A stretch of 64,000 nt of DNA, taken from the NCBI GenBank assembly GCA_947652115.1, contig OX393573.1:11133981-11197980 (forward strand), written 5' to 3'. Each line of letters opens with the position of its first letter. Position 1 is the first letter of the stretch. Below are positions 1 to 64,000 of the stretch, one piece after another. The position numbers and the translations under genes are program-made. The notes beneath the pieces are model-generated. The model saw only the letters and a list, made by a program, of their open reading frames with translations. It did not search any database and was not told where the DNA came from. Source of the DNA: Blastomussa wellsi (lineage: Eukaryota > Cnidaria > Anthozoa > Scleractinia > Plerogyridae).

Positions 1-568
1 TGGGTTCTTCTGAAGCTCAGCGTTTACCCAACACTGATGATATTCTAATGGCCATTTACTGTTCTCTGGATTTGGCCCACCCTGATCATTACATGCTTTG
101 AGCCGCTTGCACCCTGGCCTATTTTGGTTTCCTGAGATCTGCAGAATTTACAGTTTCCAACCTGGCTAGCTTTTCCTCTGCTCTCCATTTGAGTGTGCAA
201 GACATCACAGTTGACTCGCACGCTTGGCCCTACGAGTAAGAATTAAAGCATCCGAGACTGATCCATTCCTTAAAGGCTGCTTCATCCATATCGGCAGGGA
301 AATCTTTCCTCACTGTGTTCTTTGAGCAGTCATGACGTATCTGGTTATTAGAGGCAACTTTGGTGGCCCTTTGTTCTTATTTCAAGATGGTAGGCCACTC
401 TTGTGTGCGATCCTTACTAGTCAGATTAGAGAGATTTTGGCAGGTGCTGGAGTTACAGGAAATTTCTCCAGCCATAGTTTTTGTATTGGTGTGGCCGCTG
501 TGGCAGCTCAGAATGGCATCCCGGATCACCTCATTCAAGCCCAGGGCCATTGGTCTAGCAATGCATAA
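1..568 (+). pseudogene. Decayed tyrosine recombinase fragment (DIRS/Crypton-type)
   Basis: This is the C-terminal part of a tyrosine recombinase, the enzyme that integrates circular DNA copies of DIRS-type retroelements or Crypton-type elements. The last segment (about 440-568) reads as the catalytic box around HSFCIG followed by GIPDHLIQA and GHWSSNA, the typical spacing of the H-x2-R and distal H/W region. The position normally held by the catalytic Arg is Cys here, and the upstream part (about 100-330, with a YFGFLRSAEFT-like stretch) is broken by stops and frame changes. It is therefore a dead copy, truncated by the window edge. It is probably the 3' end of a DIRS-like element, since a DIRS-type reverse transcriptase remnant also lies at 26.7-27.4 kb. 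A Crypton origin cannot be excluded. Confidence 0.65.
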
Positions 569-1593
569 CAATCTTATATTGGGACTCCCTCTGAGACTTT
601 GGCCGTGTTCTCTTCTCGCTTGATACCTTGCTCTCCGGGTCTTTGATGTGGGCTTTGTCAGGTTCCAAACACAGGTGGACGTTTTTTGTCGTTTTTTGAA
701 CTGTGTTTGATGACCAGCAGAGGTGGACTCATGCTTCAAGCTCATAACGCTCATGGATGGAGGCGGATGCATGCTGTTAGCTTGTTCGCTGCTCAGGCAG
801 AGGCACTCTTGGCCCCTTGCTACTTCATCAGACAGGTGGCAGGGACTCAAGCTCTGAGCTTGTATTTCTTAAGGCGGAGGCTTACTCCTACTACTAGTAT
901 GTAGTGTCCACAGGCTGACTTGGCTTTTTGGTCCGATAGAGTTCCTCAGTTGCTGTGCAGGGTAAGCTTTCCTTGCTTGGCTGGGTAAGTTTTTTCCCCT
1001 CTTCTCTTTTTCTTTTTTTCTGAGTTGGGGAAGGTGCTTGGCTAGTTTGGGAAATGGCGCAGGTCCCATGTCCTCCCTCTTCATGGGCCCCTCACCCTTT
1101 CCAAGCACCTTTGAGGGCGAAGTCTTTGGTTTTTGCCGCTCTCAGTGTTGCCATGGATACCTGCATGACCTGCTTTGGCTTGTGTGTTGCCTGGCACCAC
1201 CACCCCCTTTTATAGGTCGCGCAGTTGTTTCAAGCCTTGAAGTGTGCTTGTTTGCTCCAGTTTTGCTACCTTGTCCTCCCTCCCTGATTGGTCCATTGGG
1301 TAAGTATGTGGGTGGGTAAGTATTTCCACTGATTCTTTCAGTGTGATGGTGCCTGGTGGTGGTTGCTACTCTCAGGGTTGCCGTGGATACCTTCGTGCCC
1401 TGCTTTGGCTTTTGTGTTGCCTGGCACCACCACCCACCTTTATAGGCACCTTCCCTAAGCTCATCTATTGGCAATGAGTTTTAATCCTCAGCAGTAAATT
1501 CATCTGTACTCGTTTATACACCTGGGTGAAGAGAGGCACTGTGAGGGTAAAAAGTCTTGCCCAAGAACACAACACAGTGTCTCGAACGTGGAC
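569..1593. repeat. Non-coding tail of the recombinase element with an 80-bp direct repeat
   Basis: No gene is supported here. Two direct copies of an approximately 80-bp segment lie at about 1138-1210 and 1366-1446. Both run from the CTCTCAG-GTTGCC core through TGCTTTGGCTT to GTGTTGCCTGGCACCACCAC and TTTATAGG. The duplicated segment and the G/T-rich composition fit the 3' non-coding part of the element whose recombinase precedes it, but this link is an inference. Confidence 0.4.
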
Positions 1594-2276
1594 TGTTCTA
1601 CTCTTAAACCTTTACTGATTCTTCAAAAGAGAGCTATACCCATTACAACTTTCTCAAAACCAGATGAACAGTCTGAGCCTCTTTTTAAGGAATTAGAGAT
1701 TCTTAAATTAACTGATCTTGTTACCCTTCACAATGCACTCCTCATGTATCACTATTACCATAACCTTCTTCCATCTTCCTTTGAAAATTTTTTTCAAGCA
1801 GTAGCATCCATACACTCGTACAATACCAGACTTGCTTCTAAAACAACCTATTACATCAATGCCATCAAAACAAACTATGGTAAATTCAACATTTGCATTT
1901 CAGCTGTAAAAATTTGGAATCATCTTGATGAAAGTATTAAACACCTCCCCCGTAAAAAGTTTAAAAACAAAGTGAAGCTTAACATCTTACAGTCTTACTG
2001 TTCATGAGTTTTTAACTGGTATTTATTTATTTTTATTTTTTTTTTCTATTTATTTCTTTTCCCTCCTTTCATCTTCTATTTTTATTGACTAATTAATTGT
2101 TTTGCTCAATCTTCACTGCCAACCAACCGTCCATATTTAAATAGTATTTAGTTTTACTCAGCTCGATTAGCTTTTTAGTCATTCTGAGTACATGTTACCT
2201 TTTTTTGTACCAATATATTATGTTTTGAGTTAAGTCTAACTTTTTTAATTTGGTAATAAAGCTTGTTGTTGTCTAA
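1594..2276 (+). mobile_element. 5'-truncated non-LTR retrotransposon (Jockey/CR1-like) tail
   Basis: Positions about 1594-2007 are open and encode the very C-terminal region of a non-LTR reverse transcriptase. The segment includes LQKRAI near its start, SEPLFKELEILKL, LVTLHNALLMY, HSYNTRLASK and KIWNHLDE, the usual tail after the polymerase domain in Jockey/CR1-type elements. An AT-rich 3' UTR follows, ending in AATAAAGCTTGTTGTTGT at about 2258-2275. The abrupt beginning is the hallmark of 5' truncation during target-primed reverse transcription. No catalytic motif is present, so the copy is inert. The last 65 bp of its 3' UTR recur at 5830, where they mark the junction of the large tandem duplication. 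Confidence 0.7.
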
Positions 2277-5200
2277 CCATTAGGTCACCATGCCTCCCAC
2301 AAAATATACTTTTAAGTCTTTAGGTGCACTATAATCGCCAAGGTTTTAAAAAATGTATTGCAGAATAGTTTTATTTCCTTTTTTTCAATACAGGGTTTCC
2401 ATTAAAGATAAAGAAGTAAAAGTCAGCATAATTATTTGACATGTCCGGACATCAAGTATTTTATGAGGTACAAGAGATTTACTGTGTGCAATTTATTGCA
2501 TCTTAGAACCATATATCTATGTGTCTAATGAATTTTCAAACAAAAGAGACCTGTTCTCAAAGACGTCCTATCCTCGGAAATTGTTATTGAATATGATTAA
2601 TTAGTAGTGATAATTATGTCCAATTATTGGACCTTGTGTTGTCCACTGCAATTAAATTACAGTATTTAACTCAGTTATTTACAATGAACAGTTTCATGGA
2701 CCAGCAGAGTAATGGAAGTCATTGCCATGTATGTCATGATCAGCAATCATTCTTTTAGTCCAACAGCATTTGGGTTTCCAAATGTCCTATGGATGCCCAT
2801 GTGTTCATGGATATTAAAAAAATTAAGTTTAATGTGATTTCTTTGATTGGGAGTTTCTTTTTACTAGCACTCCCCATTTTACATGTAGGAAAACAGTCTT
2901 GCGTATACATGCAATGCATGCCTTAATTTTACCCCAGATCCACCTGCAAAGGAGGTGGTGTCTAAGGCCCCATACAGGGCATGGTTGTCCACAACATTTT
3001 CATTTTCAAGTAATACTTGTGCCATTGTTCAGTGTTCTCCCCAGTTTTCAGCACAGCGGATAAAAGAGCTTTTCAAACCGGTAAATAAATTCTAGTGAAT
3101 CAAGGATGCTGTTTAAAGGGATATATATATTTGCTGTCGCTTACACGACTTACTGTTTGAAAAATCAGCGGTCTCATTTTGTCTTTGCCACAAGAGGGAA
3201 ACAGATAGAGTTTTTTAAAGCTGCTTTTTCTCTAAAAAAAATTCATTTAACATATCTGGATTTCTGAAAACTTAACAAATAGAATTTCATAATGAAAGCT
3301 ACCTTTGCCTTCATCATGTGTCACCATGTACAGGTCGGAGTACAAACAAACTACTGCTACTCGGCTTGGTTTTGAAAATTGAAATGTGAGTAATATTTCT
3401 CGCTTCTTTAGTTACACATGCTTCGTCTCGACCGGAAGCCTCATTTGAACAAGACAGCCAATGAGAACATGACCACTTCATAAAAATATTTTCTCGACCA
3501 ATCGGACTAGCAAATGTATCATGCCCTCCTCACCCGATATGATATGTAAGGAAGGAGGGAGGGGACGATCCATGTAACATTGGCATTTCCTTCCAGAAAC
3601 TTCTGGGAAATATGGCACCAGCCTTCAGTACTAGGATTCCTGAGGCCGTTTAGATAACCTACGTGTCGTGTGCGAAGCACAGACGCGCTTCGGCTATTTC
3701 GTCAACACCATCTACTTTGGGGGAAGCAAGCTCTGATGACTACCAACAGCTGTTTATTGGGCGGCTATTTGATCGGTGAGTCAGGTTTTTGTTTCTTTCT
3801 TTGTGGTGCTTTCTTGAGACCGATTTTTCTAAGCATGCGATAGCTTTCGAAGTATCGAAATACGAATACGAATCAGGCCTTTGACAAAACCAGGATCAGA
3901 TCCTACCGGATCGGACGGAATCCGATTGACAAAACCCAGATCAGATCCCAAAAAGTAAATCGTCATGAATTCCCGCCAAAATTGTCACGTGACGTCTCTC
4001 ATGGCAGAGTGATGTAAACGAAATTTAGTGTGTTTTTGTTGTATTATTTAGTTGTTATGAAGTTAAAATGACCGACAATTAAAAGTGTTTACCTGGTATA
4101 GCCTGCGAACAGGCTCCGGCAATATGTTGCCAATCCTACATATATTTAATAATCTCTGTTTCAAGAGAGAGAGAGAGATCACACAAGAACAGTTCAGAAC
4201 AAGACTTGAGTTTAACCGTTAAATGTATATCAGTAGCCGTTGACTTTCATTGGTCATCAAAATTTGTAACAAAAGTGATGATAAAAAGGCGAGGATTCCA
4301 TTTAAGCAGATGCCACTATATCACTGCGTGCAGGATAGCAAAATAAAGCGCAAATAGATTTTTAGGCATCTTCATATTTGATCGATCACGATAGTTGAAA
4401 ATGAATATTTCGGACGCAAAAAATTCAATCTCGAATTTACATCTGAGAGACAATTTGTCACACGAGAGTTTGAAAGCACATCGGCCTGTTCACAGGTGTA
4501 AACATCGATACACTTAGCGAGCTCGTTCCAAAGTTAGACACTGAACATTATCGCGCACGATGAGGTGTCACGTGACTATTTTGGCAGGAATTTATAGCGA
4601 TCCGCATTTTTGGGATCCGATCCGGGTTTTTTTAGTCGGATTCCGTCCGATCCGATCCGATCCTGGTTTTGTTAGTCGGATTCCGTCCGATCCGATCCGA
4701 TCCGATCCTGGTTTTTTTAGTCGGATTCCGTCCGATCCGATCCGATCCTGGTTTTGTTAGTCGGATTCCGTCCGATCCGATCCGATCCTGGTTTTGTCAA
4801 CGCCCAACGAATCAAAGATTAATTAGCACATAAACATTATGAATAACACAATGCAATTGATGCTGTTCTTATTCAATGGCTTGTAAATAAGTGGACGTGT
4901 ATTCTGTAGTTATACAAAAAAGTCCTTACCTTAAAATTTCTAATTAGCCTCTTCAGTGAGAAATTGAATTAATGTCAACAGTGTGGGCCGAAGCATGGCG
5001 GTTCTCAGAAATTCCATGACAGTGAGCAAATTGACGATTAGTGTTCTTGGAGTGAGCGAAACCGGTGCGATGCTAACAAGCTACCTTTTTTTCCATTACT
5101 GTCCTGTTGACACACAATGGCGCATATTGATACGTTAGAGCTGTACATGTACCTCATACTCCTGCTTTGACAACTGTACTCCATTGTGCCAAATTCCGTA

Positions 5201-5808
5201 TTTACCATTCGATATAATCAACTCCGAATCACTCAGTTAACTTGCACAAGACACATGTACGCACTACGGGCCTATTTTTAAAGGCAGCCATTTAAGGTTA
5301 CGTCAAGAAAATCTGGCCAATATTTTCCAAATTTCGTGTTTTTTATAAACATTTAGAAGAAGCCTTTAAGTTTAATTTGTCGAAATAAAAAATGCAAAAT
5401 GTTAAAAGGAAGACAAGTTATGACAGAAAGAGCTTTTCTTAGTTGAAGCTGGCTCGTTGATAAAGCTATGCCGAATATAATAGTACCCAGAACTACTGGT
5501 ACTCAAACTCCACGAAATTTTCTATTTTGTAATCGAGAGTAACGAAAATTTTTCCAACCATCTTTTTTCTCAGTAATTCAGTTAAAACGAAATCGCAAAC
5601 AAATTATCTACTACTCGAACCAAAATTTATCTTAAATGGCGACACATGCCTTGTGTAATTTCATCAGAAATGTGTAAATCACGAAAATCTAATGCCGCAG
5701 CAGCCAATTCAAATGTTGGTAACCAAAACCATATTTCTTCCCAGCAATTCAGTTAAAACAAAATCACAAACAAAACCTCTTCTACTCGAATCAAGGTTCG
5801 CAAAAACA
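2211..5808. repeat. Tandem segmental duplication, copy A (~3.6 kb)
   Basis: The segment that begins inside the LINE 3' UTR (TATTATGTTTTGAGTTAAG) is repeated almost base for base from 5830. Matching landmarks include the CACCATGCCTCCCAC stretch near 2290 and 5910, the AGAGAGAGAGATC stretch near 4165 and 7805, and the GAACTACTGGTACTC stretch near 5490 and 9240. No gene is supported inside it; the small open frames differ between copies and look like chance. It contains a foldback element at 3881-4800. Confidence 0.85.
3881..4800. mobile_element. Foldback/TIR element with terminal 40-bp minisatellite, copy A
   Basis: The left end TTGACAAAACCAGGATC is the reverse complement of the right end GATCCTGGTTTTGTCAA. 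Just inside the left end lies one inverted unit of the repeat that makes up the right end. The right end carries four direct units of about 40 bp built on GGTTTTGTTAGTCGGATTCC plus GATCC steps (about 4626-4790). There is no transposase, so this is a non-autonomous element, and no clean target-site duplication was recognised. Confidence 0.55.
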
Positions 5809-5829
5809 CCGTTCATTCGTTCATTTGTT

Positions 5830-8800
5830 CCAATATATTATGTTTTGAGTTAAGTCTAACTTTTTTAATTTGATAATAAAGCTTGTTGTTGTGTAACAAT
5901 TAGGTCACCATGCCTCCCACAAAATATACTTTTAAGTCTTTAGGTGCACTATAATCGTTAAGGTTTTAAAAAATATATTGTAGAATAGTTTTATTTCCTT
6001 TTTTTCACTACAGGGTTTCCATTAAATGTAAAGAAGTAAAAGTCAGCATAATCATTTGACATGTCTGGACATCAAGTATTTTATGAGGTAAGAGAGATTT
6101 ACTGAGTGCAATTTATTGTATCTTAGAACCATATATCTATGTGTACAACGAATTTTCAAGCAAAAGAGGCCTGTTCTGAAAGACGTCCTATCCTCGGAAA
6201 TCGTTATTGAATATGATTAATTAGTAGTGATTATTATGTCTAATTATTGGACTTTGTGTTGTCCACTGTAATTAAATTACAGTATTTAACTCGCCTATTT
6301 ACAGTGAACAGTTTCATTGACCAGCAGAGTAATGGAAGTGATTGCCATGTATGTCATGATCAGCAATCATTCTTTTAGTCCAACAGCATTTGGGTTTCCA
6401 AATGTCCTATGGATGCCCATGTGTTCATGGGTATTAAATAAATTAAGTTTAATGTGTTTTCTTTGATTGGGAGTTTCTTTTTACTAGCACTCTCCATTTT
6501 ACATGTAGGAAAACAGTCTTACATATACATACAATGCATGCTTTAATTTTACCCCAGATCCACCTGCAAAGGAGGTGGTGTCTAAGGCCCCATATAGGGC
6601 ATGGTTGTCCACAACATTTTCATTTTCAAGTAATACTTGTGCCATTGTTCAGTGTTCTCCCTAATTTTCAGCACAGCGGATAAAAGAGCTTTTCAAACCG
6701 GTAAATAAATTCTAATGAATCAAGGATGCTGTTTAAAGGGATACATTTGCTGTCGCTTACACGACGTACTGCTTGGAAAATCAGCGGTCTCATTTTGTCT
6801 TTGCCACAAGAGGGAAACAGACAGAGTTTTTTAAAGCTGCTTTTTCTCTAAAAAAATTCATTTAACATATCTGGATTTCTGAAAACTTAACAAATAGAAT
6901 TTCATAATGAAAGCTGCCTTTGCCTTCACCATGTGTCACCATGTACAGGTCGGAGTACAAACAAACTACTGCTACTCGGCTTGGTTTTGAAAATTGAAAT
7001 GTGAGTGATATTTCTCGCTTCTTTAGTTACACATGCTTCGTCTCGACCGGAAGCCTCATTTGAACAAGACAGCCAATGAGAACATGACCACTTCATAAAA
7101 ATATTTTCTCGACCAATCGGACTAGCAAATGTATCATGCCCTCCTCACCCGATATGATATGTAGGGAAGGAGGGATGGGACGATCCCAGATTAAGCCTAA
7201 TTTTCCTAATGTAACATTGCCATTTCCTTCCAGAAACTTCTGGAAAATATGGCACCAGCCTTCAGTACTAGGATTCCTGAGGCCGTTTAGATAACCTACG
7301 TGTCTTGTGCGAAGCACAGACGCGCTTTGGCTATTTCGTCAACACCATCTACTTTGGAGGAAGCAAGCTCTGATGACTACCAACAGCTGTTTATTGGGCG
7401 GCTATTTGATCGGTGAGTCAGGTTTTTGTTTCTTTCTTTGTGGTGCTTTCTTGAGACCGATTTTTCTAAGCATGCGATAGCTTTCGAAGTATCGAAATAC
7501 GAATACGAATCAGGCCTTTAACAAAACCAGGATCGGATCCGACCAGATCGGACGGAATCCGATTGACAAAACCCAGATCAAATCCCAAAAAGTAAATCGT
7601 CATGAATTCCCGCCAAAATTGTCACGTGACGTCTCTCATGGCAGAGTGATGTAAACGAAATTTAGTGTGTTTTTGTTGTATTATTTAGTTGTTATGAAGT
7701 TAAAATGGCCGACAATTAAAAGTGTTTACCTGGCATAGCCTGCGAACAGGCTCCGGCAATATGTTTCCAATCCTACATATATTTAATAATCTCTGTTTCA
7801 AGAGAGAGAGAGAGATCACACAAGAACAGTTCAGAACAAGACTTGAGTTTAACCGTTAAATGTATATCAGTAGCCGTTGACTTTCATTGGTCATCAAGAT
7901 TTGTAACAAAAGTGATGATAAAAAGGCGAGGATTCCATTTGAGCAGATGCCACTATATCACTGCGTGCAGGATAGCAAAATAAATCGCAAATGGATTTTT
8001 AGGCATCTTCATGTTTGATCGATCACGGTAGTTGAAAATGAATATTTCGGACGCAAAAATTCAATCTCGAATTTACATCTGAGAGACAATTTGTCACACG
8101 AGAGTTTGAAAGCACATCGGCCTGTTCACAGGTGTAAACATCGATACACTTAGCGAGCTCGTTCCAAAGTTAGACACTGAACATTATCGCGCACGATGAG
8201 GTGTCACGTGACTATTTTGGCAGGAATTCATAGCGATCCGCATTTTTGGGATCCGATCCGGGTTTTGTTAGTCGGATTCCGTCCGATCCGATCCGATCCT
8301 GGTTTTGTTAGTCGGATTCCGTCCGATCCGATCCGATCCTGGTTTTGTTAGTCGGATTCCGTCCGATCCGATCCGATCCGGGTTTTGTTAGTCGGATTCC
8401 GTCCGATCCGATCCGATCCTGGTTTTGTTAGTCGGATTCCGTCCGATCCGATCCGATCCTGGTTTTGTTAGTCGGATTCCGTCCGATCCGATCCGATCCG
8501 GGTTTTGTTAGTCGGATTCCGTCCGATCCGATCCGATCCTGGTTTTGTCAACGCCCAACGAATCAAAGATTAATTAGCGCATAAACATTATGAATAACAC
8601 AATGCAATTGATGCTGTTCTTATTCAATGGCTTGTAAATAAGTGGACGTGTATTCTGTAGTTATACAAAAAAGTCCTTACTTTAAAATTTCTAATTAGCC
8701 TCTTCAGTGAGAAATTGAATTGATGTCAACAGTGTGGGCCGAAGCATGGCGGTTCTCAGAAATTCCATGACAGTGAGCAAATTGACGATTAGTGTTCTTG

Positions 8801-9524
8801 GAGTGAGCGAAACCGGTGCAATGCTCACAAGCTACCTTTTTTCCATTACTGTCCTGTTGACACACAATGGCGCACATTGATACGTTGGAGCTGTACATGT
8901 ACCTCATACCCCTGCTTTGACAACTGTACTCCATTCTGCCAAATTCCGTATTTACCATTCGATATAATCAACTCCGAATCACTCAGTTAACTTGCACAAG
9001 ACACATGTACGCACTGCGGGCCTAGTTTTAACGGCAGCCATTTAAGGTTACTGCCAAGAAAATCTGGCCAATATTTTCCAAATTTCGTGTTTTTTATAAA
9101 CATTTAGAAGAAGCCTTTAAGTTTAATTTGTCGAAATAAAAAATGCAAAATGTTAAAAGGAAGACAAGTTATGACAGAAAGAGCTTTTCTTAGTTGAAGC
9201 TGGCTCGTTGATAAAGCTATGCCGAATATAATAGTACCCAGAACTACTGGTACTCAAACTCCAACCATCTTTTTTCTCAGTAATTCAGTTAAAACGAAAT
9301 CGCAAACAAATTATCTACTACTCGAATCAAAATTTATCTTAAATGGCGACACATGCCTTGTGTAATTTCATCAGAAATGTGTAAATCACGGAAATCTAAT
9401 GCCGCAGCAGCCAATTCAAATTTTGGTAACCAAAACCATATTTCTTCCCAGCAATTCAGTTGAAACAAAATCACAAACAAAACCTCTTCTTTTCGAATCA
9501 AGGTTCGCAAAAACACCGTTCATT
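5830..9524. repeat. Tandem segmental duplication, copy B (~3.7 kb)
   Basis: This is the second copy of the 2211-5808 segment in the same orientation, separated from it by about 20 bp. Substitutions and small indels are scattered: for example about 45 bp present near 5511-5556 are missing after 9261, and about 25 bp near 7183-7210 are absent from the equivalent place near 3570. The copy is longer mainly because its internal minisatellite has three more units. No gene is supported. Confidence 0.85.
7518..8551. mobile_element. Foldback/TIR element with terminal 40-bp minisatellite, copy B
   Basis: This is the same element as at 3881-4800, carried along in the duplicated segment. Its right-end array (about 8260-8540) has seven regular 40-bp units instead of four. 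The roughly 114-bp length difference from copy A is close to three repeat units, so the array has changed copy number since the duplication. Confidence 0.6.
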
Positions 9525-9900
9525 GGCCAAGTGTCCATTTTCATAGATGCCAAGGTTTCTGGTTAGTATGGAGTGAGAAATTGAATTGATGTCAACAGCG
9601 AGGGCCGAAGGAAAATGTTAAAATGTTAAAAGGAAGAAAAGTTAAAACAGAAATAGCTTTTCTTAGTTGAAGCTGGCTCAAACTCCACGAAAGTTTCTAC
9701 TTTGTAATCGAGTCTAACTCCTCATACCACACGAAAATTTTGCCAACCATCTTTCTTCCCGGCAGTTCATTTAAAACGAAATCGCAAACAAAACATCTGC
9801 TACTGGCGAGACATGCCTTGTATAATTTCATCAGAAATCTGTAAATTACGAAAATCTGATGCCGCAACAGCCAATTAAAATTTTCGTAACCAAGCCAACA
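9525..9900. repeat. Degenerate third partial copy of the duplicated segment
   Basis: Short blocks from the end of the duplicated unit recur here: GTGAGAAATTGAATTGATGTC near 9570, the AAAATGTTAAAAGGAAG block near 9620, the GCTTTTCTTAGTTGAAGC block near 9655, and the GACATGCCTTGTATAATTTC block near 9810. Sequences between the blocks are missing, so this is an older, internally deleted copy. No gene is supported. Confidence 0.6.
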
Positions 9901-10075
9901 GTTACGTACACTGAAGCTCTTGGTTGGACAGACACATGTTCTGACTATCCTTTGCCAGTTTTTCTTCTTAGAATGAATGAGCGATCGACTGTTGTACTTA
10001 AAAAAATGTGTTAGTTAATATGGCCAATTCATTCCTTTTTTATATATAAAAGAAAAGAAAAAGAGGCCGATCTAT

Positions 10076-10169
10076 ATGCCACCTCGGAGGTTTGAACTCA
10101 TGACTACACACCTCAAAAACTCGACTTCAGAGCGAGTAAGCGCGCAGCAAACCACTGCGCCAACCGGCC
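10076..10169 (-). repeat. tRNA-like SINE head, copy 1
   Basis: Read on the minus strand this begins GGCCGGTTGGCGCAGTGG, an A-box-like sequence, and ends with a B-box-like GAGTTCAAACC about 70 bases later, as in tRNA-derived SINE promoters. The anticodon region is extended and does not fold as a normal tRNA, so this is a repeat and not a functional tRNA gene. Confidence 0.5.
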
Positions 10170-10970
10170 TAGCTTAGCATATGTGGTGAAAATTTTAGTA
10201 GAGATAAATACCAAGTTGATGTCTGGTCAATTTGCATACCAATGTTAACTGTGAAATTCAGAAACGACTTGGTTAAGTTTTGGTTTATTTTTTTTGTTTC
10301 TTTTAGGCAACAACAGCGATTTGCTTTAAAGTTCGTGATGACTTTCTCAACAGAAGGATCATAAACTCGACGTGAAACTAAACTCTCACTGATCGGAACG
10401 GGCAAACTTCCTCGAGTAAGTAATTATTTTAACATCATGCTTACGAACAGAGACAGCCCAAGATCTCGATTTCAACCGTACAAACAATATCGCTCTAAAT
10501 TATAAGGGTTTGTATGGGAATTCCGACAAATGATTCATGGAGGCAGTCATGCGGTAAAATTGTTCCATGTGTGTGTTACTTGCTTGTGGTGTGGTTATTC
10601 CACCGATGAAAAGCGTTTTGAGCGATTTTTTTTAATTTCCAACGTCAGCAATTCATTTAAAACGAAATCGCAAGCAAATTATCTGCTACTCGAATCAAAA
10701 TTTATCTTAAATGACGACACATGTCTTGTATAATTTCATCAGAAATCTGTAAATCACGAGAATCTGATGCTGCAGGAACCAACGTAAATTTTCGTAACCA
10801 AGACAACAGTTGGACTGAAGCTCTTGGTTGGACATACACATGTTCTACTATCCTTTGCCAGTTTTTCTTGTTAGTATGAATGAGCGATCGACTTTTGTAC
10901 TAAAAAAATTGTTAGCAAGTATGGGCAATTCATTTTTTTTTTATGAAAGAAAAGAAAAAAGCCCGCGTAT

Positions 10971-11064
10971 ATGCCACGTCTGAGGTTTGAACTCAAGACT
11001 CCACACCTTGAGAACTCGACTTCGGAACGAGTAGGCGCGCATCAAACCACTGCGCCAACCGGCT
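10971..11064 (-). repeat. tRNA-like SINE head, copy 2
   Basis: This is a second copy of the tRNA-like sequence at 10076-10169, with the same minus-strand GCCGGTTGGCGCAGTGG and GAGTTCAAACC boxes, carried in the next tandem unit. It is diverged at about one base in ten. Confidence 0.5.
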
Positions 11065-12120
11065 TAGCATATCAAATTCGGTAACAATTTTAGTAAAAAT
11101 AAATACCTAGTTGATGCCTGGCCAGTTTACATGCCATTGTTAACTGTGAAGTTAACAAACAACTTGGTAAAATTTTGGTTTATTTTTTGTTTCTTTTAGG
11201 CAACAACATCAACAACAGCGTTGTGCTTTAAAGTTCGTGATGGCTTTCTCAAGAGAAGGATCATCAACGCGGCGTGAAACTAAAATTCCTCTCACTGAAC
11301 GGAATGGGCAAACTCCCTCGAGTAAGTTATTATTTTAACATCGTGCTTACGGACATATACAGCTATATTTTTTCTTGATGCAGACAAAATCTTATTTGAC
11401 TACAATGTTGTTTTCTTGCTCTTTGGAAAGTTTATTGCGCTCGAGAAAATTGCCCTTTGCGGAGGACAATTTGCATTGTATATTCTCTCACCATTTTATC
11501 TTCAAAAGTTTGCATGTCAGTGATGACACTGAAAGTTAAGAAACAATTTGGTAAACTTTCTTTTAGGCAAAAACAGCAACGATAACAGCGACGTGATGGC
11601 TTTCTTGACAGAAGGATTATTACGCTGCGTGCATATTCCTCTCCGAACGGAATGGACATGGGTCAAGTAAGTTGTAATGTTAACATCATGCTTACTGCAA
11701 ATTGAAATGTTTGAACTAGAGTATCATCCCTCCCTACAATTAGTCCATTCCAAACTGATCCAAACTGAAATTTGTGACAGAGAACGTTAGTCAGCTTAAA
11801 TTTTGTATACCGGTAAAGTAAGTAATTTCATTCAAGTCACTCAGCCCAATTTCCGAGTTATCTTTCCCTTCAGTCCCAAAACGGCAAGTGGTTTCGCACT
11901 TAGACCCCGGAAAAATTTTACTGCTCAGGCTGAATTTGATTTATACTTTGAATAAGAGTTTGGAGTTCGCATTCTTCTCCCTCTACCTGCTACCCCCTCC
12001 CCCTACCTGCTACACCCTCTCTCCACGAGTCCAAGGGAAGAAAAATTTGTGGTACAACTTTGCACTAGTACATCTACACATGCGCCTTTGGATTTATATT
12101 TTTGTATTAAATTTTTTCTA

Positions 12121-13178
12121 AGTCTTTTGGCATGCGCGTTGTTACTGTAACGTTTGAGCTCTCTGTCTCTTAGATTTCAGATGCCTTAAAAATGACGAGT
12201 CCAAGAGAAGAAAAATTTCAACCTTGGAAGGAAGGAAAAAGTGTATGTGGAAACCACCACCTCCCCGCCAGCCACCACTAACTAGCATTTATTTTATACT
12301 TTTAGCAAGAATTTGGAGTGCTCATCCTTGTGGTACAACTTTGCACCAGTACATCTACGCATGCGCCTTTGGATTTATATTTTTGTATTAAATTTTTTCT
12401 AAGTCTTTTGGCATGCGCGTTGTTACTGTAACGTTTGAGCTCTGTCTCTTAGATTTCAGATGCCGTAAAAATGACGAGTCCAAGAGAAGAAAAATTTCAA
12501 CCTTGGAAGGAAGGAAAAAGTGTATGTGGAAACCACCACCTCCCCGCCAGCCACCACTAACTACCATTTATGTTATACTTTTAGCAAGAATTTGGAGAAC
12601 TCGTCCTTGTGGTACAACTTTGCACCAGTACATCTACGCATGCGCCTTTTGATTTATATTTTTTGGCATGCGCGTTGTTACTGTAACGTTTGAGCTCTGT
12701 CTCTTAGATTTCAGATGCCTTAAAAATGACGAGTCCAAGAGAAGAAAAATTTCAACCTTGGAAGGAAGGAAAAAGTGTATGTGGAAACCACCACCTCCCC
12801 GCCAGCCACCACTAACTAGCATTTATTTTATACTTTTAGCAAGAATTTGGAGTGCTCATCCTTGTGGTACAACTTTGCACCAGTACATCTACGCATGCGC
12901 CTTTGGATTTATATTTTTGTATTAAATTTTTTCTAAGTCTTTTGGCATGCGCGTTGTTACTGTAACGTTTGAGCTCTGTCTCTTAGATTTCAGATGCCTT
13001 AAAAATGACGAGTCCAAGAGAAGAAAAATTTCAACCTTGGAAGGAAAAAGTGTATGTGGAAACCACCACCTCCCTGCCAGCCACCACTAACTAGCATTTA
13101 TTTTATACTTTTAGCAAGAATTTGGAGTACTCATCCTTGTGGTACAACTTTGCACCAGTACATCTACGCATGCGCGTT
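12121..13178 (+). repeat. Four tandem units of ~255-290 bp
   Basis: Units start at about 12129, 12412, 12664 and 12943 with GGCATGCGCGTTGTTACTG. They run through ATTTCAGATGCC, GACGAGTCCAAGAGAAG, CCACCACCTCCCCGCC and CTTGTGGTACAACTTTGC to CTACGCATGCGCC. Unit length varies by small deletions. A truncated earlier unit lies at about 12025-12120, and an inverted, broken fragment at about 13440-13520. The open frames inside are repeated because the DNA is repeated, and show no sign of being coding. Confidence 0.85.
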
Positions 13179-15253
13179 TGGTACAGTATCCTTTAACACA
13201 TTTGCGTACTGGGTGACTTTGTCTCACTTGTGAGTGTGGGTGTACTGTATGCCGTACCTGTAAGTAAAGATACTTACTGCAAGTAAAGACACTTGCCCTA
13301 AGTAAAGATACTTACAGTTACGATATACATTACACACAAGGGATACATGCTCACCCAATACGCATACGTATTAGAGGCTCTTGTCCCACAAGGACGAGAA
13401 CTATAAACTCTTACTAAAAGTGTAAAAGAAATGCTAGTTACCGGAGGCCGGTGGTTTCCACGTCCACTTTTTCCTTCCTTCCAAGGTTACAATGACATTT
13501 TTCTTTTCTTGGACTCGTCACTTCCAAGGCACCTGCAAAAGATAGTATTTGCAAATAACAGTATTTAGTAAACCACAAACAACTTCGTAAAGTAATTAAG
13601 TTATTTATTCTGTATATTTCAACAAACATGTCAATAAAATGATGTTACATAAATTCAACAGTTTCAGTGCAATCTCAACGGATAATAAGCAACCCAGTAA
13701 TCGTTATCAGAGTCGCATAAAGCCAAATCAGTGTACGCGTCCTCATAATCCCGTTTTCTTTGAATATGACACGATAACAATGAACCCCTAAATTACAAAC
13801 CTTGCTTTACTATACTCTGATAGCGAATACCTAGTTGCTTACCACAATATTAAAACTACCCGGTGAAACGTCTCTTCCTTTGGCCGTAACAGCACTCGGT
13901 TGCTTTTAGCCACAGAACTAGATTATGAACTAAGTATAAAACTGATCACGATCTCACAAAACCCATGAGGAAAATCAAACACAATTATACATAACGCTAC
14001 TGCTTTCCTTTGACCCCTTCAAAGATTTACAATTATATTCCTTTCGGCCTTCTAATGTGAATTTAAAAATACCCATAAACCTATTGTAAGTAAAATAATT
14101 TGAATATCTTTGAATTTCTCGGATTTTTTGCCCTGTAAACATATACGTTTGTTCTGAAATATTGTGCCGTCTTCTTCCCTCGCCAAAATACAAAAATGTA
14201 ACTATTGAAACGCTCTGCTTTGCTCGATGTGCAAGAGTAAATGCAAGGTAAAAATTTAATCCCAGGAAAATGAGCTGCGATTTGAATAATTGAAATTCTG
14301 CCTAAATTTTTGCACGTTCGTTGTTTCCCTAATTTGACCGATCCTTGTTTCCTTTTCCTCTGTTTATCATTATTCCTGCGCCTTAGTCTTCTTTAAAGGA
14401 ATGTTTTAAAGAAATGGCAAAGTCTCAGACGCCTCACTTATCGCTAGGTCGTCCGATTACGTCTATTATCCCAATTTTAGAGTTTATAGACTATCTAACC
14501 TGTCACCATAACCATGTTAGCATAGCGGATATCATTCGTAGCGTATGATGCATCCGTATGGACTGAGATCTCTGACAGTTAACGAGTCTTTGAATGTAAT
14601 GGTGTCACACCTGGAACAAAAAAGTGAGAGTATATTAACAATCAATTACAGTAATAATAATAAATAACAATATTCAATTCACTCTTGTTAATCCTTGTTA
14701 ATCGTTGGTCAACGGAAAATTGGACCTCCGCAGCCTATGGGGGAGAGGGCAAGGAACGGGATGCGGGCTGACCCGTCGTACCCCCCTTCCGTACGGGATT
14801 GGACAACTAAGCACCATCTCACCAGTCACGATTGTCTTTTGCAGTCATACAGTCATTCTACGTCACATGTGACCAGCATTTTTGATCAAATGTTCAAACT
14901 GCCTACGGGTCAGTTTTGAACACGTTAACTGCGAGATTCGATTTTCTTCGTTGATAAACAGCGGCAAAATATCAATATATTTTTTTAGTTAAAATATAAG
15001 CTTTTTGAGTATAGACCCTTTGCACAAATGGCGCCCAAAATTGGAATAATACTTGATACATCCTAAGCCTCAAATTCACGTAAAAATCCTTTGTCTATAA
15101 ACATTCACACGAGGCTATCCCTTCAGTTGGGCGATATCATTTTTTACATAATAACAAAATCAATGCGCGCACTCTGATTGGTCAATCAGCTATGGTTTAT
15201 TGTGCCGGGAAACCCACGGAAAAATCGCACGTCTTCTGAATTATTATATAAAA
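13179..15253. other. Gene-free stretch
   Basis: Apart from the inverted fragment near 13440-13520 and a short GTAAAGATACTTAC repeat at about 13262-13318, no coding, RNA or transposon signature was recognised. The small open frames are short and compositionally unremarkable. Confidence 0.4.
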
Positions 15254-15436
15254 GCAATAGACCACATTTTCTGTGGGTTTATAGGGGTAATAACCCACGG
15301 GGATGTTTGGGAGAACACGAGAAAAGTTTGTAAAACACTCGCCTGCGGCTCGTGATTTACAAACTTTTCTCGTGTTCTCCCAAACATCCCCGTGGGTTAT
15401 TACCCCTATAAACCCATAGAAACTGTGGTCTATTGC
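15254..15436. repeat. Long palindrome with 81-nt arms
   Basis: Bases 15254-15334 are close to the reverse complement of 15356-15436, with a 21-nt spacer. The arms run from GCAATAGACCACA through GGGTTTATAGGGGTAATAAC and GGGAGAACACGAGAAAAG to TTTGTAAA at the spacer. The DNA or RNA could form a long hairpin. It is probably a foldback/MITE unit. Its right arm is the first member of the 91-bp array that follows. Confidence 0.85.
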
Positions 15437-16005
15437 TTACATACTTACACCCTGTATTTCGAGTGTTCTCCCAAACATCCCCGTGGGTTATTACCCCTAT
15501 AAACCCATAGAAACTGTGGTCTATTGCTTACATACTTACACCCTGTATTTCGAGTGTTCTCCCAAACATCCCCGTGGGTTGTTACCCCTATAAACCCATA
15601 GAAACTGTGGTCTATTGCTTACATACTTACACCCTGTATTTCGAGTGTTCTCCCAAACATCCCCATGGGTTATTACCCCTATAAACCCATAGAAACTCTG
15701 GTCTATTGCTTACATACTTACACCCTGTATTTCGAGTGTTCTCCCAAACATCCCCGTGGGTTATTACCCCTATAAACCCATAGAAACTCTGGTCTATTGC
15801 TTACATACTTACACCCTGTATTTCGAGTGTTCTCCCAAACATCCCCGTGGGTTATTACCCCTATAAACCCATAGAAACTCTGGTCTATTGCTTACATACT
15901 TACACCCTGTATTTCGAGTGTTCTCCCAAACATCCCCGTGGGTTATTACCCCTATAAACCCATAGAAACTCTGGTCTATTGCTTACATACTTACACCCCC
16001 GTATT
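15379..16005 (+). repeat. 91-bp tandem array, seven units
   Basis: The motif CCAAACATCCCCGTGGG begins at 15379, 15471, 15562, 15653, 15744, 15835 and 15926, a period of 91-92 bp. The units are nearly identical. Each comprises most of the palindrome's right arm plus a spacer of about 35 bp with CTTACATACTTACACCCTG. It is too homogeneous in both parts, and without unique spacers, to be anything but a satellite. Confidence 0.9.
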
Positions 16006-16467
16006 TCGAAACTTGCAGAAAGATATACCACATTAAGATTGCCCGACTGGATGTTTTAGGGGAAAAATTGCTCAAAGTTGAGAAGTTACTACATCGCCAT
16101 TACTAAAGCTACCGAGAAACGATTACTGCAGATTTAGACGAAGATGAAAATTTCTTATGACCAGTGTTGTAGTGGCATCGGAGTTACCATAGCAACGTAA
16201 TGAAGTCATAATGTGTTTTACTTTTGTTCCTATTCCTCGGCCCCAGGCCATTTTTCGGAAATCGCTCAAGGGAGCTTGTGCCTCCATACTTGCCTCGATG
16301 TTGGCAACGTTTGAACAAATTCTATGAGAGCGTTATGGAAAGTTTTGGGGATGAAGTTTTGGGGATTTAGTAATTTCACAAGGAAAACCCTTTTTACTAA
16401 ACAGGTGACATTTTCTATTTTAACGATGATGGAAAGAGTTTAGATTATTGTGACAACTTACTTATAC
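16006..16467. repeat. Non-coding, inverted relative of 18.1-18.4 kb
   Basis: About 16150-16345 is similar in inverted orientation to about 18115-18310 (shared blocks include the CTCGGCC, AAATTCTAT-AGAACGTT and TTACCATAGCAAC-like steps), and the TTTCACAAGGAAAACCC block near 16380 recurs directly at 17488 and 20328. This looks like the edge of a composite foldback region. No gene is supported. Confidence 0.45.
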
Positions 16468-16490
16468 TTATATTTGACTCACTCCGGTGT

Positions 16491-16550
16491 GGTTGCCTCA
16501 GTAGCTCAGTGGTTAGACCACCTTCGTGGGTTCAAATCCAGCTCGGGGCA
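16491..16550 (+). repeat. Shortened tRNA-like SINE head
   Basis: GGTTGCCTCAGTAGCTCAGT (A box) and GGGTTCAAATCCAGC (B box) lie here without the anticodon-region bases present in the related copy at 19312-19388. It is tRNA-derived but not a working tRNA gene. Confidence 0.55.
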
Positions 16551-16668
16551 TTTTCCGGCATTTGTTCTTCTTTTTTTTATTGATAGGCATATCAGAGTTG
16601 AGCTCTCTGATGCTGAACAGAATTCATGGATTTCTAGTGAGCAATCGATCCTTGGAAACGTTTTTTTT

Positions 16669-17472
16669 AAGGTGCCTATGAAATGAAAAAATGAGCTATT
16701 GAAAAATAAGCTTATTTGAAAGGAATTAAAAAATGATGAAAAATGACGTTTTCCGTTTTGTGATATCTCCTCTCGTTCCATAGATATTCAAGATTTTTGT
16801 ATTATGCAAATTAGGTACTGACGACGTCACAAGGTGTGATAGTATGGGTGTAAAAACACAAAATAGGGCATATCTCTGCAAGTAATGATGCAATGCAACT
16901 GAAACTTTGCAAGCACATTGCATCCTAAGAAATACACCTCTTGATACATATTTTGATGTTGCTGTAACAACAATCTTGGTTCCAGTTTCTTTCCTCTTTA
17001 AATCAAATATTACTCGTTTGTGACTGTATAGGGCAAATGACTGATCTAAGTTAAAGCGTGCACAATGCCCATATTGCACTAGCTCTCCTAATTAACCTTT
17101 AGGAAGTGGACGATGTTTGCTCAAGATCAAATACAGGAATAACACTTCCTTCCGATCTCGGACCGGATGTGTTGCCATAGCAACACCAAAATATGCACCA
17201 TCTGATGTATTTCTTAGACTAAACATGCTCGCCAAGTTTCAATTTCATTGCCTCATTACTTGCAGAGATATGCTATATTTCGTGTTTTTACACCCATACG
17301 ATCACACATTATGACGTCTTCAGTACCTAATTTGCATAACTCGAAAATCTTGAATATCTCTGAAACGAGAAGAGATATCACAAAAAGGAAAACACCATTC
17401 TTCTTCATTTTTAAAGGCCTTTCAAACAAGCTTGTTTTTCAATAGCTCGTTTTTTCATTTCATAGGCACTTT
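16669..17472. mobile_element. Foldback element (MITE-like), copy 1
   Basis: The left arm starts AAGGTGCCTATGAAATG and the right arm ends CATTTCATAGGCACTTT. Arms of about 380-400 bp pair imperfectly, with matching blocks such as GATATCTC, ATATTCAAGATTTT, CAAATTAGGTACTGA, GGGTGTAAAAACAC and CTCTGCAAGTAATG. There is no transposase. The wider unit 16468-17622 is repeated at 19282-20464. Confidence 0.7.
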
Positions 17473-17622
17473 AATTTTAGCAATTTCACAAGGAAAACCC
17501 TTTTTACTAAACAGGTGACATTTTCTATTTTAACGATGATGGAAAGAGTTTAGATTATTGTGACAACTTACTCGTGAGTGCTTTCGTCGAAAATTCTTTA
17601 CACAAGCCTTTCATTTTCTCAT

Positions 17623-19029
17623 AAACTCAGTGAAAACAAAATTATTTGCCAATGTGGATATGAAACTTTAAAACAATACCGTTGAATAATGAGGACAGTC
17701 ACCTGCATGTAAAAAAGAAATCTGCGAGAAAATTTTGTTATATGGGAGGCCCCATTTTATAGCCTTGTATGTTTTCAATAACTTTGAATCGTGCAGGCCA
17801 TATGAACTGTTTATTAATCATGAGGTGTTTAAATTTATAAAAAAAAATTCATCAAGCGGTTTCCACATTTGTAGGCGTAGAACAAGTTACATACAAAAGT
17901 AACAGTGAGACTACCTGAGCGCACGCTCATCAAATCAGTCCCATTTTCTCGCAAACAGCCAAAGCAATGCAATCAATTTTTACACACAACTTCAAATGAA
18001 ATCAAACTACTATGAGATGAAACAGCATTCGCAAAACGCGTCCTGTTCTCGAGATATTGCCCAATTACGTCGAAAGTATATTTTTTGCTGTACTTATAAC
18101 CCCCAAAATTTCTTCCCCTCAAAATTTCGGTAACGTTCTCGTAGAATTTGTTCAAACTTTGCCAAAACCGAGGCAACTATAGGAGGTACAACCTTCCTTA
18201 AGCAATTTCCGAAAAAATCTCTGGGCCGAGGAGTACGCACAAAAGTAAAACACGTTATGGCGTCATTACATTGTTATGGCAACTCCGATGCCAACAGAAC
18301 ACTAGTCATGACAAATTTTCGTCTTTATTTGATACATCTGTGGTAATCGTTTCCTGATAGCGTTAGCAATGGCGACTTTCTAAATTTTCAAATTTGGGTG
18401 GTGTTGTCCCACAAATATCGTCCAATCGAGCCACCATAGCAGACTGTAAATTTTGACCGAATTAGTCTATAATATTTTAAGTGCTTTTTTTAGAAATTGG
18501 TTGAGGTTTTATTTCAAAATAAAAGAGCCTGAAACTGTTTATAAATGGTTTTGATCGCAACCGATCAAATTCTCTTCTAAAATTCTTTGCCTTAACATTT
18601 CTTAGAACATGAACAAAATATTGATATTTATCTGCAGTTTGAATTTGTTGAAAAATTATTCGGAAACTACTCCTGATCTTGGCACCAAAATCTATTTAGA
18701 TGTCGGATCCGATTCAGTATTAGGACACTATTTTGCTAAAGGGGCATACGGCATAGAAATTGCTGCAATGTTATTGAAACATGTACAACTTTCGCTGAAA
18801 ACGCGGAAGTATCCAAACTGTGGACACTTTTTTCAGGAATGAGATTCAAAGAACCTTCAAGAAGCTTGTTAAAAGGATAATTTCATGATGGAAGCTTAGT
18901 CAATGCCAACGTTTTCCTCTGAAACGCTTTCAAGAAACACTGAACGGTTTCCACAAATTTTGCAAAAAATGTTTCCAAAAAGTTCTTGCTTGTTGAAACG
19001 AATTCATGGAATTATTTAACAAGGCATAT
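17623..19029. other. Gene-free stretch
   Basis: Only the inverted relative of 16.15-16.35 kb (about 18115-18310) was recognised. No open frame here has family motifs or consistent composition. Confidence 0.4.
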
Positions 19030-19112
19030 TTAAAACGAAATGTTCATCATCAGAGAGGTAAACTCTGATATGCCTATCTATATTAAACAGAACAAATGCC
19101 GGAAAAAATCAG

Positions 19113-19195
19113 ATGCTCCGAGCGGGATCTGAACCCACGACATCCCGATCTCATGAAAGGTGTTCTAACCACTGAGCTATTGCATGAGGCAACCA
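19113..19195 (-). repeat. tRNA-like SINE head, minus orientation
   Basis: On the minus strand this reads GGTTGCCTCATGCAATAGC TCAGTGGTTAGAAC as an A box and GTGGGTTCAGATCC as a B box, then GCTCGGAGCA. It is a tRNA-derived repeat head facing away from the plus-strand copy at 19312-19388. Confidence 0.6.
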
Positions 19196-19200
19196 CAGTG

Positions 19201-19304
19201 GAGTGAGTCAAATATTAGCTACAAACGAAACATCATCATCTGAGAGGCCTGGGAGCAAATGTCTGGTAATCGACGTTTCGTTTGTAGCTAATATTTGACT
19301 CACT
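19201..19304. repeat. Inverted pair linking two SINE heads
   Basis: GAGTGAGTCAAATATTAGCT at 19203 is the reverse complement of AGCTAATATTTGACTCACTC ending near 19304, and both continue into the ACAAACGAAA / TTTCGTTTGT block. The two tRNA-like heads therefore sit head-to-head around a short palindrome. Confidence 0.75.
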
Positions 19305-19311
19305 CCGCTGT

Positions 19312-19388
19312 GGTTGCCTCAGTAGCTCAGTGGTTAGACCACCTTCCATAAAATCGTGGTGTCGTGGGTTCAAATCCAGCTCGGGGCA
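19312..19388 (+). repeat. tRNA-like SINE head, plus orientation
   Basis: GGTTGCCTCAGTAGCTCAGT is the A box and GGGTTCAAATCCAGCTCGGG contains the B box, about 50 bases apart. The acceptor stem does not pair as a standard tRNA. It is the fuller version of the copy at 16491-16550. Confidence 0.6.
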
Positions 19389-19503
19389 TTTTCCGGCATT
19401 TGTTCTTTTTTTTATTGATAGGCATATCAGAGTTGAGCTCTCTGATGCTGAACAGAATTCATGGATTTCTAGTGAGCAATCGATCCTTGGAAACGTTTTT
19501 TTT

Positions 19504-20314
19504 AAGGTGCCTATGAAATGAAAAAATGAGCTATTGAAAAATAAGCTTATTTGAAAGGAATTAAAAAATGATGAAAAATGACGTTTTCCGTTTTGTGATA
19601 TCTCCTCTCGTTCCATAGATATTCAAGATTTTTGTATTATGCAAATTAGGTACTGACGACGTCACAAGGTGTGATAGTATGGGTGTAAAAACACAAAATA
19701 GGGCATATCTCTGCAAGTAATGATGCAATGCAACTGAAACTTTGCAAGCACATTGCATCCTAAGAAATACACCTCTTGATACATATTTTGATGTTGCTGT
19801 AACAACAATCTTGGTTCCAGTTTCTTTCCTCTTTAAATCAAATATTACTCGTTTGTGACTGTATAGGGCAAATGACTGATCTAAGTTAAAGCGTGCACAA
19901 TGCCCATATTGCACTAGCTCTCCTAATTAACCTTTAGGAAGTGGACGATGTTTGCTCAAGATCAAATACAGGAATAACACTTCCTGTATATTAGAGATCT
20001 CGGACCGGATGTGTTGCCATAGCAACACCAAAATATGCACCATCTGATGTATTTCTTAGACTAAACATGCTCGCCAAGTTTCAATTTCATTGCCTCATTA
20101 ATTGCAGAGATATGCTATATTTCGTTTTTTTACACTCATACGATCACACATTATGACGTCATCAGTACCTAATTTGCATAACTCGAAAATCTTGAATATC
20201 TCTGAAACGAGAAGAGATATCACAAAAAGGAAAACACCATTCTTCTTCATTTTTAAAGGCCTTTCAAACAAGCTTGTTTTTCAATAGCTCGTTTTTTCAT
20301 TTCATAGGCACTTT
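19504..20314. mobile_element. Foldback element (MITE-like), copy 2
   Basis: This is a nearly identical copy of 16669-17472, with the same arm ends and the same flanks out to about 19282 and 20464. One visible difference is an 11-base insertion near 19986-19996. Because flanks are included, the pair probably arose by duplication of a larger block and not by two independent insertions. Confidence 0.7.
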
Positions 20315-20900
20315 AATTTTAGCAATTTCACAAGGAAAACCCTTTTTACTAAACAGGTGACATTTTCTATTTTAACGATGATGGAAAGAGTTTAGATTAT
20401 TGTGACAACTTACTCGTGAGTGCTTTCGTCGAAAATTCTTTACACAAGCCTTTCATTTTCTCATGAAACTTTTGCCACTTTTGTCACAAAAGAAGATTAT
20501 AAAGTTAATCAGCGTTTGATATGGTTGGTGTTTCTTTCGTTTTTGTGGTCCATATAATCTTTTCGCTATGTTCAGATCGTAAAAAAAATATTTGGTCTTG
20601 AGAAAACTCTAGCTGCTGCATTAAAACATTCTTTGAACCAGACGTTGCGTAGGAGTAGAAATGACTTCGCTGAACCCAGTAAATCCCAAGATGGTGCCTT
20701 CCTGTTTAACAGTTTCAATGGGAGAAATTGGTGGTATATCACAAAAATATCCCCTCGTAGATGAATTTCTCTATATATTCTAATATTTGATGACAATATG
20801 AGAGTCTTGTGCGGAGGAAAAAGCTTCTGATCACTCGTACGTTTTAAAGGTTAAGCTTAGTTGTTGGGAAAGAACGAAATAAGGAAACAGAAATGAAAAT

Positions 20901-21557
20901 TCAGGGTCCGAAATTGCGACCAGCTGGTTGCCAATGCGACTGAAAATTGAGTGTTGGCGACCAGAATTTCATGGTTAGTCGCCAACAGGCGACTAAATTT
21001 TAGCATTGTGTCAATGTTTTGAACGAGCGCCCAAGGAATTAAATCGAAAAATTTCGCGTTTGATTTCAGCAAGAAACTTACCCCTTGTCTTGTCAAAGTT
21101 TTTAATCTCTACAGAAAGTAATTAAGATTAAAAGTAAAGGTAAGATTCCCGTTAGATGACCTTCAACAACCGTTGTAAACCACGTATTTAGCGGCCGCCA
21201 TATTTTCAGCGGTTTTGTCTAAAAGCCATACCGTGGGCGCAATTTTGTTCGGAAGTGGCCTGGAACGAACAATATGGCCGCTTGTTCGTACATGGCTTCT
21301 CGAACGCTTCGAACAACTGGTCAGTAACAGAGGTATCTATTAAACGAAAACTCCTTTTCAACTGAAATGTAAGCTACATGATATTTTAATGCCTTTATAC
21401 ATGCGAGTCTTAAAGAAACGTTTTTCAGAACTCAATGTTTTCGTGTTTTGTTTTACGAACCACTTTTTGGCGACCAGATTTTTTCATTTGGCGACTGAAA
21501 AAAAAATGTTCAGTCGCAACTTGGCGCCTGCATAAAAAAGTTAATTTCGGACCCTGA
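20901..21557. mobile_element. Short TIR element with TCAGGGTCCGAAATT ends
   Basis: The left end TCAGGGTCCGAAATT matches the reverse complement of the right end AATTTCGGACCCTGA. Inside, GGCGACCAG/GGCGACTGA motifs recur. CAGGG-type ends are common in hAT-like non-autonomous elements, but no 8-bp target duplication is visible, so the superfamily is not assigned. Confidence 0.5.
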
Positions 21558-23535
21558 AATTGGCATGGAAATCGTTCAAATTGGAACAAAATAGTAATAA
21601 AGTTTATTAACACACACTAACAGTAAAAATCTAAGTTAACGGACACCTCCCAAAGTCATGGTCCCAGCCACACACACTCTACATTTCCTACCTCTCATAC
21701 GCGGACAACTCTTCTAACTGGACACATCTTCAGAGGGGAGGGGTGGTGATCCACTAAGAAACCTCTCACCAGTCTCCGTTTGTCGAGAAATGTTTTCAGC
21801 GTCAAATGCCCAACAAAACAATATTTGCTTCACGTTTTTACTTCGCACCAAAGAATCAGTGCGAATCAGTGATTAACTTCATTTTAATTTTTAATTTAAA
21901 TCACTATTAATTTACGGAATCAGATATTTTCCTTCATTTTGGACGCTGCTACATTAACTATACAAACTGATTATCAACTTTATCCTAAGTTTATTGGTTA
22001 CCGGCTTTCGAACAAACTGGGCCAAACTTTGTTTAAACTAATCAACTTACCAATTGATTAAACTTCTCGCCGCTGTTGATTTCTGTCTTTCCCATTTTGT
22101 GCTTGACTATTTCCTGGAGAGAGGTAAGTATAATGTGACGTGCCTATCTGGAATGTTGCTGGTCAAATACAAATTTAGTTACCGGAAATGAAAATGTTTA
22201 GCTAGGTTTGAGTCAAGTTTGACCAATTAAGGGCTTGTTTGCCCGGGGTGAAATTTCAGCCCGGTAAAAAAAAGCTCAGAGATTTTGGCAAAGAAAAAAG
22301 ACTTACAATATCGTGACTCCAAAAATACACAAAAACTTACCAGTGCTTTGAATAACACTATTATCCTGCTGTGTGTCTTTATCCCAATGTATGTGTCTGA
22401 CTGTCCATTTTAAGCCTCTTGGAAGTACGTGTGTATGTATGGAACTTTCATCAGCCATAACATCCTACGACCAGGTTTGCCTTTATAATTATGGGAAAAA
22501 AGTACCCCAAAAGGTTGTCATGGCAACTACCATTTCGTACGCTCATCTAGTTTCTGATAATTCGATTTTAAGGTTTTTCTAGTGAACCCAAGTATTTAGT
22601 CCCAAGAAAGAAAAAAAAGTGCTAAAAATGCTCGTTGCACCGAATCATGCCGACAAATGCTACAACTATGGTCACAAGTGTTGGAACAAAACAATTTACA
22701 CATTGCACGTTGAGTCATGTGACTGCCTGCAATGAACGACACCAACAGACCAATGCACATTCAGTTTTCATGCTACCGAAATTATTAAGGGTGGGTGGGT
22801 GGGTGGGAGCTTGAGTGATTTTGCACGAGGGCACACGCACGCAAACATGCACGGGATTCCCGTACAATGCAGGAAGAAGCAGGTTTTATATTTTTCCTAT
22901 TACAGGGATCAATCTAACTGTTTCAAGTCACCAAGTTATTAAAATTCCAAAAATGAAAATTTTCAACTAGCAAACAAGAATACGACACTTGCCAGGCCTC
23001 GCAAGGCTAGGGGTAGGACGTTCCGGGTGGGGGGTGGCCTGGGGTGGGTTTACAATCAAAGGTGACACAACAAACAAACACTAACCTGTGGTTTGAGGAA
23101 AATTGTTAATGCACTGCGTGCCTTGTCTTTCCAAGCCAATCGCAAACTTTTTCCAGCCACATGACTTGCCTTGAACAAGTCTTCCTTTATGGAGAAAAAT
23201 AAAAACAATGGAAGGTTGGCATTCCGACCACTTGTACTACTAAAAGAACGCGGAATAACCCAACACCAATGACAAATAGTAACCAACACAATAACCCAAC
23301 ACAAATGTCCACTTTTCTTCAAATGTGTCTTCAAAATCGCAATTTGCAATTACTTGTAAAAATACTTTGAAGAGAATCAGTCATAGTAATATCCAATGAA
23401 GGCTCATAAGATGCAAAACACATTATTTCTCAGCAGAATTTTCAGCAAATTTGATGTAAACAAGCACTTGTAATCCACTCAAAGAGAACCAGAGTCTGTA
23501 CTTCATGTAATATCACTGAAACACCAAGGGACCTT
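21558..23535. other. Gene-free stretch
   Basis: No coding or RNA feature is supported. A short GGGTG simple repeat lies at about 22790-22808. Confidence 0.4.
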
Positions 23536-23556
23536 TTGACTCCCTTCAAGGGGTTA

Positions 23557-26400
23557 TTACCCCAAGAAGGTCCAATACAAATTTGGTACGATTGCCGGTT
23601 TACGAATCCAGGTGAGAGCAACCCGGCAGTTGTTGCCTTTACCTCTCCTCAAGACATGATCGATCCACCTCCATCGCCTTGCCTTGACAGTTTCCGAGAT
23701 GGAACTCTTTCTGGTTCTGTCATAGAGTGACACAATTGGAGATGGTATGTGGCCAGAATATGACACATATTCTTCTAAGACATTTTCGATGGAAAACATC
23801 CAGCTGCTCGATGTCTGCTGATGTGAACCTCTACATTTCAGTGGCGAACAAGAGGACAGAGGTCACACAGCTCTTGAGAATTCTCAGTTTGGTGTGTTTG
23901 CCATACATTTTTGACCTCCAGACAGGATTGAGGACAGCATATGGTGGACCTGGCTCCTAGGTAGATGAGGAAGTTGACATCTTTAACTTCTTGACCATTG
24001 ATGGAAATCACACCTTTGTCTTGTGTTGATGCGGAGTCCAGTATATTGTGGAGGCAGCTGCAATTTTCTTGGAGATCTTTATGCCAGCTTGAGAGGAGGG
24101 CTATGTAGTCTGCATAGTCAAGATCTTCCAGGACTGTGGTGAGCATCAGGGATATAGCTAAGGGCCGGCTACCAGCTAATTTCACCAGCTGAAAGAGAGC
24201 TTATCATCGGCTTAAATTTCACGAGAGAAAACAACGACTCAAAGAAATTTTGCAGCTACAATGGTCAGAAAAGTCGGCTGAGGTTGTTTGTGGGCCGGCT
24301 TTGTAATTTCTTAGCTACATCCCTGGAGCCTCCATGTCAGACCTCTCCTTGCATTGTTGATGCTATTCATTATCCAGCCAGTGTTCATGTTGGATAGAAA
24401 GGCAGATCTAGGCATAATGCAATCCTTCTTGACTCCAGTCTCCAGAGGAAACCAGGCAGATGTACGTCCCCTTTCAACAACACAACAGGTGCTTCCAACA
24501 TACTTGTAAAGCTCCTGTTTATGTTGACAAAGTTATGCAGATCTTGTCTTTTCTCACACTATCAAAAACTATCAAAAGCCTTCTTAAAATCAATGAAACT
24601 GATGAGCAGGGGCATTTGCACCTCAGCACTCTGTTCCAAGATGTTTCTAAGGATGGGGATCTGTTCAGTTGTTTCCCATCCACTATGGTAGGTGGCCTGT
24701 TCTTGTCGTAATCTATTTTCAACTCCCTCCTGCATCCTAGAGAGGAACATTCTGTAGAAGACCTTGTGTGGTACTGAAAGTAAGGATAACCCTCAGTGGT
24801 TGTCACCATATAGATGGGTCACCTTTCTTTGATATTTTTGCCAGTGGTGCTTTCTTCCAGTCAGATGGACCTTGAACTGGTTAAGAGTTTGGCTGAAAAT
24901 GTTCAGCAGCTGGTTTAAGGGGACTGCAGGGCTGGCTTTGTCTGCACCAGGATATTAACCATTCTTCAGTCGAGATATGTCTTGATTCTCAGTTTCTTCC
25001 CAAGCCACATTCAACACTTCACAGAAATGCTCTTTAAACCTATCAAGAACTTCTTCCTCTGTGGTGACAAGTTTACCATCCTTAGTTTGTATTCCAGTGC
25101 TTGGATTCCTGAGGCCTCCACTTAGTAGTCTCATCTTCATGTATAGCTCTTTCAGGTTGTTCTGGTATGTTGCTTATTCTGCTTCTTCCACAATTCTTTC
25201 CAAGGTTTCTCACCTGTGGTCTCTAGATTTCTTCTTCACTTCATTGTCTTCAGCTGGTACATCTGCTGTTTTCTTTCCTTCACGCATTTTCGTTCCTTCA
25301 CACTGAGTGGAAGTTCATGATGTTTTGTTTTAGCTCTCTCCTTTCCTTGATGCAGTTCCAGTTGGAGGACCTCCAAAAATCCTTTCGTGTTCTTGCTCTT
25401 TTTCCAGATGTTTTGGCCACTGCATTCTTGTAGCCTCTGTACCATGTCCGTGCATCATCCACACTTGGACCTTCACTGTCTAGAGCTAAGGCTTCAAAGC
25501 GATTCTTCAGGACTATGCTGACGTTTCGGTTTTGCAAAGGATCTTTTAACTTTGCAATGTCATAGATGGTCCTTGCCATTAGTTTTGGTTTCTTGCCAGC
25601 TTCAGTCATATCTTGCATCTGACAAGATGATGATCACTTGCAGCATCTGCTCCTCACTGTACTTTGACATTGAGAAGTGAGCTCCTAAATCCCCATGTGG
25701 TCAATCTGATTTCTGCCATGGCCATTTCGTGACGTCCATGTATACTTGTGGATGTCACTATGCATGAAACAAGTGCCGCCTATGACAAGGCTCTTTTAAA
25801 TGTAAAGAGCGTTGAAATCTTAGTCCATTATAATTCATGGTGCAAAATCCTTCATTGCTTATTGTGCCTTCTTAGCCAGTGTTGATGGATCCCAGATTAG
25901 CATTTGGATTGCCAAGCAGAATCAATAGGGCGTGGAGTGCTCTGGCATAAATCTCCTTCTGAAGCATCTTGTAGAAGATGTTGTCATTGCTACCTTCATT
26001 TGTGGGAGAGCAGATCTGAATCACTGCCATGTTATTATACGTAGAGTAGGATTGTGCACTGATGATCCTGTCAGTGATGGTGTTCCATTTCATCAGATGT
26101 CTCCTTGTATTGTTACAATCACTAGGGCAGCATCACTGTGGTTGCCTTCTTCACGTCCCGAGTAGACGATTGCTTCGCTTGTGGTTTTCCTCACTTCTCC
26201 AAAACCTGTCCACCTTACTGCACTTAGCACAAGAACGCTCAGATTGCACCTTCTCATCTCCTTCATAACTGCTGTCTTTCAGATGGCATAAATAATTATT
26301 GTTCTGACATTCCAGCATCCCATACTTAAGTGGTATTTGGGTTTGAGGAGGGATCATTCATGCAACCTTGTTGTGGTTCTGGCTTCCTTGCAGCTTTCAC
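23557..26400 (-). pseudogene. Decayed endonuclease-reverse transcriptase LINE (RTE-like)
   Basis: Read leftward, fragments appear in the expected order. An APE-type endonuclease piece lies at about 26357-25872 (a QICSPTNEG block and an LLILLGNPNA block where GDFNA is usual). A linker follows at about 25618-24955. A reverse-transcriptase finger/palm piece lies at about 24750-24562 (HSGWETTEQI, FIDFKKAFDS). A palm piece lies at about 24185-23838 (LEDLDYADYIALLS, so the catalytic YADD is YADY), and a C-terminal piece at about 23799-23557 (RRWRWIDHVLRRGKGNNCR). Frames shift between pieces and stops intervene. The clade assignment to RTE-like elements is from recollection of the motif style. Confidence 0.7.
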
Positions 26401-26691
26401 CTGGAGCAATCATTGGCGCTCATAGAAAACTTGGGCTTGTAGTCTAATTGTTAATTGGCGCTCCACCCCAGTGGAAGAAACCTTCATCTGAGATGTCACA
26501 GGCCACCCAGGTCTGATCGTGGATAGCACCTGCTACTGATGTAGTTTCTGTATCAAGAATAGACCCACGCCCTTCTGACTAGGTCATGGAACAAATGATG
26601 AACAGTTTTCCTAATGCAATCAATAGCCAGAATTTGGTGAAAAGGAGAAATAAAAGGTGAAATGCGTTTCTTACTGGTACAGAAGTGTATT

Positions 26692-27437
26692 TCAGCGAAA
26701 AAAATATTTTGGTGTTAGGTGCACTTTAATGATTGAAGATTGCACCATAACCAAGTGAATCAGCTGCATTGCTTGAAACATGACAATCAGGAAGGGGAGC
26801 ACACTGAGGGGAGAGCAGAAAACTGAGGTCATCACATGAAAGCAAAAATCCACGCCACCAAGAAAGGTCTCGATGAAACTCATGGTTGAGTGCAATCGGA
26901 TGATTGTCACTTCTAAAGGCAGACAGCAGATTTATCATACAGCAGGTATGCTGCTGGAGGATAACTTTGCAGGCATGTTGGAGATTACCAGCTCCTTCTT
27001 TGTGCAGGGCTGCTTTCAAGACAGGACTCCAGAAGGCTGGCAATGTGATCATACTTTTCATGCAGAAGAGGGGCCCTGAAGCAAATCCAACACAATGCCA
27101 AGCACAGTCCTACAAATGGAGGGCCTCTCCATTTTCTCCAGTAGAAGGGGGATACCCCATTCCCCAAAAGCTGCACACAAGTGTCAACATTGTTCTGGTA
27201 AATAGGCAGATTAGGGGAATGGCAATGTAAAAGCTGGTGCCGTCAAGAGTGGGTGCTGGCTAGGCTAAAGCTGAGACGATGACCAGGTAAGATAATTGTA
27301 TAAATCAAATTCATCCGGGACCACTCCACCACACCAGAAGCGGCAGCATCCTTGTGAAAAGCCAAATTGTAATGGAACCAGGACTTCCCAGGAAACTGGA
27401 GAGAGGTTTTGAGAATCAAAAGTTTACACTGCATCAT
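26692..27437 (-). pseudogene. Decayed DIRS-type reverse transcriptase/RNase H
   Basis: Minus-strand pieces resemble the RT-to-RNase H region of DIRS-like retroelements: LQHACKVILQQ, then FRSDNHPIALNHEFHRDLSWWRGFL, then a degenerate start of RNase H. The region is interrupted by frame changes and lacks an intact catalytic core. Together with the recombinase remnant at 1-568 it indicates that DIRS-type elements have been active in this genome. Confidence 0.55.
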
Positions 27438-27539
27438 TTTATCCCATTAATTTAGCGTGGTGCCCGGTTGCTTTTTGGGATGCTTCACTCTGAGCCACTC
27501 TGTTTCTAGTTGGTTTTAATCTCTTAAGATGTGGAGTAA

Positions 27540-28170
27540 TTCTTGCGCATCTGTTATGCTGATGATACATGTACATAAATTTATGTTGCCTTAGTCCAAA
27601 TGACAAGTCTGACCAACATCTTGTGGTGAAAAGTATCGAACACTACATTGTACCTAAGGGATGGATGGATGTTTAACAATAACCTTGAACTGAATGATGA
27701 CGAAACTGAACTCCTTATTATTGGGATGCCACAACAACTGGAGAAGTTGGATATTGTCAGTATTTGTGTTTGGAATATGAAGAGCCAGCCTGTGCCACTG
27801 TGAGAAATCTTGGCTCCTGGTTTGATTCCAGGCTGTCTAGGCATGGCAACACACATCACAAAGATCTGTAGCTCTTCTTTTTGTTACATACACAATATTT
27901 GCCGTATCACGAAATATCTTTCACAACAGTCGACTGACGCACTTGTCCATGCCTTCATCACCAGCTGTATAGATTACTGCAACAACCTTCTGTATGGATT
28001 ATTGCCCAGATTGCTTGGTAAATAAACTACAATGGATACAGAATGCTTGTGCACGACTGGTCTTCAAAGAACAAAAATTCTGCATAATATAATGCCACTC
28101 ATCTATAAATTACCAGTACATTGGTTACTGATAACTCATTCCTTTATAAACTTGGTTTGGTTACCATGAC
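27540..28170 (+). pseudogene. Decayed Jockey/CR1-like reverse transcriptase C-terminal part
   Basis: Plus-strand fragments in shifting frames include LNSLLLGCHNN, SWLLV around a degenerate NLG-x-FD step, THITKICSSSFCYIHNICRI, SQQSTDALVHAFITSCIDYC and NNLLYGLLP, the standard thumb-region order of Jockey/CR1-type LINEs. Several stops and frameshifts make it a dead copy, and no 3' tail was recognised. Confidence 0.65.
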
Positions 28171-28352
28171 CTTATGCATTTCTTTGGTGCGGAAAGTGAG
28201 TCCCTCCAGCATTTACACCTACTCATCACCTGTCCACTTACCAAAAGGGTTTGGCTGGACTTTATTGATTGGCATAGAAATGCCAATATAGCTTTATAAC
28301 TCGCGATACTACACAACAAAACGTCTAATAAGATATATAAACTATCGAATAG

Positions 28353-28397
<45 letters not shown>

Positions 28398-28410
28398 GTA
28401 TAACTTACAA

Positions 28411-28596
28411 TATAATTTGGTTTTATCAACTGTGTTGATAATGTGATTTGGCCATTGTAAAGAGATTCAAGAGCTGATGTTTTGAGCGTTAGCAGAGTAT
28501 CTCCGACGAAGGGCTAACGCTCGAAACGTCAGCTATCGAATCTCTTTGCGGTGGCCAATTCACATTATCAACCCAGTTGATAAAACCAAATTATAT
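28411..28596. repeat. Foldback palindrome
   Basis: The left part TATAATTTGGTTTTATCAAC pairs with the right part ending GTTGATAAAACCAAATTATA. The inner blocks also pair (TTGATAATGTG-GGCCA-AAGAGATTC and its complement, and AGCGTTAG around CTCCGACGAAGGGCTAACGCT). Arms are about 75-85 nt with mismatches. It is a short non-autonomous foldback repeat. Confidence 0.75.
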
Positions 28597-28933
28597 TTAT
28601 ATAAACTATCGACTGCAGCGTATTGTTGGTGACTTAATAAAGAGTTTTGGCCGTCAGCTAGTAATTTGTGGTCACGAAAATCGTTCCTCCTTCTGATGAC
28701 GGAACTCATCACGGTTGTAGATTAACAGGAATTAGCAGAAAGATAAAAAGACAGTCGTTGGCAAGGTGATCTAAATTTTTCAGTGTATTGCCACCTTGCA
28801 GAAAATCGGCTGTGCCTCGTTGACTATTCGCTCATAGAAAACTTGGGCTTGTAGTCTAATTGTTAATTGGGAAATTCTGGTTGCCAGTTTATTTTCCTGA
28901 CAATTCATTTGCACCCATTTATACTAATAGGTG

Positions 28934-30223
28934 CAGGGTTTCAAAATTAAAAAAATCCTTTGGTCGCCAAATAGACTAAGTGGTAAAAAATAGTCACCAA
29001 ATTCAAATGTTTAGTCGCCAGATTGCATTAAAAGAGACATAATTCATAGCCATGCATGAGGCATTATAGGGTTTGCAAAGCATTATAGGGTGATTTCAAA
29101 CTCCTCCAAGTTTTACGTTGGGAGAGAAACTTTCAAAGCAAAGCAAAAGGATGAAATGACTTCTTTTCTTATTTTGAATGCTTAAGAAGCAAGTACAGTA
29201 AAAACCCGCATTTGAGAACCTAGTGGTTGAAGAACCTGCTGGCAGAAATTTGCCATTTTAATACCCCAAAATAATTTATAAGAACCTTTTTAGCCAAGCA
29301 AATATAAGCAGGTTCTTATATGAGGATTGTAGTACATGTACATTTTAATGCACAGCTCTTGTTGAAAAGATGCTTTTACCAGTAACTACCTATACATTTT
29401 TAGTCACTTTTGTTTGCTGTATCACTATACAGCAGGCACAAACCCAATTTTTTTTTTTCCGGTAATCAACAGCTTTTTCTTCCCATATAAATTAAGAACT
29501 TGATAAACAACCTACTCGGCCTAAATTGCCAGTAACAACCCCAAAATACAAGAACCTATTTTGCCATACTGTAAAAAAATGTAGGTTCTTACACGCGGGT
29601 TTTTACTTCATTAAAATTTCTGTAGGTACTCAATGTCTGAGAAAAGGGCTATTATGCATTGTCAATACAAAGAAATGTAGTAGCCATTTGGCGACAAAAC
29701 CAGAACTTTTAGTAGCCAGGGATGAAATTTTAGTTGCATTGGTGACCATATTCGTCGCAAGGGCTTGACCACTCTTGATCCAGAGTTTACACACAGTTTC
29801 ATCATCCTAAAACAACTCTGATCACCAACACAAAATCAATGAATCCAATTAGACTTTGATGTAATGACACCCTCAAAAGAAGAATGATTGTGTGGCTCTA
29901 GAGAATAATCCACACCCCCACCACAGAGGGAACTGAAAATTGCAGAAGGGTGGGGGTGGGAGGAAATGCTGGAGAGGAGTTGGTGAAATTGCATTCAAGT
30001 TTGATGCACTGCAACTTAGTTTCACAATCGCTTCTTACCAATACGGTAGATAGTTCAGGGATTTCAAAATGTTTTGAAGTAGGCGTCATCTACTGGAAGC
30101 GTAGGCGGCTATTAAGTGAGGTTTTTGGTCTCAAGTTGATTGCTATGACCAGAGTAGCCGGCGGCATAATAGTCAAGTAGCCAGTGGAACTCCGGTAGCC
30201 GCCGGCTTGTTTTGAAACCCCTG
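28934..30223. mobile_element. Possible TIR element with CAGGGTTTCAAAA ends
   Basis: The left end CAGGGTTTCAAAA and the right end TTTTGAAACCCCTG are inverted near-copies about 1.3 kb apart. Internal GTCGCCA and TAGTAGCCA motifs resemble those in the element at 20901-21557. No target-site duplication or transposase is visible, so this is tentative. Confidence 0.4.
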
Positions 30224-33200
30224 ATAGTTTATACAAAAAACAGGGCTGTCATTAAGGGCTGTAACCCATAACACCTGTTACACCTCAGTATGCTTGATTT
30301 TCCCGTGGTGCTATGGGTGAAATTGCTTGTTATTGATAGAATTTAACCATGTGCACAAAGTAACAAGTTTGCTACGGGTGTGAAGAACGAGGCTACAGGT
30401 GATGCAAAACTTAATTACAGACCTGCAAAAACATAGCACCCAAGGTTTTTGATACATAATCAGTTTACATTTTGAACAGGTTTTATTTCTCCTAAAAGCA
30501 CACTAAAAGCTAACAAGTTCAAATGAATCATCCATATTGTTCTGTAGATTTGTGAAACGAAAATAATAGATCCATTATACGCAAAAATGTCACATGGTTT
30601 GGCCAAAACTAACTGATGGCAGGCAAAATTTCTCCCCAAACTGCTGTAACTTGTTCAATGACCATGCATGCTGGAATAGGAAAAAACTGAACTCACCTAA
30701 GTTAACTTCAATTTCTAGGATGTAGAGAACCAATGTTTTCCAGTAAGGGCTGGTTTCCTCACACACTGTACATCTTCAGTGAGTTACACAGCCAAGAAAC
30801 TATCAGGAGTAAGATAGCAAAATGCAAATAAGTTAGTGGTGAAATAATTATATTAATTAATAGGGTTAAATTAAGAAAGATATAGATTGATCAACCAGTC
30901 AATCAGTCAGTCAACCAGTCTGATTGACCCGAATCATTCTGATTGGCCTAAACGAGCCCATTTATAGCTACATTATTCCACAGATCAAATGTCATGATTG
31001 GGTAATGCTAATAAATCAGGTTAATAACAAAATTAATAGATTCCATGTGGCCGTGTTCAGCAATAGATCACTGATGATGTGAAAATGTAGTAGGAACAAC
31101 TAGATGCATGACTGCGTGCACTCGGGCTGCTCTTTTTCACTGAAACTTGATTTTTATGTATAAATATAGATTAATTACAAAACCGCGATAACTCTGTGTC
31201 ACCTTATGTACAGCTATGAAAGTGTTTTATACCTACATGTATGTGACAAGATCGAATGGTTGCCTGTGAATTTGCATATTTATAGAAGTTTCCATATAAT
31301 TTCTGGTTCGTAAAATTGAAATGCAGAGATAGTTGGAGCCTCTGACTTCCGCTGACTTGGATTGAATAGACAATAAAATGTATTCTATGATTGCCCACCC
31401 CGGCAAAGTTATAACTTTGCACTTTATAATTTGAAGCTCGTGTATTTCAACTTTTGTTTATTGACATGTACACGGATCACTCATAAATGTTCGCTCGTAA
31501 ATTGATCTCTCGTAAGGCACGCGGACTGACCCGTTCCGAACATGCTCAACGTCCTTCACCGTGGGCCTACCGCGAACGGCGTGTTCGTTTCTATGTGATT
31601 TCAGCTCCCTTGAAGTCATGGAGTCGGTGCTACAATAAACTTTCAAACAACTTCTGCTTTCCATGTGCTCAGCGATGTGCAGAGCGCTGAGCGACCGCTC
31701 ACCTACTCGACGCATGCGCTTTAAAGCCCAGACTGCGATTTGTGACTGAACGTGGAAAAAGAAAATAATGCCGAAATTACAACTCGGCGAGCCCGAGTAA
31801 AAAGTGACACACAAGGCGATAGCCAAATGGGTCTGATGTTCTTACTACATTTTTTTACATTTTACATTTTTACATTTTTTTTTCCTTTTTTTGTTAAAAT
31901 ATATGTTGAACATGCTATTTCAGTGCTTTCAGTAAGATATATTGTATTTGTAAAATATATTGTATTTCTTAGAGTTATTGTTCAGGTAAGTACTATGGAT
32001 ATATGAAACAATCACCGCAAGTTTCAATGTGAAGTTTAATATTCTCGCATATCCGCAATCGTTTTAACAACACACGTACGTGTGGGCAATTTGTCCATAA
32101 TGTTTGAAATAGGCTTACAAAATCAAATGTACTAATTCCAGACAAATCTTTCTAACTGTGAAAGACGAAAAAGCAGCTTTAGTCAAGGGCAATTTTTTGG
32201 ACTGATTTTTAGGTCGTGAGAGGTCGACTTATACATGGGTAAATACGGTATATTATTGAATTTGGTGGGTTTATTTTTCTGTAGTGCCCACTGACAGGTT
32301 CTTGACAAAGTTGATTTGCTGGCAAAGAGTGAGATTTTTGACGGCATAGCCATCGTTTGTGAGCTCTGCTGCTTAGTCAGAGTCTACGCTACTCTCTGAA
32401 TCACTCTCAGGAAGTGTAAATAGTGTTACGGCCATTGCTATTTCTGAATCTATACATTGTGCGACCACTCATCATCATTGCTCTCAGTCTGAACTGAGGC
32501 TTTCTTGGTCCACGACTTCCTGTGTGTAGATAGCGTTCTCGAGTTGTACACCAACACCTACACGCTTAGCAGCACTCATATCTTTCCCTGTAGCATGTCG
32601 GAGAACTAAAGATGCTAAATTGATTTCAAAGACTATGAAATTTCTCACACAAATTCTTGACGATCCTCAATATTGATTCGTCCGCCGATGTCCACCATGT
32701 TTAAGGAAGTACCATGGAAACGAGGTGCCAGAAATCAGAAGGTATGTTATGTGAAGTATGTTGGAGTGTGACTGTCAGTGACCAAGATGTTTACGACAAC
32801 GCAAACTAAATCAGGTACCACTAACTTGCAGCGTATTCAGCGATAAAATCACAAGGGAGAGTATAAATCGAAGAATTGTTCTGTTTTTAACGTTTTTATT
32901 AGTTTTCAAATAAAAATCAAGGTGAATTGTTTGTTCCTATTTATTTGTTCATTGCACGTTAATGCAGGTCAAATAGCTGGCGATTTGGGAGAGAGTACCC
33001 GCCGGAGCTCCGGTGGGTGCCGGGTATTATTGAAAGCACTCTATTTAGCCGAATGGCTATAGGCCTGGGTGGCTCTTGCTCCAGAGAATTTATTTTTCCG
33101 TTGCCGGTGACCAGACCCATGCCCCTACTCGGCCAATGTGGATCCACTCGGCCAAACTTTGGGGTAGTGTAGCAGCTATCCAAAACTACTTTTGTTTGTT

Positions 33201-36118
33201 ATTGTAAGTAGCTTCTATTCTTTTCAAGACAGTCATTGTTTCAATTGATGAGTCTTTTGTTTAGGGCTACGGCATCAAACCAATCACATTACATGTTTGG
33301 AAAGCTGCTCCATCGCCCAAACTTTGAATCACACAACCTGTGATGTTTATTCGCCAAAAGCTGTTGAAACATTAATGTACGGAAAAAGTTACGTCATTCA
33401 CGGAATTTGTTTACCTGGTAAAAACATTCCCACACGTCTCCGTGTTATTCCTTTTGAATTGGCGGATTGATCTAAAGCTGTAGCCATTTCTAGTCAGCTG
33501 TCATTTATTTTGAATTTTAAGTTCTCGTTGAGACTAGTTGGCTATCTGTTTAGTATGAAATACACATTTTGTGTCAAGCGGTATGACAAAGACCAAAGAG
33601 ACAAATTATATTTGATGACTTCTTGTCTTGGAGGATTGCAATGTTTGACCTCGTATATCTGAATGTTACACTTCAACATCAATTTTTGCTGAATCACAAT
33701 ACCATGAATGGGGAATAATGTTGAAAGACCTGTCTGCATTCCATTTGCTTTTTCAAGTAAAATAGTGGCCAGTTAAGATTTTCTCATATTTGCCGAATTT
33801 TTTTTCCCTCTTTGGCTTTCGAATGAACAGAATTTCGTTTTTGTACCATTAAGCAAGAGCTTGTGTTTATTTCTATACAGTAAAATAGATATTTGAAAAG
33901 TCTCAGCAGGAATTTGACAGCTTATACTACAACCTTTTTTGTCTAGCGCGACTCCTGAAAATGATTGAATGTCGACTGATGACCGGCTAAATGAATACTG
34001 ATGAACGTTTCTGATTTCGGGTACGCTTTCGAAAGTGGAGTGCAAGCCTTTACAGGTACAGTATGTTTGATTGTTGCTTTAATTGCTGCTTTTCTCAAAT
34101 GCCGCCATTAAATAGAATACAAGCCCGTGTGGCATCATTAATTTTAAGAGCGCCGCTTCACGTTCCATACGAACATCTTGTTTAATTCAGTCTTAGCTGT
34201 AATCCTTAGTTATTAGTCTTAGAGTGCATTCAGATGTAAAATCTGTCATATGGATTTGTTGAAATTCGCAATACTATAAATTAAGTTATGACATCACAAA
34301 AATTTATGATGTCATAGCATTTTAACTAGTGGGAATGTCCACAAATCCATACTAGAGTTTGCATCTGAATGCACTTTGTCCATTGGCTTTGGTTTCATCC
34401 AAATGGAAAGTTCAGAAAAAATCAGCAGAGTCGCGCAGTTCCTGTCATTAATCTTTTGGCTCAATATTAATGTTAGGGTAAAGTGCCCTAAGCAGTTCCA
34501 ATTCATTACCCCCCCCCCCCCCCCCATAAAACGTGTGAAGAAAACCGTCGTTATTTTTATAGGGGAGTTCATCCCCCACCCCATCCCCCCTCCCCCTCCA
34601 GGGCAACAACCCCACAACCAACTGCAAAGCAGGATACGCTTTGCCCGGGAACTAACAGGGATAAAAACGCGTATATAACAATATAAACTGAAACGTACAA
34701 TAATTTTACTCTGATTTTCCGATGTAAATTAACGCTTACCTGTTTTAATAAACCAGTACTCAGGGTTGCATCTCGCGCCAACACCACTCTCCAGTGACAC
34801 ACTTGACCTGAATATCAACAGAAAACAAAATGAGAAATTAAAAAAATCATCCCCTAAGAACAAAACGAGGCAATGAAACATGAAAACAAGCTAAAGTTTG
34901 GGTTATTATGGGATAACCTTGGATTTTCGCTCCACGTTTTCAGTTCACCACAGCACGACAACATGGACGAACTACTCTTGCTAAGAATGATGGGAGGTAT
35001 CACGAAGCTCGCGCGTTACCCACGCGAGTCTGCGTCTGCCCTGGGTGTGTTGATTCGAGGGCCGGTTTCTCGAAAGCTCTGTCTGTATCAAAAAGTCTGA
35101 AACTTTGTATGAAAGGAACCACTGTTCATATCAAAAACATGTGAATAAAATAGCTCTGTATAATCAGACGTTTTGAGATTTTCTATGGTTTCAGGGTGCG
35201 AAAACGTTTCGTGACCTTCGAGAAACCCTATTTCTGGAATAAGAATAGATTGCTTTGGAATAACCCAAATGTCCGTTCGATAGAGTCGCTAATTTATATT
35301 CCAAGTATTCTGCTCAAGGAAGCGGAATACCCTGAACAGACCGGAATAATGACGTCATTTCAAACAAAAATGGCAGTAGCCTTAATGGCGAAGGAAAAAG
35401 AGCCTTTACTAAAAAAGCAAAATATTAAGCAGTTCAAAGGTGTCCGTCAGCAGATGAAAATTACTTCGCAAACTTCGAAACAGTGTAGCTTGGTACAACT
35501 GTTTCGACGTATCCCACGTTGTGAGCACCTTAGGGAGTTTTAGCAACTAGGATGGCAACAGCAACGAGGACGCCACAAAACAATAGGTTTAATGAGCATT
35601 TTATAGTTTTGTACATTTCTGTGCCGTCATCTGTAAAACAATATCGTGAAATGACCAAATTTTATGTTTTCTCGAGAGCGTGAGCACATGGCGGCAAAGT
35701 TTTCTTTCTTTTTCCTTACTTTAACGCCGTTCATAGTAATTTAGTTCCTGGACAATTGGTCAGCATTTTCCAAGTCAAGCAGAGTTCAATAATTGCACAG
35801 TAATTGCGAAAGCGTCGCCGTCGCCGTCACCGTCGTCGTTTCTAAAACTCTGGGAAGATGGGACAACTCATAGACTTGCATATTTCATATATTTTATATC
35901 TACTAGAACATATTTCCAACGTTGGCGAACTGACATATTTGCGCTGGCGAACTGATTTAGTATATTGGCGAATCGACCACATTGGCGAATAGTGTTGGCG
36001 AATCAACTGGTTAACTGAGGGGTCAGTGGAAAATCGTCCACGAAAAGCTTTTTCGAGAAATTTCTCAACAAATATAAAAATACCGGCAAAATTGCTAGAT
36101 TGCTGTAGTCGGAATGTT
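30224..36118. other. Gene-free stretch with a long C tract
   Basis: No coding region, RNA gene or complete mobile element was recognised in these 5.9 kb. A run of at least 16 C lies at about 34508-34525 and a C-rich tract at about 34571-34602. A short TTGGCGAA microrepeat lies at about 35925-36005. Confidence 0.4.
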
Positions 36119-36120
36119 GC

Positions 36121-36188
36121 TGCTGGGAGAGATTTGAACTCTTGTCCCTGAGTTTACAAGACCAGCGCTCTAGTCAGTGAGGAGTTGT
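36121..36188 (-). pseudogene. tRNA-Thr(TGT)-like pseudogene
   Basis: On the minus strand a TCTTGTAAA anticodon-loop sequence (anticodon TGT) and a B box GAGTTCAAATCTC are clear, but the D-arm/A-box region (TCACTGACTAGAGC) is degenerate and the acceptor stem does not pair well. It is probably a diverged relative of the better copy 80 bp to the right. Confidence 0.5.
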
Positions 36189-36265
36189 CACAGTTTTTCA
36201 CCTTTGTTAAAATAAAAAAGCATCTATTCTAAAAAAAAGAACGCAGGCAAAATTAAAGGAAAGAA

Positions 36266-36338
36266 GCCCCCAGAAGACATTTGAACTCTTGACCCCTGGT
36301 TTACAAGTCCAGTGCTCTAACCACTGAGCTACGAGGGC
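36266..36338 (-). tRNA. tRNA-Thr (anticodon TGT), functional status uncertain
   Basis: Read on the minus strand the 73-nt sequence starts GCCCTCGTAGCTCAGTGG and ends TGGGGGC. The acceptor arms can pair over seven positions if G-T pairs are allowed. The D arm has the A-box TAGCTCAGTGGTTAGAGC. The anticodon loop CTTGTAA is closed by CTGG/CCAG and gives anticodon TGT (Thr). The T arm GAGTTCAAATG is weakened by one mismatch. It may be a true tRNA gene or the head of a tRNA-derived repeat, and the degenerate neighbour at 36121-36188 makes the latter possible. Confidence 0.55.
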
Positions 36339-36757
36339 CAAGTTATCAAAAACAGACGATTAAAAATAAATTTGTAGTGTGATTCGTTTGGAGTAAATTG
36401 TGCAATACGCGTGCAGTTATTCATTTTCTCTCGTTTGTGGAGTCTTGCTTCATGCGCCATCTATGAGAGAGAAAAGACTAAAAAAAAAACTAAGTACAGT
36501 ACGGTCGGGGGAATTATGAAAGTCAGTTTTGGCAAATCATTGTCAATCGCAGCAGTCGAAGAGCGTCCGAATACTTTCATCCAATCAAAAACTAGAACGA
36601 GTGTCAAATTGTATTCCGAAAACAATCGTGCGAAAAAAATACGTCTTGTTGCTTAGCGACTTCAGGTACGAAAACCAGGGGTTCAGTCTCATCTGTGAGG
36701 CGGGATTTGGTTATCAACTGAAAGCTAATGAGTTTTTAGTGCTAGTTTATTGATTCT

Positions 36758-36763
36758 GTTGTT
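36758..36763. repeat. Left target-site duplication GTTGTT
   Basis: The six bases GTTGTT directly precede the left terminal repeat and are repeated directly after the right terminal repeat at 61332-61337. A 6-bp duplication is the known signature of Polinton integration by its retroviral-type integrase. Confidence 0.9.
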
Positions 36764-37113
36764 AGTAGTAAGTGCCTATACTTTGGGGCACAACCAATCA
36801 GAATCGAGTATTTTTTGAATGGACCAATCAGGAGGCCGTATATCGAACACGTGACTTTTCTAAACCGCAAATTGCGTCAGCAAAAACGTCACAAGGTCAT
36901 GAACCAATCAGGAGACAGTATTTGAATTCAAAATTTTTTAATGGTCACACAAGATACATGTCACGCAAAAAAAGCTGGTAACGAGTTCAATAACGAGTTC
37001 AATGTCATGCAATACATTTCACGCAATACATGTCACGCAAAAAAAACTGGTAACGAGTTCGATGACGAGTTCAATAACGAGTTCAATAACTAGTAACGAG
37101 TTCAATAACGAGT
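36764..37113 (+). repeat. Left terminal inverted repeat
   Basis: This matches the reverse complement of about 60982-61331 with about three substitutions (near 36839, 36844 and 36869). It contains a CACGTG (36848-36853), three CCAATCAG boxes, and then an array of GAGTTCAATAAC-like 12-bp steps at the inner edge. The inner boundary is blurred because the two arrays differ in step order. CCAATCAGGAG and CACGTG also occur in the promoters of the two alternative-exon loci. Confidence 0.9.
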
Positions 37114-37150
37114 TCAATAACTAATAACGAGTTCAATGACGAGTTCAATG

Positions 37151-38089
37151 TCAATTCTTCTCCTTCTTGATGAATTTGAATGGTACATTTTTTATCATCT
37201 TTTCCCAGTATTTCTCACAAGCGAGTACGGGATGATTTTTCGCTTGCGTTTTCCATACTCTCCATCCGGCTCTGAACGCTTTGCCAAAGTTGTGCAAATT
37301 CATCGGGATGTTGTCGATGCTGGGATCTTCCATACACTTTTTGATTAGGAACTTTGACACGGTTTCCCTGTACATCAACAATTCCCTTGTGATTATCACG
37401 AACTCTTGATCCATCACGTATTTGGTGTTTAATCTGATGATCATTTTGACTGGATCGTTTTCGTCGATGTCCACTGTGTGTGCAGCCTCTGCCCTCATTT
37501 TTTCAGCTGCGTTGTCTTCTGTTTTTATGTTGTCCTCCATTTCGTCTTCCGATTCCGATTCTGGAAGCGTTTCGTTTGCCTCCAGCTGCTCTTCGTCGTC
37601 GTCGTCGTCGTCGTCTGAATCAGGCACCACAGTTTTGACCCAGGCCTCCAGTTTTTTCTCTTCTTGTTTTTGTTTGTCGTAAACGTTCTTTACTTTTTGT
37701 ATCAGCTCCTCCACTTCTTTGTATCTTTGTTCATTTCTGATCTCGCCTTGATCCAGTATTTGTTTCAGTTCTTCGGTCAAGGCATCTGTCTTCTTCCTCA
37801 GTCTCAATTGAGATTTGACTTTTTCTACTCCCTGCATCAACAAGACAGCATTTTTACTGCATACGTCCTTGTGATCCGTGTGTTCCATGTCGCTTACGTC
37901 TGTCATGATGGACTCTGCGTTGGTCAGCAGCGAATCGGCATCGCTTGCCGTTGACTCTGCATCGTCGTCGTCTTCTTCCCGTGCGGGCGCTAACACCAGC
38001 GTTCCTTTTTCTTTATGTGCGTCTTCTTTATCTGTGTCTTCCACCCAGTCTTTTCCTGATGTTGTTTCTTTTGCCCACTCGTCTGACAT
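37151..38089 (-). CDS. Acidic coiled-coil protein of unknown function, 312 aa
   Basis: I do not recognise a family. The protein has three acidic, low-complexity patches (near residues 35-50, 155-170 and 175-190), separated by a Lys/Glu-rich helical stretch at about 90-150 that should form a coiled coil. The C-terminal 100 residues are basic and aromatic (for example RAGWRVWKTQ and CEKYWEKMIKNVPFKF) and look globular. Transcription is leftward toward the left terminal repeat from a TATA box at 38137-38146, sharing a divergent promoter region with the RING-like locus. It lies outside the virion block, so a regulatory or replication role is as likely as a structural one. A 37-bp piece of this gene (37243-37279) recurs inverted near the right end at 60849-60885. 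Confidence 0.75.
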   Translation of the reverse strand: MSDEWAKETTSGKDWVEDTDKEDAHKEKGTLVLAPAREEDDDDAESTASDADSLLTNAESIMTDVSDMEHTDHKDVCSKNAVLLMQGVEKVKSQLRLRKKTDALTEELKQILDQGEIRNEQRYKEVEELIQKVKNVYDKQKQEEKKLEAWVKTVVPDSDDDDDDDEEQLEANETLPESESEDEMEDNIKTEDNAAEKMRAEAAHTVDIDENDPVKMIIRLNTKYVMDQEFVIITRELLMYRETVSKFLIKKCMEDPSIDNIPMNLHNFGKAFRAGWRVWKTQAKNHPVLACEKYWEKMIKNVPFKFIKKEKN

Positions 38090-38136
38090 GTTTATCTCTG
38101 CTCGATTTGAGTTGATGTATCCACTGTGCTTGCGTT

Positions 38137-38146
38137 CTTTATATAG
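38137..38146 (-). promoter_or_regulatory. TATA box for the acidic protein gene
   Basis: CTATATAAAG on the minus strand lies 48 bp upstream of the ATG at 38089 and back-to-back with the promoter of the RING-like locus. Confidence 0.6.
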
Positions 38147-38168
38147 TTGTTGCGATGACGTATTTCGT

Positions 38169-38254
38169 CACGTGGAGGGTGACTTAGGGTGGGGTGGGGG
38201 GGTATCCCCCCTTTTTCATTGACCAATCAGGAACCAGCTCCTGGCCTATATAAG
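38169..38254 (+). promoter_or_regulatory. Promoter of alternative-exon locus 1 (shared module)
   Basis: In order: CACGTG (38169-38174), a G-run/TAT/C-run palindrome (about 38195-38211), CCAATCAGGAACCAGCTC (38223-38240) and TATATAAG (38247-38254). The same four parts in the same order precede locus 2 at 52917-52999. The ATG at 38285 is 31 bp after the TATA box, so the 5' UTR must be very short. Confidence 0.8.
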
Positions 38255-38284
38255 TGGAGACCTGACTTTGTTTGTTTGTTTGCG

Positions 38285-39040
38285 ATGGCATTGCCTAGAA
38301 GGAGTAGACGATTGGCAGGACTTGGACCGGAGAAAGAGCTTTACAGTGACATTTGTTTTATTTGTTTGTTGCCCCTTGATGTCGGTTCGTTGTTGAATTG
38401 TACGGTGTTGGAGTGTTGCGGCAAATTCATTCATGATAGATGTCATAAGAATTTGAGTGCTCGTCCTCGCGTGACTTGTGGACATTGCCGTAAACCAATT
38501 TTTTTTGCGTCTGACGAATCGCCTGAAGACCCTGAGGAACATGCGGAGACGGCCCTTAGACGCATTGAACTTTATCGTCGGGAGCGACTGTATCGTTCGT
38601 TCCATGCACCTGGAACTGTATCGTACAACATGGTGAGTATTTGTTGTTGTTGTGGGCGAGCGCAAAGAGTAGTGGGATTGATTGTTTTTTTTTGTTTGCA
38701 GATACCTCATCCATTTGACGAGGACGTTTGGCTTAAGCTGTTAGAGATTGCTGAGCAAATAGTCAACAATAGACACTTGATTGATCGCCATCACCGCGTT
38801 GTGATCAGAGGAGAAGTGTACTCGTACCACGAGTTGGATGCGACGGATGAACTGTACATCGAGGAAATTTTACGTAGGTTTTTTACTTTTTATATTTTTC
38901 ATCCGCGATTTATTCGTCGTTATGGGTTTATTCGCACCGTGTGTTTTCATTTGAATTATTATTTGTTGGAGAGTGCTGCGTTTGTTTTTTGCAGTAACAT
39001 GAGTTGGTATCATTATAGTTCGGATCATATGTGGTTGTGA
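38285..39040 (+). CDS. RING-like protein, read-through form of locus 1 (exons 38285-38632, 38702-39040)
   Basis: Exon 1 encodes a basic start (MALPRRSRR) and then a RING-like zinc module: C-x2-C (CFIC), CCGKFIHDRC and C-x2-C (CGHC), residues about 24-70. One usual ligand position is replaced, so it is a RING variant. RING proteins bring ubiquitin-conjugating enzymes to substrates. A 69-nt intron (38633-38701, GTGAGT to TTTGCAG) is in frame, so both spliced and retained forms stay open. Exon 2 ends at a donor (C|GTAGGT at 38873/38874) in phase 1. If that donor is ignored, translation continues into an aromatic tail ending at 39040. If it is used, one of four downstream exons supplies the tail. 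The ATG follows the TATA box closely. Function as a ubiquitin ligase is inference from the zinc pattern. Confidence 0.7.
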   Translation: MALPRRSRRLAGLGPEKELYSDICFICLLPLDVGSLLNCTVLECCGKFIHDRCHKNLSARPRVTCGHCRKPIFFASDESPEDPEEHAETALRRIELYRRERLYRSFHAPGTVSYNMVSICCCCGRAQRVVGLIVFFCLQIPHPFDEDVWLKLLEIAEQIVNNRHLIDRHHRVVIRGEVYSYHELDATDELYIEEILRRFFTFYIFHPRFIRRYGFIRTVCFHLNYYLLESAAFVFCSNMSWYHYSSDHMWL

Positions 39041-39065
39041 TGATTTTCTTTTGTTGTTTTTTTAG

Positions 39066-39220
39066 GAAATTTTATAACTGAAGAATTGTTAATGGCAGAG
39101 AGATATTGCACTGATTTTGTTTTTGAATGTAATTATTCGGGTTGTTTTGATTTTGACTTTTACGAGTGCGATTCTGTTATTTTTTTTGAATCGTTTTATT
39201 TTCAATATCGGAGATTGTAA
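39066..39220 (+). CDS. Locus 1 alternative terminal exon A
   Basis: The acceptor is TTTTTTTAG|GA just before 39066. Two bases complete the codon left open by the phase-1 donor at 38873. Fifty codons follow, beginning NFITEEL, rich in Phe, Tyr, Cys and Asp, with a TAA at 39218-39220. No ATG lies near its start, so it can be translated in full only through splicing. The R-x-F-hydrophobic join matches the read-through tail and the other exons. Confidence 0.7.
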
Positions 39221-39242
39221 CCGTTGTCTCTCGTTTTCTTAG

Positions 39243-39424
39243 GTGGTTTTGTGCGTCACATGTGTTTTGATAGATTTCGTACTGTGATTGACTTTGTTTG
39301 GCATAGAGAGTTTACACCGTGGTTGACTGATGAAACACAACATGAACATGTGATTGAAATGTATGATTTGCGTGTTCGTTTCGTTTCCGAAGAAGACGTG
39401 TGGGTGTATGAACGCACTCTTTGA
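39243..39424 (+). CDS. Locus 1 alternative terminal exon B
   Basis: The acceptor CGTTTTCTTAG|GT lies 22 bp after the stop of exon A. The exon opens in the same phase with GFVRHM, is rich in Trp, Phe and charged residues, and stops at TGA 39422-39424. The sequence is unlike the other tails beyond the first three residues, as expected for interchangeable C-terminal parts. Confidence 0.7.
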
Positions 39425-39436
39425 TCTTTTTTTTAG

Positions 39437-39597
39437 GTGATTTTGTGCAAATGGTTTGCGATAGAAGATTTTCACTCGATTATTTTGATTTTCAATTCAC
39501 GTGGATGGATGGAATGAATGGATTGTTTTTTCCTGCCGATGGTCTTTTTTTCCGTTCTCTGCGTCATATTTGGCGTATTAGACCAGTTAGATTGTGA
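39437..39597 (+). CDS. Locus 1 alternative terminal exon C
   Basis: The acceptor TTTTTTTTAG|GT lies 12 bp after the stop of exon B. The exon continues the same phase with DFVQMV and has an aromatic-rich tail (FDFQFTW, LFFRSLRHIW), ending at TGA 39595-39597. Its first 12 bases closely resemble those of exon B, which suggests origin by tandem duplication followed by divergence. Confidence 0.7.
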
Positions 39598-39628
39598 GAG
39601 ACAATTTAGTTTGTTTTTTTCGTTGTAG

Positions 39629-39810
39629 GTCATTTTATGAACACTGTGTTGCTTGGAAGATTGCAGTCTTTCAATATTGTATTTGAAATTCAATACTATG
39701 ATCGATTTCGTTATATCAATTTCATTTTTGGTTTTCCTGTTTTGCCTGTTACGTTATTTTATGTTAAAATAACTTGGTACGAATGGATGCGAAGACGAGA
39801 CACGCAATAG
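39629..39810 (+). CDS. Locus 1 alternative terminal exon D
   Basis: The acceptor TTTTTTTCGTTGTAG|GT precedes 39629. The exon continues the same phase with HFMNTV, is rich in Tyr, Phe and Ile, and ends in RRRDTQ before TAG at 39808-39810. It is the last of the row; an ATTAAA that could serve as a weak poly(A) signal for all forms lies at 39862-39867. Confidence 0.7.
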
Positions 39811-39825
39811 TAGTAGTAGTAGTTT

Positions 39826-39867
39826 TTTAATGAAATTGTGTAAAGTTACAACAAAGTGAAGATTAAA
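39826..39867. terminator. Overlapping convergent weak poly(A) signals
   Basis: ATTAAA on the minus strand (39826-39831) follows the last leftward virion gene, and ATTAAA on the plus strand (39862-39867) follows the last locus 1 exon. No AATAAA is present, so these variant signals are the best candidates for ending the two converging units. Confidence 0.4.
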
Positions 39868-40204
39868 GATGAAGTTTCAACTTAACTTGTATGATTTTTT
39901 TGACAATCCTTTCTGTTATGGTCTTGCGTCCGGGTAACTTATTGATTGCTTTTATCATTTTTTTGTCTGCTTTCCATTTGTCTTTTAGAGTCTTTGCATG
40001 ATTGTAATCGATGTCGTGTTGTTTGGCAATTCTGTCCAGTCGATTGATTCCCTTGTCACCTCGTTTCAATCTCTTGGCTAAATGAGTACCGGGTCCCATG
40101 AACTGATAACCAGGCCAATGAAATTCTATTCCGATCTTGCCTAATAACCTTTGAATGTCAAATCCTCCTCTTTTTTTCTTTGTGTTAGTCCTCGTCGTCG
40201 TCAT
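39863..40204 (-). CDS. Phospholipase A2-like protein (parvovirus VP1u type), 113 aa
   Basis: The middle of the protein holds the parvovirus-type PLA2 pattern: GYQFMGPGTHL for the calcium-binding loop (YxGPG in the family) and, about 20 residues later, RIAKQHDIDYNHA containing the catalytic HD-x2-Y. In parvoviruses this enzyme opens endosomal membranes during entry, and PLA2-like proteins are known in adintovirus-type elements. The N terminus is basic and includes KKKRGGF, a possible protease maturation site shared with other small proteins here. It is the last gene of the leftward block and its start overlaps the preceding gene by 20 nt. Enzyme activity is inferred from the motif only. Confidence 0.75.
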   Translation of the reverse strand: MTTTRTNTKKKRGGFDIQRLLGKIGIEFHWPGYQFMGPGTHLAKRLKRGDKGINRLDRIAKQHDIDYNHAKTLKDKWKADKKMIKAINKLPGRKTITERIVKKIIQVKLKLHL

Positions 40205-40859
40205 CGTCGTCGTAGTCTAAGGGTCTGCGTAGTTTTTTTCCTTTGGCCCAATCTTGCCAACCAGGTCCAGGTTTTAACTTTTCTGCTTCGGTTTTTCTTT
40301 TTCTTCTTCTTTTTGGCGGCTCTTCATCCTCCTCCTCCTCATCATCCTCGTCGTCGTCGTCGTATGCGGTGGCTGCCTTTGTACTTAGTTTTTCTTTTAT
40401 TTTTTCGAATCTTTTTTTCAATTCTTTTGCTTTTTTTGTTATTGCAGGCACGGGAGTGGAAGGTTCCATTTTTGGTTCCTTTTTTGGTTCCTTTTTGATT
40501 GCTTGTACAGTAGGTGTTTTCTTTGTGCTTTTGATGACTTGTTTCAGTAGGTTTTCTAAAGGGGTGTATAACAAGGCGTCTTCGTCGTCGTCGTCATCTT
40601 CCCCTGTGACTGATGCGGGTCCCGCCCGCAAAGGACCTTGTCTGATTTTTTTGGTTAATCGTCCTATTTCTCTTGCCATTGGTTTGATTTTTTTGACTGC
40701 GATAGCTGGAGGAATGCGTTTGGATTGAGAGATGAGTTGTTTTTCTGCGGACATGCGAGCCGCTTTTTTTAACAGAGCACTCTCTGTCAATTTGCCTTTG
40801 TAATGATCCGTTAGTTTATCCATCTCGTTGGCAGGCACCATTATTACTTCTTCCGTCAT
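40185..40859 (-). CDS. Acidic/basic low-complexity virion-block protein, 224 aa
   Basis: The N-terminal 70 residues (VPANEMDKLTDHYKGKLTES and following helices) look like a family I have seen in Polintons, but no function is known to me. The rest alternates basic stretches with acidic runs (GEDDDDDED, YDDDDEDDEEEE) and ends in a run of Asp. A KEPKKEPKMEP spacer lies in the middle. It overlaps the start of the phospholipase gene by 20 nt. A scaffold- or DNA-associated role is a guess. Confidence 0.7.
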   Translation of the reverse strand: MTEEVIMVPANEMDKLTDHYKGKLTESALLKKAARMSAEKQLISQSKRIPPAIAVKKIKPMAREIGRLTKKIRQGPLRAGPASVTGEDDDDDEDALLYTPLENLLKQVIKSTKKTPTVQAIKKEPKKEPKMEPSTPVPAITKKAKELKKRFEKIKEKLSTKAATAYDDDDEDDEEEEDEEPPKRRRKRKTEAEKLKPGPGWQDWAKGKKLRRPLDYDDDDDDED

Positions 40860-41208
40860 TTTCGTAGTGTTGCTTTAATAAGTCCTCGTAACAGGTTTGC
40901 CAGTGGATTGCTTCTTCCTCCAAGTCTTTGATTTCTTTCTTCCAATTTCGTCTTGCTTCGTTGCACTCGTTGCACGAAGTGATCGTTTTGCCTGGTGGTG
41001 TGTTGACTCTTATATCTTGGCAGGTCAGGCACGTCCTTTCGTCGTTGTATTTGTATGCCAAATGCTCTTGCAAGAGTTTGTCGTGGGTTTTATGGCAATG
41101 CTCGATCGTTTCTTGCAATTCCACGTTCCTGTCATTGGCTTCTTTCAATAATTTGACGAGCATGGTGTTGGTTTCGTGTAACGCGCTTATCCTTTTTTGC
41201 ATCGACAT
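40816..41208 (-). CDS. Coiled-coil protein with two CxxC pairs, 130 aa
   Basis: Two helical, heptad-like segments (about residues 1-50 and 85-115) flank a cysteine region with CLTCQD and CNECNE, a likely single zinc site that would make a hairpin between the helices. The family is not recognised. It overlaps both neighbours: 22 nt with the gene upstream and 44 nt with the gene downstream. Confidence 0.65.
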   Translation of the reverse strand: MSMQKRISALHETNTMLVKLLKEANDRNVELQETIEHCHKTHDKLLQEHLAYKYNDERTCLTCQDIRVNTPPGKTITSCNECNEARRNWKKEIKDLEEEAIHWQTCYEDLLKQHYENDGRSNNGACQRDG

Positions 41209-41513
41209 GCTTTGAAAGTGTCTCGTAAACCTGACCAGAATCCTTCTCCCGTTTGATTTAGCAGATGTTCTCTTCGTCGCTTCACCGAGTTTTTGCGTTT
41301 CCCTATTTCTCGCAACTTTGTTTTATACCTTCCCAGTTTCTTGACCAGTGAGGGTGACACGGGAATGTTCTTTTTTAGGAGATTCAAGACCATTTCGCTG
41401 ACAGCGTTGATTTGATCTGAATTGGCGTGCGTTAACATATCTTGCCGTTTGTATCGATTGCTTTCGTTGAGTATGCTTTCCAAGAAAGGTCTTTGACGTA
41501 TAATCCTCTTCAT
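41187..41513 (-). CDS. Small basic conserved-type Polinton protein, 108 aa
   Basis: The pattern is RQRPFLESIL, then NSDQINAVSEMVLNLL, then a Leu-rich basic helix ending KRRREHLL, then GEGFWSGL. This order is one I recall from small proteins in many Polintons, whose role is not established. The ATG at 41513 overlaps the TGA of the preceding gene in an ATGA. The GEGF step sits where related proteins here carry RGG, so it may be a diverged protease site. Confidence 0.65.
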   Translation of the reverse strand: MKRIIRQRPFLESILNESNRYKRQDMLTHANSDQINAVSEMVLNLLKKNIPVSPSLVKKLGRYKTKLREIGKRKNSVKRRREHLLNQTGEGFWSGLRDTFKACRCKKG

Positions 41514-41701
41514 ACTTCCCACGGTGCTGCGCGTCGATTATAACTGCCAGTGACGCCTAATGCTCCCATCCTCTTATACCTTTTGTCTTTTCCTAATTTG
41601 TAACCTATTTTGGCTGCGCTTGCGAGTATGGATAGTAGTCCTCCTCCGCGCTGCTTTTTCTTCCTTCTTCTTCTTCTTTTTGGTTTGTTTGCTCTCTTCA
41701 T
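41510..41701 (-). CDS. Very basic core-like peptide with QRGG site, 63 aa
   Basis: The sequence starts with a Lys/Arg cluster (KRRRRRKKK) directly followed by QRGGGLLSIL and then a small hydrophobic/basic domain. This resembles adenovirus-type core precursors cut after a Gly-Gly by the virion protease. The gene starts in an ATGA overlap with the gene upstream and ends in another with the gene downstream. Role in DNA condensation or capsid maturation is inferred. Confidence 0.65.
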   Translation of the reverse strand: MKRANKPKRRRRRKKKQRGGGLLSILASAAKIGYKLGKDKRYKRMGALGVTGSYNRRAAPWEV

Positions 41702-41910
41702 CGTCGTCGTCGTCGTCGTCTTCGGGTTTGAGATGTCAATCCTTTTCTCACACCGTGATCCACTGCACCTTGCAAGGCACCTAACGCTGCTGACTTTGCT
41801 AATGCTTTACCTCCACTGATCAAAACTGGAAGAAGTGATGCTAGCGCTGATGCACCTCCTCGTTGACTTATTCTTCGTCTTCTTCTTCTTCGCACTGTCC
41901 GTCTGGCCAT
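41698..41910 (-). CDS. Basic core-like protein with QRGG site and Arg8 tail, 70 aa
   Basis: From the ATG at 41910 (MARRTV) the protein has an Arg cluster, then SQRGGASALASLL, an Ala/Leu-rich segment that could cross or bind a membrane, and ends in TSQT followed by eight Arg. A longer form from an ATG at 41994 is possible but would overlap the two-membrane-segment protein gene much more, so the shorter start is preferred. Its TGA lies in an ATGA with the next gene. It is probably a DNA-binding or maturation-cleaved virion component. Confidence 0.6.
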   Translation of the reverse strand: MARRTVRRRRRRRISQRGGASALASLLPVLISGGKALAKSAALGALQGAVDHGVRKGLTSQTRRRRRRRR

Positions 41911-42398
41911 CGCGACATGAACTGATGCTCGTGTTGTTGTGGGCATGCTTTTATGCTCTCTCGGAAGTTGCGACGTTCGTAGTCTCTCACGCATTTGTCT
42001 GAGACGGGTGGAGCAAAATCCGTGATCGTGTCGTCTAGGATTTGCATCTTGATCAAGAATCCGTCCAATTCATCTATCTTGAGACCGCGTGCGTAGGTTC
42101 TCAATTCGATCAACGTTTTGTCGTAGGTGGTGTAAGCGAAACGACACATGTCGACTTTGAAAGAAAACTTTTTGAAATCATTCCATCCTTTGATTATGGT
42201 GCCTGCTGCCGACAAACACGCGGTCACGATGGTGTTTTGCAATACGGATCCGACGACTATCCCTGCTGCCACGACGAGCAAAGCCAATCCGTTCAAACAT
42301 GCGTGATACCATTTGAAATGATAAAACATTTGTCGATGACACCACCACTGCTTGTGGTAAAAAGCAAATAATTCATCCAACTTGCGAGATACTTCCAT
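41868..42398 (-). CDS. Membrane protein with two transmembrane segments (SLATT-like), 176 aa
   Basis: A helical N terminus (about residues 1-32) leads into two adjacent hydrophobic segments, about 33-52 (LNGLALLVVAAGIVVGSVL) and 55-70, followed by a long amphipathic helical part and a Cys-containing acidic tail. The layout of a helix, two membrane segments and then helices resembles the SLATT class of 2-TM effector domains, but this is a layout match only. In a virion it could sit in an internal membrane or help entry; a host-directed pore is another possibility. Confidence 0.65.
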   Translation of the reverse strand: MEVSRKLDELFAFYHKQWWCHRQMFYHFKWYHACLNGLALLVVAAGIVVGSVLQNTIVTACLSAAGTIIKGWNDFKKFSFKVDMCRFAYTTYDKTLIELRTYARGLKIDELDGFLIKMQILDDTITDFAPPVSDKCVRDYERRNFRESIKACPQQHEHQFMSRWPDGQCEEEEDEE

Positions 42399-42401
42399 GT
42401 T

Positions 42402-43067
42402 TCAATTGCTGACTCTCGTCGAAGTGCGACGTACGGCAGGTCTACCTCCGTCTTTGTATGTTGTTGTTATGGTATTGGTGGTTGTGATACCCGCGATTCT
42501 TCTTCCAGAAGCAGTTTGTTGTTGATCGTTGAGTAAAATCTGCAATTGTCTTTGTAAATCGTCTTGATCCATTCTTGTTACTCTGCGTGGAGCATCTGGT
42601 GAAGCAAGTGATGAAGGTGGTGTGCTGCTGACGTCACTACCTCTTCTGTTGCGTGGTGTTTTACCAATGCTTCTCAAATATCGTCTGCTGGGTGGAGGTT
42701 GTGATGGGCGTCTTGGAGTTGTTGTTTTGTAAGCTGCGGTTGTTGTTCTTCTGCCAGTGGGAGTTCGTGGAGCCGGCGAGGTGCTGCTTCCTACACCCAC
42801 TGAAGTTCTTGACACATCGGACGATCGAGGTGTGGATGTACCTACACCTGGTGCTGCTGGTGCAGCTGGTGCTGGTTGTCCGATTGCTTCGGCAAGCGTT
42901 TGATTGAAAGGTGATAACTCCGAGAGGATATCTGAAGCATCCAAGATTTGTTGCGGATCGAGTTCGAATTGCTGCAGAATCCCCGAATCGCTACCGAGGG
43001 GTGATGTATCCATCATGGCCAGTTGAATGAGATCGGGTGAACTTCCTACTCCGATGTTGCTGGCCAT
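42402..43067 (-). CDS. Ser/Thr/Pro-rich protein of unknown function, 221 aa
   Basis: Only the N-terminal 65 residues look ordered. The middle is Pro/Ala/Ser/Thr-rich and the C-terminal third carries basic clusters (RRYLRS, PRNRRGS) and a short helix (DDLQRQLQILLNDQQ). No family is recognised. The position between the packaging ATPase group and the membrane protein suggests a virion or scaffold protein. Its 5' end overlaps the preceding small gene by 77 nt in another frame. Confidence 0.65.
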   Translation of the reverse strand: MASNIGVGSSPDLIQLAMMDTSPLGSDSGILQQFELDPQQILDASDILSELSPFNQTLAEAIGQPAPAAPAAPGVGTSTPRSSDVSRTSVGVGSSTSPAPRTPTGRRTTTAAYKTTTPRRPSQPPPSRRYLRSIGKTPRNRRGSDVSSTPPSSLASPDAPRRVTRMDQDDLQRQLQILLNDQQQTASGRRIAGITTTNTITTTYKDGGRPAVRRTSTRVSN

Positions 43068-43329
43068 ATTTTTTTACTGCTGGCTTTTTTGTTGTCCACG
43101 GGTGACGTTTGGCTCTCTCTTCCAACGTTTGAATTAATTCTCTGAAGTACGTCTCGTTATATGCAGTTACGATATCCCACACTTGTTCCCGCGTTTTACA
43201 GTTTTCTACTATTCGTTTCATGGTGTCGTGATCTTCTTGTATCAATTTTTCCGTGATGAATTCGTCATTGGCCATCTTGTGTAATTCTTTTCGGCACAAG
43301 TACCGAAATCTATTCCATTCACGAGTCAT
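42991..43329 (-). CDS. Small helical protein downstream of the ATPase, 112 aa
   Basis: The first 80 residues are helical and charged (WNRFRYLCRKELHKM, DHDTMKRIVENCKT, NETYFRELIQTLEERA). The tail is basic and may be extended only because of the overlap with the next gene. It starts 11 nt before the ATPase stop. Function unknown; close coupling with the ATPase suggests a packaging or assembly partner. Confidence 0.6.
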   Translation of the reverse strand: MTREWNRFRYLCRKELHKMANDEFITEKLIQEDHDTMKRIVENCKTREQVWDIVTAYNETYFRELIQTLEERAKRHPWTTKKPAVKKYGQQHRSRKFTRSHSTGHDGYITPR

Positions 43330-43975
43330 TGTTGAACTGATAACATCGCATGTATCCTTCTTCTTTTAACAAGTGACTCATGATGCGACAATCGTCTGGG
43401 CTGGCAGGATGTAAATCTAACATCATGTATCCAAACGGTCGATCTGTCACGCGTCTGAATCGTTCTTGTACCTCTTTCCAGCGTGTAGGAAAAGATTGAA
43501 GTAATAGATTCCGGAACCCTAATTGATCACGAGGATTTTTGAAAGCCACGATGTAATGTACATTGCGTGAAATGCTCTTTGCGTATTTTCCAGGAGGGAA
43601 CATGTCTTGACATAAGTATATTACCGTGATGTTTCGATGATGGGAATGTTTTGTGAACAAATCCAATACGCGTTTGTCGTTTCCTCCTTCTTCCATCAAA
43701 TCGTCCATCACGAGTACACCTCCTTTTGGAAACCATTTTCGTAAATCCACCGAATCGGGTATTCCTTCGTGAAACGCAATTCCTTGTTTTTTCATCTTGT
43801 TGAATCCGTCTTGCCACGCACCGTAACAATAATGAATCCTGTCGGGAGATTTTTCGAACAGGTTTCGATTGTTTGTCAGAAGTTTACTGGTGAACACTGT
43901 TTTTCCACATCCTGAAGGTCCGACGATCAATATGCTGGAAGGGGTGCGAAATCTAAATGCCTCTCGTTGTTCCAT
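43319..43975 (-). CDS. FtsK/HerA-type DNA packaging ATPase, 218 aa
   Basis: A Walker A (GPSGCGKT, residues 19-26) follows the start, and a Walker B (VLVMDD, about 87-92) and a downstream polar residue in IYLCQD complete the A32/FtsK-HerA pattern. Polinton and adintovirus ATPases of this size are thought to pump the genome into the capsid. The length is normal for the family. It has its own upstream region (43976-44030) with a TATA-like element, so it probably heads the second part of the virion block. Confidence 0.9.
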   Translation of the reverse strand: MEQREAFRFRTPSSILIVGPSGCGKTVFTSKLLTNNRNLFEKSPDRIHYCYGAWQDGFNKMKKQGIAFHEGIPDSVDLRKWFPKGGVLVMDDLMEEGGNDKRVLDLFTKHSHHRNITVIYLCQDMFPPGKYAKSISRNVHYIVAFKNPRDQLGFRNLLLQSFPTRWKEVQERFRRVTDRPFGYMMLDLHPASPDDCRIMSHLLKEEGYMRCYQFNNDS

Positions 43976-44030
43976 CGTCTCACAATGAAAAAGTGCAAAA
44001 ACGCGTTTGTGTTAATATATGTATTTTATT
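43976..44030 (-). promoter_or_regulatory. Poly(A) signal and TATA-like element between protease and ATPase
   Basis: On the minus strand AATAAA (44025-44030) touches the protease stop codon, and a TATATTAA-like element follows near 44012-44019, about 40 bp before the ATPase ATG. This is the only true gap within the leftward block and probably separates two transcription units. Confidence 0.55.
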
Positions 44031-44600
44031 TCACAACAAATCTCTTACACCGCTTCCGCGGGAACTGATGCCATTTTGTTTAAAGGGTCTTTTGCAGACT
44101 TCGTGCCATTTCAGTTGTTTGACAATCAAAGCTTTTAACATTTGACCCACTTTGTGATCGTTGGCGACGTAATCGTGTTTCGAAAATTGATTCACAAATT
44201 CTTGCATGGTTTTTCCCCTGGCTTTGGCTTTCAAATACATCAAGGCGTAATCGCCACAACTTTGACTGAAAGGGGACTGTAAACTTTGTTTATTGTTTAT
44301 TACGTATTTCCAATGTTTGTCTAGCCATGCTTGTATGGGTTGTGTGGTGCGATAACTGTTCAATGGTAAAGCGTAACTGTCCATCACTTCGCACACGTTT
44401 CCTTTGGTCCATATACTTATCCAATGTCGACCTGGTTTGTCCTGCGGATCTGTGTTTACGATGTAACCTTGTGAAATGTCTTTGCGTGGTTTCTTGGGTA
44501 AGAGATCGCAAGCTACTGTCCCGTGGAAGTAGGGTTTGAGGATGGGATCGGTTTCGGCCAAATGATCCAATTGAACGTTGTTCAAAGTGACCCTTTCCAT
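44031..44600 (-). CDS. Adenain-type cysteine protease, 189 aa
   Basis: The catalytic pattern of the adenovirus protease family is present: His in GRHWISIW (about residue 59), an acidic residue in CEVMDSY (D74), Gln at 108 and Cys at 115 in FSQSCGDYA. The Gln-to-Cys spacing of seven equals that of adenain. The enzyme would process virion precursors, and the QRGG-bearing small proteins of this element are obvious candidate substrates. The ATG at 44600 overlaps the MCP stop by one base (TGATG); an apparent upstream start codon is TTG and is not used here. Confidence 0.9.
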   Translation of the reverse strand: MERVTLNNVQLDHLAETDPILKPYFHGTVACDLLPKKPRKDISQGYIVNTDPQDKPGRHWISIWTKGNVCEVMDSYALPLNSYRTTQPIQAWLDKHWKYVINNKQSLQSPFSQSCGDYALMYLKAKARGKTMQEFVNQFSKHDYVANDHKVGQMLKALIVKQLKWHEVCKRPFKQNGISSRGSGVRDLL

Positions 44601-45985
44601 CAACGTTGATACACGTTGTACAATACTGCTTTGTTGTCGTCGATCTCCAACAGTTCCTCAAATTCTCCGTAGAGAATGATGGTGATGTTGTTTGCGAGTG
44701 GGGCTCCGAAATTCAGGATCACTTGTACATCACCGCTCTGCTTGGGATTCAACACTGGACTGTCCAAACATCCGTTGGCCGTGTTATCAAATACAAATAA
44801 CGTGCAGTTTTTGCCCTGTCCCCATTCTGCTTCCCTCACCATATTTCCTTTCTGTTTGCATAGACATCCTGTGGCTTGTAGAAATCTGAAGTAACCTCTC
44901 AAATCGCGGGTGCTGTCGTTGTGAATCAATTCCAAGGTCTCGTAGGGATATTCTTCTCCTCTCACCAATTGACGGATGTTACTCAATGCAAACTTTTGAA
45001 AACTGAATGGATTATTTGCGTAGGTGCCGGTGAATGCAGTTGACAATACCATTCCCACGATGAGTCGGTTGGGTACTCTGTTCTGGAACAGATTGATGCA
45101 TTCATAGTGTTGCTGACCTGCTTGCACGTTGAAGGTCCTTATTTCTCCTCGTACTGTGGGGTAAGTCACGGGTCTCCTGGTCTGTCTTTGTTTTTGTTCC
45201 AATTCCAGGTACACGGATGGATTGAGTCTCATTTGACAAAGGTACAGTCTCACTTTGACGTCATCGCTGTTGAGTCGTACATTCACACCTAGTCCGTTCA
45301 TGAACACCGTGGGAGAATTGAAATACAACTGGATCTGCATTTGCACTCCCGGCACCAATGCTTTGCTCATGTGAAATATTTCGATGTTGGGTGTGAAGCG
45401 TAACACGTGTGTGTTACCTCCTGCATATTTGGTCAGTTCGGCTTTCATGGCTAGCACTGCTTCTTTCTGGGTGGCAGACAGAGCTGTGTAATTGGCATGG
45501 GGTGTAGCGCTGTCCAGGTTGTTGGCCGTCAGGGTAGCAGCACAATCAATGGCATTGTACCACCCTTGGGGTTTCAAGATCGTTTCTCCGTCATCTCTGT
45601 CATAATTCAACAAGGTTTCCAAGTAAGCCTTGTAATGATACGTGTCGGTCTGAGGACTGATCAAAGTTGAATTGAGTTTCATGTTGATCTGCTTGAACAG
45701 AGTATGGGCAAAGTTATTGGCTGGGAACATGTTTTCGGCAGCCACCAAATTATCTCCATTGACTTTCTTTAGACTCAATTCCAATTCGAAGTAACTGCGA
45801 CTCAAATCGATGTAATCCTCTTGAGGTTCTATCTGAAATTCGACGGGGTTGATGCCTGTGGTGAACGTCTGAACAGGAACGTAACGTTTACTGGAGATGC
45901 TGACATCTGTAGGAGGTACTCGGAAGAGATTCAATGCAGGATTTTTCACTCCGGCCGAACCGGTCAATGGGACGAGATCAGTCAT
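44600..45985 (-). CDS. Major capsid protein (double jelly-roll), 461 aa
   Basis: The protein is beta-rich with a conserved N-terminal block (VPVQTFTTGINPVEFQI then DYIDLSRSYFELEL), a central NIEIFHMSKALVPGVQMQI block and a C-terminal FGAPLANNITIILYGEF block. These match the style of Polinton major capsid proteins as I recall them. Such proteins form trimeric hexon-like capsomers. Position (between minor capsid genes and protease) and length are as expected. It starts in an ATGA overlap with the three-QRGG peptide gene. Confidence 0.85.
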   Translation of the reverse strand: MTDLVPLTGSAGVKNPALNLFRVPPTDVSISSKRYVPVQTFTTGINPVEFQIEPQEDYIDLSRSYFELELSLKKVNGDNLVAAENMFPANNFAHTLFKQINMKLNSTLISPQTDTYHYKAYLETLLNYDRDDGETILKPQGWYNAIDCAATLTANNLDSATPHANYTALSATQKEAVLAMKAELTKYAGGNTHVLRFTPNIEIFHMSKALVPGVQMQIQLYFNSPTVFMNGLGVNVRLNSDDVKVRLYLCQMRLNPSVYLELEQKQRQTRRPVTYPTVRGEIRTFNVQAGQQHYECINLFQNRVPNRLIVGMVLSTAFTGTYANNPFSFQKFALSNIRQLVRGEEYPYETLELIHNDSTRDLRGYFRFLQATGCLCKQKGNMVREAEWGQGKNCTLFVFDNTANGCLDSPVLNPKQSGDVQVILNFGAPLANNITIILYGEFEELLEIDDNKAVLYNVYQR

Positions 45986-46224
45986 CTTCTTCTTCTTCGG
46001 CGTCTACGCGTTGGAATGAACGTGCCACCGCGTTGTTGCCTTTTTATAAGCCTGGACTTTGTAAACTGTTCCACCATGTCTTTCCACGGTAAGCGAGTTC
46101 GAGTGGGAAAGATGGTACCACCGCGTTGGCCAAACATAATCATCATGTCCAATGGTGAAGGAATGATGGTACCACCGCGTTGAGGTCTTATCCTTTTCAC
46201 GCGTCTCGAGTAGATTGGATTCAT
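45982..46224 (-). CDS. Core-like precursor with three QRGG sites and Arg8 tail, 80 aa
   Basis: The short protein contains QRGGT three times, near residues 15, 33 and 64, each followed by a hydrophobic-Pro step (IIP, IFP, FIP). Its C terminus is eight consecutive Arg. Adenovirus core proteins and the protease-activating peptide are released by cleavage after Gly-Gly, and this layout suggests a polyprotein of small core peptides cut by the element's own protease. The gene is joined by ATGA overlaps to both neighbours. The family is otherwise unknown to me. Confidence 0.65.
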   Translation of the reverse strand: MNPIYSRRVKRIRPQRGGTIIPSPLDMMIMFGQRGGTIFPTRTRLPWKDMVEQFTKSRLIKRQQRGGTFIPTRRRRRRRR

Positions 46225-46466
46225 GCTCCAAAAAGATCGTTCAATCCTCGTTTAGCTCTCTTGGTGATTTCGTTCAATACTTTTCGTTTCACAGCTCGTT
46301 TGGCACCCCTTTTCGTGCCAGCGATGGCTCCCGAAATGTTTGGTAAGCTTGTGCTTCCGCTTTTTAAACCTTTCCATCCTTCTGACGCACTTTCTTTGAC
46401 GAGATCGGTGAAGAATCCACTCCCGTCTTGATCGGGATGATAACGCGTTAAACTTCCTCCTCTCAT
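46221..46466 (-). CDS. Small basic virion protein, 81 aa
   Basis: MRGGS at the very start is followed by SGFFTDLVKE, a Gly/Ser-rich linker, and a strongly basic C-terminal half (GTKRGAKRAVKRK, TKRAKRG). This resembles adenovirus-type core or membrane-lytic precursor proteins in composition only. It starts by overlapping the stop of the penton-like gene (TAATG) and ends in an ATGA with the next gene. Confidence 0.6.
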   Translation of the reverse strand: MRGGSLTRYHPDQDGSGFFTDLVKESASEGWKGLKSGSTSLPNISGAIAGTKRGAKRAVKRKVLNEITKRAKRGLNDLFGA

Positions 46467-47536
46467 TATCGTTTGAAATGTAACGTGACGATGGTCGTGC
46501 CTTCACCCAACGTTGCCAAAGGTCCGTTTGTCTCAGCCACTTGCGTTTCGATAATGTCCAGCTCTTCCTTGCGCACGGGAATATATTGAATGTGAAGCGG
46601 TTCGAAGTATGCGTTACCTTCTCCGCTTCTTTTGTAGTTGACTTCACGCAACAGATCTGTCACTTGATTTCCCACCACGGAACTCTGCGCCACATCCGAG
46701 TAGACAAACAGCGATCTCATTGACGTTCCTGCCACATTTTGATACGCCTTGTTCAAATTGACGAATCGCCAATCGCAATAAACGGACAAGAAAAGCATGG
46801 GACCATCGTTCTGGTCTCCTCGTTTATCTTCTTTTACAATCCACAATTTGAAGTCTACTGATCTATCGTATCTGTTGTATCCGGGAAAAACATCCCATTG
46901 ACGTCTGTCAGAAGGTGCTTTAGGAATCTTGTCATCGGGAAATTCCATCAAAAGATTAGGTCCAAGCTGTTGTTCATCTTCACTCAACCAACCCATTTTC
47001 TTGGCAAGTAATGTATTGATCTTGAATGCGGGTAGGGCTCCCACCTTTGAAGTTCCCTCGTTTGCGATGATCAATTCGTCATTATTCCACTTGAACTTTA
47101 TGTAATTGCGTTTTCCTTCTCTTTCTTCCAAATAACTGCTTCCTAACAGTGGACCACCGTAGCCTGTTATTCTTTTCTGATCGTAAAAATTCACCATACT
47201 TTTCATGAATTCTACACCGTTTACTTTGGAGAACACATTGTTCAAATCGGTGATGTTCGATTTACTCTCACCGTAGGTGTATAGAACGGTACGACCTGTT
47301 CCCTTGTTATCTCTGATCCATTCGTACTTGAACAGGATGGTATTTGGATCATCCGTGACAGAAGGAATGACCAGTTGGTTGTCAGGCAACGATATACTAC
47401 TCAATCCCACTTTCCATCCTTCACCCAATCGAATGGGAGTTGGTAATCGCACTTTGAAACTGTTGTTTGTATTGTTTGGAAATTCTTTGCGACTGCTGTC
47501 ATTGGGCAACGTCAAGTAGAACTCTTCAGTCGTCAT
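46466..47536 (-). CDS. Penton-like minor capsid protein, paralogue 1, 356 aa
   Basis: The N terminus (FYLTLPNDSS, FPNNTNNSFKVRLP, GWKVGLSSISLP) and the C-terminal STVVTLHFK-type ending match a family that I recall as the Polinton/adintovirus minor capsid (single jelly-roll, penton-like) protein. It would form the five-fold vertices. The gene upstream is a clear paralogue with the same start and end blocks, and the two overlap by 11 nt. Confidence 0.75.
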   Translation of the reverse strand: MTTEEFYLTLPNDSSRKEFPNNTNNSFKVRLPTPIRLGEGWKVGLSSISLPDNQLVIPSVTDDPNTILFKYEWIRDNKGTGRTVLYTYGESKSNITDLNNVFSKVNGVEFMKSMVNFYDQKRITGYGGPLLGSSYLEEREGKRNYIKFKWNNDELIIANEGTSKVGALPAFKINTLLAKKMGWLSEDEQQLGPNLLMEFPDDKIPKAPSDRRQWDVFPGYNRYDRSVDFKLWIVKEDKRGDQNDGPMLFLSVYCDWRFVNLNKAYQNVAGTSMRSLFVYSDVAQSSVVGNQVTDLLREVNYKRSGEGNAYFEPLHIQYIPVRKEELDIIETQVAETNGPLATLGEGTTIVTLHFKR

Positions 47537-48563
47537 ACTTGAAATGTAATGTCACGATCGTACTTCCTTCTTCGAAGTGTACTTCTCTTCCGTCTTCCTC
47601 TTTCACGTCGATTTCGATAATGTCAATGACTTCGTCTCGCACCGGTATATATTGCACGTTTTGCATCTCGTATCCACTTTGAGTCAACGTGTAGGGAATG
47701 TCTCTCAACAAATTAGTGATCTTTACTCCCACCGTGCTGCTCTGGACGGCAGTCGAGTGAACGAAGAGAGGTCTTTGCTGATGTCCGAATGCCCGTTCGT
47801 AACTTTCGTCCAAGTACGAAAACACCCAATTGCAAAAACAACTCAACTGAAGTGCGTCGTTGTCGATTTTGTAAAATTCGTCGTTTCCTTCTATAATGTC
47901 AGTAGCGCCTGGCACCTTATCTGTAGGAAATTCTTTGCGTAAATTGTCTCCCAATTCGTAAACGGGATCACCATTACTATCTGTTTCTTCTTTTACCCAT
48001 CCCATGTCTTTGGCCAATTGATATCCCACGAACACTTTTGGGTAATTGTTCGAGTTGCCTCCGAAATACGTGTCGATATTATCCAATACGAATTGGTCTT
48101 TGTCAGCATACATTTGCGTGTAAAGCCTCTTGAATTTCACGATGTCGTTACCATCATCGTCTTGACCTTCTGTCACATCTTGTCCCAATTGAGCATCAGC
48201 AACATTGATGTTTTCTAGATTCCAATAGTACAATCTCTTGATGGCTGTCATAAATTGCGTGCCGTTGGTGATGTTGGAATTGAACTTGTTCAACACATCT
48301 TCAGTGATGAGGAGTCGTTGTTCTGTATAAACTTCGTCGTCCTCGTCTTCCAACAAGTCCCATTCGAACCGAAACAAGAAGGGATCCTTGATTAGGACAT
48401 GGGGTGGTGCTTTTGGTACGTGAATACTAGTCATACCCACTTTCCATCCTGATTCCTTGAAACGCAACGGGTAAGGCAATCGATTCTTGAAGTGATTGGA
48501 TTGATTGTCTGGGAATTCCACGCGGTTCGATCGACTAGTGAGTCTCAGATAAAATTCCCTCAT
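47526..48563 (-). CDS. Penton-like minor capsid protein, paralogue 2, 345 aa
   Basis: It shares with the downstream gene the blocks FYLRLTS, EFPDNQSNHFKNRLPYPLRF, GWKVGMTSIHVP, the AKDMGW step, VQSSTVGVKITNLLRD, YIPVRDEVIDIIEI and the terminal STIVTLHFK. Identity over the middle is low, so the duplication is old. It may form a heteromeric vertex or serve a different position, for example a fibre-base role. The start is in an ATGA overlap with the integrase stop. Confidence 0.75.
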   Translation of the reverse strand: MREFYLRLTSRSNRVEFPDNQSNHFKNRLPYPLRFKESGWKVGMTSIHVPKAPPHVLIKDPFLFRFEWDLLEDEDDEVYTEQRLLITEDVLNKFNSNITNGTQFMTAIKRLYYWNLENINVADAQLGQDVTEGQDDDGNDIVKFKRLYTQMYADKDQFVLDNIDTYFGGNSNNYPKVFVGYQLAKDMGWVKEETDSNGDPVYELGDNLRKEFPTDKVPGATDIIEGNDEFYKIDNDALQLSCFCNWVFSYLDESYERAFGHQQRPLFVHSTAVQSSTVGVKITNLLRDIPYTLTQSGYEMQNVQYIPVRDEVIDIIEIDVKEEDGREVHFEEGSTIVTLHFKYDD

Positions 48564-49660
48564 AGCGATTCAAGAGCGGAACGTTCGATCCAACTGTTAT
48601 ACTTCTCTGGCCATCCTTTCCATTCAACCAACACTTTAGTACCTTTTCGTTTCAATATTTTTTCGACTCGAAACAGATCTTCGTCGTCTTGCAGGACTTT
48701 TTGCAATTCTTCCTTGTAAAATGTTCCTTTGAGAGGCGTTCCGTCGTATTCGTTGATCTTGTAGGTGGTGACGGGTGGACCTGGTCTGACATCACTCACG
48801 ACGAAAATTTCTTCGGTCCAGCCTGGCAAATAACTTTTCTTGAACGTACGGAATTTTTTGTTGAGTCGTACCTTATCACCCACTTTCAACAAAGTACGTC
48901 GTTTGGGTTTTTTGCCTTGCAATTTCTTGGCATACAAATTCATCCACACTTCGTGTTCGTTTTTCTTGTTGACTCGGTTTGGAGCCATGCCGATACTTCT
49001 ATGAAACGACGCATTGTATCCCTTCACCAAAGCGGGAAGTGCAGACATGTAATTCAATGTGTTTTTGACGGTGAAATAACGATACATGCGTTCCTTGAAG
49101 GTACGATTGAATCGTTCCGCAATACTGGCTTTCGTGTCACCTGCCGTCGAAAAATGATTGATCTTCTTTCGTTTCATCAATTCAGCAAAGGTCTTGTTGT
49201 AAAATTCCTTTCCATCATCGGTTTGTAAATTCTGAGGTGTACGTCCTTTGGCGCGTTTCAGGATTTTTTCAAAAGCTTCCGTCACCGATTTCCCCGTCTT
49301 GTTTTTCACGGGTTCTATCCAAGCGTATTTGGACAACACGTCCAAAACGATCAGCAGGTAACGGTTACCTTTGTTTTGTTTGGCCAAGGTTTGCACTTCC
49401 ACCAAATCAGCTACCCATTGTTGATCGATATTGAACACCAAGACGGGAGAAGTAGTGTATCGTCTTCTTCTGGGTTTATGAAGCGTGTATCCCAATTCTC
49501 TTTCCAAGAGTTTCTTGACTCTGTTGACAGGTAATTTCTGAGCCTTGGCAAATCGTTCAATACCTCCCAAACTACCAGGTTCGGTAGGATCGCGGTAATC
49601 TTTCAAGATGCTTTGATCATTTTTCTTCTTCTTCTTCTTCCTTTTACCTTTCAGTGGCAT
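48560..49660 (-). CDS. Retroviral-type integrase with C-terminal chromodomain, 366 aa
   Basis: From the ATG at 49660 (MPLKGK) a Lys-rich start leads to a helical N-terminal domain, then an RNase H-fold core with D84 (WVADL), D147 (QTDDGKEF) and E181 (ASIAERFNR), the D,D,E triad of retroviral-type integrases. A small SH3-like region follows, and then a chromodomain at about 318-362 (FRVEKILKRKGTKVLVEWKGWPEKYNSWI). Chromodomains direct insertion to marked chromatin in related elements. The 6-bp duplication around the element is the expected product. An upstream apparent start is TTG and was not used. Confidence 0.93.
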   Translation of the reverse strand: MPLKGKRKKKKKKNDQSILKDYRDPTEPGSLGGIERFAKAQKLPVNRVKKLLERELGYTLHKPRRRRYTTSPVLVFNIDQQWVADLVEVQTLAKQNKGNRYLLIVLDVLSKYAWIEPVKNKTGKSVTEAFEKILKRAKGRTPQNLQTDDGKEFYNKTFAELMKRKKINHFSTAGDTKASIAERFNRTFKERMYRYFTVKNTLNYMSALPALVKGYNASFHRSIGMAPNRVNKKNEHEVWMNLYAKKLQGKKPKRRTLLKVGDKVRLNKKFRTFKKSYLPGWTEEIFVVSDVRPGPPVTTYKINEYDGTPLKGTFYKEELQKVLQDDEDLFRVEKILKRKGTKVLVEWKGWPEKYNSWIERSALESL

Positions 49661-49934
49661 TGTCGACGGCTTCACGCAGTGCAAAGAAACTGCGTCTCAC
49701 GATTGATAGTCGCATTCTATATATGATGTCGTACCATTCCGTTGCATGTTTCTGTTTTTTCAACCACATCACAAAGGGTACCAATCGAAATGCATTGCAT
49801 GCTACGTCCACCTCGTCAAACAGGTCTAAGGGATTACATTCGATTTCATAGGGTAACTCAATGTTTTCGTCGAATCTCGACCACACTTCATCACACAAAT
49901 CACACACGGTCGTCCACCTAATCTTTTCTTCCAT
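49644..49934 (-). CDS. Small protein with CxxC at the head of the virion block, 96 aa
   Basis: Starting at the ATG at 49934 (MEEKIRW) the protein has VCDLCDEVW near residue 10, a mostly acidic middle and a helical basic end. It is not recognised. It is the promoter-proximal gene of the leftward block, 45 bp from a TATATAAA, and overlaps the integrase start by 17 nt. The TATA-linked start supports it being real. Confidence 0.6.
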   Translation of the reverse strand: MEEKIRWTTVCDLCDEVWSRFDENIELPYEIECNPLDLFDEVDVACNAFRLVPFVMWLKKQKHATEWYDIIYRMRLSIVRRSFFALREAVDNATER

Positions 49935-49978
49935 AACGTAAAGAGTATCCACTGCACTACTCTGTCTTCATCTGATCA

Positions 49979-49986
49979 TTTATATA
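49979..49986 (-). promoter_or_regulatory. TATA box of the leftward virion block
   Basis: TATATAAA on the minus strand, 45 bp upstream of the ATG at 49934. It lies in the 325-bp divergent region that also drives the rightward GRF gene. Confidence 0.65.
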
Positions 49987-50018
49987 TGTTTTGGCTGCGC
50001 ATCACACCGATTTTTTTG

Positions 50019-50072
50019 CCTTATATGGAGTGTTCGCTCTGTACAAAGATCGATTCACAGCACCATATAAGG
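50019..50072. promoter_or_regulatory. Pair of inverted CArG-like boxes
   Basis: CCTTATATGG (50019-50028) and CCATATAAGG (50063-50072) are inverted copies, each matching the CC(A/T)6GG consensus of SRF-type MADS factors, about 34 bp apart in the centre of the divergent promoter. They could equally act as extra TATA-like elements. A tract of ACTGGTTT/AACGGGTTT repeats follows at about 50110-50180. Confidence 0.4.
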
Positions 50073-50215
50073 GGGGACGCAAGTCCAAAGATCATCGCGC
50101 AACTTTGACGTGACTGGTTTCAGTAACTGGTTTTAACGAGTTTTAACGGGTTTAACTGGTTTCAGTAACAGGTTTGACTGCTGGCGTCACTCGATTGTGA
50201 TTGGCCGTTTGGTTT

Positions 50216-50223
50216 TATATAAA
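50216..50223 (+). promoter_or_regulatory. TATA box of the GRF-exonuclease unit
   Basis: TATATAAA 36 bp upstream of the ATG at 50259, preceded by an inverted CCAAT (ATTGG at 50199). Confidence 0.65.
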
Positions 50224-50258
50224 GTGGAACGATTAACATATTGTTCATCACTTCAAGA

Positions 50259-51254
50259 ATGGAGCAAGCAGAGATGCCGGAGATGAAGCAGGAAGAAGAA
50301 CTGACAGACCAAATAAAGTTTTTGCAAAGTGAACAAGGTAATTATATTCATTATCAACCCGGTGACGCATCGCCAATTTTGACTAAAAAAACAAAAAAGT
50401 CAAACCGCGGCAAAAAGAAGAAGAAAGGAGATGAATCTCCCACACGTTACATGTTGCCTAAAGATTTCCCACCTGCTTCCAACAAGAAGAAGAAGAAAAA
50501 GACAAAGAAAGAAGTTGTGGAAGTGATGGAAGAGGGTGAAATACCGTCGTACGATGAAGCCATTGATTTTTTCAACAAGTTCTTTCCACAAGCAGAAGTG
50601 AATTGTCCGATTCACAACAATGTTCCACTTCAAGAAAAAACAGCAAGCAATGGATGGAAGTACCTGGTTTGCGGTGTGGGAAGAGATGATCGTAAAGATC
50701 AATGTTTTGTCTTGGTGGACAAAAACGAAGCCAAAACGTATATCGACATCGTTCGAAATACGAACACTGTGATGACTTACTACTCAAACAACCTGGATAA
50801 ATTGTTGTGTTACTGCGACGAACCAATCATTCTCAGCATCTCCAATTCGACGAAGAATCCAGATCGCCCTTACTTCCGCTGCAGACGAAACATGTGCAGA
50901 TTCTTTCAATGGAGTGATTTGCTGCCAAGAGGAAAAGTCTTGGCTTGGATAGAAGGAGGAAAACGTCATCATGGCAACACCCATTGGTCCAGAGATGAAC
51001 AAGGTTACCCATTGAGAGGACAAGATTCTCCTTGGTATCACAAACCTACCTACACAGATATCAATTCCATTCCTTTTGATCAATCGTTGTGGCTGGAGTG
51101 TCAAAAAGTAAACATTGCGTTTTTGGAACATAATCAAGAGGTGATAAGTCCTCCAGAAATAAAGGGATGTCACTATACCGAAGAGAATGAACCTGCGTTG
51201 AAGAATCAGATTTACATCAAACGTCTGATGAAGAAGCATGGACTAACAGGATGA
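50259..51254 (+). CDS. GRF-type zinc-finger protein, 331 aa
   Basis: After a Lys-rich N-terminal half the protein has a GRF zinc finger at about residues 184-225: LLCYCDEP, then RPYFRCRR, then CRFFQWSD, giving the C-x-C...C...C set with the conserved aromatic/W-D ending. GRF fingers in topoisomerase III, NEIL3 and APE2 bind single-stranded DNA. A weaker Cys/His module (VNCPIHNN ... VCGVG ... DQCFVLV) at about 115-155 may be a second, diverged copy. The gene overlaps the exonuclease-like gene in an ATGA. A role in protecting or handling single-stranded replication intermediates is inferred. Confidence 0.75.
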   Translation: MEQAEMPEMKQEEELTDQIKFLQSEQGNYIHYQPGDASPILTKKTKKSNRGKKKKKGDESPTRYMLPKDFPPASNKKKKKKTKKEVVEVMEEGEIPSYDEAIDFFNKFFPQAEVNCPIHNNVPLQEKTASNGWKYLVCGVGRDDRKDQCFVLVDKNEAKTYIDIVRNTNTVMTYYSNNLDKLLCYCDEPIILSISNSTKNPDRPYFRCRRNMCRFFQWSDLLPRGKVLAWIEGGKRHHGNTHWSRDEQGYPLRGQDSPWYHKPTYTDINSIPFDQSLWLECQKVNIAFLEHNQEVISPPEIKGCHYTEENEPALKNQIYIKRLMKKHGLTG

Positions 51255-51772
51255 AAGAGAAAGTGTGTATGATATTAGACTTGGAGGGATTTTTCGTCAA
51301 CAAGAAATTTCAAGTGCGGGAACTGGGATATTACGCTTGGACAGGAGATCACGGACGATACTCATTTTACGCAAAAGTGCCTTGGTACAATTTATCCAAA
51401 GAAGACAAAAGAACTGTTGCCTTTCAAAAGTATAACATTCACGGACTGACGTACGATCCAATAAAACAAGAAAGAGGATACGAGTCTCACCAGTTGGAAG
51501 AGATATTGATGAATTTGTATCAGAACAACAAATGCAATGAAAGATATGTAATAGCCTACAAAGGAGGACATGTGGAAAAAGATTTGTTGAATAGACTTAA
51601 CATTCAAAGTTTAAACCTTGAAGTGTATAATTGTCCTAAATACGAAATACTAAAATCGAGTGTTGTCGAGCCTTTGCCCGATTGCGGATTTCATTTCAAT
51701 TGTTGTAACACTCATTGCAGCATGGTCGAATGTCATGCTTTTTGGTTATGGATGAACACTTACGTAGAATAA
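51251..51772 (+). CDS. DEDD exonuclease-like protein, 173 aa
   Basis: The start MILDLEGFF places D10 and E12 as in motif I of DEDD (RNase T/epsilon-type) exonucleases. A middle block RYVIAYKGGHVEKDLL fits motif II, and HCSMVECHAFWLW near the end fits the H-x4-[DE] motif III with Glu. C/H-rich residues just before motif III may bind zinc. I recall similar proteins in animal Polinton-type elements. It would trim or degrade nucleic acid during replication, or target host RNA. It starts in the GRF gene's stop (ATGA), and AATAAA (51768-51773) overlaps its own stop. Confidence 0.65.
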   Translation: MKEKVCMILDLEGFFVNKKFQVRELGYYAWTGDHGRYSFYAKVPWYNLSKEDKRTVAFQKYNIHGLTYDPIKQERGYESHQLEEILMNLYQNNKCNERYVIAYKGGHVEKDLLNRLNIQSLNLEVYNCPKYEILKSSVVEPLPDCGFHFNCCNTHCSMVECHAFWLWMNTYVE

Positions 51773-51773
51773 A
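51768..51773 (+). terminator. Poly(A) signal overlapping the exonuclease stop
   Basis: AATAAA spans the TAA stop of the exonuclease-like gene. On the other strand AATAAA lies at 51800-51805 for the convergent leftward unit. Confidence 0.6.
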
Positions 51774-51799
51774 ATCAGACTTTTTTCAAACAACATTGT

Positions 51800-51805
51800 T
51801 TTATT
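51800..51805 (-). terminator. Poly(A) signal of the small leftward unit
   Basis: AATAAA on the minus strand, about 115 bp after the stop at 51918. It is convergent with the signal at 51768-51773. Confidence 0.55.
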
Positions 51806-51917
51806 TACATTTCTCTCACCATACATTTCTTCTAACAATTCACAAAAGTATTCACTATGAGCGAGTGCCACATCACAGATATTTTTTCAATCACACTATC
51901 ATGCATTTACAATGACA

Positions 51918-52202
51918 CTACAAACAAAAAGCCTTCACGAAATCTATACGAGCGAGTGCCGCATCAAGATTCTCACCTAGAAAAATGGTTGCAAACTTCC
52001 ACTCCTCAATATCATAATATTCTCCATATATTGATCCACAGCAAGTCAAGAAAACGCGACCACCCCACTTGGCTCTTATCTTGCCCCATTTTATCTCCTT
52101 CACAAACTTCTCGTGATGAGCGTTGTGCACTCTGTGGATAGGCTTTGTACATGTAGGAGGTTCCTGGCCACAGACTACACAGCATGAAGGCATACAAGAC
52201 AT
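51918..52202 (-). CDS. Small Cys/His-rich protein, possibly an exon, 94 aa
   Basis: From an ATG at 52202 the protein starts MSCMPSCCVVCGQ, with further Cys and a His-rich HRVHNAHHEKF step, so it may bind zinc. Its 5' edge is TTTTATTTCATCAG directly before TCATG, a good acceptor. The final 25 or so bases of its coding end recur in diverged form at about 51858-51880. It may be the third exon of a leftward unit starting at 52859, or an independent small gene. Confidence 0.5.
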   Translation of the reverse strand: MSCMPSCCVVCGQEPPTCTKPIHRVHNAHHEKFVKEIKWGKIRAKWGGRVFLTCCGSIYGEYYDIEEWKFATIFLGENLDAALARIDFVKAFCL

Positions 52203-52283
52203 GACTGATGAAATAAAACAAAAATCAAAATGATAACGCAATAAAATACAGAACAACGGTCGATGAAATAGTTAACTACATGT

Positions 52284-52538
52284 TCACAAAAATGGTTTTC
52301 CATATAAAACAATGTCCGCCTTACGAATGGCGTCACGCAGTTGCCAGAGGCGGTTTTGGTATTCTTCACAACCTCTGGCAACGCGTGCAAGTGAAACAAT
52401 GTTTCTCATCAGTCTCCGCAAAACTTTAACTAGCTTCTTGTGTCTGCTGGTGTGCTGATTTTCTTTATCCTCTACTAACATTCTCTCGCAGGTGACAAGT
52501 CTAACTTTGCTTTCACGAAAAATGTCCACAGGCTCCAT
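52284..52538 (-). CDS. Small helical basic protein, possibly an exon, 84 aa
   Basis: The protein starts MEPVDIF and is almost entirely helical and basic (HKKLVKVLRRLMRNI, NRLWQLRDAIRK). It is preceded by TTTTTTATTTCACTATCAG, a good acceptor, 25 bp before the ATG. No family is recognised. It lies between two similar small genes in the leftward unit. Confidence 0.5.
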   Translation of the reverse strand: MEPVDIFRESKVRLVTCERMLVEDKENQHTSRHKKLVKVLRRLMRNIVSLARVARGCEEYQNRLWQLRDAIRKADIVLYGKPFL

Positions 52539-52595
52539 GACTCACGAAATACTCAAAGGACAACTGATAGTGAAATAAAAAACAAAAAATGTAGA

Positions 52596-52859
52596 TCAAG
52601 GATCTAATTTATCAAACGTCTCTGACCATCTTAGCAAGTCGATCCACAAGGAACGCACTTCAGTTTCATCTGCAGTTGCATCCCAGGATAATTGCAGTAT
52701 CCTGTCAAGAAACCAGGGGCCATCTTCTATTAACTCTACCATTTGTAAATAAGTTTCACCTTTACAATTTTCTTTGTGCGCTTCCAACTTTGCAGACATC
52801 AACGTGGTAGCCTCTTCGTAGGTGTCCAGCAACAGTTGCTTCTCTATTCTCTCGCTCAT
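52596..52859 (-). CDS. Small helical protein at the head of a leftward unit, 87 aa
   Basis: It starts MSERIEKQLLLDTYEE and is acidic and helical, with Trp-containing segments near the end (DGPWFLDRILQLSWD, RSLWIDLLRWSETF). A TATATAAG on the minus strand lies 36 bp upstream (52895-52902), back-to-back with the locus 2 promoter. Function unknown. Stop is followed at once by a polypyrimidine run and CAG, the same layout as in the alternative-exon loci. Confidence 0.6.
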   Translation of the reverse strand: MSERIEKQLLLDTYEEATTLMSAKLEAHKENCKGETYLQMVELIEDGPWFLDRILQLSWDATADETEVRSLWIDLLRWSETFDKLDP

Positions 52860-52894
52860 CTTTAAAGGGTAACTGATGGTGTGGGATGGAAAGC

Positions 52895-52902
52895 CTTATA
52901 TA
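52895..52902 (-). promoter_or_regulatory. TATA box of the small leftward unit
   Basis: TATATAAG on the minus strand upstream of the ATG at 52859. With the plus-strand module at 52917-52999 it makes a compact divergent promoter, mirroring the arrangement at 38137-38254. Confidence 0.6.
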
Positions 52903-52916
52903 CATTCAAAACAGGT

Positions 52917-52999
52917 CACGTGACAGCAATTGTATGGGGATGGGGGGGTATCCCCCCTTTTCATCAACCAATCAGGAACCAGCTCATGGCCTATATAAG
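52917..52999 (+). promoter_or_regulatory. Promoter of alternative-exon locus 2 (shared module)
   Basis: In order: CACGTG (52917-52922), G-run/TAT/C-run palindrome (about 52942-52957), CCAATCAGGAACCAGCTC (52968-52985) and TATATAAG (52992-52999). The parts, order and spacing match 38169-38254. The ATG of the leader exon is at 53044. Confidence 0.8.
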
Positions 53000-53043
53000 A
53001 AACTCACTTGCAGCGTTTGCTTCATTCTCAAGTTCGACACAAG

Positions 53044-53136
53044 ATGGGAAGCAACGATGAGAGAGAAAAGTTATGGAGGAAGAAAGGGCCGATGCAATGG
53101 GAGTTTCTTGGAGAAGAAAAAGAAACAGAAGAAGAG
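53044..53136 (+). CDS. Locus 2 common leader exon, 31 codons
   Basis: This exon begins MGSNDEREK, is highly charged, and ends GAG|GTAAGA at 53136/53137, an excellent donor in phase 0. Eight bodies are in frame with it: the read-through form and seven downstream exons, the last being the DNA polymerase. It is the only ATG-led sequence behind the locus 2 promoter that can feed them. A nearby TTG-led extension upstream was rejected because 53044 is the first ATG after the TATA box. Confidence 0.75.
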
Positions 53137-53733
53137 GTAAGAAGTCATTGGGATGTATTGCCAGAAGAAATCAAAGAAAAGATACAATGGGCAAGTGTAG
53201 AAATGCATGTACGGGAACGATCGAACACTCCTTACGAGATTAAAAAGCTAGAAGTAAATGAAGATAATCATTATCTCCATCTGCCTGTGACTTTGGCCTT
53301 TCAACACTACACATGCATGAAAACTGTCATGTTAGACAAGAGCAAAACAGAATTTGGAACTTGGGAATTAATTCATTTATTCTTGGATCCTTGCGAAAGT
53401 TGCGATTCATTCCTCTCTCGTTACGAAGAAAAAACAAATGAAACGGGACAAATTGTAAATCAAGGAACATTGTATGGTGATGGTGATTCGGATCGAATTC
53501 CTTTCGTGAAAACGGATGAAAACAATGAACGATGGTTTCATCAAGAATGTATAATGCATGATCACCCTGACAAACATGGACATTGTTGTCTGTGTTCAAC
53601 ACATTTCGATCCGGAAAAGGCATGCGATGACAAACGTCACTTCTTCCCGTATCCCAGAGATGAAAAGTACAATGAAATCAAAAAGTTACCGTTTTGCGAT
53701 GAAGGTAAATTGGTTGTTCATTTTCTTGTTTGA
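53044..53733 (+). CDS. Locus 2 read-through form: F-box-like/zinc protein, 229 aa
   Basis: If the donor at 53137 is not used, translation runs on into VRSHWDVLPEEIKEKIQW, an F-box-like motif (LP-x-E-hydrophobic-x3-I), then a body with DPCESCDSF (C-x2-C) and, about 50 residues later, RWFHQECIM (H-x2-C), followed by an extra CCLC-containing region. F-box motifs bind Skp1 and link substrates to cullin ubiquitin ligases. The motif match is short, so the F-box call is tentative. The same motif order recurs at the start of the next exons, which supports homology. Confidence 0.65.
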   Translation: MGSNDEREKLWRKKGPMQWEFLGEEKETEEEVRSHWDVLPEEIKEKIQWASVEMHVRERSNTPYEIKKLEVNEDNHYLHLPVTLAFQHYTCMKTVMLDKSKTEFGTWELIHLFLDPCESCDSFLSRYEEKTNETGQIVNQGTLYGDGDSDRIPFVKTDENNERWFHQECIMHDHPDKHGHCCLCSTHFDPEKACDDKRHFFPYPRDEKYNEIKKLPFCDEGKLVVHFLV

Positions 53734-53746
53734 AATTTCATGGCAG

Positions 53747-54187
53747 ATAATCAGTCATTGGGACATTCTTCCCGTAGAAATACAGCAAAAGATACAATGG
53801 AAAGCGGATCGTTTGATGATTGAGACAAAACGTTATCGTAATTTCAAGTATTGGTTCAACTTGAAAGTTGTATTGGATCAATGTTGTCATTGCGGATTCT
53901 TCATAGACATGAAACATCGCATGAATGAAGAAGGAAATTACAAAAACAGATTCTTATTTCAAAAAAGTCACATTTGGGACTTTGATCGTTTACCTTCTCG
54001 CATGATTGAACAGAGTGGGGAAAAATTAACGTCGTGGAAACAATACATTCGTACCGTGACCGTGGGAGAACGCGTAACATTTTACGACGAAGGATTATGG
54101 ATACACCCAGATTGCATTATACCCTATCACATTTCTATTCGCAGGGAATGGGAGTCAACCCATGGGATCGATTACCAGACGAACTGA
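53747..54187 (+). CDS. Locus 2 alternative terminal exon a (F-box-like/zinc), 146 codons
   Basis: The acceptor TTTCATGGCAG|A lies 13 bp after the read-through stop. Phase 0 continues with IISHWDILPVEIQQKIQW, then CCHCGFFIDMKHRMNEEGNY and later WIHPDCII. It has no ATG before the F-box-like motif, so the motif is translated only if spliced. It ends at 54187, 43 nt beyond the acceptor of exon b. Confidence 0.65.
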   Translation: MISHWDILPVEIQQKIQWKADRLMIETKRYRNFKYWFNLKVVLDQCCHCGFFIDMKHRMNEEGNYKNRFLFQKSHIWDFDRLPSRMIEQSGEKLTSWKQYIRTVTVGERVTFYDEGLWIHPDCIIPYHISIRREWESTHGIDYQTN

Positions 54188-54543
54188 AACGAATCATACA
54201 GCGACAAGCTGATGAAATCATGATCAATATCATTCACCATTCACCTTATTGGCCAACTTTGTTCAATTACTTGGAACCTTGTATTTATTGTCATAGTTTC
54301 ATATACTATGATTCAATGGAAAAACCTTCGTCATATCTATGGTTAAAATCGCGTTTACCTTGGCACTATTACACAACGGATGGAAGATATGTATCTGCAT
54401 TTTACGTTGACAGAATCGAAAACGATGTATCTGCATTTTACGTTAACAGAATTGAAAACAAAAACAGAATGAAACCAGAACCAAGATGGATCCATTGCTA
54501 TTGCATTGGAAATCACTTTCTATGCTCAAACTTTTCACAGTGA
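54145..54543 (+). CDS. Locus 2 alternative terminal exon b (F-box-like/zinc), 132 codons
   Basis: The acceptor TTTCTATTCGCAG|G precedes 54145. The exon begins GMGVNPWDRLPDELKRIIQ, then PCIYCHSFIYY and WIHCYCIGN. A 36-bp tandem duplication (54388-54423 and 54424-54459) repeats VSAFYV and RIEN. It is strongly similar to exon c, including the acceptor, so the pair arose by a recent tandem duplication. Confidence 0.65.
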   Translation, partial: GMGVNPWDRLPDELKRIIQRQADEIMINIIHHSPYWPTLFNYLEPCIYCHSFIYYDSMEKPSSYLWLKSRLPWHYYTTDGRYVSAFYVDRIENDVSAFYVNRIENKNRMKPEPRWIHCYCIGNHFLCSNFSQ

Positions 54544-54561
54544 TCACATTTCTGTTCGCAG

Positions 54562-54978
54562 GAAGCGGGAGTAAATCCATGGGATCGATTACCAGACGAA
54601 CTGAAACGAATCATACAACGAAAAGCCGATCAAATCATGATCAATATCATTCACCATTTACCTTATTGGAATGCTTTGGATTCGATCTTGGACCCTTGTA
54701 TTCATTGTAACACTTTCATTCACACTTGCGGCTCGAGTTACTGGCCGCCGTCTCTATGGTACAAATGCACTTTACCTTGCTACTATTTCGAAAATGATGG
54801 TGACGTGAACGAATTTTACATTGACAAATTCAAACAAGTAGACTTACAACGCACAAGAGAAGTACTGAAAAATCATTCTGAATCAAAATGGATTCATTTG
54901 TATTGCATCGGAAATTACCTTTTATCCTTTCCAGTAGAAAAAAGACCAAGATTAAAAAGAATGTTTCCTATCTTTTAA
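54562..54978 (+). CDS. Locus 2 alternative terminal exon c (F-box-like/zinc), 138 codons
   Basis: The acceptor TTTCTGTTCGCAG|G precedes 54562. The exon begins EAGVNPWDRLPDELKRIIQ, then PCIHCNTFIH and WIHLYCIGN. It lacks the 36-bp duplication of exon b and has a longer basic end. Its TAA (54976-54978) lies inside the acceptor tract of exon d. Confidence 0.65.
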   Translation, partial: EAGVNPWDRLPDELKRIIQRKADQIMINIIHHLPYWNALDSILDPCIHCNTFIHTCGSSYWPPSLWYKCTLPCYYFENDGDVNEFYIDKFKQVDLQRTREVLKNHSESKWIHLYCIGNYLLSFPVEKRPRLKRMFPIF

Positions 54979-54981
54979 CAG

Positions 54982-55380
54982 ATGAGTCTATGGGATTTTC
55001 TACCGGAAGAGATAAAACTAAAGATTTTGTGGATGGCTGATAAAATGGAACGCAAATTGGAACATAGAAGATTCAGGCAATATTTAAGAAACTATACGAA
55101 ACCATGTGCCACGTGCGGTTTGTTCTTGGACATGAATCAACGAATGAACAAAAGGGGAGACATCTACGGTTCACCGCGCAATATCCTTGATTTCGAACGC
55201 ATGCCTAACATAAAGAATGAATTCGGTAAAGAAGATTGGCATCACTACGAATGCGTGAAAGATCGTTTTCATCCCATGGTGCAACATTACTTCGAACGTT
55301 ATAAACAATATCATTACAAACAAAAGAAGCAAAATAAAAAAAGAAGGAAACTCATATTCACCACGGCTTTCTCTGATTGA
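54982..55380 (+). CDS. Locus 2 alternative terminal exon d (F-box-like/zinc), 132 codons
   Basis: The acceptor CTATCTTTTAACAG|A precedes 54982. The exon begins MSLWDFLPEEIKLKILW, so it could also be translated from its own ATG, then PCATCGLFLDMNQRMNKRGD and WHHYECVK. The tail is Lys-rich. The DMNxRMNxxGD block is shared with exons a and g. Confidence 0.65.
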   Translation: MSLWDFLPEEIKLKILWMADKMERKLEHRRFRQYLRNYTKPCATCGLFLDMNQRMNKRGDIYGSPRNILDFERMPNIKNEFGKEDWHHYECVKDRFHPMVQHYFERYKQYHYKQKKQNKKRRKLIFTTAFSD

Positions 55381-55403
55381 CTTTTTTTTCGGTCTTTTTG
55401 CAG

Positions 55404-55757
55404 AGTCATTGGAATTTTCTGCCAGAAGAAATGAAACGAAAAATTCAATGGCTTTCGGACAAATCGCATGTGGAAGACAAACTCGAATACAACCATGGAT
55501 TTTGGTTCAAGTTTCACTTACGATTATTTCCTTGTCGACTTTGCGGTCACTTCGTGAACACGAGAGACAGATTAGAACCGTCAGGGAACTTCAAACAAGA
55601 GGATGCATACCCTGTGATCTGTAGGATAGCTCATCAGACATTCAACAATCCGTATATAGATCAATGGGATTATCGGCATGGACTAACGGATGAGGGTTAC
55701 CTTTTTTTATTAATAATGAGTCCTCCCTTTGAACACAAGTGTTTTGATTGCAGATAA
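55404..55757 (+). CDS. Locus 2 alternative terminal exon e (F-box-like/zinc), 117 codons
   Basis: The acceptor CGGTCTTTTTGCAG|A precedes 55404. The exon begins SHWNFLPEEMKRKIQW, then PCRLCGHFVNTRDRLEPSGN and a C-terminal HKCFDC. The distal zinc pair is arranged differently from its neighbours. The stop TAA (55755-55757) is formed by the first bases of exon f. Confidence 0.65.
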   Translation, partial: SHWNFLPEEMKRKIQWLSDKSHVEDKLEYNHGFWFKFHLRLFPCRLCGHFVNTRDRLEPSGNFKQEDAYPVICRIAHQTFNNPYIDQWDYRHGLTDEGYLFLLIMSPPFEHKCFDCR

Positions 55758-56098
55758 AGAGTCACTGGGATGTATTACCGGAAGAATTGAAAAGATACAT
55801 TCAATGGCAGGCAGACATCATGCATGTCAAAGACAAACTCAATTACAACAATCAGATTTGGAAATCATTTCATTTTTGGTTTATGGGTCGATGTATATAT
55901 TGCGATTGTTACCTGAACATGAAAAACAAAATAGACGCAGAAGGCAATTACAAGTGCGAATCAGAAAAAATATGGAAAAAAAGACAATGGGTAGACAACA
56001 AAGAATGGGAAGCAGTATTCAGTGTATATGACGATCCTCCCACAACAAAACATTACTTTCAACATTGCGATTGTGTATTGTTTTCTCCGCACAGATGA
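55754..56098 (+). CDS. Locus 2 alternative terminal exon f (F-box-like/zinc), 114 codons
   Basis: The acceptor GTTTTGATTGCAG|A precedes 55754. The exon begins IKSHWDVLPEELKRYIQWQ, then RCIYCDCYLNMKNKIDAEGN and HCDCVLF. It is closest to exon g at its start. The stop TGA (56096-56098) overlaps the first bases of exon g. Confidence 0.65.
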   Translation: MKSHWDVLPEELKRYIQWQADIMHVKDKLNYNNQIWKSFHFWFMGRCIYCDCYLNMKNKIDAEGNYKCESEKIWKKRQWVDNKEWEAVFSVYDDPPTTKHYFQHCDCVLFSPHR

Positions 56099-56394
56099 AG
56101 AGTCACTGGGATGCATTACCAGAAGAATTAAAAAGATACATTCAATGGCAGGCAGATCTCATGCACGTAAAAGAGAAAAAGAAAGTGTGGTCAAAAACAT
56201 TGAACACTTTCAGTTATTGTCGACGTTGCAATTTTTTTCTGGAAATGAGACACAGGCTTTGGAAAAATGGAGACATACGAGGAAACCCCACATTTATAGA
56301 CAACACATGGCGAATACCAACCATGTGTCATGTAAATCCAAGTCAATCAGATTGGCATCACAATTATTGTTGTCTTGACATGATTGCAGATTGA
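56095..56394 (+). CDS. Locus 2 alternative terminal exon g (F-box-like/zinc), 99 codons
   Basis: The acceptor TTTTCTCCGCACAG|A precedes 56095. The exon begins MKSHWDALPEELKRYIQWQ, then YCRRCNFFLEMRHRLWKNGD and WHHNYCC. It starts with ATG, so independent translation is possible. The stop TGA (56392-56394) overlaps the first bases of the polymerase exon. Confidence 0.65.
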   Translation: MKSHWDALPEELKRYIQWQADLMHVKEKKKVWSKTLNTFSYCRRCNFFLEMRHRLWKNGDIRGNPTFIDNTWRIPTMCHVNPSQSDWHHNYCCLDMIAD

Positions 56395-59300
56395 TGACGA
56401 AACCATGATCGAGGCGGCAAGTGAATGGGAACGCGGATTTGATTTCATTTTGACTCCACACGTGGACAGACGATTGAGACGATTTGATTTACATCACAGA
56501 AGTTACACGGCGCGATTGGCACAGCGCGGTGGTGCATTGGTCAACTTGGACAGAGCCGTATTGCCGGGACAAATCGAGGATGCCTTGCAACGCAGCATCA
56601 ACGAACAAATATTAGAAGACTCAGAAGTACGACCCGACGATCATTTGTTGATTAACATCAACTCGAACAGACTGAGAAACGCTTATCATTCAAGACGAGT
56701 GCGAGTGCGTGATTGGAGAAACAATGCATTGATTGCTCGCACCGTTTTGGAAGAATTAAGCAGACTGTTGAACTCCAACGAAAATTTCAGAATGGATGAT
56801 ACGTTTAACTTGAACATTTCTCACATAAAAGCCACCGGGACGGGAAGCGGACGAAAAAAACTGGGAACGAAGCACATTGAGAAACTCTTGAACGACAAAA
56901 AGTCAGTGATCAAAATCAAAAACACGGACGAACTGTGTTGTGCCAGAGCTTTGGTCACCATCAAAGCTTACCGCGATCTAGGTAGTAGACACAGTACCTA
57001 CAATACTTTGCGAAGGGGAAGATCAATGCAAGAACGACAAGCCAAAGAATTACACGCCTCGGCCAAAGTACCCGAAGGACCCTGCGGCTTGACTGAAATT
57101 CTACAATTTCAGACTTACCTGAAAGAGTACCAGATCGTAGTGGTTTCCGTGGATCACGGTTACCAATTCATTTTCAAGGGGCCGGACCAACCCGAAGATA
57201 AACTACTTGTCTTAATCAAAGTGGGAGAACATCACCATGCGTGCAACTCGCTGAAAGGATTCTTTGGCAAAGCCCATTTCTGTCTAGCGTGCGAAAAATC
57301 CTTCGAGCGTGACAAATGGAGAAATCACAGATGTAAAGGAAAGCGATGTCATGCCTGTCATCAATTGAATTGCCCAGATTTCACCAAAGTCGACAAAGGT
57401 ACCAAAGCCATAGTTCCTTGCAACGATTGTGACCGCTCGTTCTTCGGAGACGCGTGTTTTGCTCTGCATAAGAAACAACAAGAAGAAAGCGGGAAAAAAG
57501 TGGAAAAAAACACCAAGAACAGCGTTTGTCACATGCATAAGAAATGTAAGAATTGTAGCAAGACACTGACCAATTACGAAATGGACATAGGCAAACACGT
57601 GTGCGGCTACAGCCAATGCCCTTCCTGCAAACGATACTTGAACTTGTATCAACACACATGTTTCATTCAGAACCCAAACGAAATGGAAGAAAAAAGAAAA
57701 AAGAGAAAGAGAAAAGCGGACGACACTCAACCAGAAGAACCTCCCATTTTTGTGACTTGGGATGCCGAAGCCATGCAAGAAAGAGGAATTCACGTACCCA
57801 ATTTGATTTGTGCCATGACCTCGAACAGTAACTTGCAACACAAGTTTGAGGGTTCGACATGTGTGACAGACTTTCTCGACTGGTTACGAGAAATAGCCAT
57901 CGACAATAAAGTCATTGCCATTGCTCACAATTTCAAAGGGTACGATTCCTACTTCATTTTGAACGAACTATACCGTCAAGGCATCTGTCCGGATCAATTG
58001 GTAAACGGAAGCAAGATTTTGTCGATGAAAGTTCACGACATCGAATTCAAGGACTCGATGTGTTTTCTTCAGATGCCGCTTTCTGCCTTCCCAAAATCAT
58101 TTGGACTGACGGAACAGAAAAAAGGGTTTTTCCCTCATTTCTTCAACATTCCAGACAACCAATCGTACGTGGGTCCCATTCCGGCACGCGATTATTACGA
58201 CCCGGGAGGTATGAAACCAGAAAGAAAAACAGAATTTGACGAATGGTACAAAAAAATGAAAGAGGAGAATCACCTGTTTGATTTCCAGGCGGAACTGTTG
58301 GCCTATTGCCAATCGGATGTGAAATTGTTACACGACGGATGTAAGGTGTTTCGACAACAATTCAAACAAGTGGCCGGATTCGATCCCATGGAAAAATGTT
58401 TGACCATCGCCTCGGCTTGTAACCTGTACTATCGCACAACATGCATGCCCAATAACTGTTTGGCTTCGGAACCAGTGCGGGGTTGGCACGGAAAAGGAAA
58501 ACCTCACTCCCAGGCTTCCATCGAATGGTTACATTACTTGAACCGCAATGCTACATCGACAGACCGTGTGACGCATGCCAGAAACGGTGGAGAACACGTG
58601 ATCCGTGTGGGCAACAGACGAGTTCACGTAGACGGGTACGCGGCGTCCACCAATACCGTGTATGAATTCTACGGTTGCTTCTATCACGGTTGCCCCACTT
58701 GTTTTCCAAACCGATACCAGAAACACACCAAACTGGACGAACGTACCATGCACGACGTGCACGAAACCACGCAACGTCGAGCCGATCAGATCCGACACGC
58801 AGGTTACAATCTCATGGAAATATGGGAATGCCAATGGAACAATCTCAAAAAACGAGACACGGAAATTCAAACCTACCTGAAATCTTTAAACTTGACGGAA
58901 CGACTAGAGCCCAGAGATGCCTTTTTCGGGGGTAGAACCAATGCGGTCAAACTTCATCACAAGACGCAAGAGGGTGAAAAGATCCATTACGTGGATTTCA
59001 CGTCACTCTATCCCTACGTCAACAAAAACTGCGTTTACCCCATAGGACATCCCGTCATCGTGCTAGAACCAGGGCACACAGATCTATCCGAGTTTTTCGG
59101 GCTTGCCAAATGCACTGTGTCACCACCCTACGGGTTATACCACGCCGTCTTACCCTATCGCAGCGGCGGAAAACTGACCTTCCCGTTATGCCGCACCTGC
59201 GTAGAAACGGAACAATCCAAACCCTTAACAGAACGCAGCGCAAGTTGCAGCCACACGCTCAAAGAAAGGGAACTAACCGGTACTTGGTGCACCCCTGAAT

Positions 59301-60352
59301 TGGAAGAAGCAGTGCGTCAAGGCTACGTGATCCAACACGTGCACGAAGTGTGGCATTTTCAAAACACGTCCGACACGTTGTTCAAATCGTACGTGAACAC
59401 TTTCCTGAAAATCAAGCAAGAAGCCAGCGGGTGGCCAAAACGGGTCGGGAACGACACCGACAAACGCGTGAAATACATCACGGACTATGAGAAAAAGGAA
59501 GGAATCAAATTAGAACCCGACAAGATAGAAGAAAATCCGGGAAAACGATCTCTAGCCAAAATGATGCTCAACTCTTTCTGGGGAAAGTACGGGCAACAAA
59601 GTAACAAGACTCAAGTTCAAACGTACACCAGTCCGGCCCTATTCCACAAGTTATTGGAAGACGACAGCAAGGAAATAAATGACATCCGCATCGTAAATGA
59701 GGAAATGATCGAAGTCGTACACAAGTATCAAAGCGAGTGTGACCCCATTCAAGTAAACATAAACATTTTCGTGGCTTGCTTCACCACTTGCTGGGCAAGA
59801 CTACGATTGTATCAAGAAGGTCTCTCAAAACTGAATCCTCTACAGACTTTGTACTTTGACACTGACTCCATCATTTATTCCCACAAAGGAAATGAACCCA
59901 GTTTACCATTGGGTGATTTCCTGGGAGAATACACAGACGAATTGAAAGACCCGGATGATCACATTGTAGAATTCGCTGCTGCAGGACCCAAGAATTACGG
60001 GTACCGAACCATGAAGGGAAAAGTAGAATGTAAGGTGCGTGGCTTCTCGCTGAACACACGCGGACAAGAACAGTTAAACTTTGAAATCCTAAAAGAAAAC
60101 GTCATGGATGAAGTGACAAAACCTTTGGAGGAAAAACAACGGCAGATTCCCGTCTTCAATCCATTCAAGATCACAAGAGACAATAAAACCAAACATTTAG
60201 AAACAATGACCGAAATAAAACGTTACCAAATCGTTTTCGACAAACGAGTAGTGGATCCCATCACGTTTCACTCTTACCCATATGGCTATCACGAAGAATT
60301 CGAATGGAATGAACAAGATGAACTCAATTTGCAAAGTTTATTGCTTTTTTAA
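56390..60352 (+). CDS. Protein-primed B-family DNA polymerase (locus 2 last exon), 1320 codons
   Basis: This copies the element's genome from a protein primer. Exonuclease motifs are WDAEAM (about 57758), HNFKGYDS (about 57925) and YCQSDVKLL (about 58302). Polymerase motifs are DFTSLYPYV (about 58994), KMMLNSFWGKYG (about 59558) and YFDTDSIIYS (about 59853). Zinc-type Cys/His clusters lie at about 57285-57665 and a GCFYHGCPTC block near 58675. The length is typical. The exon begins at an acceptor (GATTGCAG|A, 56389/56390) in phase 0 with the leader at 53044. The first in-frame ATG inside it is 56405, so unspliced initiation is an alternative. No TATA box lies just upstream. An AQRGGA near the N terminus could be a protease site. 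Confidence 0.92.
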   Translation: MDDETMIEAASEWERGFDFILTPHVDRRLRRFDLHHRSYTARLAQRGGALVNLDRAVLPGQIEDALQRSINEQILEDSEVRPDDHLLININSNRLRNAYHSRRVRVRDWRNNALIARTVLEELSRLLNSNENFRMDDTFNLNISHIKATGTGSGRKKLGTKHIEKLLNDKKSVIKIKNTDELCCARALVTIKAYRDLGSRHSTYNTLRRGRSMQERQAKELHASAKVPEGPCGLTEILQFQTYLKEYQIVVVSVDHGYQFIFKGPDQPEDKLLVLIKVGEHHHACNSLKGFFGKAHFCLACEKSFERDKWRNHRCKGKRCHACHQLNCPDFTKVDKGTKAIVPCNDCDRSFFGDACFALHKKQQEESGKKVEKNTKNSVCHMHKKCKNCSKTLTNYEMDIGKHVCGYSQCPSCKRYLNLYQHTCFIQNPNEMEEKRKKRKRKADDTQPEEPPIFVTWDAEAMQERGIHVPNLICAMTSNSNLQHKFEGSTCVTDFLDWLREIAIDNKVIAIAHNFKGYDSYFILNELYRQGICPDQLVNGSKILSMKVHDIEFKDSMCFLQMPLSAFPKSFGLTEQKKGFFPHFFNIPDNQSYVGPIPARDYYDPGGMKPERKTEFDEWYKKMKEENHLFDFQAELLAYCQSDVKLLHDGCKVFRQQFKQVAGFDPMEKCLTIASACNLYYRTTCMPNNCLASEPVRGWHGKGKPHSQASIEWLHYLNRNATSTDRVTHARNGGEHVIRVGNRRVHVDGYAASTNTVYEFYGCFYHGCPTCFPNRYQKHTKLDERTMHDVHETTQRRADQIRHAGYNLMEIWECQWNNLKKRDTEIQTYLKSLNLTERLEPRDAFFGGRTNAVKLHHKTQEGEKIHYVDFTSLYPYVNKNCVYPIGHPVIVLEPGHTDLSEFFGLAKCTVSPPYGLYHAVLPYRSGGKLTFPLCRTCVETEQSKPLTERSASCSHTLKERELTGTWCTPELEEAVRQGYVIQHVHEVWHFQNTSDTLFKSYVNTFLKIKQEASGWPKRVGNDTDKRVKYITDYEKKEGIKLEPDKIEENPGKRSLAKMMLNSFWGKYGQQSNKTQVQTYTSPALFHKLLEDDSKEINDIRIVNEEMIEVVHKYQSECDPIQVNINIFVACFTTCWARLRLYQEGLSKLNPLQTLYFDTDSIIYSHKGNEPSLPLGDFLGEYTDELKDPDDHIVEFAAAGPKNYGYRTMKGKVECKVRGFSLNTRGQEQLNFEILKENVMDEVTKPLEEKQRQIPVFNPFKITRDNKTKHLETMTEIKRYQIVFDKRVVDPITFHSYPYGYHEEFEWNEQDELNLQSLLLF

Positions 60353-60604
60353 TGACTCCTTCAGCACATTCAGATCATACTTTCCACTGTTGAAACCATC
60401 CACCAAGAAGTTATGGAAAGCTCCATCTCTGATACGCCTTTCACCACGGTTTCCTGCATGTGTCAAAGAATGACAGCGGGGCAGTTCCACTTTACCATCT
60501 TCTTGCAAAGAATACACAAAGGTGTGCACGCCAAAGAGTTCATCCAGAGTCTTAAAGAACTTGTCCCATCGTCTGCATTGGTAGGACTTGGCATATTTCT
60601 TCAT
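60338..60604 (-). CDS. Small leftward ORF overlapping the polymerase 3' end, 88 aa
   Basis: The protein starts MKKYAKSYQCRRWDKFFK and later has THAGNRGERRI and FLVDGF, an order that loosely resembles the THARNGGE ... VDGY segment of the polymerase here (about 58570-58640). It may be a diverged or captured fragment of a second polymerase, or chance. The frame stays open upstream of the ATG to about 60650. It overlaps the polymerase end by 15 nt on the opposite strand. Confidence 0.4.
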   Translation of the reverse strand: MKKYAKSYQCRRWDKFFKTLDELFGVHTFVYSLQEDGKVELPRCHSLTHAGNRGERRIRDGAFHNFLVDGFNSGKYDLNVLKESLKKQ

Positions 60605-60652
60605 GTCCTTGATGTGAGAAAAGTGTAGGTTGTAGATGTTGAGCTTCGTGAT

Positions 60653-60844
60653 TTAGTTTCTTCTCTTCCCAGTGAAGCCATTCAACCACTGACATTCCCA
60701 CGTTACCAGCTTTTTTGCGTGACATGTAACGTCGGTAAAATGACCTGTCTTGCTCTTCTTCGTCGTCATTGATAAAGACTTCTTTCTTCTTCTTTCCTCG
60801 TCTTCGCTTTCATCATCATCACTGTCTTCAACAATCCACCACAT
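60653..60844 (-). CDS. Small acidic leftward ORF, 63 aa
   Basis: It starts MWWIVEDSDDDESEDEE and then becomes basic. The downstream half overlaps a stray piece of terminal-repeat sequence (about 60704-60728), so that part is probably not conserved protein. No TATA box was seen. It may be an exon joined to 60338-60604, but no convincing splice pair was found. Confidence 0.3.
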   Translation of the reverse strand: MWWIVEDSDDDESEDEERRRKKSLSMTTKKSKTGHFTDVTCHAKKLVTWECQWLNGFTGKRRN

Positions 60845-60848
60845 GCTG

Positions 60849-60885
60849 GCGTTCAGAGTCTGATGGAGAGTATGGAAAACGCAAG
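60849..60885 (-). repeat. Inverted 37-bp copy of a left-end gene segment
   Basis: This matches 37243-37279, within the acidic protein gene, in inverted orientation with two differences. It lies about 100 bp inside the present right terminal repeat, as the left copy lies about 130 bp inside the left one, so it probably marks a formerly longer terminal repeat. Confidence 0.6.
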
Positions 60886-60981
60886 AAAAAAACAGTGGTT
60901 GGTCTTTTGATTTTGTAGACGCAGAAGACAACAATAGTAAACATGGAATGTAATTTTCAAGTTGTCTTAACTCGTCATTGA

Positions 60982-61331
60982 ACTCGTCATTGAACTCGTT
61001 ACTAGTTATTGAACTCGTTATTGAACTCGTCATCGAACTCGTTACCAGTTTTTTTTGCGTGACATGTATTGCGTGAAATGTATTGCATGACATTGAACTC
61101 GTTATTGAACTCGTTACCAGCTTTTTTTGCGTGACATGTATCTTGTGTGACCATTAAAAAATTTTGAATTCAAATACTGTCTCCTGATTGGTTCATGACC
61201 TTGTGACGTTTTTGCTGACGCAATTCGCGGTTTAGAAAAGTCACGTGTTCCATATGCGGCCTCCTGATTGGTCCATTCAAAAAATACTCGATTCTGATTG
61301 GTTGTGCCCCAAAGTATAGGCACTTACTACT
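60982..61331 (-). repeat. Right terminal inverted repeat
   Basis: This is the inverted copy of 36764-37113. The inner GTTATTGAACTC/GTCATTGAACTC array extends to about 60969. A further isolated piece of terminal-repeat sequence (GTTACCAGCTTTTTTGCGTG) sits inside at about 60704-60728. Confidence 0.9.
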
Positions 61332-61337
61332 GTTGTT
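61332..61337. repeat. Right target-site duplication GTTGTT
   Basis: This is an exact copy of 36758-36763, immediately outside the right terminal inverted repeat. Confidence 0.9.
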
Positions 61338-64000
61338 TGTTCTTTTCTTGTTTGGTATATTTTGTCTTCCGAGGTGCATTCCGCCTCAGCTACTGATACT
61401 TTGCTCCCTGATAAAGACTGCTCAAAATCTTTCGACTCTATGAAAAAATAATTCCATGTTCCATCATTTCATTATCAATATAAAAATACAACCTCTGGTG
61501 TAAACCAGTTATAAACAGTCAAAACTAAAGGAAAAGATGGACAGTGTTAGCGCCTTCATCTATTGTAATCGTCTAGTCACTATTTCACGGTGGAAGCACA
61601 ACAGTGTATTTTCTTGTTTTTAACGTTCCCTTTTTCTCATTTTCTGTTGTGCTCTTTTGACCTTGTCGGAGCACTGTTTTGCTTGTATTTCCGCTTTAAC
61701 ACTTAGCTTGCACAAACAGGATTTCACTAGAAGGAATTCTTTACGCCAAGAGGAAACCTCTGATAACCAGTTATAGAGTTATAAACTGTCAAAACTAAAG
61801 GAAAAAATGGGTAGTGTTAGTAAACGATGATAAGTCAAAGACTACTGCAAAGCTGAAACAACGTGATATATTTTGAAAAATATTTCGGCTGGCCAGACCA
61901 GCCTTCTTCAGGTTTAGATGCTACTAATTTTTTAACATGAAATTTCAATGTTATATTATGGTGGTGTCGCAATACGTATTTCGAAACTTATTAAACTTTT
62001 CGAAAAGTATTTCACAGTGGAAGTACAACCGTGTACTAATTTGCTTATTTTTATTGTTTTTTTCTTCTTCTTTTTTCTCATTTTCTGTTGTGTTCTTTTG
62101 ACCTTGTCGGAGCACTGTTTGCTTGTACTTCCGCTTTACCACATTCAAAGGCGACAGACCACAATCTCAATGTTGGCTCCTGTAATAAATATCTAATTGC
62201 CATAACCGTTCATCAGTAGGATGCCTAAAATGCTGGTAATTCCACAATTGGTTTCGGCTCCATTAAATCCTATACCAATTGCAGAACATTTCAGGTGGAG
62301 CCACCCACGATGTGAGCACAGTTACTGACAAGAAAAAGTAATAAGGAAAACAACGAAAAATAAATTAAACCGTTAAATTGTGAACTAAGCATACACGTCA
62401 ACTAAATAAACCAAACACGCGCACCATATACGAAAATACGCGCGCGCGCCTTCAAATCCAAATGAAGGACCCGGAAGCAGCGCGTATAAATGAATTAGAG
62501 TTACAAAGACGAAGTAACAATTACAAACAAGCAAAGGATACGTTGTTGGTTCTCAATCACAAACCGCTGATCTCAATTCCCGAAGTGTAATGTCATAGCT
62601 TTCACAAACAGGATTTTAAACGACATACTTATACTTATACTTATACTTACTTATACTTATATTCTCTTCTACCGTATCCTTCGATCTTAATTATTGTTCA
62701 TAATGATAATTGTAGACTTTGCCAAGGTGCTGTGGTGTCTGTTAAGCGGAAGGCTTTTCTTCCTTGAAATGCCAATTCGCACTGTAATGTCAGTTTTTAG
62801 AAATGCTGCCATAACGGGGTGTGTCTCTTTCTTGTCTATTTTCTTACCTATTTTTAACGTTATTTTTATCTTGCCATTTTCTGTTTGTGTCAAGGCTCTC
62901 TTGACCCTGTCGGAGCACTGTTTTTTCCTGTTTTCACGCTTAAACACTTAGCTTACAAAAAGGATTAAATGACATGCTTATCACCTACAATATATGTCGA
63001 TCGTAATTATACCGTTGATAATGATGACTGTGCACTTTGCCAAGGTGCTGTTGTCTGTTACGCGAAGTTTCTTCTTCCTTCAGGTACCCACTCGCACAAG
63101 TAATGTTAGATTTTAGAAATGCTAATATATCGGGGAAATCAAACTGTGTGTCTGTTTCTTATTTGGTTGCATTAATATTAACAATAAATAATAAACCTTT
63201 ATTTCGACACGATGTGATTTTGCTTATTCTTGTCATTTTCTCGGCTTGTGTCTTTGCCCTTCTGACCTTGTCGGAGCATTGTTTTACTTGTTTTTACGCG
63301 CTTAAATATTTAACTTACGCACAAAAGGATTAAACGACATACTCCATCATCTTCTGCGGTATACGTTGATCTTAATTATCACCGTTTATAATTACTTGTA
63401 ACTGTAGACTTTGCCAAGGTGCTGTGTTTTCACTTGATATGCAACTTCTTTGAATGCGCAAACATATAATTAAACGACAGGTGTTTCAAATCATTAGCTT
63501 GCACAAAAAGGATTATCGTCTATGGAATACTTGGATCTGAACTTTTACCGTTGATAACATGATAATTCTAGACTTTGCCAAAGTGCTGTGTTGTCCGTTA
63601 CGCGCGCTGATGAGATTTTCTTCCTTGAATACGCGCTCGCACACGTATATTACGCATGTTGCTATCTTATCGCTATGGATTCATCAAACAGTCCAGGAAT
63701 TTTTCGTTTAGGTATTAAATTTTCAAATGTTGAAACAGAAGACTGAGACATTTCTTGCTAAAGAAGACTAATTTCTGTTGCTTAAGTTCCTCTTGATATC
63801 ATCGCCCTCTTGACCTCGCCCAAGCGCTGAAACGCTTAGCGTTGAAACATTTGATATCAACTTCCTTGAATGCGCGAATCATAGTATCTTGTTACCAACG
63901 TTATAACTGCACCATGTAAAACCATTCAACGGGAGAGTCTTCGCGCCAACGACTGGTAATCACTTGGAAATAAATCAAGCCATCTGAAGATGTTCTCAGC
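61338..64000. repeat. Right flank: degenerate tandem repeat family, no gene
   Basis: A loosely periodic repeat fills the flank. The block GACCTTGTCGGAGCACTGTT occurs near 61659, 62100, 62903 and 63264, with a decayed copy near 63812. The block ACTTTGCCAAGGTGCTGT occurs near 62718, 63036, 63409 and 63573. AAAGGATTAAACGACAT-like pieces lie between. Spacing is uneven (about 160-370 bp) and copies are diverged. The region around 61540-61620 has a second copy near 62000-62110. No coding region is supported. Confidence 0.55.

Follow-up and report, generated by a model that had tools for sequence, protein, structure and literature searches.

How a DNA polymerase gene and the tandem array of small open frames in front of it are expressed is the question raised by a locus in the window, the 64,000-nucleotide stretch of Blastomussa wellsi DNA analysed here. 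The locus is an intact-looking Polinton/Maverick (Table 1), bounded by inverted terminal repeats of 367 nt (36764-37130 and 60965-61331; 98%) and carrying GTTGTT at both flanks, the 6-bp target duplication. Its family B polymerase (PolB), of the viral/organellar type, matches the DNA_pol_B_2 profile (E 1.1e-38) and its retroviral-type integrase the rve profile (E 2.2e-13), both above cut-off; a chromo match (E 6e-5) lies just below its cut-off, and matches for a candidate adenain-type protease (Peptidase_C5, E 6e-4) and a candidate packaging ATPase (Pox_A32, E 2e-4) fall just under the curated ones. A 461-aa ORF at the place expected for the capsid gave no Pfam match at 0.01, no PHROG match at 0.1 and nothing better than E 0.12 in the PDB, and two ORFs at 46466-48563 were without Pfam or PHROG match.

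Judging from splice sites and reading phase, we consider it highly probable that one coding leader serves both the small bodies and PolB through alternative 3' splice-site choice. A single transcript, begun behind a TATA box, would span the whole array, and the host spliceosome would join the leader's donor, in one choice per mRNA, either to the PolB exon or to one of the seven body exons lying downstream, with unspliced RNA giving the eighth body. The leader peptide would then be the common N-terminus of all products, whose ratios may be set by acceptor strength; as the PolB acceptor is mediocre, the polymerase would stay low. The PolB exon opens with the region of Polinton polymerases that passages of PMC11071308 identify as terminal protein, so that the leader would head the replication-priming protein.

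Table 1. Positions of the element and of the parts of the predicted cassette in the window (a slash marks the exon boundary)
Feature	Position	Strand	Remarks
Whole Polinton/Maverick-type element	36764..61331	.	24,568 bp; inverted terminal repeats, GTTGTT flanks, profiles
TATA box TATATAAG	52992..52999	+	upstream of leader
Predicted leader exon	53044..53136	+	31 codons MGSNDEREKLWRKKGPMQWEFLGEEKETEEE; has start codon; phase 0 end
Predicted shared 5' splice site GAG/GTAAGA	53137..53142	+	donor; rank 1/322 GTs
Body 0, read-through (intron-retained) form	53137..53733	+	198 codons
Body 1, predicted alternative 3' exon	53747..54187	+	acceptor ggcag/ATAATC
Body 2, predicted alternative 3' exon	54145..54543	+	acceptor cgcag/GGAATG
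Body 3, predicted alternative 3' exon	54562..54978	+	acceptor cgcag/GAAGCG
Body 4, predicted alternative 3' exon	54982..55380	+	acceptor aacag/ATGAGT
Body 5, predicted alternative 3' exon	55404..55757	+	acceptor tgcag/AGTCAT, rank 1/161; without upstream in-frame ATG
Body 6, predicted alternative 3' exon	55754..56098	+	acceptor tgcag/ATAAAG; start overlaps body 5 stop
Body 7, predicted alternative 3' exon	56095..56394	+	acceptor cacag/ATGAAG; start overlaps body 6 stop
Predicted PolB exon	56390..60352	+	acceptor tgcag/ATTGATGACGAA; start overlaps body 7 stop

The 31-codon exon with its phase-0 GTAAGA donor, as first described, was confirmed, and this donor scores highest of all GTs under simple, untrained weights chosen by the analysis author. 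Second rank is a tie between GT 60035 in PolB and GT 53705 in body 0, the latter of which would leave phase 1. GAG/GTAAGA is intact in 34/34 leader copies read, of at least 40 in the genome, and also in two copies outside that set (L022 and L073). No spliced (processed) genomic copy was seen, GTAAG following the leader in all 34 read, and a genome search for the leader-55404 junction returned one match with two mismatches, equal to its control. Twelve leader copies together show 3/14/31 differences from the window at codon positions 1/2/3, with a dN/dS of about 0.18 that is limited as proof of coding by differences shared through descent; over 29 leaders, the distinct changes comprise 7 silent and 11 altering ones. 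The box TATATAAG recurs in most other leader copies.

On the acceptor side, all eight sites (the exon starts in Table 1) are in phase 0 and rank among the 23 best of 161 AGs (hypergeometric 5e-8, the threshold having been fixed post hoc at the score of the weakest of the eight), and among those 23 they alone open at least 90 codons in phase 0. The original prediction had placed a polypyrimidine-AG acceptor before each segment; these acceptors vary, 55404 and 54982 being excellent and 56390 (PolB), 53747 and 55754 mediocre (ranks 16, 20 and 23 of 161). The 29 sequences compared hold 164 downstream body starts; an AG that scores as well lies within 24 nt in phase 0 at 160 of them, but in the other two phases at just 1 and 2. 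Plain AGs of any score number 164, 116 and 49, respectively, and for this reason a plain AG is weak evidence and a scored one strong. In 163 of these 164 starts an AG in phase is retained and the frame stays open from it to the motif. Serial splicing through several bodies was considered and rejected; each body ends in a stop.

The coordinates, phase, individual stops and LPxE-hydrophobic-x3-I motif of the bodies were reproduced on re-checking. The single read-through stands, with the count amended to eight LPxE bodies (one read-through and seven spliced) plus PolB, so that splicing has eight targets and the C-terminus nine possible forms. Body 0 aligns with the remaining bodies through its segment VRSHWDVLPEEIKEKI. 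That most motifs have no ATG before them is too strong a statement for the window: it is true of the exons at 54562, 55404 and 55754, which have no upstream in-frame ATG, and the 53747 exon has ATGs solely in the overlapping, unspliced upstream frame, but at 54145, 54982 and 56095 the exon itself has an ATG ahead of the motif, so the leader is not needed for translation of these three. Over the 29 sequences, an upstream in-frame ATG is absent from 24/24 bodies of the 55404 type, 16/17 of the 55754 type, 20/24 of the 54562 type, 16/25 of the 53747 type, 13/28 of the 56095 type, 0/21 of the 54145 type and 0/24 of the 54982 type. Copies differ in body number, from 4 to 9. Unequal recombination between repeats is very likely what expands and contracts the array; each repeat having its own acceptor and stop, a new body would be expressible immediately. 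Body and PolB transcripts are assumed to use a common 3' end; within the array, the one AATAAA lies at 55333, ahead of the body 4 stop, and ATTAAA occurs at 53239, 54951 and 56127.

A second Polinton family (L071, L072 and L074), present as decayed copies, has a PolB that is 36-44% identical to the window's (36% over 319 aa in L071, 44% over 117 aa of open stretch) and is nearer to another clade than the window's. It repeats the plan of TATA box (TATATAAAG), ATG exon, phase-0 donor, bodies and acceptor before PolB. Its leader exon has the motif W-x-K-x-GPM-x-W, reading MWTKIGPMR before the donor GAG/GTAACT in L071 and L074, and was not found in L072. Body 0 directly follows the donor, CAG acceptors precede most of the WDxLPxE-type bodies, and PolB is preceded by a long pyrimidine tract and AACAG; decay in L074 includes a CAA in place of one body acceptor and an early stop in the PolB frame. 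In the 64% family, the cassette is absent from the four loci read. The proposed splice-choice cassette with a leader shared with PolB draws support from this second family and from splice sites and phase conserved across about 30 copies, and stays a prediction.

The joining of the leader to PolB has to be weighed against leader splicing for the bodies alone, with PolB translated from its own ATG on an RNA that is transcribed separately or starts at an internal promoter, which we regard as unlikely. This ATG (56405) lies just five codons into the exon, the pyrimidine tract at the acceptor is mediocre, and PolB of the 64% family does begin at its own ATG; yet the acceptor gcag/ATTGATGA and the exon start I-D-[DE]-[DE]-[TN]-M are kept in every one of the 25 loci, among 28 scanned, that extend into PolB, no TATAWAW match lies near 56300 on the + strand, and in the second family the acidic exon start, behind its long pyrimidine tract, precedes the frame's first ATG by 21 (L071) or 16 (L072) codons. 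Between 53020 and PolB's own ATG there are 101 ATGs, so that on unspliced RNA scanning should fail. Ahead of this region relatives carry an acidic stretch that the predicted spliced form would restore, though this is weak evidence. A profile of PolB N-termini, built from 39 of 78 relatives, gives the leader +3.2 bits, a score that 12 of 200 shuffled leaders also attained and that is too weak for N-terminal homology to serve as proof of joining. Annotated Oculina polymerase models were likewise rejected as splice evidence: they lend the leader no support, since P0003 opens with sequence homologous to the adjacent gene, 51251-51772, and P0006 and P0009 open with their own ATG. The first 54 PolB codons have a dN/dS of 1.34 (39 altering and 8 silent differences).

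It appears very unlikely that leader and PolB form a real gene whose intron is filled with functionless, decaying bodies. Body number varies, 30 of 207 body starts (33 sequences) open fewer than 75 codons from the motif, with broken bodies in some copies, and dN/dS reaches 0.88 in body 5, but the other 177 starts stay open, W..LPxE and CxxC are invariant in all eight window bodies, dN/dS falls to 0.31 in body 7 (the lowest in a range of 0.31-0.88, from a table that includes some short cross-matches or broken copies), and the same body family occupies the same place in the second Polinton family. We give least credence to tandemly duplicated independent genes with promoters and starts of their own, the AGs being relics of the duplicated unit: the bodies are clear tandem paralogues and three have in-exon ATGs, but the ATG-less types (55404, 55754 and 54562) keep their N-terminal motif, TATATAAG occurs once, the only other TATAWAW match on the + strand between 52400 and 60500 being TATATAT at 55894 within body 6, and exons 6, 7 and PolB start on the preceding body's stop, leaving no intergenic space for promoters.

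The mechanism closest to a cassette of one leader and alternative 3' exons is, by analogy, the splicing of adenovirus E2B and E4. Adenovirids are known for alternative splicing. Their pTP and AdPol have in common a short first exon that holds the start codon; most E4 ORFs follow a non-coding leader and start at ATGs of their own. As in E2B, a protein-primed DNA polymerase would be expressed through splicing, here predicted, and by sequence splice sites and phase would fit a start exon spliced to a polymerase body; unlike E2B, which has two products and is without a tandem array of paralogous small bodies, the cassette would give nine from such an array. E4 differs in that the leader here would supply start codon and N-terminus and that the cassette includes a polymerase. 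In the relevant passages, alternative splicing of E2B is described as yielding pTP and AdPol (PMC9499273), and its mRNAs as expected to be rare, with two full-length ones found (PMC7851563). Parts of PMC11071308 propose that adenovirids stem from Polintons, state that their terminal protein is separate, whereas here that region seems fused to PolB, and describe a coral Polinton member with a detached terminal protein.

With Polintons/Mavericks and adintoviruses the element shares polymerase, integrase, terminal repeats and the 6-bp target duplication. Intact vertebrate Mavericks are reported as intronless in a section of PMC8097293, which cites earlier work to the same effect, a reported trait of these elements and not a defining one; the predicted intron in the PolB unit would break this vertebrate rule, and it is because these relatives are reported intronless that the predicted cassette matters. 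Introns do occur in a related element, as cryptophyte Polinton-like viruses carry group I introns (according to part of PMC12220804), which are self-splicing, in contrast to the GT-AG choice among many exons predicted here. No spliced cassette in Polintons or adintoviruses was found in the literature searched, the main adintovirus paper lying outside it. If true, a Polinton in which one spliced start exon serves the polymerase and eight paralogous proteins would show this strategy outside adenovirids and offer compact viruses a simple way of gaining accessory genes without new promoters or start codons, and ATG-based gene calls would truncate the N-terminus of such polymerases and overlook many small proteins. 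We lean slightly towards a broader reading, in which some animal Polintons maintain an expandable bank of plug-in exons that places one N-terminal tag on the genome-priming polymerase and on a growing accessory set, tandem duplications adding ready acceptor, frame and stop; this plan, present in two polymerase clades, would be a Polinton counterpart, perhaps a forerunner, of adenoviral E2/E4 splicing.

As for the bodies themselves, the earlier reading as F-box adaptors found no support from profiles, model fold or Foldseek. No F-box profile was listed for any of the eight at E up to 10 in Pfam, in a search whose filters discard most matches above about 0.1, and comparison with PDB sequences gave nothing firm for an F-box identity. 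The AlphaFold2 (AF2) model of a 132-residue body has one long helix (residues 9-39; mean pLDDT 73, pTM 0.46), rather than the three helices of an F-box; an earlier model, made for body 0, reached a mean pLDDT of 50. Relatives of the bodies of both families were absent from 5.8 billion predicted proteins at E up to 1, and no relatives of the bodies or of PolB were confirmed in IMG/VR. With the body models, Foldseek matches all fell short of E 0.001, the LIM/PHD/RING-like ones being weak; WxHxxC lies downstream of CxxC in six of the eight bodies, which are small proteins, perhaps zinc-binding.

The original prediction read this locus as a splice-choice cassette: a leader exon ending in a phase-0 donor, followed by segments that each lie behind an acceptor. 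The window sequence confirms this layout, and each of the eight named starts is preceded by an AG and continues phase 0 up to its own stop. By a simple splice-site score of our own, the leader donor ranks first of 322 GTs (52951-60360), and the eight acceptors rank 1, 3, 6, 7, 13, 16, 20 and 23 of 161 AGs (53137-56500); a threshold at the score of the lowest-ranked of these acceptors lets 23 AGs pass, and exactly the eight named starts, but none of the other 15, open at least 90 codons in phase 0. The predicted number of targets was off by one, the corrected count being eight splice targets and nine C-termini, and the remark that most motifs lack a preceding ATG holds fully for three of the seven spliced window bodies, not for most. 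Read-through body 0 starts at the donor itself and its V-R-S-H-W-D aligns with I-K-S-H-W-D of body 6 and M-K-S-H-W-D of body 7, so that donor and acceptors sit at an equivalent position in a single repeated unit. Exon 6, exon 7 and the PolB (family B polymerase) exon each start on the stop of the body before. Between 53020 and PolB's own ATG there are 101 ATGs.

Features of the cassette and of the surrounding window
Feature	Position	Strand	Remarks
Polinton/Maverick	36764-61331		24,568 bp, contains leader, bodies and PolB
Leader exon	53044-53136	+	31 codons, end GAG/GTAAGA, phase 0
Body 1	53747 (start)	+	
Body 2	54145 (start)	+	
Body 3	54562 (start)	+	
Body 4	54982 (start)	+	
Body 5	55404 (start)	+	
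Body 6	55754 (start)	+	
Body 7	56095 (start)	+	
PolB exon	56390-60352	+	
TATAWAW matches (both of those in 52400-60500)	52992; 55894	+	TATATAAG; TATATAT, inside body 6
C-terminal part of body 0	53500-53645	+	weak THAP match, E 0.002, below cut-off
251-aa ORF	38285-39037	+	RING-like Cys/His pattern near start, by eye
ORF	51251-51772	+	
Two ORF pairs	16506-16923; 19236-19758	-	near-identical, outside element

The arrangement recurs in other copies within the 368-Mb assembly. The PolB query listed at least 40 matches (986 candidates, 35 scored), among which many are 94-100% identical with the window, some 76-91%, and a separate family 64%, while the leader query listed at least 40 places at 83-100% (45 candidates, 40 scored). 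GTAAG directly follows the leader in all 34 copies read among these places, and also in L022 and L073, two copies outside the leader list. The window and 28 loci hold 188 body motifs, or 164 without the 24 read-through bodies. In 163 of the 164, an AG that is in phase lies within 24 nt, and the frame from it to the motif is open; the single miss has its AG, but a stop follows. As a control, well-scored AGs in the 24-nt stretch fall in phase 0 in 160 of 164 bodies and in the other phases in 1 and 2; for plain AGs the numbers are 164, 116 and 49. An upstream in-frame ATG is absent in 24/24 bodies of the 55404 type, 16/17 of 55754, 20/24 of 54562, 16/25 of 53747, 13/28 of 56095, and 0/21 and 0/24 of 54145 and 54982. 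At least 75 codons are open in 177 of 207 body starts (33 sequences). Copies with leader and PolB have 6 to 9 bodies, counting body 0, and the decayed copy L070 has 4; acceptor and phase are kept despite added (L018, L020) and lost (L013, L019) bodies. At L068 (G000:C15:11354800-11358800), a leader copy is followed by a body type absent from the window (IQSHWDKLPNEIKIKIQW).

Compared with the window, 12 leader copies show 3/14/31 differences over the three codon positions (dN/dS about 0.18), the bodies have dN/dS of 0.31-0.88, and the opening 54 codons of the PolB exon reach 1.34 (39 altering, 8 silent differences). These counts carry no correction for shared descent, and they include some broken copies and short cross-matches. 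Distinct changes among 29 leaders comprise 7 silent and 11 altering, two of them stops.

With body 7 as query, five places of about 40% identity outside the PolB list appear among 150 matches listed; of the three fetched, L073 is another copy from the window's own family, and L071 and L072 belong, in decayed form, to a second Polinton family, as does L074, likewise decayed and located with an L071 body as query. L071 and L074 run from TATATAAAG through an ATG exon encoding MWTKIGPMRW[GE]WTDDGPQPE and GAG/GTAACT immediately into body 0, which opens VTSYW[GD]RLPADIRRTIQW; at the place matching the ATG exon, the window leader has KLWRKKGPMQWEF. The leader of L072 was not found in the fetched locus. 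Phase-0 CAG acceptors precede the bodies of L071 and most of those in L072 and L074, the exceptions being CAA at one L074 body and AAAG at one L072 body. PolB of L071 and L072, preceded by a long pyrimidine tract and AACAG, has an acidic I-E-D/E start lying 21 and 16 codons, respectively, before the first ATG in frame; stops interrupt the PolB frames of this family. L071 PolB is 36% identical to that of the window over 319 aa, and one open 226-aa stretch is closest to the PolB relative P0042 (58% over 132 aa; window, 44% over 117 aa). Given this layout and divergence, the plan is common to two PolB clades. The 64% family is nearer to the window than the second family, yet the four loci read have neither leader nor bodies, and PolB starts at its own ATG. 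Two histories would account for this: an ancestral plan that the 64% family has lost, or transfer of the module between families. In two of these loci, L025 and L027, other element genes precede PolB on the same strand.

PolB itself has the marks of a splice target: gcag/ATTGATGA, followed by codons for [DE]-[DE]-[TN]-M, is present in each of the 25 loci, among 28 scanned, whose sequence extends to PolB (23 by pattern, L066 and L070 by reading; the other three end before PolB). Many PolB relatives carry a short acidic stretch at their start, ahead of a conserved F-[DE]-F motif; the predicted leader-PolB form restores this stretch. Adding the leader gives a small gain against a profile of 39 of the 78 relatives, equalled by 12 of 200 shuffled leaders, so this likeness lends the joining weak support.

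Splice sites, phase, copies and second family all fit alternative splicing from one leader to the bodies and PolB, which we consider very likely on this sequence evidence. Most likely, one transcript with one donor would offer eight acceptors in competition, retention being the ninth outcome, and the leader AUG would be the first on every mRNA. From acceptor strength we infer a ranking of products, in which small proteins spliced at the strong acceptors 54982 and 55404 would be abundant and the polymerase, spliced at the mediocre 56390, would be scarce. PMC11071308 assigns the terminal protein of Polinton polymerases to a polymerase region; by our own mapping, the PolB exon start may correspond to it, and the leader would therefore head the priming protein. 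Set against adenovirus E2B and E4 splicing, the cassette would join both ideas. Intact vertebrate Mavericks are reported as intronless (PMC8097293), and group I introns are known from cryptophyte Polinton-like viruses (PMC12220804); no such cassette turned up among the accessible papers listed on Polinton/adintovirus splicing or introns, nor do the splicing passages of PMC11071296 bear on one.

The eight window bodies have W..LPxE...I, CxxC and a later W in common, and six keep WxHxxC, which is reminiscent of treble-clef zinc fingers, e.g., of the PARP type. The predicted F-box adaptor reading is unsupported, as no Pfam, PDB or fold match to the bodies holds up, and we drop the label.

The element that carries the cassette has inverted ends of 367 nt, 98% alike and identical in the outermost 22 bases, and is flanked on both sides by a GTTGTT duplication. 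It encodes the family B polymerase and an integrase with a chromo-like tail, with weak matches to an adenain-type protease and a packaging ATPase; no capsid gene was confirmed by Pfam, PDB and PHROG matching of a candidate ORF. PolB relatives with a named source come from stony corals (Oculina, Porites), except for one salamander, which makes a coral or one of its near kin the probable host. The 251-aa ORF matches no Pfam profile at E up to 0.01, and the ORF upstream of the leader resembles, by eye, the N-terminal part of the Oculina PolB gene model P0003. The sequence of the two ORF pairs suggests a local duplication.
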